Assembly (NCBI GenBank): GCA_016215705.1
Contig: JACRIR010000156.1
Location: 1-50,364 of the forward strand
Direction: 5' to 3'
Length of the DNA stretch: 50,364 bases
DNA from: Candidatus Poribacteria bacterium
GTDB lineage: Bacteria; Abyssobacteria; SURF-5
Part shown: piece after piece, positions 1 to 50,364 of the stretch
Layout of the letters: every line of letters begins with the position of its first letter
Position numbering within the stretch: the first letter of the stretch is position 1
Notes under the pieces: model-generated
Database searches by the model: none
What the model saw: the letters and a program-made list of their open reading frames with translations, nothing else
Told to the model about the DNA's origin: nothing
Made by a program: the position numbers and the translations under genes

Positions 1-16
1 GGCCACATCCCTTCGC

Positions 17-45
17 TTGACCACTCTTATTGGCGGGGCTATAAT
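17..45 (+). promoter_or_regulatory. Sigma-70-like promoter of the decayed nucleotidyltransferase
   Basis: TTGACC (17-22) and a perfect TATAAT (40-45) are separated by exactly 17 bp, a near-ideal housekeeping promoter. It lies about 35 bp upstream of the ATG at 82, which has an AAGGTG ribosome-binding site at 71-76. The promoter thus appears intact although the gene it serves is truncated. Confidence 0.6.
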
Positions 46-81
46 AAATCTGGTTCGAGAAAGTGACGACAAGGTGAAGCA

Positions 82-222
82 ATGGCGACCAAAGCCCATT
101 TCACGCTGCCAAAGGAACAGATCGAGAGCTTCTGCAGGAAGCACCATATCCGCAAGCTCTCGCTCTTTGGTTCCGTGCTTGGCGATGATTTCCTCCTTGG
201 CAAATCTCCTTTTTGCCGTTGA
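82..222 (+). pseudogene. Truncated MNT-type nucleotidyltransferase (remnant)
   Basis: The reading frame gives 46 residues starting MATKAHFTLPKEQIESFC and continuing through KLSLFGSVLGDDF. This matches the start of the small nucleotidyltransferase (MntA, NTP_transf_2) family, in which the FGS motif is followed by a D-x-D catalytic motif. Here the frame stops soon after FGSVLGDDF, so the catalytic aspartates and about half of the fold are missing. The break leads directly into repetitive intergenic sequence. In intact loci this protein is usually paired with a HEPN partner in a toxin-antitoxin module; no partner is seen here, though it could lie left of the window. Promoter and ribosome-binding site remain, suggesting recent decay. 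Family assignment rests on the short FGS region only. Confidence 0.6.
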
Positions 223-924
223 TTCTCTCTTTGCGCCCTCTGCGCCTCTGCGGTGAAAAAAGGCTGTTTTGGCTTTTCCCCAAGAAAGTCTCACTCGTGT
301 CATTCGTTCCGCGATTCGTGATATTCGTGTTCCAACTCTTCTTTTGGTTATTCTTCTGTTTCTCCCCTTTCGCTGAGGCTTCCGAAGTCCCGCGCCTCGC
401 GGGATTTCCCCATTTCCCCCCAGAGTTCCCATCCGCGTTTATCGCCGTTCATCGGCGGTTGATGAGCAGTTTCTTGTCCCTTGTTTCTTGCTCAATCCAA
501 AATCGGCAGATTCCAATCTCAACTCTAGCCAAACCTTCACATTTCCTTAACAATCGCGCGGTATCCTTTAGCTTGATCACAGCCTCCTCACCCCGATCAC
601 ACACTATTCCAGCGAAAGGAGGTGGCGCTCGGAGAGAACCACTCAAAACAGCAGTATTGTGGAGGAAAGTCGCCGGTTCGTTTTTGACTTCTTACTTTCT
701 CAGGAGCGCGCGACCCCACTGCGCGGAATCCGGGAAGAAACAGCATGCACAAGTCCATGCCGTCCACGAAGTCCATTCTGTCCATCTGTGTGGGGTTAAT
801 TGTGAAAGAAAGGTGAAGTGGGGAATGGTCCATAACGTCATTCTTAGCGAAGGGCCACAGGCCCAAGCGAAGAATCCCGTCAAACCCTCAAACCGGCAAA
901 CCTACTTTGAAGGAGTCACATAGA
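223..924. repeat. Repeat-rich intergenic stretch, no gene seen
   Basis: About 700 bp without a convincing gene. It contains several imperfect short-period repeats: CTCTGCGC-type units at 224-255, three ATTCGT units at 302-328, an ATC-GCGTTT-like 10-bp period at 431-460, and four GTCCA units at exactly 9-bp spacing (753, 762, 771, 780). At 837-880 is an imperfect palindrome in which ATTCTTAGCGAAGGGCC is mirrored by GGCCCAAGCGAAGAAT. An open frame runs through this area, but its composition is explained by the repeats and it has no family features. The porin ribosome-binding site begins at 911. Confidence 0.6.
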
Positions 925-2178
925 ATGAAGAAGTGGATATCGTTTGTGTGTCTCGGATTACTGTTCCTTTCCGGGACCGCCTTCGCGGAGGACGAGACTG
1001 CTGAACTCCGCAGGATCATCGAGGAGCAGAATCAACGCATCTCCGATCTGATGTCTCGCATTGAGACCATCGAATCCGCCCAGGACAATCAGGCGGAATG
1101 GATCGAGCAGAAAGACAAACCGATTTGGACCGACACCATTAAGGTTAGCGGCGATTTCCGCTACCGGCATGAACTGATCGACGAAGAAGACCTCGACAAC
1201 AGAAACCGGCATCGCATCCGGGCGAGAATCGGCGTGGGCGCCACACTTAGTGATGAAGTGGACCTTGGCTTTCAACTCGCTACCTCGGAAGCGAGCGGAA
1301 GGAATTCCGAGGGCGACCCTGTCTCCAACAACCAGACATTGACCAACGCATTCTCGTTCAAGGAAATCTGGCTCTCGCAGGCTTACGCCGACTATCATCC
1401 TGCCGCTGTGCCGGGTTTCCGCCTTATCGGCGGCAAAATGCCGTATCCATTCATAACCGCCGGCAAGAGCGAACTCATCTTTGACGGCGACCTGGCGCCT
1501 GAAGGCGGCGCAGTCAAGTACGCCAAAAAGTTCGACTCGATTGAGGCTCTCGCAAACCTTTACGGGTTCTGGGTGCTCGAAAGAAGCGCGGACGCCGATT
1601 CAGGCCTCCTCGGAGCCCAGGGCGCACTGAAGTACAACTTTACGGCCTTCGAAGATAAAGCGCACGTCCTCGGTGGCGTCGGCTACTTCGATTACGGCAA
1701 TATCGAGGGCGAAAAACCGTTCTTCGATAAGGACGGAAAAAGCTTCGGAAACACCCTGGTGCGTGGCGTGTTTCCGGATGATTTCAACCTCTTTAACGCA
1801 TTCGGTGAGGTCGGAGTCACAGTCAAGAAAATCCCGGTTTACATCTTCACTGACTTCGTGACCAACGAGGCCGTAAGCAAAGAGAACGACGGATGGCTGG
1901 TCGGCTTCGGCGTCGGCAAGACCAAAGACCCGGGCTCCTGGGAGTTCCGATACTACTACCGCGAACTCGAGAAAGACGCCGTTGTCGGTGGTTTCGCGGA
2001 TTCCGATTTTGGGGGCGGTGGCACAAACAACAAAGGCCACGAGGTCAATCTCGGCTATCAACTGACGAAGAACTGGAAACTCGCGGCGTCATACTTCAAT
2101 AATGACAAGAAAATCGCCGGCGGCGAGGATGAAACCGGTTACCACAGACTCCAGCTCGATGCCGAATTCAAATTCTGA
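925..2178 (+). CDS. Putative outer-membrane porin, probably phosphate-associated
   Basis: The product (417 aa) starts with a signal peptide (MKKWISFVCLGLLFLSGTAFA). A short coiled coil follows, about residues 25-60, like the periplasmic trimerisation or peptidoglycan-binding helix of several porins. The rest is a beta-rich barrel with alternating aromatic strands such as DFRYRHEL, and it ends in a terminal Phe (LDAEFKF), the usual signal for outer-membrane barrel assembly. It resembles the 'putative porin' group. The ATG at 925 is chosen because AGGAG at 911-915 lies 9 nt upstream; the frame is open further up. It precedes pstS by about 260 bp in the same direction, so a role in phosphate or anion uptake is likely but inferred from context only. 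Confidence 0.75.
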   Translation: MKKWISFVCLGLLFLSGTAFAEDETAELRRIIEEQNQRISDLMSRIETIESAQDNQAEWIEQKDKPIWTDTIKVSGDFRYRHELIDEEDLDNRNRHRIRARIGVGATLSDEVDLGFQLATSEASGRNSEGDPVSNNQTLTNAFSFKEIWLSQAYADYHPAAVPGFRLIGGKMPYPFITAGKSELIFDGDLAPEGGAVKYAKKFDSIEALANLYGFWVLERSADADSGLLGAQGALKYNFTAFEDKAHVLGGVGYFDYGNIEGEKPFFDKDGKSFGNTLVRGVFPDDFNLFNAFGEVGVTVKKIPVYIFTDFVTNEAVSKENDGWLVGFGVGKTKDPGSWEFRYYYRELEKDAVVGGFADSDFGGGGTNNKGHEVNLGYQLTKNWKLAASYFNNDKKIAGGEDETGYHRLQLDAEFKF

Positions 2179-2336
2179 AGAAGAAGGGAATCCGCAGATT
2201 TCGCTGATTTACTCGGATTCCGGGGAGAAGAAAAAAGAAAAAAAGAAGAAAGAGAAGAGGCGTTCGCAACCGCAGATGCACGCAGATACACGCGGATTTG
2301 GGGAAAGAAGAAAAGGAAATCGCGTCCACGACTGGC
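2179..2336. repeat. Period-10 repeats flanking a purine tract
   Basis: Between the porin and pstS lie two imperfect ~10-bp period repeats built on CGCAGAT/GCTGATT units (about 2189-2222 and 2270-2302). They flank a purine-rich A/G tract at about 2221-2262. Similar degenerate units recur in other gaps of this window. No gene is seen. Confidence 0.5.
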
Positions 2337-2353
2337 AATTCGGCCTTGCAGGT

Positions 2354-2381
2354 TCCTAATATGGTCCTAACGAAATCCTAA
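2354..2381 (+). promoter_or_regulatory. Pho-box-like direct repeats upstream of pstS
   Basis: TCCTAA occurs three times, at 2354, 2365 and 2376, with exactly 11-bp spacing; the second and third extend to TCCTAAC. Eleven-bp direct repeats are the hallmark of PhoB/PhoP-family binding sites. The position, 56-83 bp upstream of the pstS start, fits a phosphate-starvation control site. The repeat sequence is not the classical Enterobacteria or Bacillus one, so the regulator is inferred from geometry and location. Confidence 0.5.
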
Positions 2382-2436
2382 CAATTGGATGCGATAGTAA
2401 CACAGGAAAATGCGAATGGAAAAGGAGAACAATCAC

Positions 2437-3438
2437 ATGAGCAAGCGAACATTTCGGAAGGAGAGCGGCGTCCTGAAAGCGGCGGTCTGCGCAATGATAG
2501 TCGGACTACTGTGTGTCTCAACAGTCTTCGCTCTGGAAGTCGACAAGAATCTTCCCTCTTACAAGAGCGTGAGCGGCGTCTCGGGAGAAATCAAGTCCGT
2601 CGGCTCCGATACCCTCAACAATCTGATGGCTCTCTGGTCGGAAGGCTACCGTGGAATCTACCCGAATGTCAAGATTTCGGTCGAGGGCAAAGGCTCATCC
2701 ACTGCTCCGCCTGCTCTCGTTGCCGGGACCTCTCAGTTCGGCCCGATGTCAAGAGAGATGAAGGCCGAAGAAATTCAGGCCTTCGAGAAGAAGTTTGGCT
2801 ATAAACCCGCCCGCGTCCGCGTTGCAGTGGATGCGCTCGCCGTGTTTGTCCACAAAGACAACCCGATCAAAGGACTGACGCTCCAGGAAGTGGACGCAAT
2901 ATTCTCGAAAAATCGAAAGGGTGGCTTTGCAAAAGATATTCGAACATGGGGCGACCTTGGACTCACCGGCGAGTGGGCCGATAAGCCGATCTCTCTCTAC
3001 GGCCGTAATTCAGCTTCGGGCACTTACGGATACTTCAAGGAAGTGGCGCTCTTCAAGGGTGACTACAAGGACACGGTCAAGGAACAGCCGGGCTCCTCAG
3101 CAGTCGTCCAGGGAGTAGCCACGGACAAGTACGCCATAGGTTACTCGGGCATCGGGTACAAAACGGCCGATGTGAGGGCTGTTCCTCTCGCGGCCAGTAA
3201 AGTCAGACGAATCGTGGAGGCCAATGCCCAAAACGCCTACAGCGGAGATTACCCGCTTTCACGCTTTCTCTATATTTACGTGAACAAGAACCCGAACGAG
3301 CCGATGGAACCGTTGCGGAAAGAGTTTATCAAGTATGTCCTCTCAAAAGATGGACAACTTACAGTAATCAAGGATGGCTTCTTTCCGGTGACCAGCCCGC
3401 TCGCGGCCCAGGACCTGAAAGCGGTAGGCATCGAATAA
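2437..3438 (+). CDS. pstS: Phosphate ABC transporter substrate-binding protein PstS
   Basis: Periplasmic phosphate-binding protein of the Pst uptake system (333 aa). A signal peptide covers about residues 1-35 and ends VSTVFA. The PstS/PBP-like fold shows in IKSVGSDTLNNLM near the N-terminus, VEGKGSSTAPPAL, the SQFGPMSREM segment and YGRNSASGTYGYF, which supply the Ser/Thr/Arg/Asp contacts that bind the oxyanion in this family. The start at 2437 has AAAGGAGA about 9 nt upstream; an in-frame ATG at 2410 lacks a good site. It is first in the order pstS-pstC-pstA-pstB-phoU. Specificity for phosphate rather than another anion is supported by phoU downstream. Confidence 0.88.
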   Translation: MSKRTFRKESGVLKAAVCAMIVGLLCVSTVFALEVDKNLPSYKSVSGVSGEIKSVGSDTLNNLMALWSEGYRGIYPNVKISVEGKGSSTAPPALVAGTSQFGPMSREMKAEEIQAFEKKFGYKPARVRVAVDALAVFVHKDNPIKGLTLQEVDAIFSKNRKGGFAKDIRTWGDLGLTGEWADKPISLYGRNSASGTYGYFKEVALFKGDYKDTVKEQPGSSAVVQGVATDKYAIGYSGIGYKTADVRAVPLAASKVRRIVEANAQNAYSGDYPLSRFLYIYVNKNPNEPMEPLRKEFIKYVLSKDGQLTVIKDGFFPVTSPLAAQDLKAVGIE

Positions 3439-3495
3439 CGGAACATTGACGGAATCGTCTGACAGAAGGGCAGACAATCTGTCCGGCAATTGAGC

Positions 3496-3523
3496 GTAGG
3501 GGCACGGCGCGCCGTGCCCCTAC
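3496..3523. repeat. 28-bp perfect palindrome between pstS and pstC
   Basis: GTAGGGGCACGGCG is followed at once by its exact reverse complement, a 28-bp perfect palindrome. The GTAGGGGC motif recurs in other gaps (near 7970, 8011 and 14542). It could form a hairpin lowering expression of pstC relative to pstS, as REP-type hairpins do in transporter operons (inference), or simply be a dispersed repeat. Confidence 0.75.
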
Positions 3524-3557
3524 AAACTCGAAGGGTACAGGAGTGAAAGGCGCGAAA

Positions 3558-6143
3558 ATGAAAAAGGCCAAGCGGTCGGTTCTGATTGCCGACCGAGTCG
3601 CCGACCATACAATAACCATCGGTGGCATTCTCGTAATCGTTGCTGTGCTTGCCATCATGGTATTCCTTATCCAACAAGCCCTCCCTCTTTTCAAGGCCGG
3701 GCATGTCACAAGCCGCGTCGCCTATGATCTTGACGCGGGTTCCGAGCCCGTCGCCGCCATGGCGATGGATGAACATAAGACGTTTGCTGTTGTTCTTTTG
3801 ACAGACGGAAATGTGATCGCAGTTCATGCAAAGACGGGGACTAGACTCTCTTCTGCAGCGGCGGATTTCCAGGGAAAGGAAATTACGAGTTCCGCGACAA
3901 CGTCGGATCGCAGCAGCATGGCATTGGGATTTTCGGATGGAACTATCCGTCTTGCGCGGATCGATTTCCCATCTGCAGTCATTCCATCGAGCGAACTTCC
4001 CGCAGGGCTTCATAAACTTGATGACCGTGACCTGACGGACGGTTCAAGTGTGTATTCAAGAGTTCCCGGCAACCAGTACCGGCATATCTCGACTGAGATC
4101 CGGATGGAAGACCCGCTTGCGGTCTCCGAATCCGGGAAACCAATCGTCGCGTTGGACTGCAATGCCGGCGGCGAAGCTGAGCGCCAGACGAGAGCATTTG
4201 TCGCGGTGGACAGCAATGGATTGGCAACGCTCAATACCGCGTACGGCAGTCTGAATCTCTTGACAGGTGAGACTCGGACCACCGTTGAACAGACTCGTCT
4301 GCCGCAAATTCCCGGGGGTGTCGAGTTACACGCAGTGGCGCTCACGCCGGCGTCCGGCATGGTTCTGATCGCCGGCAAGAATGGCGACGTGTATCGCTAT
4401 AACACGTCGGATACGAACGCGCCAGTTCTGGCAGAGACGACGCGTGTCCTGCCGGAAGGAGTCGACCTCACGGTGTTCGGGTTCCTGCTTGGCGGGCAAT
4501 CGCTCGTGGTCGGAGGAACGGACGGGTCGCTGAACATATTCTTCTTGCTTGACCGCGATGCGGCGAACACAACAGACGGGCGAATGCTCCTGCGTACGAG
4601 AGAGTTCGAGCGTGGCGGCTCCTCCTTCGTAAGATTTGACCCGAGCCCTCAAGGGAAAAGCTTTGCCATTGCCGAGGCAAGCGGAGCGCTTAAAGTGATT
4701 CACGGAACCAGTCAGAAGACACTGATGTCGTTCACTCCTGATTCCGGCGTCGCAGAATACCGGCGCATACTGTTAGCGCCCCGTCTCGACGGCCTGATGG
4801 CCGTTGGGTCCGACGGTCGCGCGCATTTTTGGGAGTTCTCGGTTCCACATCCTGAAACCACATTCGGCGCCCTCTTCCGAAAGGTTTGGTATGAGGGCCA
4901 TCCGGAGCCGACGTTCACATGGCAGTCCTCGGCGGCCACTGACGAATATGAATCAAAGTTTTCATTGGTTCCCCTGATTTTCGGGACTATCAAGGCGGCT
5001 TTTTATTCACTCCTGTTTGCAATACCGATTGCCATCCTCGGCGCAATCTATACGTCTGAATTCGTGCATCATCGAATGCGTTCGGTCATAAAGCCTGCGA
5101 TGGAAATGATGGTGTCATTGCCGTCTGTCGTGCTTGGCTTCGTTGCCGCCCTGGTGCTGGCGCCCATTGTCGAAACCTGGATCGCAGCCGTGATCCTCGC
5201 CTTCTTTGTCATACCACTGGCCCTCATCACGACGGCCTATCTGTGGCAGTTGCTGCCTCTGCGCATTGCCCTACGACTGGAGGGGGTTCCGAAATTCTGT
5301 CTGATATCCCTCACGGTGATTGCCGCCACATATGGCGCATACAGAATGGGGCCTGTGTTCGAAGACCTGTTTTTCGCGGGTGATTTCAAGTCCTGGCTCA
5401 ACGGCAGCCGGGGCTCGCCGGAACCGTTCCTGTTCCTGCTATTCATGCCGGTCTCATTAATCGCCATCGGTCTTCTGGCTTCACGCCTCCGGGGTTCACG
5501 ACGAGGGGACAGACCCGAAGCGCGGGTCCATACTCGTGCCGGCCGCATCCGGCCGGCGATGGTTGATATTGTCAGGTGGCTTGTCATGCTGATGGGCGCG
5601 GCATTGTGCTCGTACGGCATCTCGCGCATGCTCGGTTCTCTGGGGCTGGATGCGCGAGGCAGTTTGGTTGACACATACGTGCAGAGGAACACCCTGGTTG
5701 TAGGCTTTGCCATGGGCTTTGCCGTGATCCCCGTAATCTATACGATCGCGGAGGATGCATTGAATTCGGTTCCCGAACATCTGCGGGCCGCCAGCCTGGC
5801 ATGCGGCGCGACCCGGTGGCAAACCGCCATCCACGTGGTTCTGCCCACTGCGATCAGCGGCGTGTTCTCTGCCGTCATGATCGGAATGGGCCGCGCAGTC
5901 GGAGAAACGATGATAGTCGTGATGTCCGCAGGGAATACGCCCATTATGGATATTAATGTCTTCAACGGATTACGCGCATTGTCGGCCACAATCGCAGTCG
6001 AGCTTCCCGAGGCCGTCAAGAACGGGACCCTCTACCGCATTCTTTTCCTGGCCGGGCTGGTCCTTTTCTCGATGACCTTTGTCATCAACACCGTGGCCGA
6101 ATTGGTTCGAATTCGTTTCCGAAAACGCGCAATGCAACTCTGA
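3558..6143 (+). CDS. pstC: Phosphate ABC transporter permease PstC with large N-terminal propeller-like domain
   Basis: Inner-membrane permease subunit (861 aa), much longer than the typical ~300-aa PstC. After a first membrane helix (about 20-45) comes a ~390-residue periplasmic region with repeated beta-blade-like units (for example MAMDEHKTFAVVLLTDGNV and GLMAVGSDGRAHFWEF), suggesting a WD40/propeller-like fold. The permease part starts near residue 470 with several helices and a coupling loop containing EDALNSVPEHLRAASLACGA, then ends with helices near the C-terminus. Extended PstC proteins of this kind are known in some proteobacteria. ATG 3558 is preferred over GTG 3543 because AAAGG at 3546-3550 is well spaced. 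pstA follows after 6 bp. Confidence 0.85.
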   Translation: MKKAKRSVLIADRVADHTITIGGILVIVAVLAIMVFLIQQALPLFKAGHVTSRVAYDLDAGSEPVAAMAMDEHKTFAVVLLTDGNVIAVHAKTGTRLSSAAADFQGKEITSSATTSDRSSMALGFSDGTIRLARIDFPSAVIPSSELPAGLHKLDDRDLTDGSSVYSRVPGNQYRHISTEIRMEDPLAVSESGKPIVALDCNAGGEAERQTRAFVAVDSNGLATLNTAYGSLNLLTGETRTTVEQTRLPQIPGGVELHAVALTPASGMVLIAGKNGDVYRYNTSDTNAPVLAETTRVLPEGVDLTVFGFLLGGQSLVVGGTDGSLNIFFLLDRDAANTTDGRMLLRTREFERGGSSFVRFDPSPQGKSFAIAEASGALKVIHGTSQKTLMSFTPDSGVAEYRRILLAPRLDGLMAVGSDGRAHFWEFSVPHPETTFGALFRKVWYEGHPEPTFTWQSSAATDEYESKFSLVPLIFGTIKAAFYSLLFAIPIAILGAIYTSEFVHHRMRSVIKPAMEMMVSLPSVVLGFVAALVLAPIVETWIAAVILAFFVIPLALITTAYLWQLLPLRIALRLEGVPKFCLISLTVIAATYGAYRMGPVFEDLFFAGDFKSWLNGSRGSPEPFLFLLFMPVSLIAIGLLASRLRGSRRGDRPEARVHTRAGRIRPAMVDIVRWLVMLMGAALCSYGISRMLGSLGLDARGSLVDTYVQRNTLVVGFAMGFAVIPVIYTIAEDALNSVPEHLRAASLACGATRWQTAIHVVLPTAISGVFSAVMIGMGRAVGETMIVVMSAGNTPIMDINVFNGLRALSATIAVELPEAVKNGTLYRILFLAGLVLFSMTFVINTVAELVRIRFRKRAMQL

Positions 6144-6149
6144 GGACAG

Positions 6150-7868
6150 ATGAATACAAAAGTGAGCGAAATCGACAAGAAGCCGAAACACATTGGCGGG
6201 TCTGTGCTCCCTGCGAGAGGTGAACCCTTTCTCTGGGTGATGGGCGGCACGCTGGCCATCGGCATCTCCATGATAATCGGATTTCTTGTGCTCATATTCT
6301 GGAACGGTCTTGTTACCTTTTTCCCGAAGCCAATCCACGTTCTCACCTTGAAAGACGGCTCGCTGCTTGCCGGCGAGCCGATCAGGGAGGAATACTACAA
6401 GCCAGGCAAAGAACAACTCGAAATGCTCGACGCCGCGACTAGGGAACACATCAAGCGAGCCCAGGGTTTCGCGTCCCGCACTCTCTATCACACCGGCAAT
6501 TTCGACTTATACAATGAGGACTATCGCTGGGTCTCGGACTACGAGGTCGCAAAGACGACTCTGCCCGCCCATGTTTTCTTCATCGAGCGCGTCGAGTGGG
6601 GTCCCTTCATCGGGTTTCCGGAATCGCTGCGCGCGGGGAGCGAAATCATCTCTAAGGCTTCTGTCTCTTATGGACTGCTTAATGCCCAACACCACGAGGC
6701 TGTCGAACGACGCGAACAGATTCTCCGAATCGAGAGAAGTGATATCGGCAAGATAAACCGTCGAATCGAGTCCGAGCGTCTGGCGTTGCGCCGCGCCGCC
6801 TTGAAGCACGGTGAGAACAGCAATGAATACCGGAAGGTCTCGGCGAAATACGAAGAACGCATCGCGGCGCTCCAGGGAGAATACGACAAGTTGCGCAAGG
6901 AGGCAGAGTCCATCAAAGAAAGCGACTCTCAATATGAAATCACGCTGCGCGACGTAAATGGACTTGAGAAAACGCTTCCCCTGTCGCAGGTCGTGCGCCT
7001 GTATCCGGCCAACGGATTGACATCATTCCGGAAACTCGGAGTGTACGCTTCACGGTGGCTCGAATTCCTGACACGGGAACCGCGCGAAGCCAATACGGAA
7101 GGCGGGGTCATGCCTGCGATCTTCGGCACTTTCGTCATGACCGTACTTATGGCGCTTGCCGTAGCGCCGTTCGGGGTCATTGCCGCGCTGTATCTGCGCG
7201 AATATGCCCGGCAAGGACATCTTGTCTCTGCGATCCGCATTTGTGTGAACAACCTCGCCGGCGTGCCCTCGATTGTGTATGGCGTGTTCGGACTGGGCTT
7301 CTTCGCGTATATAGTCGGAGCCACAATAGATGAATTGTTCTTCCCTGAGCGGCTGCCCAATCCCACCTTCGGCACGGGCGGCGTTCTCTGGGCCTCCCTT
7401 ACACTCGCGCTGCTGACGGCGCCGGTGGTCATCGTGGCGACAGAAGAAGCGCTTGCTGCCGTGCCGCAGTCGATGCGCGAAGGCTCGCTCGCATGCGGGG
7501 CCTCAAAATGGCAAACGATTCGATACGTCGTCCTGCCCAAAGCTATGCCCGGAATAATGACCGGCCTTATCCTGGCCATGGCGCGCGGCGCGGGCGAGGT
7601 GGCGCCGCTCATGCTCGTCGGAGTCGTCAAAATCGCCCCCGAACTCCCGGTCGACGGGTTCTTCCCATACATCCATCTCGAGCGCAGCTTCATGCACCTC
7701 GGATTCCATATCTACGACGTCGGATTCCAATCGCGCAATTCCGAGGCTGCCAAACCCATGGTGTTCGTGACGACTTTGCTGCTCATCACGCTCGTAGCAA
7801 TAATGAATACGACGGCGATCCATATTCGTAACCGGTTGAAAAAGAAGTACTATGTCGGGCACTTCTAA
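6150..7868 (+). CDS. pstA: Phosphate ABC transporter permease PstA with extended N-terminal region
   Basis: Second permease subunit (572 aa, about twice the usual length). One membrane helix near residues 30-55 is followed by a ~270-residue extracytoplasmic insert. It includes a charged, heptad-rich coiled coil, about 175-260 (segments such as ILRIERSDIGKINRRIES). The permease domain begins near residue 320 (VMPAIFGTFVMTVLMALAV) and carries the coupling-loop motif EEALAAVPQSMREGSLACGA, very like the loop in PstC. The start lies 6 bp after pstC with GAGGACAG upstream, so the two genes are surely cotranscribed. The paired N-terminal extensions in PstC and PstA suggest a shared periplasmic assembly (inference). 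Confidence 0.87.
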   Translation: MNTKVSEIDKKPKHIGGSVLPARGEPFLWVMGGTLAIGISMIIGFLVLIFWNGLVTFFPKPIHVLTLKDGSLLAGEPIREEYYKPGKEQLEMLDAATREHIKRAQGFASRTLYHTGNFDLYNEDYRWVSDYEVAKTTLPAHVFFIERVEWGPFIGFPESLRAGSEIISKASVSYGLLNAQHHEAVERREQILRIERSDIGKINRRIESERLALRRAALKHGENSNEYRKVSAKYEERIAALQGEYDKLRKEAESIKESDSQYEITLRDVNGLEKTLPLSQVVRLYPANGLTSFRKLGVYASRWLEFLTREPREANTEGGVMPAIFGTFVMTVLMALAVAPFGVIAALYLREYARQGHLVSAIRICVNNLAGVPSIVYGVFGLGFFAYIVGATIDELFFPERLPNPTFGTGGVLWASLTLALLTAPVVIVATEEALAAVPQSMREGSLACGASKWQTIRYVVLPKAMPGIMTGLILAMARGAGEVAPLMLVGVVKIAPELPVDGFFPYIHLERSFMHLGFHIYDVGFQSRNSEAAKPMVFVTTLLLITLVAIMNTTAIHIRNRLKKKYYVGHF

Positions 7869-7919
7869 GGAGCAAGCGTTCTTACTGTGTGTGGTCATTC
7901 ATGAAAGAAACAGAGAAAA

Positions 7920-8070
7920 CACAGCGCGGCAGAGCCGCAACCAAACAGCGCGCATCGGGCGCGATGAATCGCGCCCCTACAGGATTTCTTGATTCATGCG
8001 TGTAGGGGCGCAATTCAGCGCCCGCGTGATTAATATGCGTTAGGTTCGTGCAAGAAATCACGGCACGAAT
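7920..8070 (+). repeat. Composite dispersed repeat, copy 1
   Basis: The pstA-pstB gap holds a mosaic element. Block A (7920-7976) contains AGCCGCAACCAAACAGCGCG and ATGAATCGCGCC; the centre has GTGTAGGGGCGCAATTCAGC; block B (8035-8069) contains GTGCAAGAAATCACGGCACG. An inverted, diverged copy with the same block order lies at 16347-16535. Just downstream, about 8155-8189, AACCATGAAC is repeated three times. No coding potential is seen. It may be a small non-autonomous mobile element, but no clear terminal repeats or target duplication could be fixed. Confidence 0.6.
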
Positions 8071-8213
8071 TCATGATTTTGGACGTGAGTAATACGGGTG
8101 GGAATGACTTTCTCTTTCGGGAGAAAGACATGACATGTTCAGCTCCTTTTGAGTTCAACCATGAACTCTAAACCATGAACCATGAACCGAGTTTCTTAGG
8201 AGGTACGGCCCGC

Positions 8214-9035
8214 ATGGTTGACTCTCGCGTCACATACACGGAGTCGTTAGAAACGATCAATTATCCCAAACATGGCGGCAGGGGAGTGGTGATCGAGATC
8301 AAAGACTTCTCGCTGTGGTACGGTCACCAACAAGCGCTGTTCAATAACACGTTGAGCATCGAGCGGGGTCTTGTGACCGCCCTCATAGGACCTTCGGGAT
8401 GCGGAAAATCCACGCTTATTCGCTCGCTCAACCGGATGAATGACCTGATTGACGGCCTTCGGACGCAGGGACAAATCCATTTCAGCGACGAAAACATATA
8501 CAATCCGAACGTCGATGTTATCGGCCTGCGGAAACGCATGGGGATGGTGTTTCAAAAACCGAATCCGTTCCCCATGACGATATCGGAAAACGTAACGTAC
8601 CCATTGAAAGTTGATGGTATCCGCGACCGCCGGCTCCTCGACGAGACCGCGGAGAAAGCCCTAAGGGCGGCTGCGCTATGGGATGAAGTCAAAGAAAGGC
8701 TCCACGCCAATGCGCTCGGTCTTTCCGGCGGGCAACAACAGCGCCTCTGCATTGCGCGGGCTATTGCGGGCGATCCCGAAGTGTTGCTGATGGACGAGCC
8801 TTGTTCGGCGCTGGACCCGCTCGCCACCGCTAAAATCGAAGATTTGATTTACCAACTGCGCGGTCAATATACTATCATTATCGTGACACACAATATGCAG
8901 CAAGCCGCCCGCGTTTCCGACAACACCGCCTTCATGTATCTCGGCAAGCTCATCGAGTACGGAGATACACGCACAATATTCACAAATCCCAAACATGGCA
9001 GAACTCAGGACTACGTTACCGGAAGATTCGGATAG
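8214..9035 (+). CDS. pstB: Phosphate ABC transporter ATP-binding protein PstB
   Basis: Cytoplasmic ATPase that drives phosphate import (273 aa, normal length). Visible motifs are Walker [10 protein letters not shown] (residues 59-67), the ABC signature LSGGQQQR, Walker [14 protein letters not shown] and the switch histidine in [10 protein letters not shown]. The segment [11 protein letters not shown] is typical of PstB. ATG 8214 is chosen for the strong AGGAGGT at 8198-8204, 9 nt upstream; an in-frame ATG at 8175 lies in repetitive sequence. It is separated from pstA by a repeat-filled gap and could have its own promoter. Confidence 0.93.
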
Positions 9036-9118
9036 CTAATTCGGGGACACGATGCCGCATCGTGTCCCCGAATTAGCGGCCCGTCCTTGCCGCATCGTGT
9101 CCCAGAATAAGCGTTCAT
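9036..9118. repeat. 41-bp palindrome and partial copy between pstB and phoU
   Basis: The 20-bp arm CTAATTCGGGGACACGATGC (9036-9055) is mirrored perfectly at 9057-9076 around a single base. A partial second copy (GCCGCATCGTGTCCCAGAAT) follows at about 9090-9109. The first palindrome starts at the pstB stop and could act as an attenuating or stabilising hairpin. The core GGGGACAYGATG recurs in the element at 16432-16472. Confidence 0.75.
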
Positions 9119-9172
9119 AATGACGAGTGGCCGCTCCGCCACCGAACAATTTCAGAAAGGGAATCTCTTACA

Positions 9173-9871
9173 ATGGTCCTTCACCTGCAAAAAGAGATCG
9201 AGACACTGAAGAAGCACCTGCTCTATCTGGCCGCCGTCGTCGAGGAAAACGTGCGTAAAGCCGTCAAGAGTATCGAGCAGAGAGACAAAACCCTGGCTGA
9301 AAAAGTCATCGAGGTGGACCTCGAAATCGATCGGAGGGAAGTTTGGATCGAAGAGGATTGTCTCAAGATACTCGCTCTCCATCAACCGGTCGCAATTGAT
9401 CTCAGGTTCATAGCAGCGGCTCTCAAGCTGAACAATGACCTCGAACGGATTGGAGACCTCGCCGTCAATATTGCGGAACGCGCAATCTATTTGTCAATTA
9501 CCGAGAAAGTGGAGACTTCATTCGACTACCACCCGATGACCCGGAAAACGGAATCCATGCTGAGAAGAAGCCTCGATGCGCTCGTAAACCTGGATGCGGA
9601 CCTTGCTCGTGAAGTGTGCCGATCCGACGACGAAGTGGACGCGCTTGAAACCGAGATTGTCAACCAGGTTCAGGAGGCGATAAAGAAAAACCCGGAGCAG
9701 GTGGATCGGTTGCTACATTACATGTTCGTGGCGCGGCATCTCGAAAGAATAGCCGACCACGCCACCAACATCGCCGAAGATGTCATCTATATGGTTACGG
9801 GGGAAATTATCCGCCACAGGACTAAAATTCACGACATACAGTCGCGAAGTGACGACGCAAATGAAACCTGA
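9173..9871 (+). CDS. phoU: Phosphate signalling protein PhoU
   Basis: PhoU (232 aa) is a cytoplasmic helical protein that couples Pst transport to the phosphate-sensing kinase. Two tandem three-helix repeats are visible, each with the family's metal-binding E/D pattern: DLRFIAAALKLNNDLERIGDLA in the first half and YMFVARHLERIADHATNIAED in the second. The ATG has GAAAGGGA upstream. It is last in the phosphate locus and ends only 5 bp from the convergent hybrid kinase stop; no terminator hairpin was seen between them. Confidence 0.92.
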   Translation: MVLHLQKEIETLKKHLLYLAAVVEENVRKAVKSIEQRDKTLAEKVIEVDLEIDRREVWIEEDCLKILALHQPVAIDLRFIAAALKLNNDLERIGDLAVNIAERAIYLSITEKVETSFDYHPMTRKTESMLRRSLDALVNLDADLAREVCRSDDEVDALETEIVNQVQEAIKKNPEQVDRLLHYMFVARHLERIADHATNIAEDVIYMVTGEIIRHRTKIHDIQSRSDDANET

Positions 9872-9876
9872 CTCTT

Positions 9877-11637
9877 TCATTCTGTTCCGTCGAGCGCGTC
9901 TCGCACGGCCAAAAGCAGCGTGTCAACCTGATATGGCTTCTGAACGAATCCCATCGCTCCGCTGTCAAGGATTTCCCTTGCCTTCCCATTCTGACTGTAA
10001 CCGGTCGACAAGAGCACTTTGGCGTTAGGGTTGAGTCCTCGCACCTTGAAGAACGTCTCGCGTCCGCCCATCTTCGGCATGATCATGTCTACGATCACCA
10101 AATCTATTTCGCCCATGCGTTTTCCATAGAGATCAGCGCCTTCCGCTCCGTTTTCTGCAACTATGACGCGATAGCCGTGGCTCTCAAGAACGTCTCTTGC
10201 AAGCGAACGCAACGGCTCCTCATCATCGATAACAAGGATTAACTCATTCCCCTCAAGCGGCGCCCGGCGTTTCAGCGATTTCCCCGTCTCGGGTTTTCCG
10301 TTTGCCGGCAAGTAAATCCTGAATGCCGCGCCTTCGCCGGGCTCACTGTAAACGTGCACGATGCCGCCATGGTTCTTCACTACTCCATACACCATTGATA
10401 GCCCGAGTCCGGTGCCTTTTCCCTCTTCTTTTGTAGTGAAGAAGGGCTCGAATATTCTTTGCATCGTCGCTTTGTCCATGCCCACACCCGTATCCGAGAC
10501 CGACAACGCCACATAGGGCCCCGGTTTGGCCTCCAAATGGGCTTTGGTGTACTCGTCCGTGAGCCTCACAAGTTCCGTCTCGACAAGCAACTTGCCTCCA
10601 TCAGGCATGGCATCGCGAGCATTCACGCAGAGATTCAGTATTACTTGCGCGATTTGGGTTGTGTCGCCTTCGACCGTCGGAATCAAGGGACCCAGTCGTT
10701 GCTCGATCTCGATCGATTTATCAAATGTCCTTGTCATGATTCCCAAAGTCTCGATTACAATATCATTGATGTTGATGGGTTTCATCTCGTACTTGCCGCC
10801 GCGGGCAAACGCGAGAAGTTGGCCGGTGAGATCAGCCGCTCTCGTGGCGCTTCGCTCAATGGTGCTGATGTAATTATAGAAGGGGTGACTCTCGGAAATC
10901 TTGGTTCTCATCAAGGATGAATATCCCAGGATTGCTCCGAGAAGATTGTTGAAATCATGAGCAACCCCCCCAGCCAACGTTCCAATGCTCTCCATCTTCT
11001 GGGCCTGCACAAGCTGTTGTTGAAGCATCTTGCGCTCGGCGATGTCGCGCTCCAATTGCTCATTCATCCTTGCCAATTCCGCCGTGCGCTCCTCAACCTT
11101 CGTCTCCAGTTCGCCATAGGCGCCAACAAGCTGTTTCTCTGCCCGCCACTTCGCGCTCAAGGCCACGGCAAATTGACGGAGCTCGGCAGGCTGGAAAGGT
11201 TTCTGGACATAAAGCAACTTGTCGGACGGCGGGACTCGTTGTGCGATTTCTGCAGGGTCGATATCCGAATAGGCCGTTACGATTACGACCTGGGCGTCCG
11301 GATCAAGCGCCCGGATATTCTCGGCAGTCCATACGCCGTCAGGTCCCGGAGGCATACGCACATCCAGAAAAATCACGGAAAACGGGTCTTTTTCTTGAAG
11401 CGCCTCGCGAACTATCTCCACCGCTGCGTCGCCTTGAGGACAGAGCTTCAGATCGAACTTTGGAACCGCCGACGCGCGGGGCGCGTTGCTAAAAAGTCGA
11501 GCCTCCAGATCATCGAGTCCGGATTGCGAAATCGATTCTTCCTCTTCCGGACATAACACGTCCTGGTAGAATCCGAGAAGGAGAGGCTCGTCATCAACGA
11601 CAAGAATCCGGAAGCGATCTGGTCGATGTTCGTTCAT
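9877..11637 (-). CDS. Hybrid histidine kinase with N- and C-terminal receiver domains
   Basis: Soluble signalling protein (586 aa). Domain order: receiver 1 (about 10-165; RILVVDDEP, the phospho-Asp in VIFLDVRMP, Lys in VQKPF), a coiled-coil linker, HisKA with phosphoacceptor His in GGVAHDFNNLLGAIL, an HATPase domain with the N box LNLCVNARDAMPDGG and G boxes DTGVGM and GKGTGLGLS, then receiver 2 (about 465-586; LILVIDDEE, VIVDMIMPKMGG, VQKPY). Both receivers retain acidic pocket, Asp and Lys, so both may be phosphorylated. There is no DNA-binding domain or membrane segment. The gene starts 31 bp after the upstream kinase stop, so the two are probably cotranscribed and may form one relay. The target is unknown. 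Confidence 0.9.
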   Translation of the reverse strand: MNEHRPDRFRILVVDDEPLLLGFYQDVLCPEEEESISQSGLDDLEARLFSNAPRASAVPKFDLKLCPQGDAAVEIVREALQEKDPFSVIFLDVRMPPGPDGVWTAENIRALDPDAQVVIVTAYSDIDPAEIAQRVPPSDKLLYVQKPFQPAELRQFAVALSAKWRAEKQLVGAYGELETKVEERTAELARMNEQLERDIAERKMLQQQLVQAQKMESIGTLAGGVAHDFNNLLGAILGYSSLMRTKISESHPFYNYISTIERSATRAADLTGQLLAFARGGKYEMKPININDIVIETLGIMTRTFDKSIEIEQRLGPLIPTVEGDTTQIAQVILNLCVNARDAMPDGGKLLVETELVRLTDEYTKAHLEAKPGPYVALSVSDTGVGMDKATMQRIFEPFFTTKEEGKGTGLGLSMVYGVVKNHGGIVHVYSEPGEGAAFRIYLPANGKPETGKSLKRRAPLEGNELILVIDDEEPLRSLARDVLESHGYRVIVAENGAEGADLYGKRMGEIDLVIVDMIMPKMGGRETFFKVRGLNPNAKVLLSTGYSQNGKAREILDSGAMGFVQKPYQVDTLLLAVRDALDGTE

Positions 11638-11668
11638 AGGTTTTGTTCCGATTCGTTCTCCAGGCTCT

Positions 11669-13543
11669 CTACTGTTTCATGGGAATCAAAATGTGCAGGC
11701 AAGCGCCACGGCCGATTCCATCGCTTTGAGCATAAATTCTGCCGTTCATTGCCGCAACCGTGTTGGCGCACCAGTGCAAGCCGATTCCGGAAGATGCCCC
11801 GGGCTTGGTCGAGAAACCACGCTCGAAAATCCTCTCGAGGTCGCCCGGCCTGATTCCTTCGCCATTATCTTCGACGCGAACGTGGCAAACGGATGCGCCG
11901 TTTGTTTGCTCAACGTCAGACCTTACGACTATTGAGCCGTTCGATACATTTGCCCTGTGTATCGACTCCGCTGCGTTGGTAAAAAGGTTGCTGAAAACCT
12001 GCAAAAGCGAAGTTCTCTGCGCCATCACCGGGCCGACGGTTGCCAGGGTCGGATGCAACTTAATGAGTCCGCCGTTGAGCAATTCAGCGGGAATCATGTG
12101 GATTGCTTCACGCGCCGTATCCGCGACGTTCAGCGGCAGGAGGACTTTCTCCGTTCTACTGAACTTTTCCTGATCTGCGAGAATCTCCTCGATTCTCGCC
12201 GCCTGATGCGAAGTCTCCTGAACCTTCGTGATCGCTTCCTTGACCGAGGCCAGAAGACGTTTGGTCCCAAGCGTCAGAAACTCGTTCAAGTCCTTTCTGC
12301 GATCTCCCGGCGTGTTCGTATCCGTGAGTTCTTTCTGCGCCATTTCAATTTTGTCCGGGGAAGTATTCTTCAAAACCCGCGAGATGCCGTCGAGGCTTCC
12401 CATTATGGGGCTGAGCGAATTCCGGATGTTGTGCAGAACTCCCGCCGCCACTTCCGCCATCCCTGAATAGTACGACTGATCCAGTAACTTCTGTCGCGTC
12501 TCAGACAGCCGTTGCACCATTCCGTCAAACTCCCGCGCCAACGTTCCGAGTTCGTCTTTGCGCGCGCTGGAAATACGCGCAGATAGATCGCTGCTCTTGC
12601 CTATCGCTATGGCATGATTCGTAAGCTTCTCAATCGGACTTATGACCGCTTTCCCAAGCAGAGCAAGCATCACAGAGAGCATGATCAGACCAATGGCCAG
12701 CGCCGAGAGCGTCGCATATCGCGTCGTCGCCGTTCCCCTTGCCGCTATGTTCCTGGGGATATCCGCGCGCAAGAGAAGGGCCGGCGTTTCGTTGATGTCC
12801 GGAAATGTTGTGCGTATCTGGAGAGACTTCTCATCGAGATAATTTATCGCGACAGGATTCCTCCCAGTGAGGTGGGTCAGGAAAACTCTTTCGGGCAAGG
12901 GCATGGGTTCGTTTCGCAGAGGCCATAATTCAAGTGTGACTCGAGTCTGTAACGAAAGGGTTTTGACAAAATCGCGGTCCAGCAGGCGTCCCATCATGAT
13001 CGAGCCACGAATCGGGCCTTCGTCATTGCTCGTGACAATCGGTCTCGACGCTATCATCATTGGCCCCGCCTCGGTCATGAGAATCCCCTCAACCGAGTCG
13101 TCAATCGACTCATGTTTCAGCAGGGTGTGGCCGGGTGGAAAAGAATCAGTAGGGAAATCCCAAATCTGCATCGGTTCTTCTGTTTCCGGATTCAGAATTT
13201 TTCCCCATACGACCTCGCCCTTCATATTGCATATGTAAATCAGGTTGAGTTTATTGATCGAAAAGGCCGTAGGCACGAGGTTGGCCTCGATGTAAGCCTG
13301 ATTCCGGTCTTCAACAAACTTGTAGGTGTCATCCCATGCGGACCAGTCATGCACGAAGGCATCGAGATGTTGAATCTCTTTGCGAAGCGCTTCCACGCAG
13401 CGCTGCATATCTTTTCCCGCTTCATCCTTTTCAAGCTCCAGGAAACTGGGGTAAATGACAAGTCGCTGAATTCCGTAATCCAGGCCGATATAGAGTGTCA
13501 TTATCACCAACAGAATCAGCAGAATTTTCTTTCGGAGCGACAT
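11669..13543 (-). CDS. Membrane histidine kinase with CHASE4-like sensor and HAMP
   Basis: Sensor kinase (624 aa). A membrane helix (about 7-28) precedes a ~240-residue periplasmic domain with CHASE4-like features (DAFVHDWSAWDDTYKF, LNLIYICNMKGEVVWG). A second helix (about 275-300) follows, then HAMP (SPIEKLTNHAIAIGKS). The phosphoacceptor region is VAAGVLHNIRNSLSPI, and the ATPase domain has DNGEGIRPGDLERIFERGFSTK and SGIGLHWC. ATG 13543 is preferred over the one 13 codons upstream because AGAGG lies 8 nt before it. It sits between an outer-membrane protein gene and the hybrid kinase gene on the same strand. The stimulus is unknown. Confidence 0.9.
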   Translation of the reverse strand: MSLRKKILLILLVIMTLYIGLDYGIQRLVIYPSFLELEKDEAGKDMQRCVEALRKEIQHLDAFVHDWSAWDDTYKFVEDRNQAYIEANLVPTAFSINKLNLIYICNMKGEVVWGKILNPETEEPMQIWDFPTDSFPPGHTLLKHESIDDSVEGILMTEAGPMMIASRPIVTSNDEGPIRGSIMMGRLLDRDFVKTLSLQTRVTLELWPLRNEPMPLPERVFLTHLTGRNPVAINYLDEKSLQIRTTFPDINETPALLLRADIPRNIAARGTATTRYATLSALAIGLIMLSVMLALLGKAVISPIEKLTNHAIAIGKSSDLSARISSARKDELGTLAREFDGMVQRLSETRQKLLDQSYYSGMAEVAAGVLHNIRNSLSPIMGSLDGISRVLKNTSPDKIEMAQKELTDTNTPGDRRKDLNEFLTLGTKRLLASVKEAITKVQETSHQAARIEEILADQEKFSRTEKVLLPLNVADTAREAIHMIPAELLNGGLIKLHPTLATVGPVMAQRTSLLQVFSNLFTNAAESIHRANVSNGSIVVRSDVEQTNGASVCHVRVEDNGEGIRPGDLERIFERGFSTKPGASSGIGLHWCANTVAAMNGRIYAQSDGIGRGACLHILIPMKQ

Positions 13544-13590
13544 CCAAATAACCTCTTCACCGGATTCGTTGCCTGGACCCATCCACCTAT

Positions 13591-14421
13591 TCAGAAATAA
13601 TAGCTCAAACTGAAACTGGCATAGAATTCATTCTCTTCGTTCACGGTATCTTCATACGACCACTGGTAATTGACGACAGGCGTAAATGCGAACCCCTTGC
13701 ACTCGAACGTGGTCGAAACGCCGAGGGTCGAGTGGCTCCAACCCGCCGCCGTGCCGAATACCCCGTCATTGTATGTGATATCCCAGCACAGACAAATCGC
13801 CTGCTCTTCCTGTTGCTTCAACAGCGGCGAAACGGGAATGTCGTAGGCGAGTCCGAAAGTGTGAATCCACCCTTTGTCAACGCTCGAGTCATGGTGCATT
13901 CCCTGCCACTCAAAGTCGCCTTCGTAATAGGGGGCGAGGCTGGATGGCCCGAGCGGAAACGCATTCGGCAGCGATACCCCCAGTGCGAGTTCCTGGCCGT
14001 CAGCTATTTCGTCCCCACCGGCAACACTGTCGGAATGTGGGAAGTCAAAGTACGTGTATGTCAATGACAAATCCAACGCACATCTTTTCTCCTCGAAGAG
14101 GCTAGGCTGGTAGCACAGGAAGTAATCCAGTTCATCTTGCGCCGTAAAACCGCGCGTATCCGCCCAGGAACCCCACACTCCAAGGGAGAAATCACTATAA
14201 CTGAGCGTTATACTCGGCTGCCAGGCTCCGTTGTCGTCGAGCAGATCGAAACCCTTCCAGATGTATTTCGTTACGTAAGTGGCGTCAACGGTGATGCCAA
14301 TCTCCTGTTCACCCACATCCACGGCCCGGGCGTTGACAGACGCCGTCAATATAATGAGAGTCGAGGCAAGAACCATAAGACCGCGCAAAGGACTCATACC
14401 ATTCCTTCTCGAATAACTCAT
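13591..14421 (-). CDS. Outer-membrane beta-barrel protein (conserved, function unknown)
   Basis: The product (276 aa) has a signal peptide ending near NARA. The body is a beta-barrel with amphipathic strands (VDATYVTKYIWKGFDLL, ITLSYSDFSLGVWGSWAD) and a terminal Phe (FSLSYYF). The opening strands resemble the TIGR02001/Gcw_chp group of conserved Gram-negative outer-membrane proteins. Two starts are possible: 14421 (AGAAAGG upstream) and 14397 (AAGGA upstream, giving a cleaner signal peptide). It precedes two histidine kinase genes by 47 bp and may be cotranscribed, which would link it to that signalling pathway. Substrate and role are not evident. Confidence 0.7.
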   Translation of the reverse strand: MSYSRRNGMSPLRGLMVLASTLIILTASVNARAVDVGEQEIGITVDATYVTKYIWKGFDLLDDNGAWQPSITLSYSDFSLGVWGSWADTRGFTAQDELDYFLCYQPSLFEEKRCALDLSLTYTYFDFPHSDSVAGGDEIADGQELALGVSLPNAFPLGPSSLAPYYEGDFEWQGMHHDSSVDKGWIHTFGLAYDIPVSPLLKQQEEQAICLCWDITYNDGVFGTAAGWSHSTLGVSTTFECKGFAFTPVVNYQWSYEDTVNEENEFYASFSLSYYF

Positions 14422-14915
14422 ACGGCCCGGCCTTTCTCTTTTCCTCAAGGAGATTAGTATTCGCCGAAATGCAACATGAATGACTCTCGCGACGACTCTC
14501 GAGGAAAACGTCGATGTTGCCGTTTTCGGGCGAGAGCAGTGTAGGGGCGCAATCAGCGCGATCCATGTCGCACACCCGTCATTCGGTTTTGTGAAATTGC
14601 CGCAACACGACTATGCCAAAGCAAACACCGTGCCAGCCTGACAATGTGTTTCAACGGCTGGCTTGGATTCTGTAACCGACTTATTTGCAAAGGCATAGCT
14701 ATGTCGTAGTCGCATCCATGCTCGGATGGTCTCATAACCTGTGGGTGTACGTATTCTGTTTATCCCTGTTCCTAATTCGCATATTGCCTACTGCCAATAT
14801 CAGGGATTCACCGTTCGGACTTTGGACTCTACACCTGTCAGATTTGACTGTCCATATCAAGGAACATGTATAATCTAGCCGGCAGGATCAACTACTGAAA
14901 ATAGGAGAAAAGGGA
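14422..14915. other. Divergent intergenic region
   Basis: About 490 bp between the outer-membrane protein and the GH4 gene. It holds a partial GTAGGGGCGCAATCAGCGCG repeat at 14542-14561 and a weak stem, CCAGCC...GGCTGG, at about 14632-14660. The GH4 promoter lies near the right end. No gene or RNA was recognised. Confidence 0.5.
14844..14874 (+). promoter_or_regulatory. Candidate promoter of the GH4 glycosidase gene
   Basis: TTGACT (14844-14849) and TATAAT (14869-14874) with a 19-bp spacer, about 40 bp upstream of the ATG at 14916. The -10 is perfect, the spacer slightly long. AGGAG follows before the start codon. Confidence 0.5.
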
Positions 14916-16253
14916 ATGCCGCCAAAGATAGCCATAATCGGGGGTGGGAGCTACAATTGGGCGCCCACGATAGTAAATGACATTCTGCACACACCCGCCC
15001 TGGACGGGAGCCATATCGTTCTCGAAGACCTTGCGCCTGAGCCCCTCATGGCGATTCATTCCCTCGGCCAAAGAATGATCGCCGAGAAGAAATCCAACTG
15101 CAGGCTCAAGGCGACAACCGACGAGGCCGAAGCGCTTGACGGCGCCGACTTCGTAGTCGTGACCATTTCCACCGGCGGATTCGCTACGATGGAGAAGGAT
15201 CTCGAAATTCCGCGCAAATACGGAGTGAACCAGACTGTGGGGGACACCGTCGGCCCGGGCGGCCTGGCGCGCGCGCTCAGGAGCATTCCTGTTCTCGTGG
15301 GCATCGCTCAAAACATGGAAAGACTTTGTCCACGGGCGTGGCTCATCAATATAACCAACCCGATGGCGACGTTGTGTTTGGCAATTACCCAGGCGACGCG
15401 CGTGAGAACAATCGGCCTCTGCCACGAGCTCCAGGGGGTCCTTTATATCATCCGAAGCATGCTGAAGCTGTCCGAAGACACTGCCCTCGAGTTCGATGTC
15501 GCAGGCATCAACCATTTCATATGGCTCTTGAGCCTCAAGGTCGCCGGGAGGGACGGTTTCGATATGCTGCGGGAATGGATGAAGACGCCCACGTCCTTCG
15601 AGGTGCAGGACGAAGACATCAAGAGGATGTTCACGCCTTCAATGATCGATACGGCCAAACTTAAACTCGAGCTTTTTGAAAAGCACGGGCGCCTCCCCGC
15701 CGCCGGCGACAGACACATAGCCGAGTTCTTTGACTGTTATCTTAAAGACATGGAAGGGGCCGGTCGAAAATATGGAGTCGTGGCGACTTCGATTAGCGAG
15801 CGAAGAGATGGCTGGTTTGCGGCGGCACGGGCCTATGTGCATGGCATGCTCGAAGACACGTTTCCGCTTCCAGCCAGAAAATCGAGCGAGGCGATATCAG
15901 ATGTTTTGGCGTCCCTGTTTGCCGGGACACCACTCACGGAGATTGTGAACCTTCCCAACAAGGGTCAGATAACGAACTTGTCTCAAGGGGCAGTGGTCGA
16001 AACGCTTGGGAGAATTTCACGCAACGGAGTCGAAGTAATCAGACCGATGGAACTGCCGCGCGAAATCCAGAGTCTCGTCCAGCCGCACGCAGAAAACCAG
16101 TTCCTTGTCGTCAAGGCGGCCCTTGAGGGCGACCGTTCGGCTGCTCGCGACGCGCTCCGGCGCGACCCCCTCAGCCGGAACTGCTCTGATCCCGACCGGA
16201 TGCTCGACGAGCTGCTATCAGCTCACGCGAAATATCTTCCGGCATTCAAGTGA
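14916..16253 (+). CDS. Glycoside hydrolase family 4 protein (alpha-glycosidase type)
   Basis: NAD- and Mn-dependent cytoplasmic glycosidase (445 aa, normal for family). The N-terminal Rossmann motif IAIIGGGSYNWAP binds NAD. The metal site is visible as Cys169-His170-Glu171 in GLCHEL and His200 in AGINH. The ITNPM segment (146-150) is a family signature. In GH4 the residues after the active-site Cys separate subgroups; a CHE sequence points to the alpha-glucosidase/alpha-uronidase side rather than the phospho-glycosidases (CN or CD types). The exact sugar cannot be set from sequence. Apparently monocistronic, with its own promoter and no sugar transporter beside it. Confidence 0.85.
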   Translation: MPPKIAIIGGGSYNWAPTIVNDILHTPALDGSHIVLEDLAPEPLMAIHSLGQRMIAEKKSNCRLKATTDEAEALDGADFVVVTISTGGFATMEKDLEIPRKYGVNQTVGDTVGPGGLARALRSIPVLVGIAQNMERLCPRAWLINITNPMATLCLAITQATRVRTIGLCHELQGVLYIIRSMLKLSEDTALEFDVAGINHFIWLLSLKVAGRDGFDMLREWMKTPTSFEVQDEDIKRMFTPSMIDTAKLKLELFEKHGRLPAAGDRHIAEFFDCYLKDMEGAGRKYGVVATSISERRDGWFAAARAYVHGMLEDTFPLPARKSSEAISDVLASLFAGTPLTEIVNLPNKGQITNLSQGAVVETLGRISRNGVEVIRPMELPREIQSLVQPHAENQFLVVKAALEGDRSAARDALRRDPLSRNCSDPDRMLDELLSAHAKYLPAFK

Positions 16254-16346
16254 GCGCCTCACCGCTGTCCAAAACAAGAAGCCTTAACCGCGGAGGGAAA
16301 CTAAGAGAAACCAATGCTCTCCGTACTACTCATTCTCAAAGTCACT

Positions 16347-16535
16347 AGTTCTTGTCGTGATTTCTTGCGCGAAACTCACGCATACAAATCACAAGGATGC
16401 AATGAATTGCGCTCCTACAGCCATGAATGAAGAAAATCGGGGACATGATGTCGCATCGTGTCCCCGATTTTCTGAGGCGCGATTCATAGCGCCCGATATG
16501 CGCTGTTTGGCTGCGGCTATGCCGAGCTGCAGTAC
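16347..16535 (-). repeat. Composite dispersed repeat, copy 2 (inverted)
   Basis: An inverted, diverged copy of the element at 7920-8070. Reading the minus strand, block A (16532-16476, with CAGCCAAACAGCGCATATCG) comes first, then an inserted near-perfect palindrome (16432-16472, core GGGGACAYGATG, one arm mismatch), a GTAGGAGCGCAATTCAT segment, and block B (16383-16347, CGCAAGAAATCACGACAAGA). It fills most of the gap between the GH4 and GNAT genes. No coding potential is seen. Confidence 0.6.
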
Positions 16536-16548
16536 TCACATATATTAG

Positions 16549-17337
16549 TTAAGATTTGGCGCTTTTCCGTGTTGCCCTTTTTCGACGCGCTACCGTGGTG
16601 AACCCCAGTCTTTCGAAGAATCTCTCATGGAATGAGCCGACACCCGTTTGAAGACAAAGCGTGCGATCTCCCGCTGCCTGCGCGTCGTCGATTGCTCGCA
16701 GCATGAGCGTGGTGGCCACTCCTTGTCTCCGCGACGATTGCGCGACGGCGAGGTTATAGAGTCCTGCCACGCCCCCCTGCGAGAAAAGATAGAGAGAGCC
16801 AACCGGCTCCGAGCCGAGAAACGCAAGATAGAGCGAGGCTCCTTTGTGCTCGAGCGCCCGGGGAATCGTATGCCGAAAGATGGACACCAGTGTAGCGACC
16901 ATGTCAGGCGGAGCGTTATACGCCTTCACTATGATTGTAGAAAAGGAATCCAGAAACCGCTCGCTCAGTTTTTCCACTTTGACGGCGGGGTTTCTCCTGA
17001 GCAGAGTGGATGCCCGCGTCAGCAGCATCTCAGAGGCATAATCCTCCGTCAAGTCAAAGCCTTTCCGATTTAGTAGCGCCTCTGTCTCAGGAGGGATAGG
17101 GAGGAAAATATCCATCCGGAACGGAAGCTGCGGCGTGAGGAAGTCTCTTGTCATCTCTTCGAGCGACTCGGCGGTGAGGTTTGCGGCATCCAGCACATAC
17201 GCGCGATTGAACCTCATGTCCGGCAAGTCGTCGCATATAAGCGAAACCGCAAAACGGTGATCGACAAGACGGCCATTTGCGAACACGGCCAAAGCGCGCG
17301 CCTCATTCAGCACAAGCTCTCTCATTGGCGCCGCCAT
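16549..17337 (-). CDS. GNAT family N-acetyltransferase
   Basis: The product (262 aa) has a C-terminal GNAT domain: YLAFLGSEPVGSLYLF, then the acetyl-CoA-binding segment SSRRQGVATTLMLRAIDDA and a terminal strand FERLGFTTVAR. The ~130 N-terminal residues form a second, GNAT-like half without a clear CoA loop, a common layout in this family. AGGAGA lies 5 nt before the ATG. A related protein with the same length and layout is encoded at 19867-20670. The acceptor is unknown; neighbours give no hint. Confidence 0.8.
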   Translation of the reverse strand: MAAPMRELVLNEARALAVFANGRLVDHRFAVSLICDDLPDMRFNRAYVLDAANLTAESLEEMTRDFLTPQLPFRMDIFLPIPPETEALLNRKGFDLTEDYASEMLLTRASTLLRRNPAVKVEKLSERFLDSFSTIIVKAYNAPPDMVATLVSIFRHTIPRALEHKGASLYLAFLGSEPVGSLYLFSQGGVAGLYNLAVAQSSRRQGVATTLMLRAIDDAQAAGDRTLCLQTGVGSFHERFFERLGFTTVARRKRATRKSAKS

Positions 17338-17441
17338 ATTTTCTCCTAGTCAAGACACCATACCCGGAAGATATAGACAGAGCCGCAACGCAGGGTCTGT
17401 CCCCATCTTCTCGCAATCAGGTCAACATATCCGAATTCCTG

Positions 17442-18347
17442 CTACTGCCTTCCGCCTTGAAATAAGCGGACCTGGTTCTTCCCCATCTTTTTTGCCTCGT
17501 ACAAAGCGTTGTCTGCGCTCTTCATGAGATCGTTCATTGTCTCAGCATGATCCGGGTATCCGGCTATGCCGATGCTGACGGTCACCGAAAAGCATTTTCC
17601 CTCGGCCTCGAATACCAGCGTCTCGATCTTTCTCCGCAACCTCTCGGCGGGCCGCCGTGCGTTTTCGGGACTGGTCTCCGGCATGAGAACGACAAACTCC
17701 TCACCGCCGTACCGGGCCGGGAAATCCTCATAGCGAATGACCTCCATAACCGTGCGGCCGAGCGCTTCGAGAACCCTGTCTCCAACGGGATGCCCGTATG
17801 TATCGTTTACCGATTTGAAGTCGTCTATGTCCGCCATCATGAGAGAGAAAGGACGGTGGTAACGCTGCGACCTGTGGAAGACTTCGTTATATTGCTGGAG
17901 GAAATGATCGCGAGAGGAAAGCCCCGTGAGAGCGTCGGTGGTCGCCATTCGGTAAATCTTGTTTTCGTATTCTATCTCAACGATGTCACGTATCGCATAC
18001 TTGAAGAGCGTATATCCGATGTGAATCTTGTCGCCGTCGGCCAGCATGGCTTCCGTGATTCTCCGCTCGTTTAGAAAAGTGCCGTTGGTGCTGTCGAGGT
18101 CGATAACGCTGAAATGGGGGCCCGCTTGCGCATGCGGGTCACCGGATATCTTCGCATGTCTTCTGGACGCGCGGGAATCGTTCAACCGGATCGCGCAGTC
18201 CTCGTCACGTCCAATCAAAGTGTCACCCTTTGAAAGGAAGTATTGGCGGCCTATGTCGCGTCCCGCCACGATTATTACACTCGGACGCTTCTCATCGGGG
18301 CTCCTGGCAGGCTGAATGAAATCTGTGATTGTTTTTCTTTCACTCAT
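17442..18347 (-). CDS. FHA-GGDEF diguanylate cyclase
   Basis: Cytoplasmic c-di-GMP synthase (301 aa). An FHA domain (about 22-110) shows LIGRDEDC, SRASRRHAKISG and STNGTFLN, the phosphothreonine-binding loops. The GGDEF domain (about 135-298) shows TTDALTGLSSRDHF, the metal Asp in MADIDDFKSVNDTYGH, and an intact active site RYGGEEF. A product-inhibition I-site RxxD (RYED) lies exactly five residues before GGEEF. It is therefore likely catalytically active and feedback controlled, with input through binding of a phosphorylated partner. It stands alone between GNAT and XRE-cupin genes, all on the minus strand. Confidence 0.92.
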   Translation of the reverse strand: MSERKTITDFIQPARSPDEKRPSVIIVAGRDIGRQYFLSKGDTLIGRDEDCAIRLNDSRASRRHAKISGDPHAQAGPHFSVIDLDSTNGTFLNERRITEAMLADGDKIHIGYTLFKYAIRDIVEIEYENKIYRMATTDALTGLSSRDHFLQQYNEVFHRSQRYHRPFSLMMADIDDFKSVNDTYGHPVGDRVLEALGRTVMEVIRYEDFPARYGGEEFVVLMPETSPENARRPAERLRRKIETLVFEAEGKCFSVTVSIGIAGYPDHAETMNDLMKSADNALYEAKKMGKNQVRLFQGGRQ

Positions 18348-18660
18348 GATAGTCTTCTTCTTGCGGGCGTTTTGCGTCCGTTCTCGCGACTTGATCCTGG
18401 AAACGGTTACAGCGATAGAATTATTCTATCGTCTGCAAGCTTAATTTGCAACATGAGATTTCGACGGCCAGTTTGCCCGTTACGAGTCACCCGCCATGCT
18501 CATGGCGTCGTTATGCGAGAAAGAAACAAGAAAAACATGATGCATTTGCAGAGCCGGATTCTGTGTCACGGGGCGTGTTCGTATGCGCCTGCTTCCCCTG
18601 AATGACAACAAAAAGGTGGGATTGATGCTTTCTGGAGATCACGCCTCGGAATTCAGTCCC
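18348..18660. other. Intergenic region upstream of the FHA-GGDEF gene
   Basis: About 310 bp. Besides the promoter and palindrome described separately, I see nothing: no gene, no RNA, no clear terminator for the XRE-cupin gene that ends at 18661. Confidence 0.5.
18413..18453 (-). promoter_or_regulatory. Promoter with overlapping 19-bp palindrome for the FHA-GGDEF gene
   Basis: On the minus strand TTGCAA (18453-18448) and TAGAAT (18430-18425 region) are about 17 bp apart. The -10 is embedded in the perfect palindrome CGATAGAATTATTCTATCG (18413-18431, 9-bp arms). A dimeric regulator bound here would block the -10, so an operator is plausible. No regulator can be assigned. Confidence 0.4.
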
Positions 18661-19206
18661 TCAATAGTTGGGCGGCGTTGTGACGCATATTCCCTTGGCG
18701 GGCGTCCTTCCGACGTTCTCATATCTGTGTGGAATGCCGGAATTGAAGTAAATCGAATCGCCCTTCTTGAGTAAGTACTTCTCTCCTGCGACCGTAACTT
18801 CCACCTCGCCCTCGAGCACAATCGCCCATTCCTGGCCGGCGCGTTCGCTATTCCTTTCACTCGAATGTGAGCCCGGCTTGCCGCTGTACATGATCGGGAG
18901 CATCGTGCTGTTACTGGGATAGGGCGCCAATATCTCCAACTCGAAATTCCCGTCTTCCACCTTGAATTTCTGCCGGCTTGCTTTTCGGTAGACTATCGTG
19001 CTGTCCGGAGCAGACGCGAAGATATCATAAAGGGTCAGATTGAGGGCCGCTGCGATCCGCGAAAGTGAATCGATCGAGGGCGACACATTGTTATTTTCGA
19101 TTCTGGATATGAGCGCTTTGGAATATCCGCATTTCGCGGCAACGTCATCGAGAGTCAACCCCTTCTCAAGGCGCGCTTTTTTCAGAGCGCCACCGAGCTT
19201 AACCAT
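18661..19206 (-). CDS. XRE-family regulator with C-terminal cupin domain
   Basis: Transcription factor (181 aa). The N-terminal helix-turn-helix (about 5-60) shows LEKGLTLDDVAAKCGYSKALISRIENN. The C-terminal cupin (about 105-178) shows WAIVLEGEVEVTVAGEKYLL, GDSIYFNSGIPHRYENVG and a final beta strand. HTH-cupin regulators typically sense a small molecule through the cupin and often control amine or amino-acid metabolism or their own gene. AGGAGG lies 7 nt before the start. The promoter carries a tandem 19-bp duplication that may be its own operator. Targets are unknown. Confidence 0.88.
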   Translation of the reverse strand: MVKLGGALKKARLEKGLTLDDVAAKCGYSKALISRIENNNVSPSIDSLSRIAAALNLTLYDIFASAPDSTIVYRKASRQKFKVEDGNFELEILAPYPSNSTMLPIMYSGKPGSHSSERNSERAGQEWAIVLEGEVEVTVAGEKYLLKKGDSIYFNSGIPHRYENVGRTPAKGICVTTPPNY

Positions 19207-19230
19207 TTGCAGCCCTCCTAAGCAAACTCA

Positions 19231-19277
19231 ATTCTACCACTAAATGCAGAAAAGTCAACTAAATGCAGAAAAGTCAA
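19231..19277 (-). promoter_or_regulatory. XRE-cupin promoter with tandem 19-bp repeat
   Basis: The 19-bp unit TTGACTTTTCTGCATTTAG (minus strand) occurs twice back to back (19277-19259 and 19258-19240) without a mismatch. The downstream copy supplies a TTGACT -35 (19258-19253) 16 bp from a TAGAAT -10 (19236-19231). The upstream copy repeats the -35 sequence. This suggests duplication of an operator or promoter element, most simply for autoregulation. Confidence 0.65.
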
Positions 19278-19303
19278 CCCATGAACGCGCTATGGCCCTT
19301 ACC

Positions 19304-19684
19304 TCAAAAGCGCGGCCGAAAACGGATAATTTCAATCTTGCCTGTGTCGCTGAGAAAAAGAGTAACCAGCAGGCTCAAGACACTGTAAATGAGCGCCGCC
19401 CCGAGAGCCGTCCAGAAACTGGATATCTCAAACCCCTTCACCATCCCCGAAGTGATCCACAGCATGAGAGCGTTTATCACAAATATGAACATGCCAACGG
19501 TCAGAATCGTCAGGGGAAGCGTGATCAAAATCAGGATCGGTCGGAGAAACGCATTGAGCACGCCGAAAACCATTCCCGCAAAAATAAGCGAGAGAACCCC
19601 TTTTATCTGGATGCCCGGAAACATCCACGCGACTCCTGCCAGAATCAAGATGTTGATAAAGAAACGCGCCGCAAAACCCCGCAT
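19304..19684 (-). CDS. Phage holin family 4-like small membrane protein (YvlD type)
   Basis: Small integral membrane protein (126 aa) with about four hydrophobic helices: FFINILILAGVAWMFPGI, VLSLIFAGMVFGVLNAFLRP, LILITLPLTILTVGMFIFVI and LGAALIYSVLSLLVTLFL. The pattern PGIQIKG...NAFLRPIL...LTILTVGMF is characteristic of the Phage_holin_4_2 family (Bacillus YvlD). Despite the family name, most members are chromosomal, not in prophages, and of unknown function. A strong GGAGGA precedes the ATG. Confidence 0.85.
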   Translation of the reverse strand: MRGFAARFFINILILAGVAWMFPGIQIKGVLSLIFAGMVFGVLNAFLRPILILITLPLTILTVGMFIFVINALMLWITSGMVKGFEISSFWTALGAALIYSVLSLLVTLFLSDTGKIEIIRFRPRF

Positions 19685-19866
19685 GCCCTATCCTCCTCCT
19701 TCCCGCTCGATTGGATTGGTCATATATACTATTATATACAAAACAGAGTAATGATTTCCATACCGTAAGCAAGATTCTCCGGCGGTCGCACATATTCTGT
19801 GGACGGAAATGGGGAATCCTGTATAATGAGATTATCTTATAACCTTTGGGAGAAAGGAAAAGAAGA

Positions 19867-20670
19867 ATGGATGCTGACTCATTGGAAATCCTGAGTTCGG
19901 TGCGGCGAACAGAAATCAAGTCGAAAGCCGTCTTTTCAGACGGCTTCTACCACGAAATCGGCCCAGCTTTTCTCGGAGGGTCCGAGGCTGTCCCCGATCC
20001 CCACTTCAACCGCATTTCAATCCTTCAATCAGGAAAGCTCGACAAGTCGCTGCTGGACGAATGTATAAAACGAATGGTGGAAGGGAATCGTGTTTTTATC
20101 GATCTGCCGTTTCCTGTTTCAGACGAAGATCGCCGGTTGCTTCGAGAGAACGGCTACCACATGACCGGAGAATCTCGCTCGAGCATGGCGCTCACAGGCG
20201 CAGACAGCGCGCCGGCCGGAGGCGAGCTCGATATCTCGTTGGCCGAGAACCAGTCGCTCGACGTGTTCCTCGAGCTTTTCCTCAGAGGGTTCCAAACGCC
20301 GGAAGACCTGATTCCTTTCGCTAGAGACATGTTTCATGGTCTGGTCCCCCGGAATTGCGGGCCCGCGAATTCACGCCTCTACCTCGGTAGTCAGGGAACC
20401 GAGCCGGCCGCAACGCTTTATCTTTTCTATGAGGCAACCGAGGGGGGCATTAACATGGTATCCACAAGAGAAGACATGCGGCGGAAGGGGTTTGCAACCA
20501 CAATGCTCCGGCGCGCTATCGCCGACGCGCGTGCGATGGGAGTTCGCATCCTCGGGCTGGAAACAAGGTGGAACAGCGCACCTGAACGCCTTTATTCAAA
20601 ACTCGGGTTTAGCACTATCGCTCGCCACGAGGTGTTCACGAACACCCCCGATCTGAAATACGGTTTGTAA
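19867..20670 (+). CDS. GNAT family N-acetyltransferase (paralogue)
   Basis: The product (267 aa) ends in a GNAT domain: LYLGSQGTEPAATLYLFYEA, then the acetyl-CoA-binding segment DMRRKGFATTMLRRAIADA and the strand YSKLGFSTIARHEVF. The N-terminal half is a divergent GNAT-like unit. Layout and sequence resemble the minus-strand gene at 16549-17337, so the two are paralogues a few kilobases apart in opposite orientation. ATG 19867 has AAGGA 8 nt upstream; a TATAAT-like -10 lies at 19822-19827. Acceptor substrate unknown. Confidence 0.8.
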   Translation: MDADSLEILSSVRRTEIKSKAVFSDGFYHEIGPAFLGGSEAVPDPHFNRISILQSGKLDKSLLDECIKRMVEGNRVFIDLPFPVSDEDRRLLRENGYHMTGESRSSMALTGADSAPAGGELDISLAENQSLDVFLELFLRGFQTPEDLIPFARDMFHGLVPRNCGPANSRLYLGSQGTEPAATLYLFYEATEGGINMVSTREDMRRKGFATTMLRRAIADARAMGVRILGLETRWNSAPERLYSKLGFSTIARHEVFTNTPDLKYGL

Positions 20671-20885
20671 CGGCGCCTGGCTCCGCGTCCTCGTCATGGA
20701 GAGGCAAAAGGGTGATGGCAAAGGCGGGAACCTGACTTCACTCTCCCGACACTTCAGCCACTTCGCACTTTGTTGACAAATGTGATAGAATTCTGCGAAT
20801 GGTTTCCCGGGAACTATTCCCGAGGAAATCTTCTGAGATCATTACCCGCTGCGGCGGGTTGTTTGGGGAAGAACAGGAGAGGTGC

Positions 20886-22544
20886 ATGATGGAAAAACCA
20901 TGGTTTCGACACTACGATTACTACGTGCCTTCGACGATCCGGTATCCGAAAATTTCCGCTCACTTCATGCTCGACCTGGCGGCGGCCAAGTATAAGGACG
21001 CCCAGGCGACGGATTTCTACGGCGCCGGCCTTACTTATCGCGAGCTCAAGGCGCAAGTGAACAAACTCGCTTATGCGCTCACCGAGTTCGGCATTCGCAA
21101 AGGCGACCGTGTGGGCCTGATGCTGCCCAATTGTCCCCAGATCATTATCGCGTATTACGCTGTGCTCAAGATCGGCGCAATCGTCGTGAATGTGAATCCG
21201 CTTTATACGGAGCGCGAGCTCGAGCACCAGGTGAACGACAGCGGCTCCGAGACGATGTTTTGTCTGAACATGCACGTCGAGAAAGTCAGGAAGATAAGAG
21301 ATGCCACTCCCCTCAAGCGAATCATAGTGTCGCGGATAAGTGATTACATGATACCAGAGGTGAGAGACGCGGCAGGTCCCTACGAACTTCTGAGCGGTGA
21401 ATTCGGATTCCTCGATCTGCTCAAGAGCGCGGGCGACAAGCTTCCGCCCGTCGTAGAAATCGGCATCGATGAGCCGGCAGTCCTTCAATACACCGGTGGC
21501 ACTACGGGCCTAAGCAAAGGGGCCACCCTTTCGCACATGAATATCGTGGCAAACACGGTCCAAACATCTCTCTGGGCGAAGGACATAATGCCCCAGGATC
21601 AGCAGGTGTATCTCATCGTCATCCCCATTTTCCATTCATACGGCATGACGTGCGGCATGAATACGGGTATCTTCAACGGTGCAAAAATGATTTTGATCCC
21701 TCGCTTTGACATCGACGACCTGCTGAATTCGTTTCAGACTCACGACGTGACATATTTCCCGGGCGTGCCCACGCTTTTCACCGCGATTCTGAACAATCCG
21801 CGTACAGCAGAGGTGGGCCTCCACCGGGTGGCTCTCTTCAATTCCGGCTCTGCGCCTCTTCCCATCGAAACAATAAACGGCATTTCCGCCCTCGGAATTT
21901 CCATGACGGAGGGATACGGCTTAAGTGAGGCCTCGCCCGTCACTCACTCGACGCCCATCCTGGGTGTCAGAAAGCCCGGAAGCATCGGGATACCTTTCCC
22001 TGACACCGACTCCAAGATTGTCGACCCCGATGACTGGAAGAAAGAACTGCCGGTGGGGAAGGAGGGCGAACTTATTATCAAAGGACCGCAGGTCATGCTC
22101 GGCTACTGGAACAAACCGGCGGAGACTGCGAACCAATTGAGAGATGGATGGCTGCTCACAGGCGACATCGGCCGCATGGACGAAGACGGTTACTTCTATA
22201 TTGTGGATAGGAAGAAAGACCTAATAATCGCCGGAGGATACAATATTTATCCGCGAGAGGTGGATGAGGTTCTCTACGCGCATCCCAAAGTGCTCGAGGC
22301 CGCAACCATAGGCATTCCTCACGAGTATCGCGGCGAGACCGTCAAGGCCTTTGTTGTGCTCCGACCTGGTGAAACGGCAACCGCCGAAGAAATAACGGAA
22401 TTTTGCAAGAAAAATCTGGCCGCGTACAAGATTCCCAAAATAATTGAGTTCCGCAGTGAATTGCCGAAGACCGCCGTCGGCAAGATTCTCCGCAAAGAGC
22501 TTAGGGCCGAAGAACTGAGCAAGGCGAAAAAGGCAAATAAGTAG
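20886..22544 (+). CDS. fadD: Long-chain acyl-CoA ligase (AMP-forming)
   Basis: Activates fatty acids to acyl-CoA through an acyl-adenylate (552 aa). ANL-superfamily motifs are clear: the P-loop YTGGTTGLSKGA, the adenine-binding MTEGYGLSEASPV, and the C-terminal hinge ending YIVDRKKDLIIAGGYNIYPREVDE, with the catalytic lysine in KTAVGKILRKEL. The N-terminal KGDRVGLMLPNCPQ is typical of FadD-like ligases. AGGAGAGG at 20875-20882 fits ATG 20889 best or 20886 closely; an upstream in-frame ATG at 20799 lacks family similarity. It is apparently a single gene; chain-length preference is not readable. Confidence 0.9.
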   Translation: MMEKPWFRHYDYYVPSTIRYPKISAHFMLDLAAAKYKDAQATDFYGAGLTYRELKAQVNKLAYALTEFGIRKGDRVGLMLPNCPQIIIAYYAVLKIGAIVVNVNPLYTERELEHQVNDSGSETMFCLNMHVEKVRKIRDATPLKRIIVSRISDYMIPEVRDAAGPYELLSGEFGFLDLLKSAGDKLPPVVEIGIDEPAVLQYTGGTTGLSKGATLSHMNIVANTVQTSLWAKDIMPQDQQVYLIVIPIFHSYGMTCGMNTGIFNGAKMILIPRFDIDDLLNSFQTHDVTYFPGVPTLFTAILNNPRTAEVGLHRVALFNSGSAPLPIETINGISALGISMTEGYGLSEASPVTHSTPILGVRKPGSIGIPFPDTDSKIVDPDDWKKELPVGKEGELIIKGPQVMLGYWNKPAETANQLRDGWLLTGDIGRMDEDGYFYIVDRKKDLIIAGGYNIYPREVDEVLYAHPKVLEAATIGIPHEYRGETVKAFVVLRPGETATAEEITEFCKKNLAAYKIPKIIEFRSELPKTAVGKILRKELRAEELSKAKKANK

Positions 22545-22855
22545 CGCCGGACCGAATCCGGGCGCAAGTTTCCGGAATCCTCCATATCGGTGTTGCAGGG
22601 GCGCGCGGCCGCGCGCCCCTGCAAATCTCCGTCCATTAGGGAATTTATTCCCTGACCTCTTTCCCCTTTTGTCCTCAATCTTTTGCAGGCGAACCAGTTT
22701 CATGATAAAGTCTACTAAAGAAAATGCAATGGCGCTCCTGCATGTTTGCGCGCCCGGCCGGAAGAGGGAGAGGCGAGCCTTCTTTTCGCTTTTGGACGTC
22801 GAATGACTTGGTAAGCGCGAATTCGTTCGCACGTTCACAACAAGAGGACATCGGA
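22545..22855. other. Intergenic region with one palindrome
   Basis: About 310 bp between the acyl-CoA ligase and pncB genes. It contains the palindrome at 22593-22624. An open frame continuous with pncB runs upstream to 22724 but lacks family similarity or a good ribosome-binding site, so it is treated as non-coding. Confidence 0.5.
22593..22624. repeat. 32-bp perfect palindrome
   Basis: TTGCAGGGGCGCGCGG is followed directly by its exact reverse complement (two 16-bp arms, no loop). It lies 48 bp after the acyl-CoA ligase stop. There is no T-run, so it is not a standard terminator. It resembles the GTAGGGGC palindromes of this window in structure. Confidence 0.75.
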
Positions 22856-24382
22856 ATGGCCACGAAGAATCCGACGCATATATCGGCCCTCCTTACCGAT
22901 CTCTACGAACTAACAATGGCGGCAAGCTATTTCAACGAGAAGATGTTTGCCCCGGCCACATTCAGCCTCTTCATTCGAAAGTATCCCAAGGATTGGGGCT
23001 ATTTCATAAACGCCGGACTCGAGGACGTCCTCACCTATCTCGAGAGGTTCCGTTTTACAAAAGATGAAGTCGTCTACCTGAGAACGCTAGGGTTGTTTTC
23101 GAGTGAGTTCCTCGATTATCTGGCCGCCATCAGATTCACGGGTGATGTCCGCGCCATGAAAGAAGGAGATATTTTCTTCGTAGATGAACCGTTGCTTGAA
23201 GTTACCGCTCCTTTAATCGAAGCGCAACTCGTCGAGACATATATCATCAACGCCGTTCACCTGCAATCGCTCATCTGCACAAAAGCTTCTCGATCGGTTA
23301 TGGCCGCCCGCGGAAAGTCGCTAATCGATTTTTCGCTCCGCCGGACACATGGCCCGGATGCGGGCCTGAAAGCGGCCCGCTCCAGTTTCATAGCGGGGTT
23401 CCAGGCTACCAGCAATGTGCTCGCAGGGCAGCTCTATGGAATCCCCGTGAGCGGCACAATGGCGCATTCCTATGTTACGGCGTTCGACGGGGAGATCGAT
23501 GCGTTTCGCGCATTTGCGCGCGCACATCCGAACAATACGATCTTCCTGATAGACACTTACGACACGCTCTCCGGCGCGCGCAATGCCCGTGAGGTGGGCC
23601 TCGAAATGAAAGAACACGGTCAGACTCTTCTGGGGGTAAGACTCGATAGCGGCGACATGGCGCAGTTGAGCAAACAGGTTCGTCGCATATTGGACGGCGC
23701 GGGTCTCGATCGCACGAAGATTTTTGCCAGCAGTGGATTCGACGAATACAAAATATCCGGGGTTTTCGCGCAGGGGGCACAGATCGACGGCTTCGGGGTC
23801 GGCACCAACATGGGTGTCTCGAAGGACGTTCCCAGCACAGACATGGCCTACAAGCTGGTGGAATACGACGGTCGGCCCGTCCTGAAACTGAGCGCCGAAA
23901 AAGCCACACTTCCCGGAGGGAAGCAAGTCTTCCGCATCTTTAACGAGAGCGGCCGTATGAAACAGGATACAATCGCCTTGCGGGACGAAAAGGCCATTGC
24001 CGGAACGGCTCCGCTGCTGACAAAGGTGATGGAAAAGGGGAAGAGCATCTGCCACGACACCCTGGGAGAAGCCAGAAACCGTTGTTCGGCGTCGCTGCGA
24101 GCATTGCCGGACGTAGTCGCGCGGGTCACGAATCCCGAAAGATATCTCGTGCTTGAAAGCAACGCCCTCGAGCAGCAGAAGATAAGAGTCCGGAAACGGG
24201 CTCAGAAACAAATAGGTGCGGGTGAACCCATCACAGGAGACAAAGGTCTTAAATCCCCCCTTCCCCCCTTTGCAAAGGGGGGACCGTCGCCGAGTCAAGG
24301 CATGATACTTAGGAAACGCAGTGCGAGGGGAGACAGTCGTCGATTTCCCAGGAGCGAAACGAGGAATCCCGATCCGAAATGA
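22856..24382 (+). CDS. pncB: Nicotinate phosphoribosyltransferase
   Basis: NAD salvage enzyme making nicotinate mononucleotide from nicotinate and PRPP (508 aa). Family features are ALLTDLYELTMAASYF at the N-terminus, FSLRRTHGPDAGLKAARSS with the active-site region, GTMAHSYVTAF and the PRPP-site segment GVRLDSGDMAQLS. ATG 22856 has AGAGGA 7 nt upstream. The last ~50 residues (after about residue 460) do not look like the family; they are encoded by an intergenic-type palindromic repeat and trailing repeat sequence, so the stop has probably been displaced. The S2P protease gene follows after 15 bp and may be cotranscribed. Confidence 0.9.
   Translation: MATKNPTHISALLTDLYELTMAASYFNEKMFAPATFSLFIRKYPKDWGYFINAGLEDVLTYLERFRFTKDEVVYLRTLGLFSSEFLDYLAAIRFTGDVRAMKEGDIFFVDEPLLEVTAPLIEAQLVETYIINAVHLQSLICTKASRSVMAARGKSLIDFSLRRTHGPDAGLKAARSSFIAGFQATSNVLAGQLYGIPVSGTMAHSYVTAFDGEIDAFRAFARAHPNNTIFLIDTYDTLSGARNAREVGLEMKEHGQTLLGVRLDSGDMAQLSKQVRRILDGAGLDRTKIFASSGFDEYKISGVFAQGAQIDGFGVGTNMGVSKDVPSTDMAYKLVEYDGRPVLKLSAEKATLPGGKQVFRIFNESGRMKQDTIALRDEKAIAGTAPLLTKVMEKGKSICHDTLGEARNRCSASLRALPDVVARVTNPERYLVLESNALEQQKIRVRKRAQKQIGAGEPITGDKGLKSPLPPFAKGGPSPSQGMILRKRSARGDSRRFPRSETRNPDPK
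24250..24290. repeat. Palindromic repeat inside the 3' end of pncB
   Basis: The 20-bp perfect palindrome CCCCCCTTTGCAAAGGGGGG (24263-24282) sits in a C-rich then G-rich tract. In the pncB frame it reads KSPLPPFAKGG. Repeats of this wording are widespread as intergenic elements in diverse bacteria; here it is translated as part of the enzyme's C-terminal tail. Confidence 0.75.
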
Positions 24383-24397
24383 AATGGGAGGTTTCCA

Positions 24398-25525
24398 ATG
24401 TTTGGACGACGAATAACGCTCTTCAAGCTCTTCGGCTTTTCCGTAAGGATAGACATAAGCTGGATCGTCATCGCGATCCTCATTACCTGGTCTCTCGCCT
24501 CCGGCTTTTTCCCCACCCGTTACAAGGGGCTCCATCCGACCGTCTATTGGCTGATGGGCGCTGTAGGCGCAGTCGGGCTCTTCGCATCGATCGTTTTTCA
24601 TGAGATGTGTCACTCGCTTGTCGCGCGGGGCTACGGTCTTCCCATGAAAGGGATTACCCTTTTCATCTTCGGCGGTGTGGCCGAGATGGACGAGGAGCCG
24701 CCGAGCGCCAGAGCCGAGTTCATGATGGCCGTTGCCGGCCCCGCTTCGAGCGTAGTCCTCTCGTTGGTTTTCTATGGGATTCACCTTATTGGGAGAGGCG
24801 CGGAGTGGAACATGGCCGTCAGCGGAGTAATACGCTATCTCGGGCTCATCAACGGCGTGCTCGCTCTCTTCAACCTTATTCCGGCGTTTCCACTCGACGG
24901 CGGGCGCATTCTCAGGGCGGCCCTCTGGAGTTGGAAGGATAACATCAGATGGGCGACACGCACAGCCTCTCAAATCGGTTCCGGCTTCGGAGTATTCCTC
25001 ATAGTCATGGGCGCGGCAAACGTGTTAAGGGGTGATTTTGTTGGCGGGATGTGGTGGTTTCTCATCGGTATGTTCCTGCGTGGGGCCGCAAACATGTCGT
25101 ATCAGCAGCTTGTTACCCGACAGGCGCTGGAGGGCGAGCCTATCAGCCGTTTCATGGAGCCGAATCCGATCACTGTATCTCCTCTGATCTCCGTCGAGGA
25201 CCTGGTTGAGAACTACATTTACAAATACCATTTCAAGATGTTTCCCGTGGTCGACGGCGACCGGCTCGTCGGCTGTGTCAGCACCCGTCAAGTGAAGGAG
25301 ATTCCGCGGGCCGAGTGGGCTCAGCGCACGGTCAACGAGCTCATTCACGAATGCTCACCCGAGAACACCGTGCGCCCGGATATCGATTCCACCAAAGCGC
25401 TCGCAGCAATGAGCAAGAGCGGTGTGAGCCGCCTCATGGTCGTCGAAGGTGACCGGCTCGTCGGCATCATCGCGCTCAAGGATATGCTGAGGTTCCTGTC
25501 TCTAAAAGTGGAGCTGGAGGAATAA
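24398..25525 (+). CDS. Site-2-protease-type zinc metallopeptidase (M50) with CBS pair
   Basis: Intramembrane protease (375 aa). The zinc motif HEMCH is at residues 68-72 within a membrane helix, and the second motif NLIPAFPLDGGRI (159-171) supplies the metal-binding Asp167. Five to six hydrophobic helices span about 1-230. Two CBS domains follow (about 240-370; FMEPNPITVSPLISVEDLV and GVSRLMVVEGDRLVGIIAL), which usually bind adenine nucleotides and would couple proteolysis to energy state. Substrate unknown. GGGAGG precedes the ATG. It follows pncB by 15 bp. Confidence 0.92.
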   Translation: MFGRRITLFKLFGFSVRIDISWIVIAILITWSLASGFFPTRYKGLHPTVYWLMGAVGAVGLFASIVFHEMCHSLVARGYGLPMKGITLFIFGGVAEMDEEPPSARAEFMMAVAGPASSVVLSLVFYGIHLIGRGAEWNMAVSGVIRYLGLINGVLALFNLIPAFPLDGGRILRAALWSWKDNIRWATRTASQIGSGFGVFLIVMGAANVLRGDFVGGMWWFLIGMFLRGAANMSYQQLVTRQALEGEPISRFMEPNPITVSPLISVEDLVENYIYKYHFKMFPVVDGDRLVGCVSTRQVKEIPRAEWAQRTVNELIHECSPENTVRPDIDSTKALAAMSKSGVSRLMVVEGDRLVGIIALKDMLRFLSLKVELEE

Positions 25526-25591
25526 GAGCATACCAAAAACAAAAGCGCGAGAGCACAAAGGAATCCCATGGCAACGAAAGGAGAATCAATC

Positions 25592-26083
25592 ATGACAAAA
25601 CACCGATTCCTGACGGCAGTGTTCCTTTCATTCTTGTTGGCCCTCTTCTTTGCCGCGTGCCGGAAAGAGGCCGAAGAAACCCCTGTGCCTCCGGAGCAGC
25701 AAGCGCCGCAGGTATCCGGTGAAAGACCGCAAGTGACCGGAGCGGACGTAGAGGAGAAAGCCCAGGAAGCGCTTGAGGCCGCAAAAAGTTACACGCTTGA
25801 ACAGAAGGAGGAGTACCAGAAGAAGGCAGGGGCAAAACTCCAGGAGTTCGACGCCAGAATCAAGGAACTGAAAGCTAAGGCTGAAAAAACGAGCGCCGAG
25901 ACCAAAGTCAAACTTGACAAGCAGATCGAAGAGCTGCAGAAGAAGCAAAAAACCGCCCGCGAGAAACTCGAGGAACTGAAATCCTCCGGCGAAGAGGCAT
26001 GGGCAGCTCTCAAGAGGGAAATGGACACCGCACTGGCCGACATAGAGGATTTCATCAAGAACCTGCTTCCTTCGGGTGAATGA
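25592..26083 (+). CDS. Small coiled-coil lipoprotein
   Basis: The product (163 aa) has a lipoprotein signal peptide with lipobox FAAC and lipidated Cys23. A Pro/Gln-rich linker is followed by a long Lys/Glu/Ala-rich helix (about 60-160) with heptad pattern (EQKEEYQKKAGAKLQEFDAR, KLDKQIEELQKKQKTAREKL), an apolipoprotein-like coiled coil. Probably anchored to the inner leaflet of the outer membrane or to the inner membrane. AAAGGAG lies 8 nt before ATG 25592. No specific function can be assigned. It converges with the cytochrome gene on the other strand. Confidence 0.75.
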   Translation: MTKHRFLTAVFLSFLLALFFAACRKEAEETPVPPEQQAPQVSGERPQVTGADVEEKAQEALEAAKSYTLEQKEEYQKKAGAKLQEFDARIKELKAKAEKTSAETKVKLDKQIEELQKKQKTAREKLEELKSSGEEAWAALKREMDTALADIEDFIKNLLPSGE

Positions 26084-26183
26084 CGGAGTCGCGACTACCT
26101 TCCTTCGGGCCTGATGGAGCCTTAGTCAGAAGAGAAGCCGCATTTGCCTTCCGGCAATAATGCATGTCCGCTGTCATGTCACG

Positions 26184-29100
26184 TTATGGGGGTGGACTGA
26201 CACTGGAGTAGTTCGCAAAGTCCTGCCAAACGATCCAATCGATGAAACCACAAAAGAGATTGTTGGCGAGAATATTCACGTTTGCGCCGATAGCGATGGG
26301 GCCGTCGGCCGGCCATATCTCATCACCGACATAGAGCCATTTTGTGGTTGGTATCTGAGACTGATCGGAATCGGTGCAGTTCGGGCAACCAGTCCAGAGT
26401 TGCCCCGTGTCATTTCCATCAGTTCCCTGATCATCGACGTAAATGTCAGCCGGAATACCGCTTGCCTTGGCGGAATTCCACACGAGTCTCACTCTGTACC
26501 AATGGTTGGAGACAATCGGACACGCATTGTAGTCGGTGAGCACGGGCTTCCATGCGTCGCCACCGTGTTTGTCCACCGGATTTACCCAGAATGCAATCGA
26601 GGCAACGTTGGCCGGAGGCTGATACGTGGGCCAGCTCGTGTTTCGCCATACCGACATCTGGTAGTTCCCTGTACCGTCTCTGGCAAGTATGCGTCCAATA
26701 TACGTGGCCGTCCCAATCCCGACCGGCATGATTCGTGTCTCAATTGTGAGCGCGTCGGTCGCTTTGAGGCAGCTTACGGCGGGGAAGTATATATAGTTGT
26801 TGACTCCGTCTCCGGTGAACAGTCCATTTCCCGTGAGAGTCTGGCCCGGATCGTTTACACTTCCGACGAAGAGGTACTGTTCGTCAAAAGCATATGGGCT
26901 GGCGGCATCCTCGTCGAACTGGAAAGATGTTGACCCGTTTGGGCATTGGTCGGACAAAGAGAGGGTCATCGGGCTTGTGGAGGCGTATTCTCCATAGTCA
27001 TTGTATATTCGGTTGCTCGCGGGCGCCACGGTGCAAACTCCCACGTCGCTCAATGTGAGCGGCACACTTACTGTAATCGTGGCCGTCGTTTCGCCCGGAA
27101 CATGCTGAACACCCAGGATTGTTCTTCCCGCGCAGCCGGAGAGGACTAGATCGGAGACGGCGATTGAACCTCCGGGGCCTGTGCCATACACCCCCTCAGT
27201 GAAAAACACATAAATCTGACTTTCGGCATAGAAAGCATCTCCGATAGCAAGTGGCGGCGGGCCGCTGATCGCAACCGGCCACGGTCCGGCCGAAACCACC
27301 TGGGGACCTAGAGTGCCGTTGTTGGGGTCCCAGTTGACGTATCCGCCGACATACCAATCCCACATCGACCTTGGCCGAACAACGAGTGTATCTGCGTTCA
27401 TGTCGGCCAGAACGAGAGGCGCGCTCAACGTGATGGTAGCCGTGGTCGAACCGGGGACATGAGCTACATTAGTGATTGTTTTTGGGTTGTTATTATTCTT
27501 GTCGAACAGCCAAAAATCATTGGCGGTAAGCGCCCCTGTGAGGTCCGGATTCGCGTAGATGCCCACGGACCCCCGGCTCGGCCTGAACGTCACTGTAAGT
27601 GTATTGCTGCCGGTATGCCCGGAAACGGAAGCAATCTCAGGGGTGAAATCCGGCTTCACGTAGCTGCTCTCGTAGCCCGCTGCCGTAAGCATGAGCTGGG
27701 TCGTCCCGCCTCCGCCAGTATGGATAATTCGATGGAGCGAGTTCACTTCGTGACAGGAAGCGTTCCCGCAGGACATGTCGGCGTGTTGGCCGCCGTAGTA
27801 CCAGTGGCAGGCGCCGCAGAAAGAGTTCCAGTTGCCGCCATCCGCGCAGTTCTCACCGGTCGTAGAAGAGCCGCCGGTCCCGCAGTCGCCGTCCGCTGTA
27901 ACATTAAATCGCTCTCGCACAATTCCGCCGCGGCTCGAGCCGTGCGCTTCGTGACAGTCAGTGCAGGACATGACGAAATTTATGCCCGCGCTCCTGTCGG
28001 CTGAATCATATGGCCATCGCATAAAGTGGCCGTTGTGGCGTCCTCGCGTCACATAATTCATGAAGAACAGAACATCGGGGTTTCCGTTTGTGCCCCAAAA
28101 GCCTCCGGTTTCAGCATCGGATATGTAAGAAGGTGTATTGGCGGTAGCGAGACCATGCTGCGCTCCGCATTCGACCCGTTGGTCGGGCGGGTCTACGCCG
28201 TTTCCCGTGCAACTTACGCCTTGACCCCAGTTGACCGGCGGATTTGCGGCGCTCATCCTGTATGTGTGGCAATCCAGACAAAGAGTCGTGTAGTCCGGCA
28301 GAACATCGCCATCAAATTCGAAATTGTAGCCGCTCCCGGCTTTCGGAGGTTGATATACGGCCGGCTGGTCGAACGGCAGACCGGTAGCACCCAGTTGGTA
28401 TCCGCGAGCGATGTTATAGTAGAATCCACCCGTCCCGGAAGCCCTGGCCGCAAAGTCGTCCATCTTCTGCCCTGCCGATGCGCCCCACAGAGTTTTTCCC
28501 ATAGCTCGAGGGTTCTTCTCGGGGTCGCTGAAGTCCGGCCTTGTCACAGGTGAGCGATTCAGTTCCGCCTCCCAGTACTGGCCGGTCGCCACGTGCGGGT
28601 TGTGGCATGTCGTGCATTGCAAAGTAAATGTGGAGCTGTTCATGGAGAACGATGTCCCCATGTCGTGTTTCCGCGATTTGCCGAATGCCTCCTGTATGTC
28701 ATCTGCTGAAACATATCCGCCGGGACGGTTATCTGAAAGCGCATGGTTCACGACCTTACCGTTCGTGTGGCAGTTGAAACAGAACTGATCAACGGATTTT
28801 ATGCCGCCGCCGACACTCAAAAGCGCAAGGTTGTCGGAGCCGTGCGCATTTCCATGACAGCCCGTTGTTGCTCCGTTGCCGAAGCAACTAATCGGATTCC
28901 CGCCGTTCTGCGCATATCCTTTCAGATTATGAGCGGAACTCGCCCACGTGCTTCCCGTCGCCCCTTTCACGTTCGGGACGGTTCGGCCATCGCTGAACGG
29001 CTGCGTTCCGAAACCGTCGCTTGCGCCGTCCGCATCATGGCAGTTGATACAGAACGTCTCGATTCCTGCCGGGTTCGCCGGGCTATAGCTGATGACATTT

Positions 29101-29861
29101 TGCTTGTTGTCAGGATCATAAAGCTTGACGACACCGGAACTATGGTCGTTTATGTAGTGGCATACATTACAGTCGTCGTCCACCGCTGTCCCTGCCACAT
29201 GGTGGGATGTTTTGACGAAATCCCCTCCGGTTCCGACGATCTGTCTGCGGCTTCCCTGAGTCTGGTTGTGGCAACTGGTACATCCCCCTGTGGGCTCGAA
29301 ATTGTCCACATGCGGATGGCAGGCCGTGCACAGCATCCCCGCCCAATGAAGAGGATCGACACCGAGTTTGCTGTGATGTTGGGTCACGCTGTGGCAGGAC
29401 TGACAGATTCCATTGTACGGAGGAGCATTGAAAGCGAAGTGTTGCGGCCGTTGTTGAAAGACCGCTGGAGTCAAGGCGCCAAGCACGTATTTATCGGTAT
29501 CGGCCCGGATCAGGCTCAAGTTCTCAGCGGTCGTTCCGCCGGAATGCTCGTCAGTCGTCTCCCGCCGCGCATGGACATCATGACAGGAACCGCAGTCGAT
29601 GAGGGTTGTTCCACCGTTCACGACATGGTTGCCGAACTCAGTCATGGACGACGCCATGCCTGTGAGGTTGTGGCAACTCCTGCAAAGAGCTTCCTGTTCG
29701 GCGCCTCTTGGAGGAATTCCCCACTGCTGAACGGGGTGACAGTCAAGGCAGTCTATTCCGACCGTTCGATCATGAGGTCCTGCGGAGTCACCCGATGCGA
29801 CTATGGGAATCAGAAAGAAACCAACGAGAACCAACGCAAGGTAGATAGTTTTCCTCGTCAT
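26184..29861 (-). CDS. Giant multiheme c-type cytochrome with C-terminal LamG-like domain
   Basis: Secreted cytochrome (1225 aa) with signal peptide ending near VASGD. The first ~700 residues carry 13 canonical CXXCH motifs (first CLDCH, last CGACH), several followed by HNPH/EAH-type distal histidines. One CX4CH (CGNASCH) and one CX8CH arrangement (CFGNGATTGCH) may add or replace hemes. Two similar beta-sandwich repeats follow (HVPGSTTATITLSAPLVL and HVPGETTATITVSVPLTL). The last ~250 residues look like a LamG/concanavalin-type domain (NYIYFPAVSC, ALTIETRI, HWYRVRLVWNSA). Likely exported to the cell surface or exterior. It is last in a unit after the regulator and NHL genes (25-bp gap), so it is probably under that regulator's promoter. 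No porin partner is visible. Confidence 0.85.
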   Translation of the reverse strand: MTRKTIYLALVLVGFFLIPIVASGDSAGPHDRTVGIDCLDCHPVQQWGIPPRGAEQEALCRSCHNLTGMASSMTEFGNHVVNGGTTLIDCGSCHDVHARRETTDEHSGGTTAENLSLIRADTDKYVLGALTPAVFQQRPQHFAFNAPPYNGICQSCHSVTQHHSKLGVDPLHWAGMLCTACHPHVDNFEPTGGCTSCHNQTQGSRRQIVGTGGDFVKTSHHVAGTAVDDDCNVCHYINDHSSGVVKLYDPDNKQNVISYSPANPAGIETFCINCHDADGASDGFGTQPFSDGRTVPNVKGATGSTWASSAHNLKGYAQNGGNPISCFGNGATTGCHGNAHGSDNLALLSVGGGIKSVDQFCFNCHTNGKVVNHALSDNRPGGYVSADDIQEAFGKSRKHDMGTSFSMNSSTFTLQCTTCHNPHVATGQYWEAELNRSPVTRPDFSDPEKNPRAMGKTLWGASAGQKMDDFAARASGTGGFYYNIARGYQLGATGLPFDQPAVYQPPKAGSGYNFEFDGDVLPDYTTLCLDCHTYRMSAANPPVNWGQGVSCTGNGVDPPDQRVECGAQHGLATANTPSYISDAETGGFWGTNGNPDVLFFMNYVTRGRHNGHFMRWPYDSADRSAGINFVMSCTDCHEAHGSSRGGIVRERFNVTADGDCGTGGSSTTGENCADGGNWNSFCGACHWYYGGQHADMSCGNASCHEVNSLHRIIHTGGGGTTQLMLTAAGYESSYVKPDFTPEIASVSGHTGSNTLTVTFRPSRGSVGIYANPDLTGALTANDFWLFDKNNNNPKTITNVAHVPGSTTATITLSAPLVLADMNADTLVVRPRSMWDWYVGGYVNWDPNNGTLGPQVVSAGPWPVAISGPPPLAIGDAFYAESQIYVFFTEGVYGTGPGGSIAVSDLVLSGCAGRTILGVQHVPGETTATITVSVPLTLSDVGVCTVAPASNRIYNDYGEYASTSPMTLSLSDQCPNGSTSFQFDEDAASPYAFDEQYLFVGSVNDPGQTLTGNGLFTGDGVNNYIYFPAVSCLKATDALTIETRIMPVGIGTATYIGRILARDGTGNYQMSVWRNTSWPTYQPPANVASIAFWVNPVDKHGGDAWKPVLTDYNACPIVSNHWYRVRLVWNSAKASGIPADIYVDDQGTDGNDTGQLWTGCPNCTDSDQSQIPTTKWLYVGDEIWPADGPIAIGANVNILANNLFCGFIDWIVWQDFANYSSVSPPP

Positions 29862-29886
29862 ATTTTGCCCGAGCTCTCACGATTTC

Positions 29887-31284
29887 CTATGGAGCGGGTT
29901 GCATGATTTCCAGCCGGTGGTTTCCCGAATTGGCTACGATAGTTTGATCTTCAACGGTAATGAAGATATCCAGTGGAACATTCAGTTGCCCATACGAAAA
30001 ACCGAATTCCCCGTAGTAGTCCATGTACGCGCCAGTCATGGGGTCGAGGATTTGAATTTTATTCAAGCCGCAATCAGCCGCATGCAGCCGGCCCTGGCTG
30101 TCAAACGCGAGGCTTTGCACCTTCACAAACTTTCCTTGCCAATCCGAAGAGAAAGCTTCCACGGCGCTACCGAATGTTCTGAGAAAGTTTCCGTTGAGAT
30201 CGAATACTTGCACCCGTGAGTGGCCCTGGTCCGCCACGAAAAGCTCGCCCTCCCCCTGCGGGCGGTAGGCAAGCGCTACCGCCGCGGGAAAGAGTAAGCC
30301 CCCATCGCTTTCGCCTGGCCCGCCGATATTTCTGAGCCATGCGCCGGAAGAAGCGAAAACCTTGATCGTGTTGGCCAAACTGTCCGCCACATACAACTTG
30401 CCTTCTGCGTCAAGCGCCATGTCATTCGGCATCTGCACCGACCCAGTGGCAGTCGCGAACAGGCGCGCCCCCTCTGCCGAATAGGCCTCGATGTTATCCC
30501 CTCCGTCGCTGCCCACATATATATTTGCTCCCGCATCGACCGCAACACCGAGAGGACGGCTTAGTCCTTTGAGTTCGCCGATGAGGTTCAAGTTAGAATC
30601 ATAAAGGAAAACAGAACCCACTTGCGGGTCGCTCGCGTAGACTTTGCCGTCGGGTCCTTGCGCGAGACGAGCGGGACAGCGGTTGGGATGTTCAATCGAG
30701 AAGACGTCCGGTTCACAGGCGTCTCCTACGCCATCCCCATCGGTATCCAACTGATCAGGATTCGGATGCTCGGGACAGTTGTCGCAGGCATCGACGCGGC
30801 CGTCCTGGTCCGAGTCCGGACGCCCCGGGCCGCCTTGACAAGGGTCAGGCACAGTGAGATCGACAGCCAAAGCCTCCGGGAAAACTCGTTGCCACTTGCG
30901 CAAACCGATAAATCCCTGCAAAGCAACCGGGGAAGTTCCAGACGGGACCGTGATCGTTATCGTGACAGGGTATTGCCTGCCTGGAACCACAAATCCAAAA
31001 CTGCCGGGGCTCACCTTGACGTAGGGCTGCAGTTCAGATGTGACAAACACATTGACCCCTTTCATACTCGTTTGGCAGACAAAAGAGGCGTTTGCGACGA
31101 CCGACTCACCGGCAGAAACGGACTCGCTCAGTGTGGCAGGGGACCATTTGACGAGAGGCGCGGCCATCAGAGTCGTGGGCAGGGCGACTAAGAATGCCGC
31201 AGTAAACAATGGAGTCGCGCGAAACAGAATCTCTGCGAAAATCTTGAAGAAGGGAATGTGCTTTTGGAAATCCCGCATTTTCAT
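29887..31284 (-). CDS. Secreted NHL-repeat beta-propeller protein with TSP3-like calcium repeats
   Basis: The product (465 aa) has a long N-terminal signal segment ending near LMAA. An Ig-like beta domain (about 45-150) is followed by thrombospondin type-3-like calcium motifs (RPDSDQDGRVDACDNCP, DTDGDGVGDACE), then NHL/six-bladed propeller repeats (about 200-465; PLGVAVDAGANIYVGS, PNDMALDAEGKLYVADS, GELFVADQGHSRVQVFD). It is probably periplasmic or extracellular and could scaffold cytochromes. Its ATG overlaps the stop of the upstream regulator (ATGA, 4 bp), showing translational coupling, and the giant cytochrome starts 25 bp after it. Beta-propeller proteins are frequent neighbours of extracellular cytochromes in metal-reducing bacteria (known association). 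Confidence 0.85.
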   Translation of the reverse strand: MKMRDFQKHIPFFKIFAEILFRATPLFTAAFLVALPTTLMAAPLVKWSPATLSESVSAGESVVANASFVCQTSMKGVNVFVTSELQPYVKVSPGSFGFVVPGRQYPVTITITVPSGTSPVALQGFIGLRKWQRVFPEALAVDLTVPDPCQGGPGRPDSDQDGRVDACDNCPEHPNPDQLDTDGDGVGDACEPDVFSIEHPNRCPARLAQGPDGKVYASDPQVGSVFLYDSNLNLIGELKGLSRPLGVAVDAGANIYVGSDGGDNIEAYSAEGARLFATATGSVQMPNDMALDAEGKLYVADSLANTIKVFASSGAWLRNIGGPGESDGGLLFPAAVALAYRPQGEGELFVADQGHSRVQVFDLNGNFLRTFGSAVEAFSSDWQGKFVKVQSLAFDSQGRLHAADCGLNKIQILDPMTGAYMDYYGEFGFSYGQLNVPLDIFITVEDQTIVANSGNHRLEIMQPAP

Positions 31285-32039
31285 GTCTTCCTGATTTGCT
31301 CGAAGTATTCGACACGTTTCTCTATGTCTGCAATGCAGAACGGCTGCTCGATTACCGTAATCCCGCCGACGAGATTCGTCTCGATGTTTTTGTCCCGAGG
31401 CACCGCAAGTATGATCTCAACCCCGGGAATTCGAGGGTCGCAGGCAAGATGCCTGCACAACTCTTCGCATTTCTCCAGGTCCGTGACGCAATCCACTATC
31501 ACGTATTCAGGACGAAAAGAATCAACCACCAATGAACAGTCGTATTCACAACTGGCAAATTGAAAACGGAACCGCGTAGAACTGGCTTGCTTCGTCAGAA
31601 TTCCCCTAAGCAAGGCATTGTCGGTGAAAACGAGCACGTTGATGGGTCGCTGTCGCTGTTCTCTGTAATACGAGCACTCCTCACAATCCGTCTGGCAACA
31701 CGTCGCGCCTTCCCCTTTTTCTCTGAGAACCCTGCCCACGTCGTAGCACCTTGATCCCTTTGCCTTGAATACGAGGCAGGACCGGCAATTCTCCTTGATC
31801 TTGCCGGCGGCGGCGTTATATTCCCAGCAAGGAACTGGCGGCCTTTTCGACGGCATGTGCTCGTTGTCGGCAATGTCTCTCGCGGCGGGCAACAATGAGG
31901 CCACAGAGTCATGCGGAATACGGTAGTGTCCGCCTGCCGTCTTCATGGCCTTCAGTTTTCCCCTTCTGATCCATTTAACGACCGTATCCGGGGTTACTGA
32001 GAGCATTTTGGCTGCCTGACCAGTTGAGATATATTGCAT
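31281..32039 (-). CDS. BldC/MerR-like regulator with eight-cysteine cluster and receiver-like domain (R1)
   Basis: Probable transcription factor (252 aa). Residues 1-50 form a BldC/excisionase-type winged HTH (STGQAAKMLSVTPDTVVKWI, KTAGGHYRIP). Residues 71-122 form a cysteine module: CWEYN, CRSC, RCY, TCC and CEEC, with Cys at 71, 85, 88, 98, 114, 115, 119 and 122. A C-terminal domain (about 133-245) has a receiver-like pattern (NVLVFTDN, YVIVDC, VIEQPF) but lacks the acidic pair and conserved Lys, so it is probably not phosphorylated. The start at 32039 is set by alignment with the paralogue at 32252-33004, with identical Cys positions. It is the first gene of a unit with the NHL and giant cytochrome genes. 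A metal, Fe-S or redox sensor is inferred. Confidence 0.8.
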   Translation of the reverse strand: MQYISTGQAAKMLSVTPDTVVKWIRRGKLKAMKTAGGHYRIPHDSVASLLPAARDIADNEHMPSKRPPVPCWEYNAAAGKIKENCRSCLVFKAKGSRCYDVGRVLREKGEGATCCQTDCEECSYYREQRQRPINVLVFTDNALLRGILTKQASSTRFRFQFASCEYDCSLVVDSFRPEYVIVDCVTDLEKCEELCRHLACDPRIPGVEIILAVPRDKNIETNLVGGITVIEQPFCIADIEKRVEYFEQIRKT

Positions 32040-32055
32040 TAGGTGCTTCAAACTC

Positions 32056-32114
32056 TTTATTTTATTTATGGGATTTATGTGATTTAGCTTACCACAAGAT
32101 TGGTTGCCTGTCAA
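32056..32114 (-). promoter_or_regulatory. R1 promoter with four 9-bp-spaced TTTAT/ATAAA repeats
   Basis: Minus-strand TTGACA (32114-32109) lies 17 bp from a poor -10, TAAGCT (32091-32086). Directly downstream, the plus strand reads TTTAT at 32056, 32065 and 32074 and TTTAG at 32083, all at exactly 9-bp spacing, that is ATAAA-type units reading toward the gene. The array spans the -10 to 17 bp before the ATG. This suggests head-to-tail binding of a small regulator and likely autoregulation. Confidence 0.7.
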
Positions 32115-32251
32115 GTAAGCAACACATAATCAGACAAAAAACGTCCGATTATGCGTTTCCGGAAAAGGCGAGATTACGTTCCCGGGGGAGAATCGACACG
32201 AGTTCTATCCGGTTTGGCAATTTTGGGGCAGCTTCTTGAGGGACAATTCCT

Positions 32252-33004
32252 CTACTCGGATGACTCGATGCGATCCAGCAAAGACTCGACATCGGCGACG
32301 CTTTTGGGCCTTTCAATGATGCTAATATTCTCTTGCATGCTCGTTTTGCAGGTCATTCCGGGCGGCAAGAGCAGGAAGATTCTCACACCCGGAATGCGCG
32401 GATCATTGGCGAGACGTTCGCACAAATTGTCGCATTTGGCTGATTTCCCCTTGCAGTCCAGGATCACATATTCAGGGCGGAAACAATCCACAGTCACAGA
32501 GCAGTCATATTCAGAAGTGGTGAAGCGGAGGCGGATGCGGGGAGGGCTCGGTTCTTTTGCCAGAGAACCTTTCAAGGACGAATCGCCCGTGTGAACAAGC
32601 ACACTGATCGGCCTGTGGCCCTGCTCCTTGTAGTAACTGCATTCTTCGCACTTTGTCGGGCAGCACGTCGCCCCCTGCCCTCTTTCCTTCAGAATTTTTC
32701 CAACTTCGTAACATTTAGATCCCTTTGCCTTGAACACAAGGCAGGAAGAACACTGGTCCTTGATTTTGCCTTCTATCGAGTTGTATTCCCAGCAGGGAAC
32801 AAGCCTTTTCTTTTGGTGTGGTCCCCTTTCGTTACGCGAGGCTTCTTCCCCTTTAAGGAGACTCTGGACTGAGTCGAGCGATATTCGGTAATGCCCGCCG
32901 GCCGTCTTTCGAGCTTCCAGTTTTCCCGCTTTGATCCATTTCAGAACTGCGTCAGGTGTGACTGAGAGCAGTCTTGCGGCCTTTCCTGTAGAGACATAGA
33001 GCAT
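32252..33004 (-). CDS. BldC/MerR-like regulator with eight-cysteine cluster and receiver-like domain (R2)
   Basis: Paralogue of R1 (250 aa) in tandem, with the same three-part layout. The HTH is nearly identical in its recognition region (STGKAARLLSVTPDAVLKWI, KTAGGHYRI), so both may bind the same sites. All eight cysteines of the 71-122 module are at the same positions, and CLVFKAKGS and GATCC are identical. The receiver-like domain is more divergent (SVLVHTGD, YVILDC, IIERPK), so the two may respond to different inputs. The gene has its own promoter and ATAAA array. R1 begins 212 bp after its stop. Function is inferred from architecture and context. Confidence 0.8.
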   Translation of the reverse strand: MLYVSTGKAARLLSVTPDAVLKWIKAGKLEARKTAGGHYRISLDSVQSLLKGEEASRNERGPHQKKRLVPCWEYNSIEGKIKDQCSSCLVFKAKGSKCYEVGKILKERGQGATCCPTKCEECSYYKEQGHRPISVLVHTGDSSLKGSLAKEPSPPRIRLRFTTSEYDCSVTVDCFRPEYVILDCKGKSAKCDNLCERLANDPRIPGVRIFLLLPPGMTCKTSMQENISIIERPKSVADVESLLDRIESSE

Positions 33005-33017
33005 TTGTCACCGGCTT

Positions 33018-33085
33018 TTTATTTGTTTTATTCGTTTTATTTCATGTTATAGCTCTTCTATACCATATCTTTCTCGCGTTGTCAA
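33018..33085 (-). promoter_or_regulatory. R2 promoter with three 9-bp-spaced ATAAA repeats
   Basis: Minus-strand TTGACA (33085-33080), a 17-bp spacer and TATAGA (33062-33057) make a good sigma-70 promoter. Plus-strand TTTAT occurs at 33018, 33027 and 33036 (9-bp spacing), with a weaker fourth unit near 33045. The array lies between the expected transcription start and the ATG at 33004, a repressor-like placement. Confidence 0.72.
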
Positions 33086-33199
33086 TTAAAAAAATATCCG
33101 GTCTCAAGAATCGACAGGTCCAGGGGTCGGATTGGCGGAAGGCGAATCTGGGAGGTGCAGGGGGTTTGTTGACTCCGTTACGAGCGTGGTGTTCGCACT

Positions 33200-33694
33200 C
33201 TAGTGGCGCAAGAGAGAATTGTTCTCGCTGCTGTGCGGATCGTGGCACGAGGTGCAGTCATTGGAATGAACGGCTGCAACATGTTTCTGAAGCCCGTTTT
33301 CCTCATGACAGTAGGTGCAGAGTTTTTCACGTTTACGCACGAGGAATTCTGAGGCCTCGGAGCCATGAGGATCATGGCAGACCGAACACTGTCCGATACC
33401 AACCGGGCCATGGGCCCACGCGGCATCATCTACTCTCGCGTGACACTTGTAGCACACGTCGCTCTCTTTGCTCTGCAGCCTGAAGTCCTTATCCTTCGCG
33501 CCTCGGTGGCAGGCTTCGCACCCCTGTTTCGTACTTTTAAAATGATATCGATAAACGCTCTCTGTCCTGGCAGCGATTGTCGATCCTAAGTTGGATGATA
33601 GTCCATAAGCGGTTCCCAAGAGCGAGAAAACAAGCATCGCACTTGTGACAGCGAAGATGGGATGAAGGATAGAAGCGCCCCGCGTTTCATTCAT
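33200..33694 (-). CDS. Pentaheme c-type cytochrome (doubled-CXXCH type)
   Basis: The product (164 aa) has an N-terminal signal/anchor helix (PIFAVTSAMLVFSLLGTAYG) and five CXXCH motifs: CEACH, CYKCH, CSVCH, CTYCH and CTSCH. The last, and the third, are followed by DPHGS/DPHSS, the doubled-CXXCH signature with a nearby distal His. Probably a periplasmic electron carrier, perhaps membrane-tethered. ATG 33694 overlaps the end of the upstream TlpA-like gene by 8 bp, so the two are translationally coupled; longer starts in this frame lie within that gene. Confidence 0.88.
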   Translation of the reverse strand: MNETRGASILHPIFAVTSAMLVFSLLGTAYGLSSNLGSTIAARTESVYRYHFKSTKQGCEACHRGAKDKDFRLQSKESDVCYKCHARVDDAAWAHGPVGIGQCSVCHDPHGSEASEFLVRKREKLCTYCHEENGLQKHVAAVHSNDCTSCHDPHSSENNSLLRH

Positions 33695-34355
33695 TTTTTC
33701 TGAGTTCCTTCTTGACAACAGAAGACAATTCTTCGTACGTGACGGTTCCCGCCTTGGAAAAGACGATTCGACCACCCTTGTCTATGACATAGATCGTGGG
33801 GGTTCCCTGAACCCCGTACGGGTCTGCGATCCTGAGGGAATCTCCTTCGGGCTCATCCAATAGAACTGTCAACTGAATATTCTCCTGCTCGACGAAAGCG
33901 CGAATCGCGTTAGACATCTCGGCTCCATCCATATTGACAGCGTAAAAGTCCAACCCTTTGCGGTGATACCTGCGATAAATGTCGTTGTATGCCGGCATTG
34001 AACTTTTGCACGGCTCGCAATAAACCGACCAAAAGACCAGCACGATCACGTTCTTTCCGATCCTGTCACTCAGCTTGAGGCGATTGCCACGCACATCGGA
34101 CACCTCGAACATGGGTGCTTTGTCACCCACTTTGAGCATTGTGATATCTTTGATCATAGGAGTAAATGCTCCCTCTTCTATCTCGGCGAAGCGCGTCGAA
34201 CTCCCGGAGACGCACGAAGCGAGGAGGCAGCCGACTGCCGCAACCAGCAGCGCCCTGAGGATACCTTTTGTGAATCCAGGGTCTGATAGCGGACTGCTTC
34301 CACGCAACCCTTTGGATCGTGAGTTTAGGATTTGCAAGCGCATCCGCTGTGTCAT
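33687..34355 (-). CDS. TlpA-like thioredoxin-fold lipoprotein
   Basis: Periplasmic thiol-disulfide protein (222 aa). An extended N-terminus leads to a lipoprotein signal (LVAAVGCLLASC). The thioredoxin domain has LKVGDKAPMFEVSDVRG, the redox motif FWSVYCEPCKSSMP (CEPC), and the cis-Pro loop GVQGTPTIYVID. TlpA/ResA relatives reduce apocytochrome cysteines for heme attachment, which fits the coupled cytochrome gene downstream. Start 34355 has GGGGG about 10 nt upstream; 34364 is possible but too close to that site. Confidence 0.85.
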   Translation of the reverse strand: MTQRMRLQILNSRSKGLRGSSPLSDPGFTKGILRALLVAAVGCLLASCVSGSSTRFAEIEEGAFTPMIKDITMLKVGDKAPMFEVSDVRGNRLKLSDRIGKNVIVLVFWSVYCEPCKSSMPAYNDIYRRYHRKGLDFYAVNMDGAEMSNAIRAFVEQENIQLTVLLDEPEGDSLRIADPYGVQGTPTIYVIDKGGRIVFSKAGTVTYEELSSVVKKELRKNE

Positions 34356-34872
34356 GGCAACCATTCCCCCTTCGGCAATTAGTGTGCCAATCTTCCTACG
34401 AAGAGCTGGCTGAAATGCGAACATTCAGACATAAAGCACAATGTAATGTACCATAAGGCGGCTTTGAATGCAATATCTTGAGTTCTGCGAGCATGAAACG
34501 GCTTCCAACAAAGCTTTCTTCCCGAGAAAACAACTGTCCGCCAAACGTCAGCATTCGGACATTGCACACAACGCCGAGAGGGGATTCCATCGCGGCGTCA
34601 TGCTTGTTGTCGTCGTTTGCTCTCCTAGTTGATAAATTTATCTTTTTTATGGAATTTATGTAATACTTGACTTGCAAAAAGGGAATCCGGTAGACTAAGT
34701 GTCACGAACTTCAAGGGAGAGAGGTTTGTCGCGGTTGCGCGTTGGGCGGATGATGTCCGTCGCACGACACATTACGTTTCGCAAGTTCAGGTTTCAGGAG
34801 TTTGTCACGCTTTCGCTGAAAGCCGTCTTGGAGAGGCATGAGAAGGGCAGGCACGGCCCGGGAGAGACGATC
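34356..34872. other. Divergent control region of the cytochrome operon
   Basis: About 520 bp between the minus-strand TlpA gene and the plus-strand cytochrome operon. It holds the promoter and repeat array described separately, and two similar 20-mers, ACATTCAGACATAAAGCACA (34421) and GCATTCGGACATTGCACACA (34551). A long leader, about 34703-34872, precedes the cytochrome ATG; no small gene or RNA structure was recognised in it. Confidence 0.5.
34637..34696 (+). promoter_or_regulatory. Cytochrome operon promoter with three 9-bp-spaced TTTAT repeats
   Basis: TTGACT (34667-34672), an 18-bp spacer and TAGACT (34691-34696) form a sigma-70-like promoter for the plus-strand operon. TTTAT occurs at 34637, 34646 and 34655, exactly 9 bp apart, ending 8 bp before the -35. 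Unlike the arrays at the regulator genes, this one is upstream of the promoter, a position typical of activators. Confidence 0.72.
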
Positions 34873-36579
34873 ATGAGAAGAAGGGTTTTTTTTCTGAGTG
34901 TCGTTGCATGTGCTGCTATTGCGCTTTTGGCAGGCTTTTTCACTCGAGCAGTCGGGGCCGGTGACGGCAAGATATCTATTGTTTTTCCGAGTTCTAATGT
35001 ATATGTGACTCAACCGCAGATAGAAGTCGTTGGCCTTGTCAAAGGAACTGCGGCCAGTCAGGTAAGGGTGGCCGTGAAAGGTGGAAGAGCTGTAGGAGGG
35101 GAAACCGCCCCCGTTGTTAAGAATGCGTTTGCATGCGCAATTGAGTTGAAACCCGGCATCAACCAGATATCTATCTCGGACGCTGCGGGAATCAGCGAAG
35201 GTTCAAGCGTCTCAGTGTTTTTCCAGACGGAGGGGAACCAGAAAACAAGGCCCGCGGAATTCAGTCCCTATTATCTGCACTCGCCGTTGAAGAAACGCGC
35301 GTGTGAGGAGTGTCATAATCTCGGCGGCGCCGTTCCGAGTTACAAGCGGATGGGTCCCAGCGCCACGTGCATGAGCGGAGAGTGTCACAAGACGATGGGC
35401 CAAGCGGCATTCGTTCACGGTCCGGTGGCGGGTGGCACATGCGTCGCGTGTCACAACCCGCACGGCTCGAAGAATCCGTATTACAGAGCGAGAACGGACG
35501 CGCAGGAATGCTACGTTTGTCACGAGAAGCAGCAAACCGATTTCGCAAAAGCGAACAAACACAAACCTGTGGCCAACGGGCATTGCATCGATTGTCACGA
35601 CCCCCATCAATCGGGAACGAAATTCCAGTTGAAGGCGGCTTCAATTCAAGGTCTCTGTTTCAATTGTCATGACGGCAAATTGATCAAGGAGCCTTATCTG
35701 CATGGTCCCGTGGCCGCCGGTGGCTGTGTTGTATGCCACAATCCGCATGCGGCCAATCAGCCGAAACTACTGGTCAACGAGGAGCGCGTTTTGTGTTTCA
35801 CTTGTCATGCGGAAAGCAAAGCGCGATTTGAGCTCAAAAACACGCACAAACCGGTGACCGAATCGTGTTTGAAATGTCACCGGCCTCACGGTTCCATTGA
35901 CCCGATGCTTCTCGTGAAGAAGGAATCGGAGCTCTGTCTGTCTTGTCACGAGAAGCTCCATCCAGCCGTTGCCAAAACGATCAAAGACTCGACGGTAAAG
36001 CATCCGCCGGTCGCCGAAGGCAAATGTGTCTCTTGCCATACCCCTCACTCGACAAATTTCGAGAAGCAGTTGAAGGCATCGATGCAGACCATCTGTTTCA
36101 CCTGTCACGCGGAGGTAGGCCAGAGCGTCAAGACGAGCAAGTATCCACACGGGCCGGTGAAGGACAATGATTGCTACGCATGCCATATAAGTCACGGCTC
36201 CAACAACCCGAAGATTCTCAAGAACTACTTCCCCGACGAATTCTACACGGCTTATGCGACGGAGAAGTATGCGATCTGCTTCGACTGTCACAACAAGAAC
36301 ATTGCCCTTGAGGAGTTGACGACCACACTGACTAATTTCCGCAACGGCAATCGCAATCTCCATTTCCTCCATGTCAACAAGGACCCCAAAGGTCGCAGTT
36401 GCAAAGCTTGTCACGAGGTGCATGCAGGCAACCAGGCCAAACATATCAGGGAGGAAGTGCCATTTGGCAGCATGTGGAGCTATCCCATCAATTATACGAA
36501 GCTCGAGACGGGCGGCAGGTGCCTTGTCGGGTGCCACAAACCCAAGGAATACGACCGGATGAATCCAGTCGCGTACTAG
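34873..36579 (+). CDS. Multiheme c-type cytochrome (doubled-CXXCH, 14-16 hemes) with N-terminal Ig-like domain
   Basis: Secreted cytochrome (568 aa). After the signal peptide (about 1-30) a beta-sandwich domain (about 35-120; ISIVFPSSNVYVTQPQIEVV) precedes 14 canonical CXXCH motifs. Most lie in repeats of the form HGPV..C..CH(N/D)PH, the doubled-CXXCH family. One CX4CH (CMSGECH) and one CX3CH (CLVGCH) may bind further hemes. Such proteins are extended periplasmic or surface electron conduits. ATG 34873 has GGAGAG upstream; the frame is open further up without signal-peptide character. It is first in an operon of about eight genes, and a related protein is encoded at 41902. Confidence 0.88.
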   Translation: MRRRVFFLSVVACAAIALLAGFFTRAVGAGDGKISIVFPSSNVYVTQPQIEVVGLVKGTAASQVRVAVKGGRAVGGETAPVVKNAFACAIELKPGINQISISDAAGISEGSSVSVFFQTEGNQKTRPAEFSPYYLHSPLKKRACEECHNLGGAVPSYKRMGPSATCMSGECHKTMGQAAFVHGPVAGGTCVACHNPHGSKNPYYRARTDAQECYVCHEKQQTDFAKANKHKPVANGHCIDCHDPHQSGTKFQLKAASIQGLCFNCHDGKLIKEPYLHGPVAAGGCVVCHNPHAANQPKLLVNEERVLCFTCHAESKARFELKNTHKPVTESCLKCHRPHGSIDPMLLVKKESELCLSCHEKLHPAVAKTIKDSTVKHPPVAEGKCVSCHTPHSTNFEKQLKASMQTICFTCHAEVGQSVKTSKYPHGPVKDNDCYACHISHGSNNPKILKNYFPDEFYTAYATEKYAICFDCHNKNIALEELTTTLTNFRNGNRNLHFLHVNKDPKGRSCKACHEVHAGNQAKHIREEVPFGSMWSYPINYTKLETGGRCLVGCHKPKEYDRMNPVAY

Positions 36580-36590
36580 GAGAACCGCGC

Positions 36591-37598
36591 ATGAAACGTC
36601 TCTTATACATCGCCTCCGTTATGCTGGCGGCGTTTCTTCTCCCTCTCAACGCTTCCTCTGCGTTCGCCTTTCGCAATATCGCAGAGGGAGACAAAGCGCC
36701 CGATTTTGCTCTTCTTTCCGTGGATGGGCAGAGCGTGTCCTTGAGTTCATATTCGGGGAAAGTGGTAGTGCTTATCTTATGGTCGGCCGATACGGAAAGC
36801 AAGGAACAGAGAGCCTCAGAACTGCTAAGCGCCGTCCAATCGGTCGTCCGGAAATATGGAGACAAGGGTCTGGCCGCATTGTCAGTGAATTTTGACAAAG
36901 ACGGCCGTGACCGGGCTGCCGCTATTGCGAAGAAAGCAGGCGCCTCGTTTCCAACCCTTATGGACGAGCAGGGAGTAGTATATGGAACTTACGGCGTATT
37001 CATTCTGCCCACTGTGGGCATCATAGGGAAAGACGGGCGGCTGCAGAAGGCATACGGATACACTCGGGACATCGAAAGAATGCTTGAAGGAGAAGTGGAA
37101 GTGCTTCTTGGCCTCAAGACGAAGGAAGAAGCGGAAAAAGAACTGATCCGTCTTGAGGTTGTCGAGAAACCGCAAGAGTTGAAAGACGCCGACCGGCATC
37201 TCAACCTTGGCCGCGTCTTGCTTGAACGCCGATTGCCCGATCAGGCGCGGCAGGAGTTTGAAAAGGCCGCCGAACTGGACCCGAGCAACGCCGAGACGCA
37301 AATTGAACTCGGCCTTCTTCTCATTGAAGCGGAGAAATACGATGATGCCGTCATCAGGCTCACGCAAGGGCTCGAGCTTGATTCCAAGTCGGCCAAAGCG
37401 CATTCCGGACTCGGATTGGTGTATCTGCGAAAAAATGAACTGGACAAGGCTGCCGATGAGTTGGCATGGGCGCTGGAGATTAATCCGAGAGACGCAAGGA
37501 CTTACTATCTTCTCGGAACCGTGCATGAGAAGAAGGGAGAGAAAGAGAAAGCTTTAGAGCAATACAAGAAAGCGCTGAAGCTGGTTTTTGAAGATTGA
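36591..37598 (+). CDS. TlpA-like protein lacking CXXC, fused to TPR repeats
   Basis: Exported protein (335 aa) with a signal peptide ending SAFAF. A thioredoxin/peroxiredoxin-like domain (about 30-170) keeps the fold landmarks (EGDKAPDFALLSVDGQ, VNFDKDG, GVFILPTVGIIGKDG), but where CXXC should be it reads LWSADTESKEQ, so classic dithiol chemistry is lost. Three to four TPR units follow (about 205-330; HLNLGRVLLERRLPDQARQE, AHSGLGLVYLRKNELDKAAD). It begins 11 bp after the cytochrome gene with AGGAG. A chaperone or assembly-scaffold role for apocytochromes is likely (inference). It is a tandem paralogue of the next gene. Confidence 0.85.
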   Translation: MKRLLYIASVMLAAFLLPLNASSAFAFRNIAEGDKAPDFALLSVDGQSVSLSSYSGKVVVLILWSADTESKEQRASELLSAVQSVVRKYGDKGLAALSVNFDKDGRDRAAAIAKKAGASFPTLMDEQGVVYGTYGVFILPTVGIIGKDGRLQKAYGYTRDIERMLEGEVEVLLGLKTKEEAEKELIRLEVVEKPQELKDADRHLNLGRVLLERRLPDQARQEFEKAAELDPSNAETQIELGLLLIEAEKYDDAVIRLTQGLELDSKSAKAHSGLGLVYLRKNELDKAADELAWALEINPRDARTYYLLGTVHEKKGEKEKALEQYKKALKLVFED

Positions 37599-37608
37599 CC
37601 GAGCGCTC

Positions 37609-38724
37609 ATGCAGAGAGACGGTCGAAGCGTGGCGCCACGTTGTGGAGGTTGTTCCGGAATCCTGTTGCGCCGGAAAATAAGGAGCCTGTGGGTGATCAT
37701 AGCGCTTTTGGCGGTGCTGCTGCTCCCGTTTGCTCCGGCGTCGTCGGCTTTTCCCCTTCGTACTCTGGAAGTGGGGGGCTATGTGCCGGATTACGTGTTG
37801 CCGTCGGTGAGCGGCGGAGAGATGCATGTCCTGGGACCCAAGGGAAACATAACGGTGCTCGTTTTTTGGTCGACGGACACCGAGGCCAAACAGACCAGGG
37901 CCTTTGATCTCTTGAGAACGCTCCAGTTAATCGAGGATCGCTACGCCGGCCAAAAGGTTACCGTTTGCTCGGTCAATTTTGACAAGGGGAAGCGTGAGTA
38001 TCTGAAAGACCTCCTGGAGGCCAGGGGGGTCACCGTTCCTGTATTGCTCGACGAGAGAGAGGTAGTCTACGGCGCTTACGGGCTTTTTGTTTTTCCCACA
38101 GCCGCCATCGTGGACCGCGACGGGACATTGAAGTTGGCGGTGGGATACACTCACGACATCCACTTGAGGATTCTGGGAACGCTCGATGTTCTGCTCGGCC
38201 TGAGAACGGACGAACAATTGGAAAAAGACTTGCATCCTGAAGAAATAGTCGAATTGCCCGAGAACGTCAGGAAGTCCGTTATGCATTTGAACCTGGGCCG
38301 CAGCTTCGTGCAGAAATCGATGCCTGAGGCTGCCGTGCAAGAGTTTGAAAGGGCGACCGAACTTGACCCGCAGAATTCCGAGGCCCGCTCAGAACTGGGA
38401 ACGTTCTATGCAAGAGAAGGGAATCTTGAGAAAGCGGCCGCAGAACTGAGCCAGGCTGTCGCTCTGAAGCCGGATTCCGCACAGGCGCATTTCGGACTCG
38501 GGATGCTCTGTCGGAAAAAAGGCGAATTCGACAAGGCGATATCGGAGTTCGAAAGGGTTTTGAGCCTTGAGCCCGCCCATGCCGAGGCCCTTCGCGAGTT
38601 GGGCATTGTTTATGAAAGCATGGGCAGTATGGATAAGGCTCTGGAGTACTACAGAAAATCCCTGGGCGTGATATTTGGTGAGAGTGAACGTGAACGAGCA
38701 ACGCTTATCGAGTCAACGAATTGA
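37609..38724 (+). CDS. TlpA-like protein lacking CXXC, fused to TPR repeats (second copy)
   Basis: Paralogue of the preceding gene (371 aa, same order of domains). The thioredoxin-like domain (VPDYVLPSVSGGEM, GLFVFPTAAIVDRDG) again lacks CXXC, reading FWSTDTEAKQT at that place. TPR units cover about residues 225-355 (HLNLGRSFVQKSMPEAAVQE, AHFGLGMLCRKKGEFDKAIS). The start is uncertain: ATG 37609 has a weak ribosome site, while a GTG near 37693 has AAGGAG 7 nt upstream but would shorten the signal peptide. It starts 10 bp after the previous stop; the next gene may overlap its end. Confidence 0.82.
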   Translation: MQRDGRSVAPRCGGCSGILLRRKIRSLWVIIALLAVLLLPFAPASSAFPLRTLEVGGYVPDYVLPSVSGGEMHVLGPKGNITVLVFWSTDTEAKQTRAFDLLRTLQLIEDRYAGQKVTVCSVNFDKGKREYLKDLLEARGVTVPVLLDEREVVYGAYGLFVFPTAAIVDRDGTLKLAVGYTHDIHLRILGTLDVLLGLRTDEQLEKDLHPEEIVELPENVRKSVMHLNLGRSFVQKSMPEAAVQEFERATELDPQNSEARSELGTFYAREGNLEKAAAELSQAVALKPDSAQAHFGLGMLCRKKGEFDKAISEFERVLSLEPAHAEALRELGIVYESMGSMDKALEYYRKSLGVIFGESERERATLIESTN

Positions 38725-38851
38725 CATCCGAAAGGAATGTCGCCTCCGTTGCCGGCCAGAGGAACGAGGACAGACGGCGGCAGGCCGAATCTCTTCGAGG
38801 TGGTTCGCGGGAAATCAAGCGGCGGAGCGACGGCTCGCACACCGTGGGAAC

Positions 38852-40042
38852 TTGTCAAAGAAGAGTTCTCTCGTCATACCTTCGGCAATCGTCTTTCTTA
38901 TTGCCGGACTGACGGCCTGCGCGACGAATCGCGCGCAGGGAGCGGCGGAGAAAATTGTCTCGCGCGGGGCAAGCGATTCGAGGGGCGATTTTGCGGGGTC
39001 TGAGACCTGCAATCCTTGTCATAAGGAGATATGCGACAAGTGGGAAAAGACTTTGCACGCGCGAATGATGCAGGACGCGAGGCGGAATCCGGATGCCATA
39101 CTCGGCGACATGGCGCAGAGTCTGCCGTTCTCGAGGGTTGACATCAAGTATACCCTTGGCAGCCATTGGACCCAGAGGTATCTCACCGAGATTGAGGGAG
39201 AATACTACGTACTGCCGAGGATGTGGTCCATCCAGTCGCGTGAATGGCTGCCATATAGCATTTTTTCATGGAAAGAGAAGCCCTGGCGTGTTTATTGCGC
39301 GGGCTGTCACACGACCGGATACAATGCGGAGACAGGCGCATTTGCGGAAACCTCCATCGGATGTGAGGCGTGCCATGCGCCCGGCGCAAAGCACGTGAAG
39401 AATCCCTCCGCTGCGGGTTTGATCGTGAATCCCGCGAAATTGAGCAAAGAGCGCAGCCTTATGGTATGCGAATCATGCCACGTGCGGGGAACAGACAACG
39501 GCAACCCGGAATTCTATTTTCCACTTCGCTATTCGCCGGGTGATGATTTGTCGGAGACTTACACCCCGCTCGACAGACTTGAAGGAGAAAATGTGGCCCG
39601 CGCTTTTCACAGGATTTACGACGAATGGAAGGATAAAGTCAGCCAGCCCGAGGGCACATCGTGCGAGTTGTGCCAGAATTTCCGCGCGCCGAACGAACCG
39701 GCGCAAGTCGCGCACGACTCGTCGGAACCCCAATTGATCTGCTATACATGCCACAACTTGGGCGAGAAGCTGGAGGACCATACCCACCATAAGAAACAGA
39801 TGGAATGCACTGACTGTCACATACCCGTTTTCTCGAAATCCGGTGGCTCGCAGGACATCCATTCTCACAGATTCCAATTCCGCACCCCCTCGAAGTATCT
39901 TGCATATGAATCATGTTATGAAACCAAGATCGCGGAATCATGCTCTGCCTGTCATAGCGACAAATCCATCAACTGGGCGATCAAAGCGATAAGCGAATGG
40001 GATGTTCGCCCATTTAAGAGGTACTACAAGGTGGGAGACTGA
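38852..40042 (+). CDS. Multiheme cytochrome c554-like lipoprotein (7 hemes)
   Basis: The product has a lipoprotein signal (VFLIAGLTAC) and seven CXXCH motifs: CNPCH, CAGCH, CEACH, CESCH, CYTCH, CTDCH and CSACH. The opening ETCNPCHKEICDKWEKTLHA matches the cytochrome c554/c-prime family pattern. Between the fourth and fifth motifs is CELCQ, a CXXC lacking the His. The start is unclear. The frame is open from a GTG at 38675 inside the previous gene, but that segment is Arg-rich and unlike a signal peptide; TTG 38852 gives a clean lipoprotein signal though its ribosome site is poor. A paralogue is encoded at 40640-41863. Confidence 0.82.
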   Translation: MSKKSSLVIPSAIVFLIAGLTACATNRAQGAAEKIVSRGASDSRGDFAGSETCNPCHKEICDKWEKTLHARMMQDARRNPDAILGDMAQSLPFSRVDIKYTLGSHWTQRYLTEIEGEYYVLPRMWSIQSREWLPYSIFSWKEKPWRVYCAGCHTTGYNAETGAFAETSIGCEACHAPGAKHVKNPSAAGLIVNPAKLSKERSLMVCESCHVRGTDNGNPEFYFPLRYSPGDDLSETYTPLDRLEGENVARAFHRIYDEWKDKVSQPEGTSCELCQNFRAPNEPAQVAHDSSEPQLICYTCHNLGEKLEDHTHHKKQMECTDCHIPVFSKSGGSQDIHSHRFQFRTPSKYLAYESCYETKIAESCSACHSDKSINWAIKAISEWDVRPFKRYYKVGD

Positions 40043-40056
40043 AGGCGGTGAGACAT

Positions 40057-40650
40057 ATGAGCCGAATGATGAGGCTATCTTGTCTATTGTTGCTCTTTGC
40101 GCTTCTTATCTTCATGAATGGGCGCATCGCGGAAGCGGAGCTCAAGTACATTGGCGTGAGAGAGGGAGATCCCGCGCCGGACTTTTCTCTTGCGACAATA
40201 GATGGACAGAGTTTCACCCTATCCTCCTTTCGGGGAAAGAAGGTTGTGCTGCTCGATTTTTGGGCCACATGGTGCAACGTGTGTAAGAAGGAATTGCCGA
40301 CGATAAACAAGGACTACAAGAAATATCGTCAGAGAGGCTATGAGGTTCTTTCCATCGTCCTGAATGCCAACGACATGGAAGGCATCCGCAGAGTAAAGGA
40401 AGAAAAGGCAATAGAATTCCCGATCCTTCTGGATTCGAAATGGGACGTGTCCAAACTCTACGGCCTCGAGGGACCGATCCCGGTCATGGTAGTGATCGAC
40501 GCAAAAGGAATTGTTCGTTTCACTCATTTCGGCGAATTTCCCGCCGGCGAAAACGAGATTCCATACGTTGTCGAAGCCCTGCTTGGAGAGATGCCGAAGG
40601 GAAACGCATCTCCACAGGGAACGCGTGGTCGAGAAAAAAATGCGGAATAA
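40057..40650 (+). CDS. TlpA/ResA-like thiol-disulfide protein
   Basis: Periplasmic thioredoxin-fold protein (197 aa) with an N-terminal signal (LLLLFALLIFMNGRIAEA), which may be cleaved. The redox site is intact: DFWATWCNVCKKELP (CNVC). Other landmarks are GDPAPDFSLATIDGQSF and GPIPVMVVIDAKG. It probably keeps cytochrome cysteines reduced for heme ligation. ATG 40057 has GAAGGCGG 8 nt upstream, better than GTG 40048. It lies between two paralogous c554-like cytochrome genes and overlaps the second by 11 bp. Confidence 0.88.
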   Translation: MSRMMRLSCLLLLFALLIFMNGRIAEAELKYIGVREGDPAPDFSLATIDGQSFTLSSFRGKKVVLLDFWATWCNVCKKELPTINKDYKKYRQRGYEVLSIVLNANDMEGIRRVKEEKAIEFPILLDSKWDVSKLYGLEGPIPVMVVIDAKGIVRFTHFGEFPAGENEIPYVVEALLGEMPKGNASPQGTRGREKNAE

Positions 40651-41863
40651 CGTATACGTTGCGACAATGCGAACGCCGGCAGCGCCTGTCGCCTTCCGCA
40701 TCATGCTCGCGAGCCTGATGCTGTCATCGGTCTTTTGCGCGGTGGTGGGATTCCCGTGTTCCGCAAGCGCGGCCGACGCTGCGAAGTTTGTCACATCGGA
40801 GAAGTGCAAGGAATGTCACCCGGAGATCTACAAACAGTGGAAGATGACTCCTCATGCGAGGATGCTTCGCAACGCCCGAAAAGACTCTTCCGCCGTTCTG
40901 GCGGACCGCTTTACCGAAGAAATACCTTTTCAGAAGAAAGACATCGAGTTCACTCTGGGCTCGCATTGGATTCAGAAGTACCTGACCAGAATAGGACAGG
41001 AACTATACATACTGCCGAAGTTCTGGAACATCGTGAAGGGCGAGTGGGAACCCTACAGCATCTGGAACTGGCAGAACCGCCCTTACAGCGAACACTGCAA
41101 CTGGTGCCACAGTGTCGGGTACGACACAAGGAACAAGACTTTCGTCGAGGAGAGCATCGGCTGCGAGGCCTGTCACGGCCCAGGCGGGAAACATGCCGAG
41201 ACGGCCAAGGCGGACGACATCATCAACCCTGCGAAGTTGTCGAAAATGCTATCCGACATGATTTGCGAGGCGTGCCATACCGACGGCAAGGACCGCGAGA
41301 CAAAGACGTATCCCTATCCGGCAGGATACGCGCCTGGTGAGGACCTCCGTGACTATTACACTGATTTCTTTATGCCGAAACCGGGCTCGAAGGGTTGGTA
41401 TCGAGGGGAAGCCACGTACATGGAACGACACAGGATGTTTCTTTATTGGCAATCCAGCTTTTATTCGACTGCGAGATCTTGCGAAGTGTGCGAGTTCGAC
41501 AGAGGAATAACCGTGAAAGAAAAACGCTACATGTCCCGGGACGAGTATTGCGGAACGTGTCACGGAGCGATACTTGCGGAATTCGAGCTGCACTCGAAGC
41601 ACTCGCGGGGCGACGCTACATGCGCCGAATGTCATGCGCCAATGGTTGACGCCACGGGCCAACGATACAGCATCCACGACCACAAATTCGATTTCAGCGG
41701 ACCCGAGCTTCCTTGCGCCGAGTGTCACGCGGACGAACTGAAAGAGATTTCGACCGACCCTCCGCACAAATTCAATTTTAGCCAGGTGCAAATAAGGGAG
41801 AATATTACGCCGCAGCAGGCATGCGATCGGTGTCACGCCGGCGCCAAACTCCGATCTCATTGA
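40640..41863 (+). CDS. Multiheme cytochrome c554-like protein (8 hemes)
   Basis: Periplasmic cytochrome (407 aa). A signal peptide ends near SASAADA, followed by eight CXXCH motifs: CKECH, CNWCH, CEACH, CEACH, CGTCH, CAECH, CAECH and CDRCH. The start of the mature part, KCKECHPEIYKQWKMTPHAR, fits the c554 family. Between motifs four and five is CEVCE, at the same place as CELCQ in the paralogue at 38852, so a His-less CXXC is conserved. The initiating ATG overlaps the TlpA-like gene by 11 bp (translational coupling). Confidence 0.88.
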   Translation: MRNNVYVATMRTPAAPVAFRIMLASLMLSSVFCAVVGFPCSASAADAAKFVTSEKCKECHPEIYKQWKMTPHARMLRNARKDSSAVLADRFTEEIPFQKKDIEFTLGSHWIQKYLTRIGQELYILPKFWNIVKGEWEPYSIWNWQNRPYSEHCNWCHSVGYDTRNKTFVEESIGCEACHGPGGKHAETAKADDIINPAKLSKMLSDMICEACHTDGKDRETKTYPYPAGYAPGEDLRDYYTDFFMPKPGSKGWYRGEATYMERHRMFLYWQSSFYSTARSCEVCEFDRGITVKEKRYMSRDEYCGTCHGAILAEFELHSKHSRGDATCAECHAPMVDATGQRYSIHDHKFDFSGPELPCAECHADELKEISTDPPHKFNFSQVQIRENITPQQACDRCHAGAKLRSH

Positions 41864-41901
41864 CCACGGGCTTTCGCTGAAGCCGACCAACAGGGTTTTG
41901 A

Positions 41902-43086
41902 ATGGGGAGATTCAAAATACGCGCGGAGTCGCTTTATTTATTGAAGGCGCAACGCTCAATCCTGAGACCTCGAGGGAGGATTGTTCTCTTGTGGGCGGGG
42001 GGCATAGGAGTCGCGGTGTCGTTGTTCGCAATGCCTTTGGCGGCCCAATCCGGCTCATCCAAAGCCCCAAGCCCTCTTGCGGTGCTGGCGCCTGTGACGT
42101 TTACGTCCACAAGCGCCGAGAACGTCTTTGTAGTCGTTTCCGCCAATGACGGCGTCAAGGACCTCACGCTCAGGTTAAACGACGGCCCTTCTGTCATGCC
42201 CAGGAGGTCGGATCGGAATATACACCATTTCAGGACGCGACTGGCAATAGGACCTAACGTTATTCGGGTGATTGGTTCAACAGGAAACACCACAGTGGCA
42301 GAAGAGTTGGCTATCTTCAGACTGGCGAAGGTAGGGATGCGCGCAGTTGCTCCGTTTCCAAAATACTACTTCCACACTGACCTTTTCGAGAAACGGTGCA
42401 AGAGCTGCCACGAGACCGCGCCGGAAACGGCATCCGAAAAAGACCCGACAGTGAAATCCGTCTGCCTCAAGTGCCATACTCCTCTGGTTTCCGAGAAGTT
42501 CGTCCACGGGCCGATCGCCGTGGGCACGTGCTCGATCTGTCACAATCTCTCGAGCGAGCCCAACAGATACCAATTGAAGCAGGCCAGTTTCGACCTTTGT
42601 CTTCTGTGCCACACCAAAACGGCCGAAGCTCTCAAGACAAGCAAATTTACGCATGGACCTCTTGGCGCTGCGCTATGCGACGTGTGCCATGAGCCTCACA
42701 GCTCTCCCAATCTTGCGAGTCTGAGACAACCGAGCGGAGAGATATGTATGGTCTGCCACAAAACACTCGAGAGTTTGTACCAGACAAGGACCTACTTACA
42801 TATTCCTTTCAAGCAGCGTATGTGCTGCAAGTGTCACGACCCTCACTATTCCGACGAAAATTTCTTGCTGAAGAAAACCGACGACCAGATATGTCGCTCA
42901 TGCCATCAAGAAGCTATGGAAGAACACACACATCCGGTAGGAGTCATTCCGAAAAGAAAATTGCCTTTTGAGGCGCGATACGGAGAAGGGGGAGAACTGC
43001 TTTGCGTCACTTGTCACAATCCTCATGCCTCAGAAGGGGAGCATTTGCTGCCGAAAGAAGGATGTTCGGCGTGCCACATGATGTGA
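41902..43086 (+). CDS. Decaheme c-type cytochrome with N-terminal Ig-like domain
   Basis: The product (394 aa) has an N-terminal signal/anchor (VLLWAGGIGVAVSLFAMPLA), a beta-sandwich region (about 55-140; APVTFTSTSAENVFVVVSA) and ten CXXCH motifs from CKSCH to CSACH, one being CCKCH. Spacings with HGPI/HGPL and C..CH(N/D/E)PH mark it as a doubled-CXXCH cytochrome. It resembles the larger cytochrome that opens the operon (34873), so the operon has related cytochromes near both ends. An alternative start is a TTG near 41989 with GGGAGGA upstream. Confidence 0.86.
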   Translation: MGRFKIRAESLYLLKAQRSILRPRGRIVLLWAGGIGVAVSLFAMPLAAQSGSSKAPSPLAVLAPVTFTSTSAENVFVVVSANDGVKDLTLRLNDGPSVMPRRSDRNIHHFRTRLAIGPNVIRVIGSTGNTTVAEELAIFRLAKVGMRAVAPFPKYYFHTDLFEKRCKSCHETAPETASEKDPTVKSVCLKCHTPLVSEKFVHGPIAVGTCSICHNLSSEPNRYQLKQASFDLCLLCHTKTAEALKTSKFTHGPLGAALCDVCHEPHSSPNLASLRQPSGEICMVCHKTLESLYQTRTYLHIPFKQRMCCKCHDPHYSDENFLLKKTDDQICRSCHQEAMEEHTHPVGVIPKRKLPFEARYGEGGELLCVTCHNPHASEGEHLLPKEGCSACHMM

Positions 43087-43128
43087 AAGAAGAATCTTTG
43101 AACCGCGACTGCGTTCGGAGGAGCAATC

Positions 43129-44820
43129 ATGAATAAATTCTCGCAAAACCTGGGGTTTCGGCTTATTGCCTCGTCTATTCTCCTCGCCGTCGCCACGATT
43201 TTTGTCGCGGGATACGTTGTATACAAGAGAAGCCAGGTCGCCATTGTCGACAGCGCCTTGCACATGGTCAGGGAAGTGGCGCTCACGGTAGCTCAGGTGG
43301 ACTCCGCCGTCTTCATAGATGACTACCTGCAGAAGTATCTGACATCCAAGAGCGGGGGCGCATGGCTGATGGACAGCGACGGCGAGATACTTGCCAGCAC
43401 CGACCCGGCGTTGGGTGGCTCGGTCTCGGGCGAAAAGCCTCTCAGCAGGACGGTTTTCCGCCTCCAGTTTGCCCAAAAGTTCCAGAGGTTTGATGATTCA
43501 AAACGCACAGATGTTCACCTCGTGACCCCCTTGGACATAATGGCCAGGTATGAAGAAGGCATCGCCGAGTACGACTACAAGGACGCCACACGAATAGTCG
43601 CATTCAAGGTCATTCCCGGCAAGAACTGGCTTTTGGGCATTGACAAGCCGGTCGGGACGGCATACTCGGAACTCGACAACATCAAGAAGTATATCGTGAT
43701 CGTGTGCATCATCAGCATCGCTATGGTATCCGTTTTTTCCTGGTTGGCTATCACAAGAATCATCCAGCCATACTACAAGGACGTGGAAGACCTGAACGCC
43801 CGGCTGAGCGACTCCGTGAGGAAGCTCTCCGCGCTGCACAGGGTGGGCAAATCACTCCAACGGGTTTTGCCGCCGCACGATTTGCTGAGAGAGAGCATGA
43901 AGGGCGTTGCGGAAGCGCTCGGGTATGAAAGGATATTGGTGTACCTCGGGGGAAAAGACGTACAGAGCGCCAGGCTCGAGATGATATTGGAGAACGGAGA
44001 GGCTCTGTCGCCCGACAGAGCGCCGGAGGAGGCGCGCGTCCTGTCGCTGGACAGACAAAACGGCATTCTGGAGCGCGCTCTCATCGAACAGCGCCCTTAC
44101 ATTATCCGCGACCCCCTCACGAGCGATCTCGTTGATGGGGACAAGGCACGAATCCTCGGTCTTCAAGAGTTCGCCGTTGTGCCGCTCGTTGCAGAGAGCA
44201 AATGCATCGGCGTCATCGCCGTGGACAATCCCCTCTCAAAGAAACATATTCGCAACGAAGATATCGATACTCTGGCGACTTTTGCGGATCATGCGGGGTT
44301 GGCCATCGAGAGCGCGCGACTCCATACGGAATTGCAGAACTACGCCTATGACCTGGCGGCCACGGATTCACTCACCGGCTTATCCAATCGGTCGCATTTT
44401 GCGACATGGTTGGAAGCCCAAATGGCGGACAGCCGGAGGGAAGGGAAAGATTTTTCGATTGTTTTTATTCAGGCGCATTCTCTGAGGGAAATCAATCAAG
44501 AGTTCGGATACGCGGCCGGGAACATCGCGTTGAGACGACTGGGGCAGATGATTTCGGCGTCTCTCGTCGGAGAATCCAAAGCGGCAAGATTGGGCGGCGG
44601 AGAATTCGTAGTAGGTCTTCCGGCGCATTGCGAGGACTTTGCAAGAAAAGCGGCAGAAGAGCTTGAGCAGCGTGTTAGAGATTTCCGCTTCACCGAGGAA
44701 GGTCTTGAAAAAGCTCCTTTACGCATTACAGTCGTCCACGGCGGGCTAAGAGACGACAAGACGCCGGAGGAGTTCCTCGAACGCATGAGAAGATTGGTTC
44801 CAGCCCGAGGAGCCCAGTGA
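43129..44820 (+). CDS. Membrane sensor with GAF and degenerate GGDEF domain
   Basis: Signalling protein (563 aa). Membrane helices near 10-30 and 190-210 flank a periplasmic Cache-like sensor (GGAWLMDSDGEILASTDPAL, VIPGKNWLLGIDK). A coiled coil and GAF domain (about 235-405; LGLQEFAVVPLVAESKCIGVIAVDNP) lead to a GGDEF fold (about 410-560; ATDSLTGLSNRSHF). The active site reads RLGGGEF instead of GGDEF/GGEEF, and the metal Asp region reads VFIQAHSLREINQEFGY, so it is probably not a cyclase. It starts 42 bp after the cytochrome gene and is likely the last gene of that operon, suggesting a regulatory or GTP/c-di-GMP-binding role for the island. Confidence 0.85.
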   Translation: MNKFSQNLGFRLIASSILLAVATIFVAGYVVYKRSQVAIVDSALHMVREVALTVAQVDSAVFIDDYLQKYLTSKSGGAWLMDSDGEILASTDPALGGSVSGEKPLSRTVFRLQFAQKFQRFDDSKRTDVHLVTPLDIMARYEEGIAEYDYKDATRIVAFKVIPGKNWLLGIDKPVGTAYSELDNIKKYIVIVCIISIAMVSVFSWLAITRIIQPYYKDVEDLNARLSDSVRKLSALHRVGKSLQRVLPPHDLLRESMKGVAEALGYERILVYLGGKDVQSARLEMILENGEALSPDRAPEEARVLSLDRQNGILERALIEQRPYIIRDPLTSDLVDGDKARILGLQEFAVVPLVAESKCIGVIAVDNPLSKKHIRNEDIDTLATFADHAGLAIESARLHTELQNYAYDLAATDSLTGLSNRSHFATWLEAQMADSRREGKDFSIVFIQAHSLREINQEFGYAAGNIALRRLGQMISASLVGESKAARLGGGEFVVGLPAHCEDFARKAAEELEQRVRDFRFTEEGLEKAPLRITVVHGGLRDDKTPEEFLERMRRLVPARGAQ

Positions 44821-44833
44821 TCTGCCCCTGCTC

Positions 44834-44890
44834 TTGACAGAATCTCAAAGAGATGGTAGTATATTGCATAAAGTCAATAAAACGCATAAA
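44834..44890 (+). promoter_or_regulatory. Promoter with three 9-bp-spaced ATAAA repeats upstream of the second cytochrome unit
   Basis: TTGACA (44834-44839) with a 17-bp spacer to TAGTAT (44857-44862), or a 20-bp spacer to TATATT (44860-44865). ATAAA follows at 44868, 44877 and 44886, exactly 9 bp apart. The array sits on the expected transcription start, as at the regulator promoters. The first gene begins at 45030 after a ~150-nt leader. Confidence 0.7.
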
Positions 44891-45029
44891 CTGAGGCATC
44901 AACAGACTCCCAAACTTGCAAAGGACCCCCATGAAACGCCAGTTACCTTTGCAGACGGTAGAAAGTAGTTTCACCCTGGTCATATGACCCAACGAACGCC
45001 GGATTCTATGCAATTCGGGAGGAGAATTG

Positions 45030-46100
45030 ATGGGAAAGTGCGTTGGCTCTAGGAGGCTCCTGTCGTTTGTTACTATGCTCTGGCTGGCGACCTCGTGCGC
45101 GACCAATATCAGCACAACCGTGAAGAAGGACCCCGAACTGGCGCGCATTAAGAGTTTTGGCGTGATAGATGTTGCAGAGCTTAGAGGCGGCGACATAGTC
45201 TCCAAAGCTCTGGTGTCGGGCCTGCGTCAAAAAGGTTTTGTTGCGGAAAAGGCGCAAACGGCTGAGGAAGACTCTATTCGCAACGCGGCCCGTGGGCTGA
45301 ATGTTGACGGCGTCATCTACGGCTATATTTCCAGAACAGAACAGCATTCCTGGGTAACTCAAGGAGAAGAGCGCGTGCGGACGCGGGAAACCGCTACGGG
45401 GACGAAGGAAACCGTCACCTACGAGCCTCCGAGGCTGATTATAAATAAGACCATTAACGTGAGAATACGCGCTCTTGACAGCGTCACGGGAGACCTCTTG
45501 TGGGATGCGGAGGCGGAAATCACAGACGATATTGGAGCAGATGACGCGTATATGGTCGAGAAACTCGTGGGGAAGATACTTGAAGAACTCCCCCACTCCT
45601 CTACGAAAGGAGCCCTCGTTCCCCAGACGCAGGAGAATCAAAGCGTCCTTGTTGGACAGCACGCGCCCGACTTTGTCGCAAATACGATAAAGGGGGAGAA
45701 AATAGCTCTTGCGGATTTCGTGGGGAAGAAAACCATTGTGCTGAATTTTTGGGGAATCAGGTGCCTGCCCTGCATTCAGGAAATGCCAAAACTGGAAAGC
45801 ATTTACGGCCGATACAAAGACAAAGGGCTTGAAATTCTGGCGGTGAACGTCGACGGCGTGGATTCCGAGGTCATGCAGGCGAATCTTGTAAAGCAATTGG
45901 GAGGAACGAGCCTCAGCGTAACCTATCCCCTTCTGCTCGACGAGGAGTTCAAGATCATCGACCTGTATCATCTGACGGTGGCTCCATTGACAGTATTGAT
46001 TGATCGCGGCGGGGTTATCCGCTATCGACATACTGACTACCAGCCGGGAGACGAAGTCGATCTCGAGAATGCTATTAAGCAAGTGCTTCAATCAGGGTGA
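45030..46100 (+). CDS. Lipoprotein fusing a CsgG/GNA1162-like domain to a TlpA domain
   Basis: The product (356 aa) has a lipoprotein signal with lipobox ATSC. The first half (about 25-190) looks like the secreted alpha/beta domain of CsgG or DUF799/GNA1162-type lipoproteins (FGVIDVAELRGGDIVSKALV, NVDGVIYGYISR, RALDSVTGDLLWDAEAEI). The second half (about 205-355) is a TlpA thioredoxin domain with an intact CLPC motif (NFWGIRCLPCIQEMP) and a Pro loop (LTVAPLTVLIDRGG). GGGAGGAG precedes the ATG. The combination suggests a redox protein tethered near an outer-membrane assembly (inference). First gene of a unit with another TlpA protein, an NHL protein and a cytochrome. Confidence 0.78.
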   Translation: MGKCVGSRRLLSFVTMLWLATSCATNISTTVKKDPELARIKSFGVIDVAELRGGDIVSKALVSGLRQKGFVAEKAQTAEEDSIRNAARGLNVDGVIYGYISRTEQHSWVTQGEERVRTRETATGTKETVTYEPPRLIINKTINVRIRALDSVTGDLLWDAEAEITDDIGADDAYMVEKLVGKILEELPHSSTKGALVPQTQENQSVLVGQHAPDFVANTIKGEKIALADFVGKKTIVLNFWGIRCLPCIQEMPKLESIYGRYKDKGLEILAVNVDGVDSEVMQANLVKQLGGTSLSVTYPLLLDEEFKIIDLYHLTVAPLTVLIDRGGVIRYRHTDYQPGDEVDLENAIKQVLQSG

Positions 46101-46170
46101 AACACGGCGAGGCCATTGCGTCAGTAATTGCGTGTGGAATGATGCGGCGCCGTTGGAGAGGTGAGAAGCG

Positions 46171-46758
46171 ATGAAGGGAAAGTCAGCACAGATTATTTTC
46201 GGAGTGTTGCTTATGGGCGTTGTGATTGCCATTCCGTCGACTCCGTGTCTGCCGTCACTCCTTGACACGGGGCCGAAAGTCACGCAGGGAGACGCGTTGT
46301 CTCCCTTTGTTGCGACTGACTTGCAGGGCAGGGAAGTCAATCTGGCAAGCTACCTCGGGCACAAGGTAGTTCTGCTTGACTTTTGGTCCATATACTGCGC
46401 CCCTTGCGTTGCGGAAATGCCCACTCTGATTGATCTCCATAATAAGTACAACAAGATGGGATTGGAAGTGTTCGGAGTGAGTCTGGACAGCCATTTTAAC
46501 GCGCGCAGGCTCGCAAAGTTCGTGGAAGGTTTCGAGTATCGCATTCCTTATCCTATCATTCATGACGCGGGCTCGCAGATTCGCCAAATGTACGGGGTTG
46601 GCACGTTGCCGACCACGATAATCGTTGATGCCAGTGGCAAGGTGCAACTAATCCATATCGGTTTCTCGAAGGAAGACAAGAGGCTCATTGCGGATTTCGT
46701 AATACGCCTCATGGAAGAGCAAACAAGAAAAACGTCGCAGGTCAGACCCTCTAAATGA
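46171..46758 (+). CDS. TlpA/ResA-like thiol-disulfide protein
   Basis: Periplasmic thioredoxin-fold protein (195 aa). It has an N-terminal signal/anchor helix (IIFGVLLMGVVIAIP), an intact redox motif DFWSIYCAPCVAEMP (CAPC), and the cis-Pro loop GVGTLPTTIIVDASG. A role in cytochrome c maturation or in keeping extracytoplasmic cysteines reduced is expected from the family and the neighbouring cytochromes. It lies 70 bp after the fusion lipoprotein gene, same strand. Confidence 0.88.
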   Translation: MKGKSAQIIFGVLLMGVVIAIPSTPCLPSLLDTGPKVTQGDALSPFVATDLQGREVNLASYLGHKVVLLDFWSIYCAPCVAEMPTLIDLHNKYNKMGLEVFGVSLDSHFNARRLAKFVEGFEYRIPYPIIHDAGSQIRQMYGVGTLPTTIIVDASGKVQLIHIGFSKEDKRLIADFVIRLMEEQTRKTSQVRPSK

Positions 46759-46851
46759 GGGGCCATATTGTGTGAGAGGCTGGCCAACGGCCATCCTCGA
46801 GTGGCAGCAGTCTGATGATCTCCTGCCAAGAACTAAGGAGGAAGACGGAAG

Positions 46852-48444
46852 ATGCGGTTCAGAAGAGTTACCTCTGTGTTGCTGGGTCTTGCGCTCATTA
46901 CGCTCGCGACGAATGTGTGGGCCGAACTGCCTGCGCCGACGTGGGGAGCGGGTTTTCCGAGGCTCCTGGGAGATAAGGTTCTGCTCATGTGGTCGGCCGT
47001 GCCCGGCGCGGAGAGTTACAAGGTCTATCGGAATGGCCAGGTCTTAGCCAGTTCGGCCGCAACCAATTCCATAGACCCGAAGCCCGCTGCCGGAGACAAC
47101 CGATACACGGTGGTCGCCATTGCCGGCGGCGCCGAGGGCGCGAAGAGCGAAGAGAAGCTCATACAGATAAAGACGGTCGAGGAGATTATCGTCGCTCCGC
47201 CCACGGGCGTGATTTCGCGGCCGATTGAAGACGGTCTGGCCATTGTATGGGACAGGCCCAAAGGAACCGTTCTCGCGTTCAACGTTTATCGGAGCCTCGA
47301 ATCCGGCAAAGGGTACGAGATGATCGGCTCGGTGCAGGATACCACGTACATCGACCAGAACGTGAAAGAAGGCAAGAAGTATTACTATACGATAGCCGCT
47401 CTGGATGGCGCTTTCAAGGAGACCGAGAAATCAAAGGAAATCTCTGCTGTTTACACGAAGATGCAAGAGGAAACAGTTGCGGCAGGTCCGGCAGCCAAGG
47501 AATACAAGATAGTCATAAAAGCCACCAAGCTTGCGAATACTCTGGATTTGCTCGGAAGCGAGAAGCTGCTGGGGGCCGTTGACACCGCTATTTCGGACGC
47601 GGGCAAAGTGTACGTTGTAGACCAGGTCGCCGGCAACATCAAGGTATTCGACCTCGAGGGAAACTACCTTTCTCAATTCGGGCGAAAGGGTCCTGAAGAG
47701 AACGACTTCCGGCTCGCGTACGGAGTAGGTATATCTCCGGACGGCAAGGTCTACGTCGCCGATTGCAACAAGGTCTTCGTGTATTCGCCAGACGGCAGCC
47801 AGATATCCAGTTTCGGGCTTGAGCCCCCAAAGGTCAAGGAAATCCTCGAGGCGGCCTCGAAATCGAAGGAGGGACAGAGTGGCGCTCTGAAGCCATATCC
47901 GGTCGATGTCGCATTCGACAGCAAAGGAAACATGCTTGTCGTGGACAATGCTTTTGCAAGAGTGGTGGTTTTGGACCGGAACCATAAATATGTGACCGAA
48001 TTCGGCAAGTATGGGCACGGTGACGGGGAGTTGAAACACCCGAGCTACATTGCCGTCAACTCTAGAGGCGAGATCGGCATTGTCGACGGCATGAATCGCC
48101 GTGTTCAGGTGTTCACTGCCGACTATAAGTTCAAGTATGGCATAGGCGCTGCGAAAAGCTTCGTCGGCTCCTTCCTGGGACTGGGAGGCATCACTGTCAC
48201 GAAGGAAGGAAACTTTGTCGTGGCCGACCCTCCGCTCGAGTCAGTCCAGGTCTTTGACAGGGAAACGGGCGCCTACCTGTATCACTTCGGCAACGAGAAG
48301 GCCGAAGTCGAGCCGGATTCCAAGCAGCGTGCACTATGGGATGTCAGCAACCCGGCGGGCGTCTCAATAGACTTGAAGAACAACAACCTCTGGATATGTA
48401 TGCCAAAAGCAAGCAGCGCAGTGATCCGACACATCGCGGATTGA
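46852..48444 (+). CDS. Secreted fibronectin type III and NHL beta-propeller protein
   Basis: The product (530 aa) has a signal peptide ending NVWAEL. Two FN3-like domains follow (about 25-95; KVLLMWSAVPGAESYKVYRN, and about 115-200; GLAIVWDRPKGTVLAFNVYR), then NHL/six-bladed propeller repeats (about 230-525; DTAISDAGKVYVVDQVAGNI, GVGISPDGKVYVADCNKV, YIAVNSRGEIGIVDGMNRRV). Probably surface or periplasmic. AAGGAGG lies 9 nt upstream. It precedes a multiheme cytochrome gene by about 200 bp, mirroring the NHL-then-cytochrome pair on the other strand (31284-26184), so propeller and cytochrome appear to be a recurrent pair here. Confidence 0.87.
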   Translation: MRFRRVTSVLLGLALITLATNVWAELPAPTWGAGFPRLLGDKVLLMWSAVPGAESYKVYRNGQVLASSAATNSIDPKPAAGDNRYTVVAIAGGAEGAKSEEKLIQIKTVEEIIVAPPTGVISRPIEDGLAIVWDRPKGTVLAFNVYRSLESGKGYEMIGSVQDTTYIDQNVKEGKKYYYTIAALDGAFKETEKSKEISAVYTKMQEETVAAGPAAKEYKIVIKATKLANTLDLLGSEKLLGAVDTAISDAGKVYVVDQVAGNIKVFDLEGNYLSQFGRKGPEENDFRLAYGVGISPDGKVYVADCNKVFVYSPDGSQISSFGLEPPKVKEILEAASKSKEGQSGALKPYPVDVAFDSKGNMLVVDNAFARVVVLDRNHKYVTEFGKYGHGDGELKHPSYIAVNSRGEIGIVDGMNRRVQVFTADYKFKYGIGAAKSFVGSFLGLGGITVTKEGNFVVADPPLESVQVFDRETGAYLYHFGNEKAEVEPDSKQRALWDVSNPAGVSIDLKNNNLWICMPKASSAVIRHIAD

Positions 48445-48650
48445 TCAAAGATACTACGAATCACTGACTGTTCTGTCGAGTACCAATTCGGGCACGAAGA
48501 GGTTGCGGGAGGGAGGTGGTAGCCGGAGTCATGGAACGCTCCGCTGCTTTTGGTTCACGATTGTTTCGAGGTCTTATTGTGTGAGTCACGAAAAGAAATC
48601 AGTAAGGAGTTGGATGGAAGAAGAGAATCACTGACCAAGGAGTTTCGAGT

Positions 48651-50364
48651 ATGGTAAAGAGGCTAGCAGTTCCGATAGTAATTCTTGCGGCAATGTTGTA
48701 TTGCGTCCCCGCTTTCGGAGCAGTAGCCGGAACCGCTCATGAGCAATCGATCGGCGATCAAGGTGTGTGCTCGGCGTGTCATATTCCTCATAAAGCGCTG
48801 GGCGCGCGGTTGTGGCCCCAGTCAATGAGCGGACAGGAGGCTGTCTTCGGAGTGGTAGGCTCTTTGTGTTACTACTGTCACGGAACCGGTGGCGGCGCGG
48901 GTTTGGTCAATGCGGTGCAGATTTTTGCTATGGATGACACTATAGGCGCCTTCTCACACGGCCGCGATGTGAACCAATTGCCGGATCCTACCGGTACGAT
49001 GGACACGTCGCTCCCTTACGGCGGCGACTCCAGGTTCCAGTGCACCACTTGTCACAATGTCCATGATGACACAAGCAAGCCTTTCTTGCAAGATGATATT
49101 GATCAACTTTGCGCAAGATGTCACAAGCTCAGGCAGTTTGTAGGCGGGTCCGATCAGGCTGTTCAGGGCGCGTGGGGTAGCGGTTATTACGGCACAAGCA
49201 ACCCGGGCTCGCATCCCATGGGAACCGATGTCTATGGTGACAGCGATTCTCCGGCGAACTCGCCAATCAATATCACCGGCGCTGCAGTGTTCACCTATGC
49301 TTATGGCGCGACCTCAGCCCATAACCTCGGCGGTCACCTGATCGATGGGGCGACTACGCCCGGTTCTGGCGCCGGTGTAACATGCGCAACGTGCCATTCG
49401 GTGCATGGCGTCCAGACTGATGCCGACCCGCCTAGCGGCGGCACGGCGCCTGTCGCCAATCTGCTGACTATCGATCAGCCGACTGCAACAGGTGGTTTCG
49501 ATAACGCGCAGGATGGCAATGGCGACCCGCGAAATGCTCTTTGTGAAGGTTGTCATTACACGACGGCGACGACGATAGACGCCAGCACGGGCGCCGCATA
49601 TGGCGGCTCATATAGGCCAAATCCGGGCGCATCCGCCTATACACACCCGGTGGATGACCTGGGCGCCTCGATGGAGGCAAGCGTAAGCGCATTCCCGCAG
49701 TACTGGCCAGTGAGTTCCTCATCGGCCACAAACGTGAGCCCCGTTCCGATCTGCGAGTCGTGTCACACTCCGCATCCGAACGCCAACTCGAATAGGGCCA
49801 ACATAGTGGCTGCTTCCGGAACGCATATATTAAGGGCGCCGGAAGATGACTCGCTAGCCACGTACATTTGCTTCCAGTGCCATGACTTTACGCTTGGCGC
49901 TGGGCATCATCCGTCCAACGTGGCTATGGGCAGAATGGGTGACAGCGTCATAGGCAATAATGACGCTACTTTGACCTGCAGCGACTGCCATTCCGGAGCC
50001 CACAACTGGACAACGTTGGGCCTCGGGCTGGATCCTCAGTGGGAACCCGCAGGCAATGGCCGCAGCCGTCTCTCGTCGGTCGAGCGGGTGACCGCCGGTG
50101 CGTCAAAGGAATGCGAGGACTGTCACTATAACAATAACACCATTCCTTGCCCGACCAACAACAGCACGAACGGCGGCGGTGCTGTGAGTCACACGTGGCG
50201 TACGAGCACAAGCTACCAGGATATCGGCGAAGGCACGCATTATCTGGGCACGACGACGATGGACTACGCCCTCGGCTCATTCGGCGGATCGTCGTTCAAC
50301 GCCACCAGCGATGACTGGAGCGGCCAGGGTCAGGCGAATGCCAGATGGTCGCGCTTTGATGGAA
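48651..50364 (+). CDS. Multiheme c-type cytochrome, incomplete at right edge
   Basis: Open frame from ATG 48651 (AAGGAG at 48637-48642) to the window end, 571 codons with no stop. A signal peptide ends near AFGAVAG. Ten CXXCH motifs are visible: CSACH, CYYCH, CTTCH, CARCH, CATCH, CEGCH, CESCH, CFQCH, CSDCH and CEDCH, often with SVH, TPH or IPH following, as in doubled-CXXCH cytochromes. Spacers are long, Gly/Ser/Thr/Asn-rich and low in charge, as in surface or extracellular cytochromes, and resemble those of the giant cytochrome at 26184-29861. The C-terminus is outside the window, so the total heme number and any extra domain are unknown. The 206-bp gap before it shows no clear promoter. Confidence 0.88.
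   Translation, partial: MVKRLAVPIVILAAMLYCVPAFGAVAGTAHEQSIGDQGVCSACHIPHKALGARLWPQSMSGQEAVFGVVGSLCYYCHGTGGGAGLVNAVQIFAMDDTIGAFSHGRDVNQLPDPTGTMDTSLPYGGDSRFQCTTCHNVHDDTSKPFLQDDIDQLCARCHKLRQFVGGSDQAVQGAWGSGYYGTSNPGSHPMGTDVYGDSDSPANSPINITGAAVFTYAYGATSAHNLGGHLIDGATTPGSGAGVTCATCHSVHGVQTDADPPSGGTAPVANLLTIDQPTATGGFDNAQDGNGDPRNALCEGCHYTTATTIDASTGAAYGGSYRPNPGASAYTHPVDDLGASMEASVSAFPQYWPVSSSSATNVSPVPICESCHTPHPNANSNRANIVAASGTHILRAPEDDSLATYICFQCHDFTLGAGHHPSNVAMGRMGDSVIGNNDATLTCSDCHSGAHNWTTLGLGLDPQWEPAGNGRSRLSSVERVTAGASKECEDCHYNNNTIPCPTNNSTNGGGAVSHTWRTSTSYQDIGEGTHYLGTTTMDYALGSFGGSSFNATSDDWSGQGQANARWSRFDG

Follow-up and report, generated by a model that had tools for sequence, protein, structure and literature searches.

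In the stretch of DNA considered here (50,364 nucleotides, hereafter the window), ATAAA words occur in sets of three, beside promoters of a multiheme cytochrome island (26184-50364). The cytochromes of this island carry 13, 5, 14, 7, 8, 10 and 10 CxxCH motifs, and two NHL-repeat proteins, several thioredoxin-fold (AhpC/TSA) proteins and a GAF-GGDEF protein are encoded there as well. This raises the question of whether these repeats are operators and, if so, which protein recognises them. The features needed for the discussion are listed below; R1, R2 and R3 denote three paralogous regulators.

26184-29861, minus strand: multiheme cytochrome with 13 CxxCH motifs.
29887-31284, minus strand: NHL-repeat protein, overlapping the R1 frame by 4 bp.
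31281..32039, minus strand: R1, with a BldC-like winged helix-turn-helix (wHTH), a seven-cysteine segment and a receiver-fold domain.
32056..32078, minus strand: putative operator 1, ATAAATCCC ATAAATAAA ATAAA, covering the R1 start site.
32086..32114, minus strand: predicted R1 promoter, TTGACA-N17-TAAGCT, called manually; its -10 box matches at only 3 of 6 positions and it is absent from the list of the promoter scanner.
32252..33004, minus strand: R2, paralog of R1 (57% identity in the search), with the same architecture.
33018..33040, minus strand: putative operator 2, ATAAAACGA ATAAAACAA ATAAA, within the R2 leader.
33057..33085, minus strand: predicted R2 promoter, TTGACA-N17-TATAGA, also a manual call absent from the scanner's list.
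33200..34424, minus strand: predicted target, a 5-CxxCH cytochrome and an AhpC/TSA thioredoxin-fold protein.
34637..34659, minus strand: putative operator 3, ATAAATTCC ATAAAAAAG ATAAA, in a divergent gap.
34667..34696, plus strand: predicted promoter of the 14-CxxCH cytochrome operon, TTGACT-N18-TAGACT.
34699..44820, plus strand: predicted target operon encoding multiheme cytochromes (14, 7, 8 and 10 CxxCH), thioredoxin-fold/TPR proteins and a GAF-GGDEF protein.
44834..44862, plus strand: predicted promoter, TTGACA-N17-TAGTAT, with TG ahead of the -10 box.
44868..44890, plus strand: putative operator 4, ATAAAGTCA ATAAAACGC ATAAA, covering the start site of the 45027 operon.
45027..50364, plus strand: predicted target, two thioredoxin-fold proteins and an NHL protein.
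G000:C235:11421-12149 (locus L007): R3, the third paralog, without operator.

The genes of R1, the NHL protein and the 13-CxxCH cytochrome are probably co-transcribed as a predicted operon. The 10-CxxCH cytochrome gene at 48651 is preceded by a 206-bp gap without operator.

The preliminary description of this DNA had reported four sets of ATAAA units with an exact 9-bp period, all of them within the cytochrome island, and an imperfect fourth unit of operator 1 (CTAAA, 32083-32087). All of this is confirmed, at the positions given above. The genome (G000) comprises 5.47 Mb in 270 contigs and is 92% complete. A scan of all of it found ATAAA-N4-ATAAA-N4-ATAAA without mismatch four times, every time inside the window, and the reversed pattern, used as backward control, once. 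Because the window represents 0.9% of the genome, this distribution is not chance scatter (about 8e-7 by our own arithmetic, even with the first match granted). The scan had been suggested in order to see whether the pattern is equally common in unrelated intergenic regions, and it returned no other exact match. Within the island, the four sites are all intergenic and occupy, one each, four of the five gaps longer than 100 bp. Moreover, same-strand ATAAA pairs in the window are separated by 9 bp in eight cases and by 18 bp in five, with 0-2 pairs at each of the other distances from 4 to 40 bp. When up to two mismatches are allowed, the genome yields 16 matches and the backward control 18; outside the window, those inspected fall in open frames, save one intergenic AT-rich stretch. 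Since these loose matches are no commoner than the control and nearly all of those inspected are coding, no further convincing site was found outside the window among the places inspected.

The units share the consensus ATAAAACnC. Their spacer letters and flanks vary between the four sites, which argues that the units are not simple copies of one another. Each set had also been described as lying beside a TTGACA or TTGACT promoter, and this holds, with three sets just downstream of the -10 box and operator 3 upstream of the -35 box. Operators 1, 2 and 4 have the same arrangement, namely TTGACA, 17 bp, a -10 box and then ATAAA units on the coding strand near the start site. The geometry of operator 3 differs. 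This site lies between the thioredoxin-fold/5-CxxCH cytochrome genes (minus strand) and the 14-CxxCH cytochrome operon (plus strand), ahead of the -35 box of the plus-strand promoter and in the opposite orientation, and no good -35 box was found for a minus-strand transcript passing through the repeat. The last unit of operator 3 falls within a perfect palindrome, GATAAATTTATC (34632-34643), which is absent at the other three operators.

The helix-turn-helix domains of R1 and R2 had been called BldC-like, and comparison with the BldC chains of BldC-DNA structures agrees with this, in the case of R2 both by sequence and by predicted fold. R1 and R2 are about 250 residues long, and the N-terminal parts of R1-R3 give a HTH_17/MerR-type match. 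In a phmmer search of R2 against solved structures, only the BldC structures 6ama and 6amk were matched (E 2e-5). The N-terminus of the AlphaFold2 model of R2 superimposes on 6ama (Foldseek) with 0.9 A over 52 residues, at 36% identity and a TM score of 0.89 by target. The NCBIfam HTH_BldC model gives 30-41 bits to the R family (38.5 for R1), below its cut-off of 77. From sequence and model together, the DNA-binding domain of R1 and R2 is nevertheless BldC-like. In an alignment of 11 homologs, the equivalents of BldC Trp31, Gly44, His46 and Arg48 are invariant. Arg30, which contacts bases in BldC, corresponds to Lys in R1-R3 and in the homologs that have the site, and to Asn in some Gemmatimonadota; at the interface, Leu43 is replaced by Ala or Pro, and Glu16 and Arg22 are not retained.

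Beyond this domain, seven cysteines of the middle part are invariant among the 11 aligned homologs (C71, C85, C88, C98, C115, C119 and C122 of R2), the first of them within an invariant CWE. This segment has no Pfam match, and the R2 model (mean pLDDT 74) is low in the middle part, so that fold searches are uninformative on it; the conserved cysteines are consistent with a possible metal, Fe-S or thiol site. Residues 131-249 of the R2 model match receiver domains (VIA-align, Z 13.8, 2.6 A over 115 residues). Pfam Response_reg matches two of 10 members, so the receiver is weakly recognisable by sequence. Asp183, at the end of the third strand of this domain, is invariant, and inspection of the alignment shows that the acidic pair of the first strand is reduced and that the usual KP is RP, QP, KP or AP.

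Three types of known regulators can be compared with this architecture. MerR proteins act as symmetric dimers on palindromes. Classical MerR proteins and CarH-type MerR-plus-sensor proteins resemble the R family in having a MerR-like HTH followed by sensor domains, and CarH is the top full-length Foldseek match of the R2 model, with a poor superposition. Unlike at classical MerR promoters, however, the direct repeats lie here outside the -35/-10 spacer, and the predicted spacers are of 16-18 bp, none of them long. Unlike in CarH-type proteins, the C-terminal domain of R matches receiver domains and not a B12 domain. Response regulators of the PhoP/PmrA type, which bind direct repeats (PMC5859096), share the receiver fold and the predicted direct-repeat binding, whereas in R the receiver is C-terminal, its acidic site appears incomplete and the DNA-binding domain is BldC/MerR-like. 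The closest parallel is BldC of Streptomyces (PMC5859096; PDB 6AMA, 6AMK), which has the same wHTH fold. The preliminary description had stated that BldC binds direct repeats head to tail, and this is borne out by the published work, where each protomer takes one 9-bp direct repeat (PMC5859096). BldC sites occur in either orientation, and the one at whiI lies at -50 to -80 (PMC5859096). BldC sites and R-family operators thus have in common 9-bp direct repeats, an AT-rich core, a variable number of units and either orientation. In contrast, BldC is a stand-alone domain of 68 residues with Arg30 and the consensus AATTXXXX(C), whereas R proteins combine some 250 residues, the seven-cysteine segment, the receiver-fold domain, Lys for Arg30, a replaced Leu43 and the consensus ATAAAACnC. 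It can be proposed that the change of Arg30 to Lys goes with the altered operator consensus.

Homologs of R are rare. Eight loci were retrieved by a search of genome contigs, and searches by phylum found homologs in three of 395 Gemmatimonadota genomes, one of 291 Armatimonadetes genomes and five of 39 genomes of the phylum of G145. All five homologs of the G145 phylum have the 9-bp repeat (2-3 units) directly upstream of the R gene, as does the main Armatimonadetes homolog (2-3 units). In both lineages, these operators come after a TTGACA-N16/17-(-10) promoter and overlap the start site, with the first unit at about -4 to +3 (up to +10 at R2). In the Armatimonadetes genome (8.3 Mb), the two-unit pattern occurs once, at the R promoter, and in G145 and G839 the sole exact three-unit match is at the R promoter. 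Using a leave-one-out 9-bp weight matrix, the three-unit model reached the floor p of 0.002 (500 shuffles) in eight of eight site-bearing R promoters; as four genomes were scored on a stretch cut around the known site, p there shows the strength of the repeat and not a blind discovery. With the same model, no clear three-unit ATAAA operator was found in the 11 other promoters (R3, Gemmatimonadota and Planctomycetota); among the Gemmatimonadota and Planctomycetota ones, a few two-unit and three three-unit scores were nominally low in p. Lone CCATAAA words are seen in some Gemmatimonadota and Planctomycetota homologs. In two Gemmatimonadota loci (L034 and L071), two divergent R homologs stand head to head; the gap of L034 contains lone CCATAAAACC-like words and no clear 9-bp repeat.

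Maximum-likelihood analysis places the eight site-bearing proteins together with R3 in a single group (support 100/99), so that the operator is present in eight of nine clade members, R3 being the sole exception. The simplest history suggested by these sequences is that the operator was gained once in the clade and lost at R3. The two nearest relatives, from the same family (G001 and G002), have neither the R family nor the pattern, and in other genomes the pattern is about as frequent as the backward control. Extra sites with 0-1 mismatch in G844, G846 and G839 were set aside as background: four of the six inspected fall in open frames, one is intergenic with no R gene nearby and one lies at a contig end.

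R1 and R2 had been named as candidate binders of the repeats, and the occurrence of the same operator before R homologs of other phyla, together with its tracking of the clade, supports this proposal. Because related regulator genes of two or more other lineages have this repeat in front of them, it is very probably a control switch of the R family, and we regard binding of the 9-bp repeats by R-family proteins as quite probable. The recognition helices of R1 and R2 are much alike, so shared binding of the putative operators by both is likely. R1, R2 or both would place one subunit on each 9-bp unit, in a head-to-tail assembly like that of BldC. Such a complex would lie across the start site at the TTGACA-N17 promoters of R1, R2 and the operon from 45027, which makes repression the most likely outcome and would amount to autorepression at R1 and R2; given binding by R, the position of the sites makes such repression a fairly good expectation. 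At operator 3, where the complex would stand ahead of the -35 box of the cytochrome operon, it could either activate, or switch off transcription both ways. The cysteine segment (as a metal, Fe-S or thiol redox site), the receiver-fold domain, or both would probably receive the signal, and cytochrome expression would then follow the redox state; for the cysteines, a redox or metal signal is plausible.

Several observations count against binding by R: the changes at Arg30, Leu43, Glu16 and Arg22, the NCBIfam BldC score, the geometry of operator 3, the absence of the operator at the close paralog R3 and at the Gemmatimonadota and Planctomycetota homologs, and the presence in the island of two paralogs that are indistinguishable by site. 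One may therefore ask whether another regulator binds the repeat, the R genes being simply among its targets. Other direct-repeat binders do exist, such as some response regulators (PMC5859096), and R3 is without a site while binding by R is itself deduced. Yet the R gene is the constant partner of the operator across differing gene neighbourhoods, the site follows the R clade down to its absence from the two nearest relatives that lack R, and head-to-tail units of 9 bp are the geometry known from BldC-type domains (PMC5859096). Another regulator is, on these grounds, an unlikely explanation.

The position of the repeat at or just after the start site, on the coding strand, in three of the four window sites and in all homolog sites would also suit an action at the RNA level, in which tandem AUAAA in the 5' leader would be bound by a protein or would control translation. 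Such an action appears very unlikely: operator 3 is reversed and upstream of the best plus-strand promoter, with no good -35 box for a minus-strand transcript, the first unit starts in several homologs from about -4, i.e. ahead of the transcript, the window has no match to a known RNA family in Rfam, and RNA action needs no strict 9-bp period. A leader peptide (9 bp being three codons) was considered and rejected by inspection, as the ATG that precedes the repeat at R2 meets TAA at once. Finally, a functionless low-complexity leader or a recent local duplication, to which the AT-richness of the island gaps (42-48% GC vs 54% for the window) and the paralogy of R1 and R2, whose leaders could be copies, might point, has hardly any chance of being correct, since the strict pattern appears in 0 of 100 shuffled windows, is unique to the island within the genome and is kept in other phyla, with spacers and flanks that differ between sites.

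Binding by R-family proteins being thus preferred, what may the family control? DsrC-like, DsrM-like (Nitrate_red_gam) and DsrK-like (Fer4/CCG) genes adjoin R in the four genomes of the G145 phylum that have enough flank, and such dsrC/dsrM/dsrK-type neighbours suggest a redox or sulfur respiratory role for the family. The order, an R homolog followed by dsrC-dsrM-dsrK-type genes, is conserved in these four genomes of one phylum (L066, L008, L064 and L067), and a second DsrC-like protein was confirmed in L066 and L008. The Armatimonadetes locus encodes a DsrK-like protein, a nitrite/sulfite reductase protein and a FAD-binding protein resembling AprA, the last recognised by eye only. DsrM/DsrK-like genes are also found nearby in the Gemmatimonadota locus L071. 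A wider proposal can be put forward, namely that R represents an undescribed, filament-forming family of BldC type with a Cys-rich redox or metal sensor and a receiver fold, whose ancestral autoregulatory 9-bp-repeat operator governs respiratory modules in several phyla, these modules being dsrC-dsrM-dsrK-type genes in one lineage and multiheme cytochromes in the window; we find the case for it evenly balanced.

Head-to-tail binding of the BldC type has so far been worked out for a small developmental protein of Streptomyces, and none of the papers searched describes a regulator of this kind, BldC-like and acting on dsr or multiheme cytochrome genes. The R family would add a second protein of quite different build, whose matching 9-bp operator is shared by distant lineages and associated with respiratory genes. 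What is new here is the putative recognition of direct repeats in the BldC manner by a larger, cysteine-rich, receiver-bearing protein, as read from sequences and a structural model, and the four operators provide a predicted regulon for the multiheme cytochrome island. Elsewhere in G000, contig C2 (L081) carries dsrC together with dsrM-, dsrK- and dsrJ-like frames (the last three by eye), without operator; these genes would give the organism a sulfur-respiring or sulfur-oxidising potential. In the neighbourhood of R3, a frame resembling an aldehyde-ferredoxin oxidoreductase was noted by eye.
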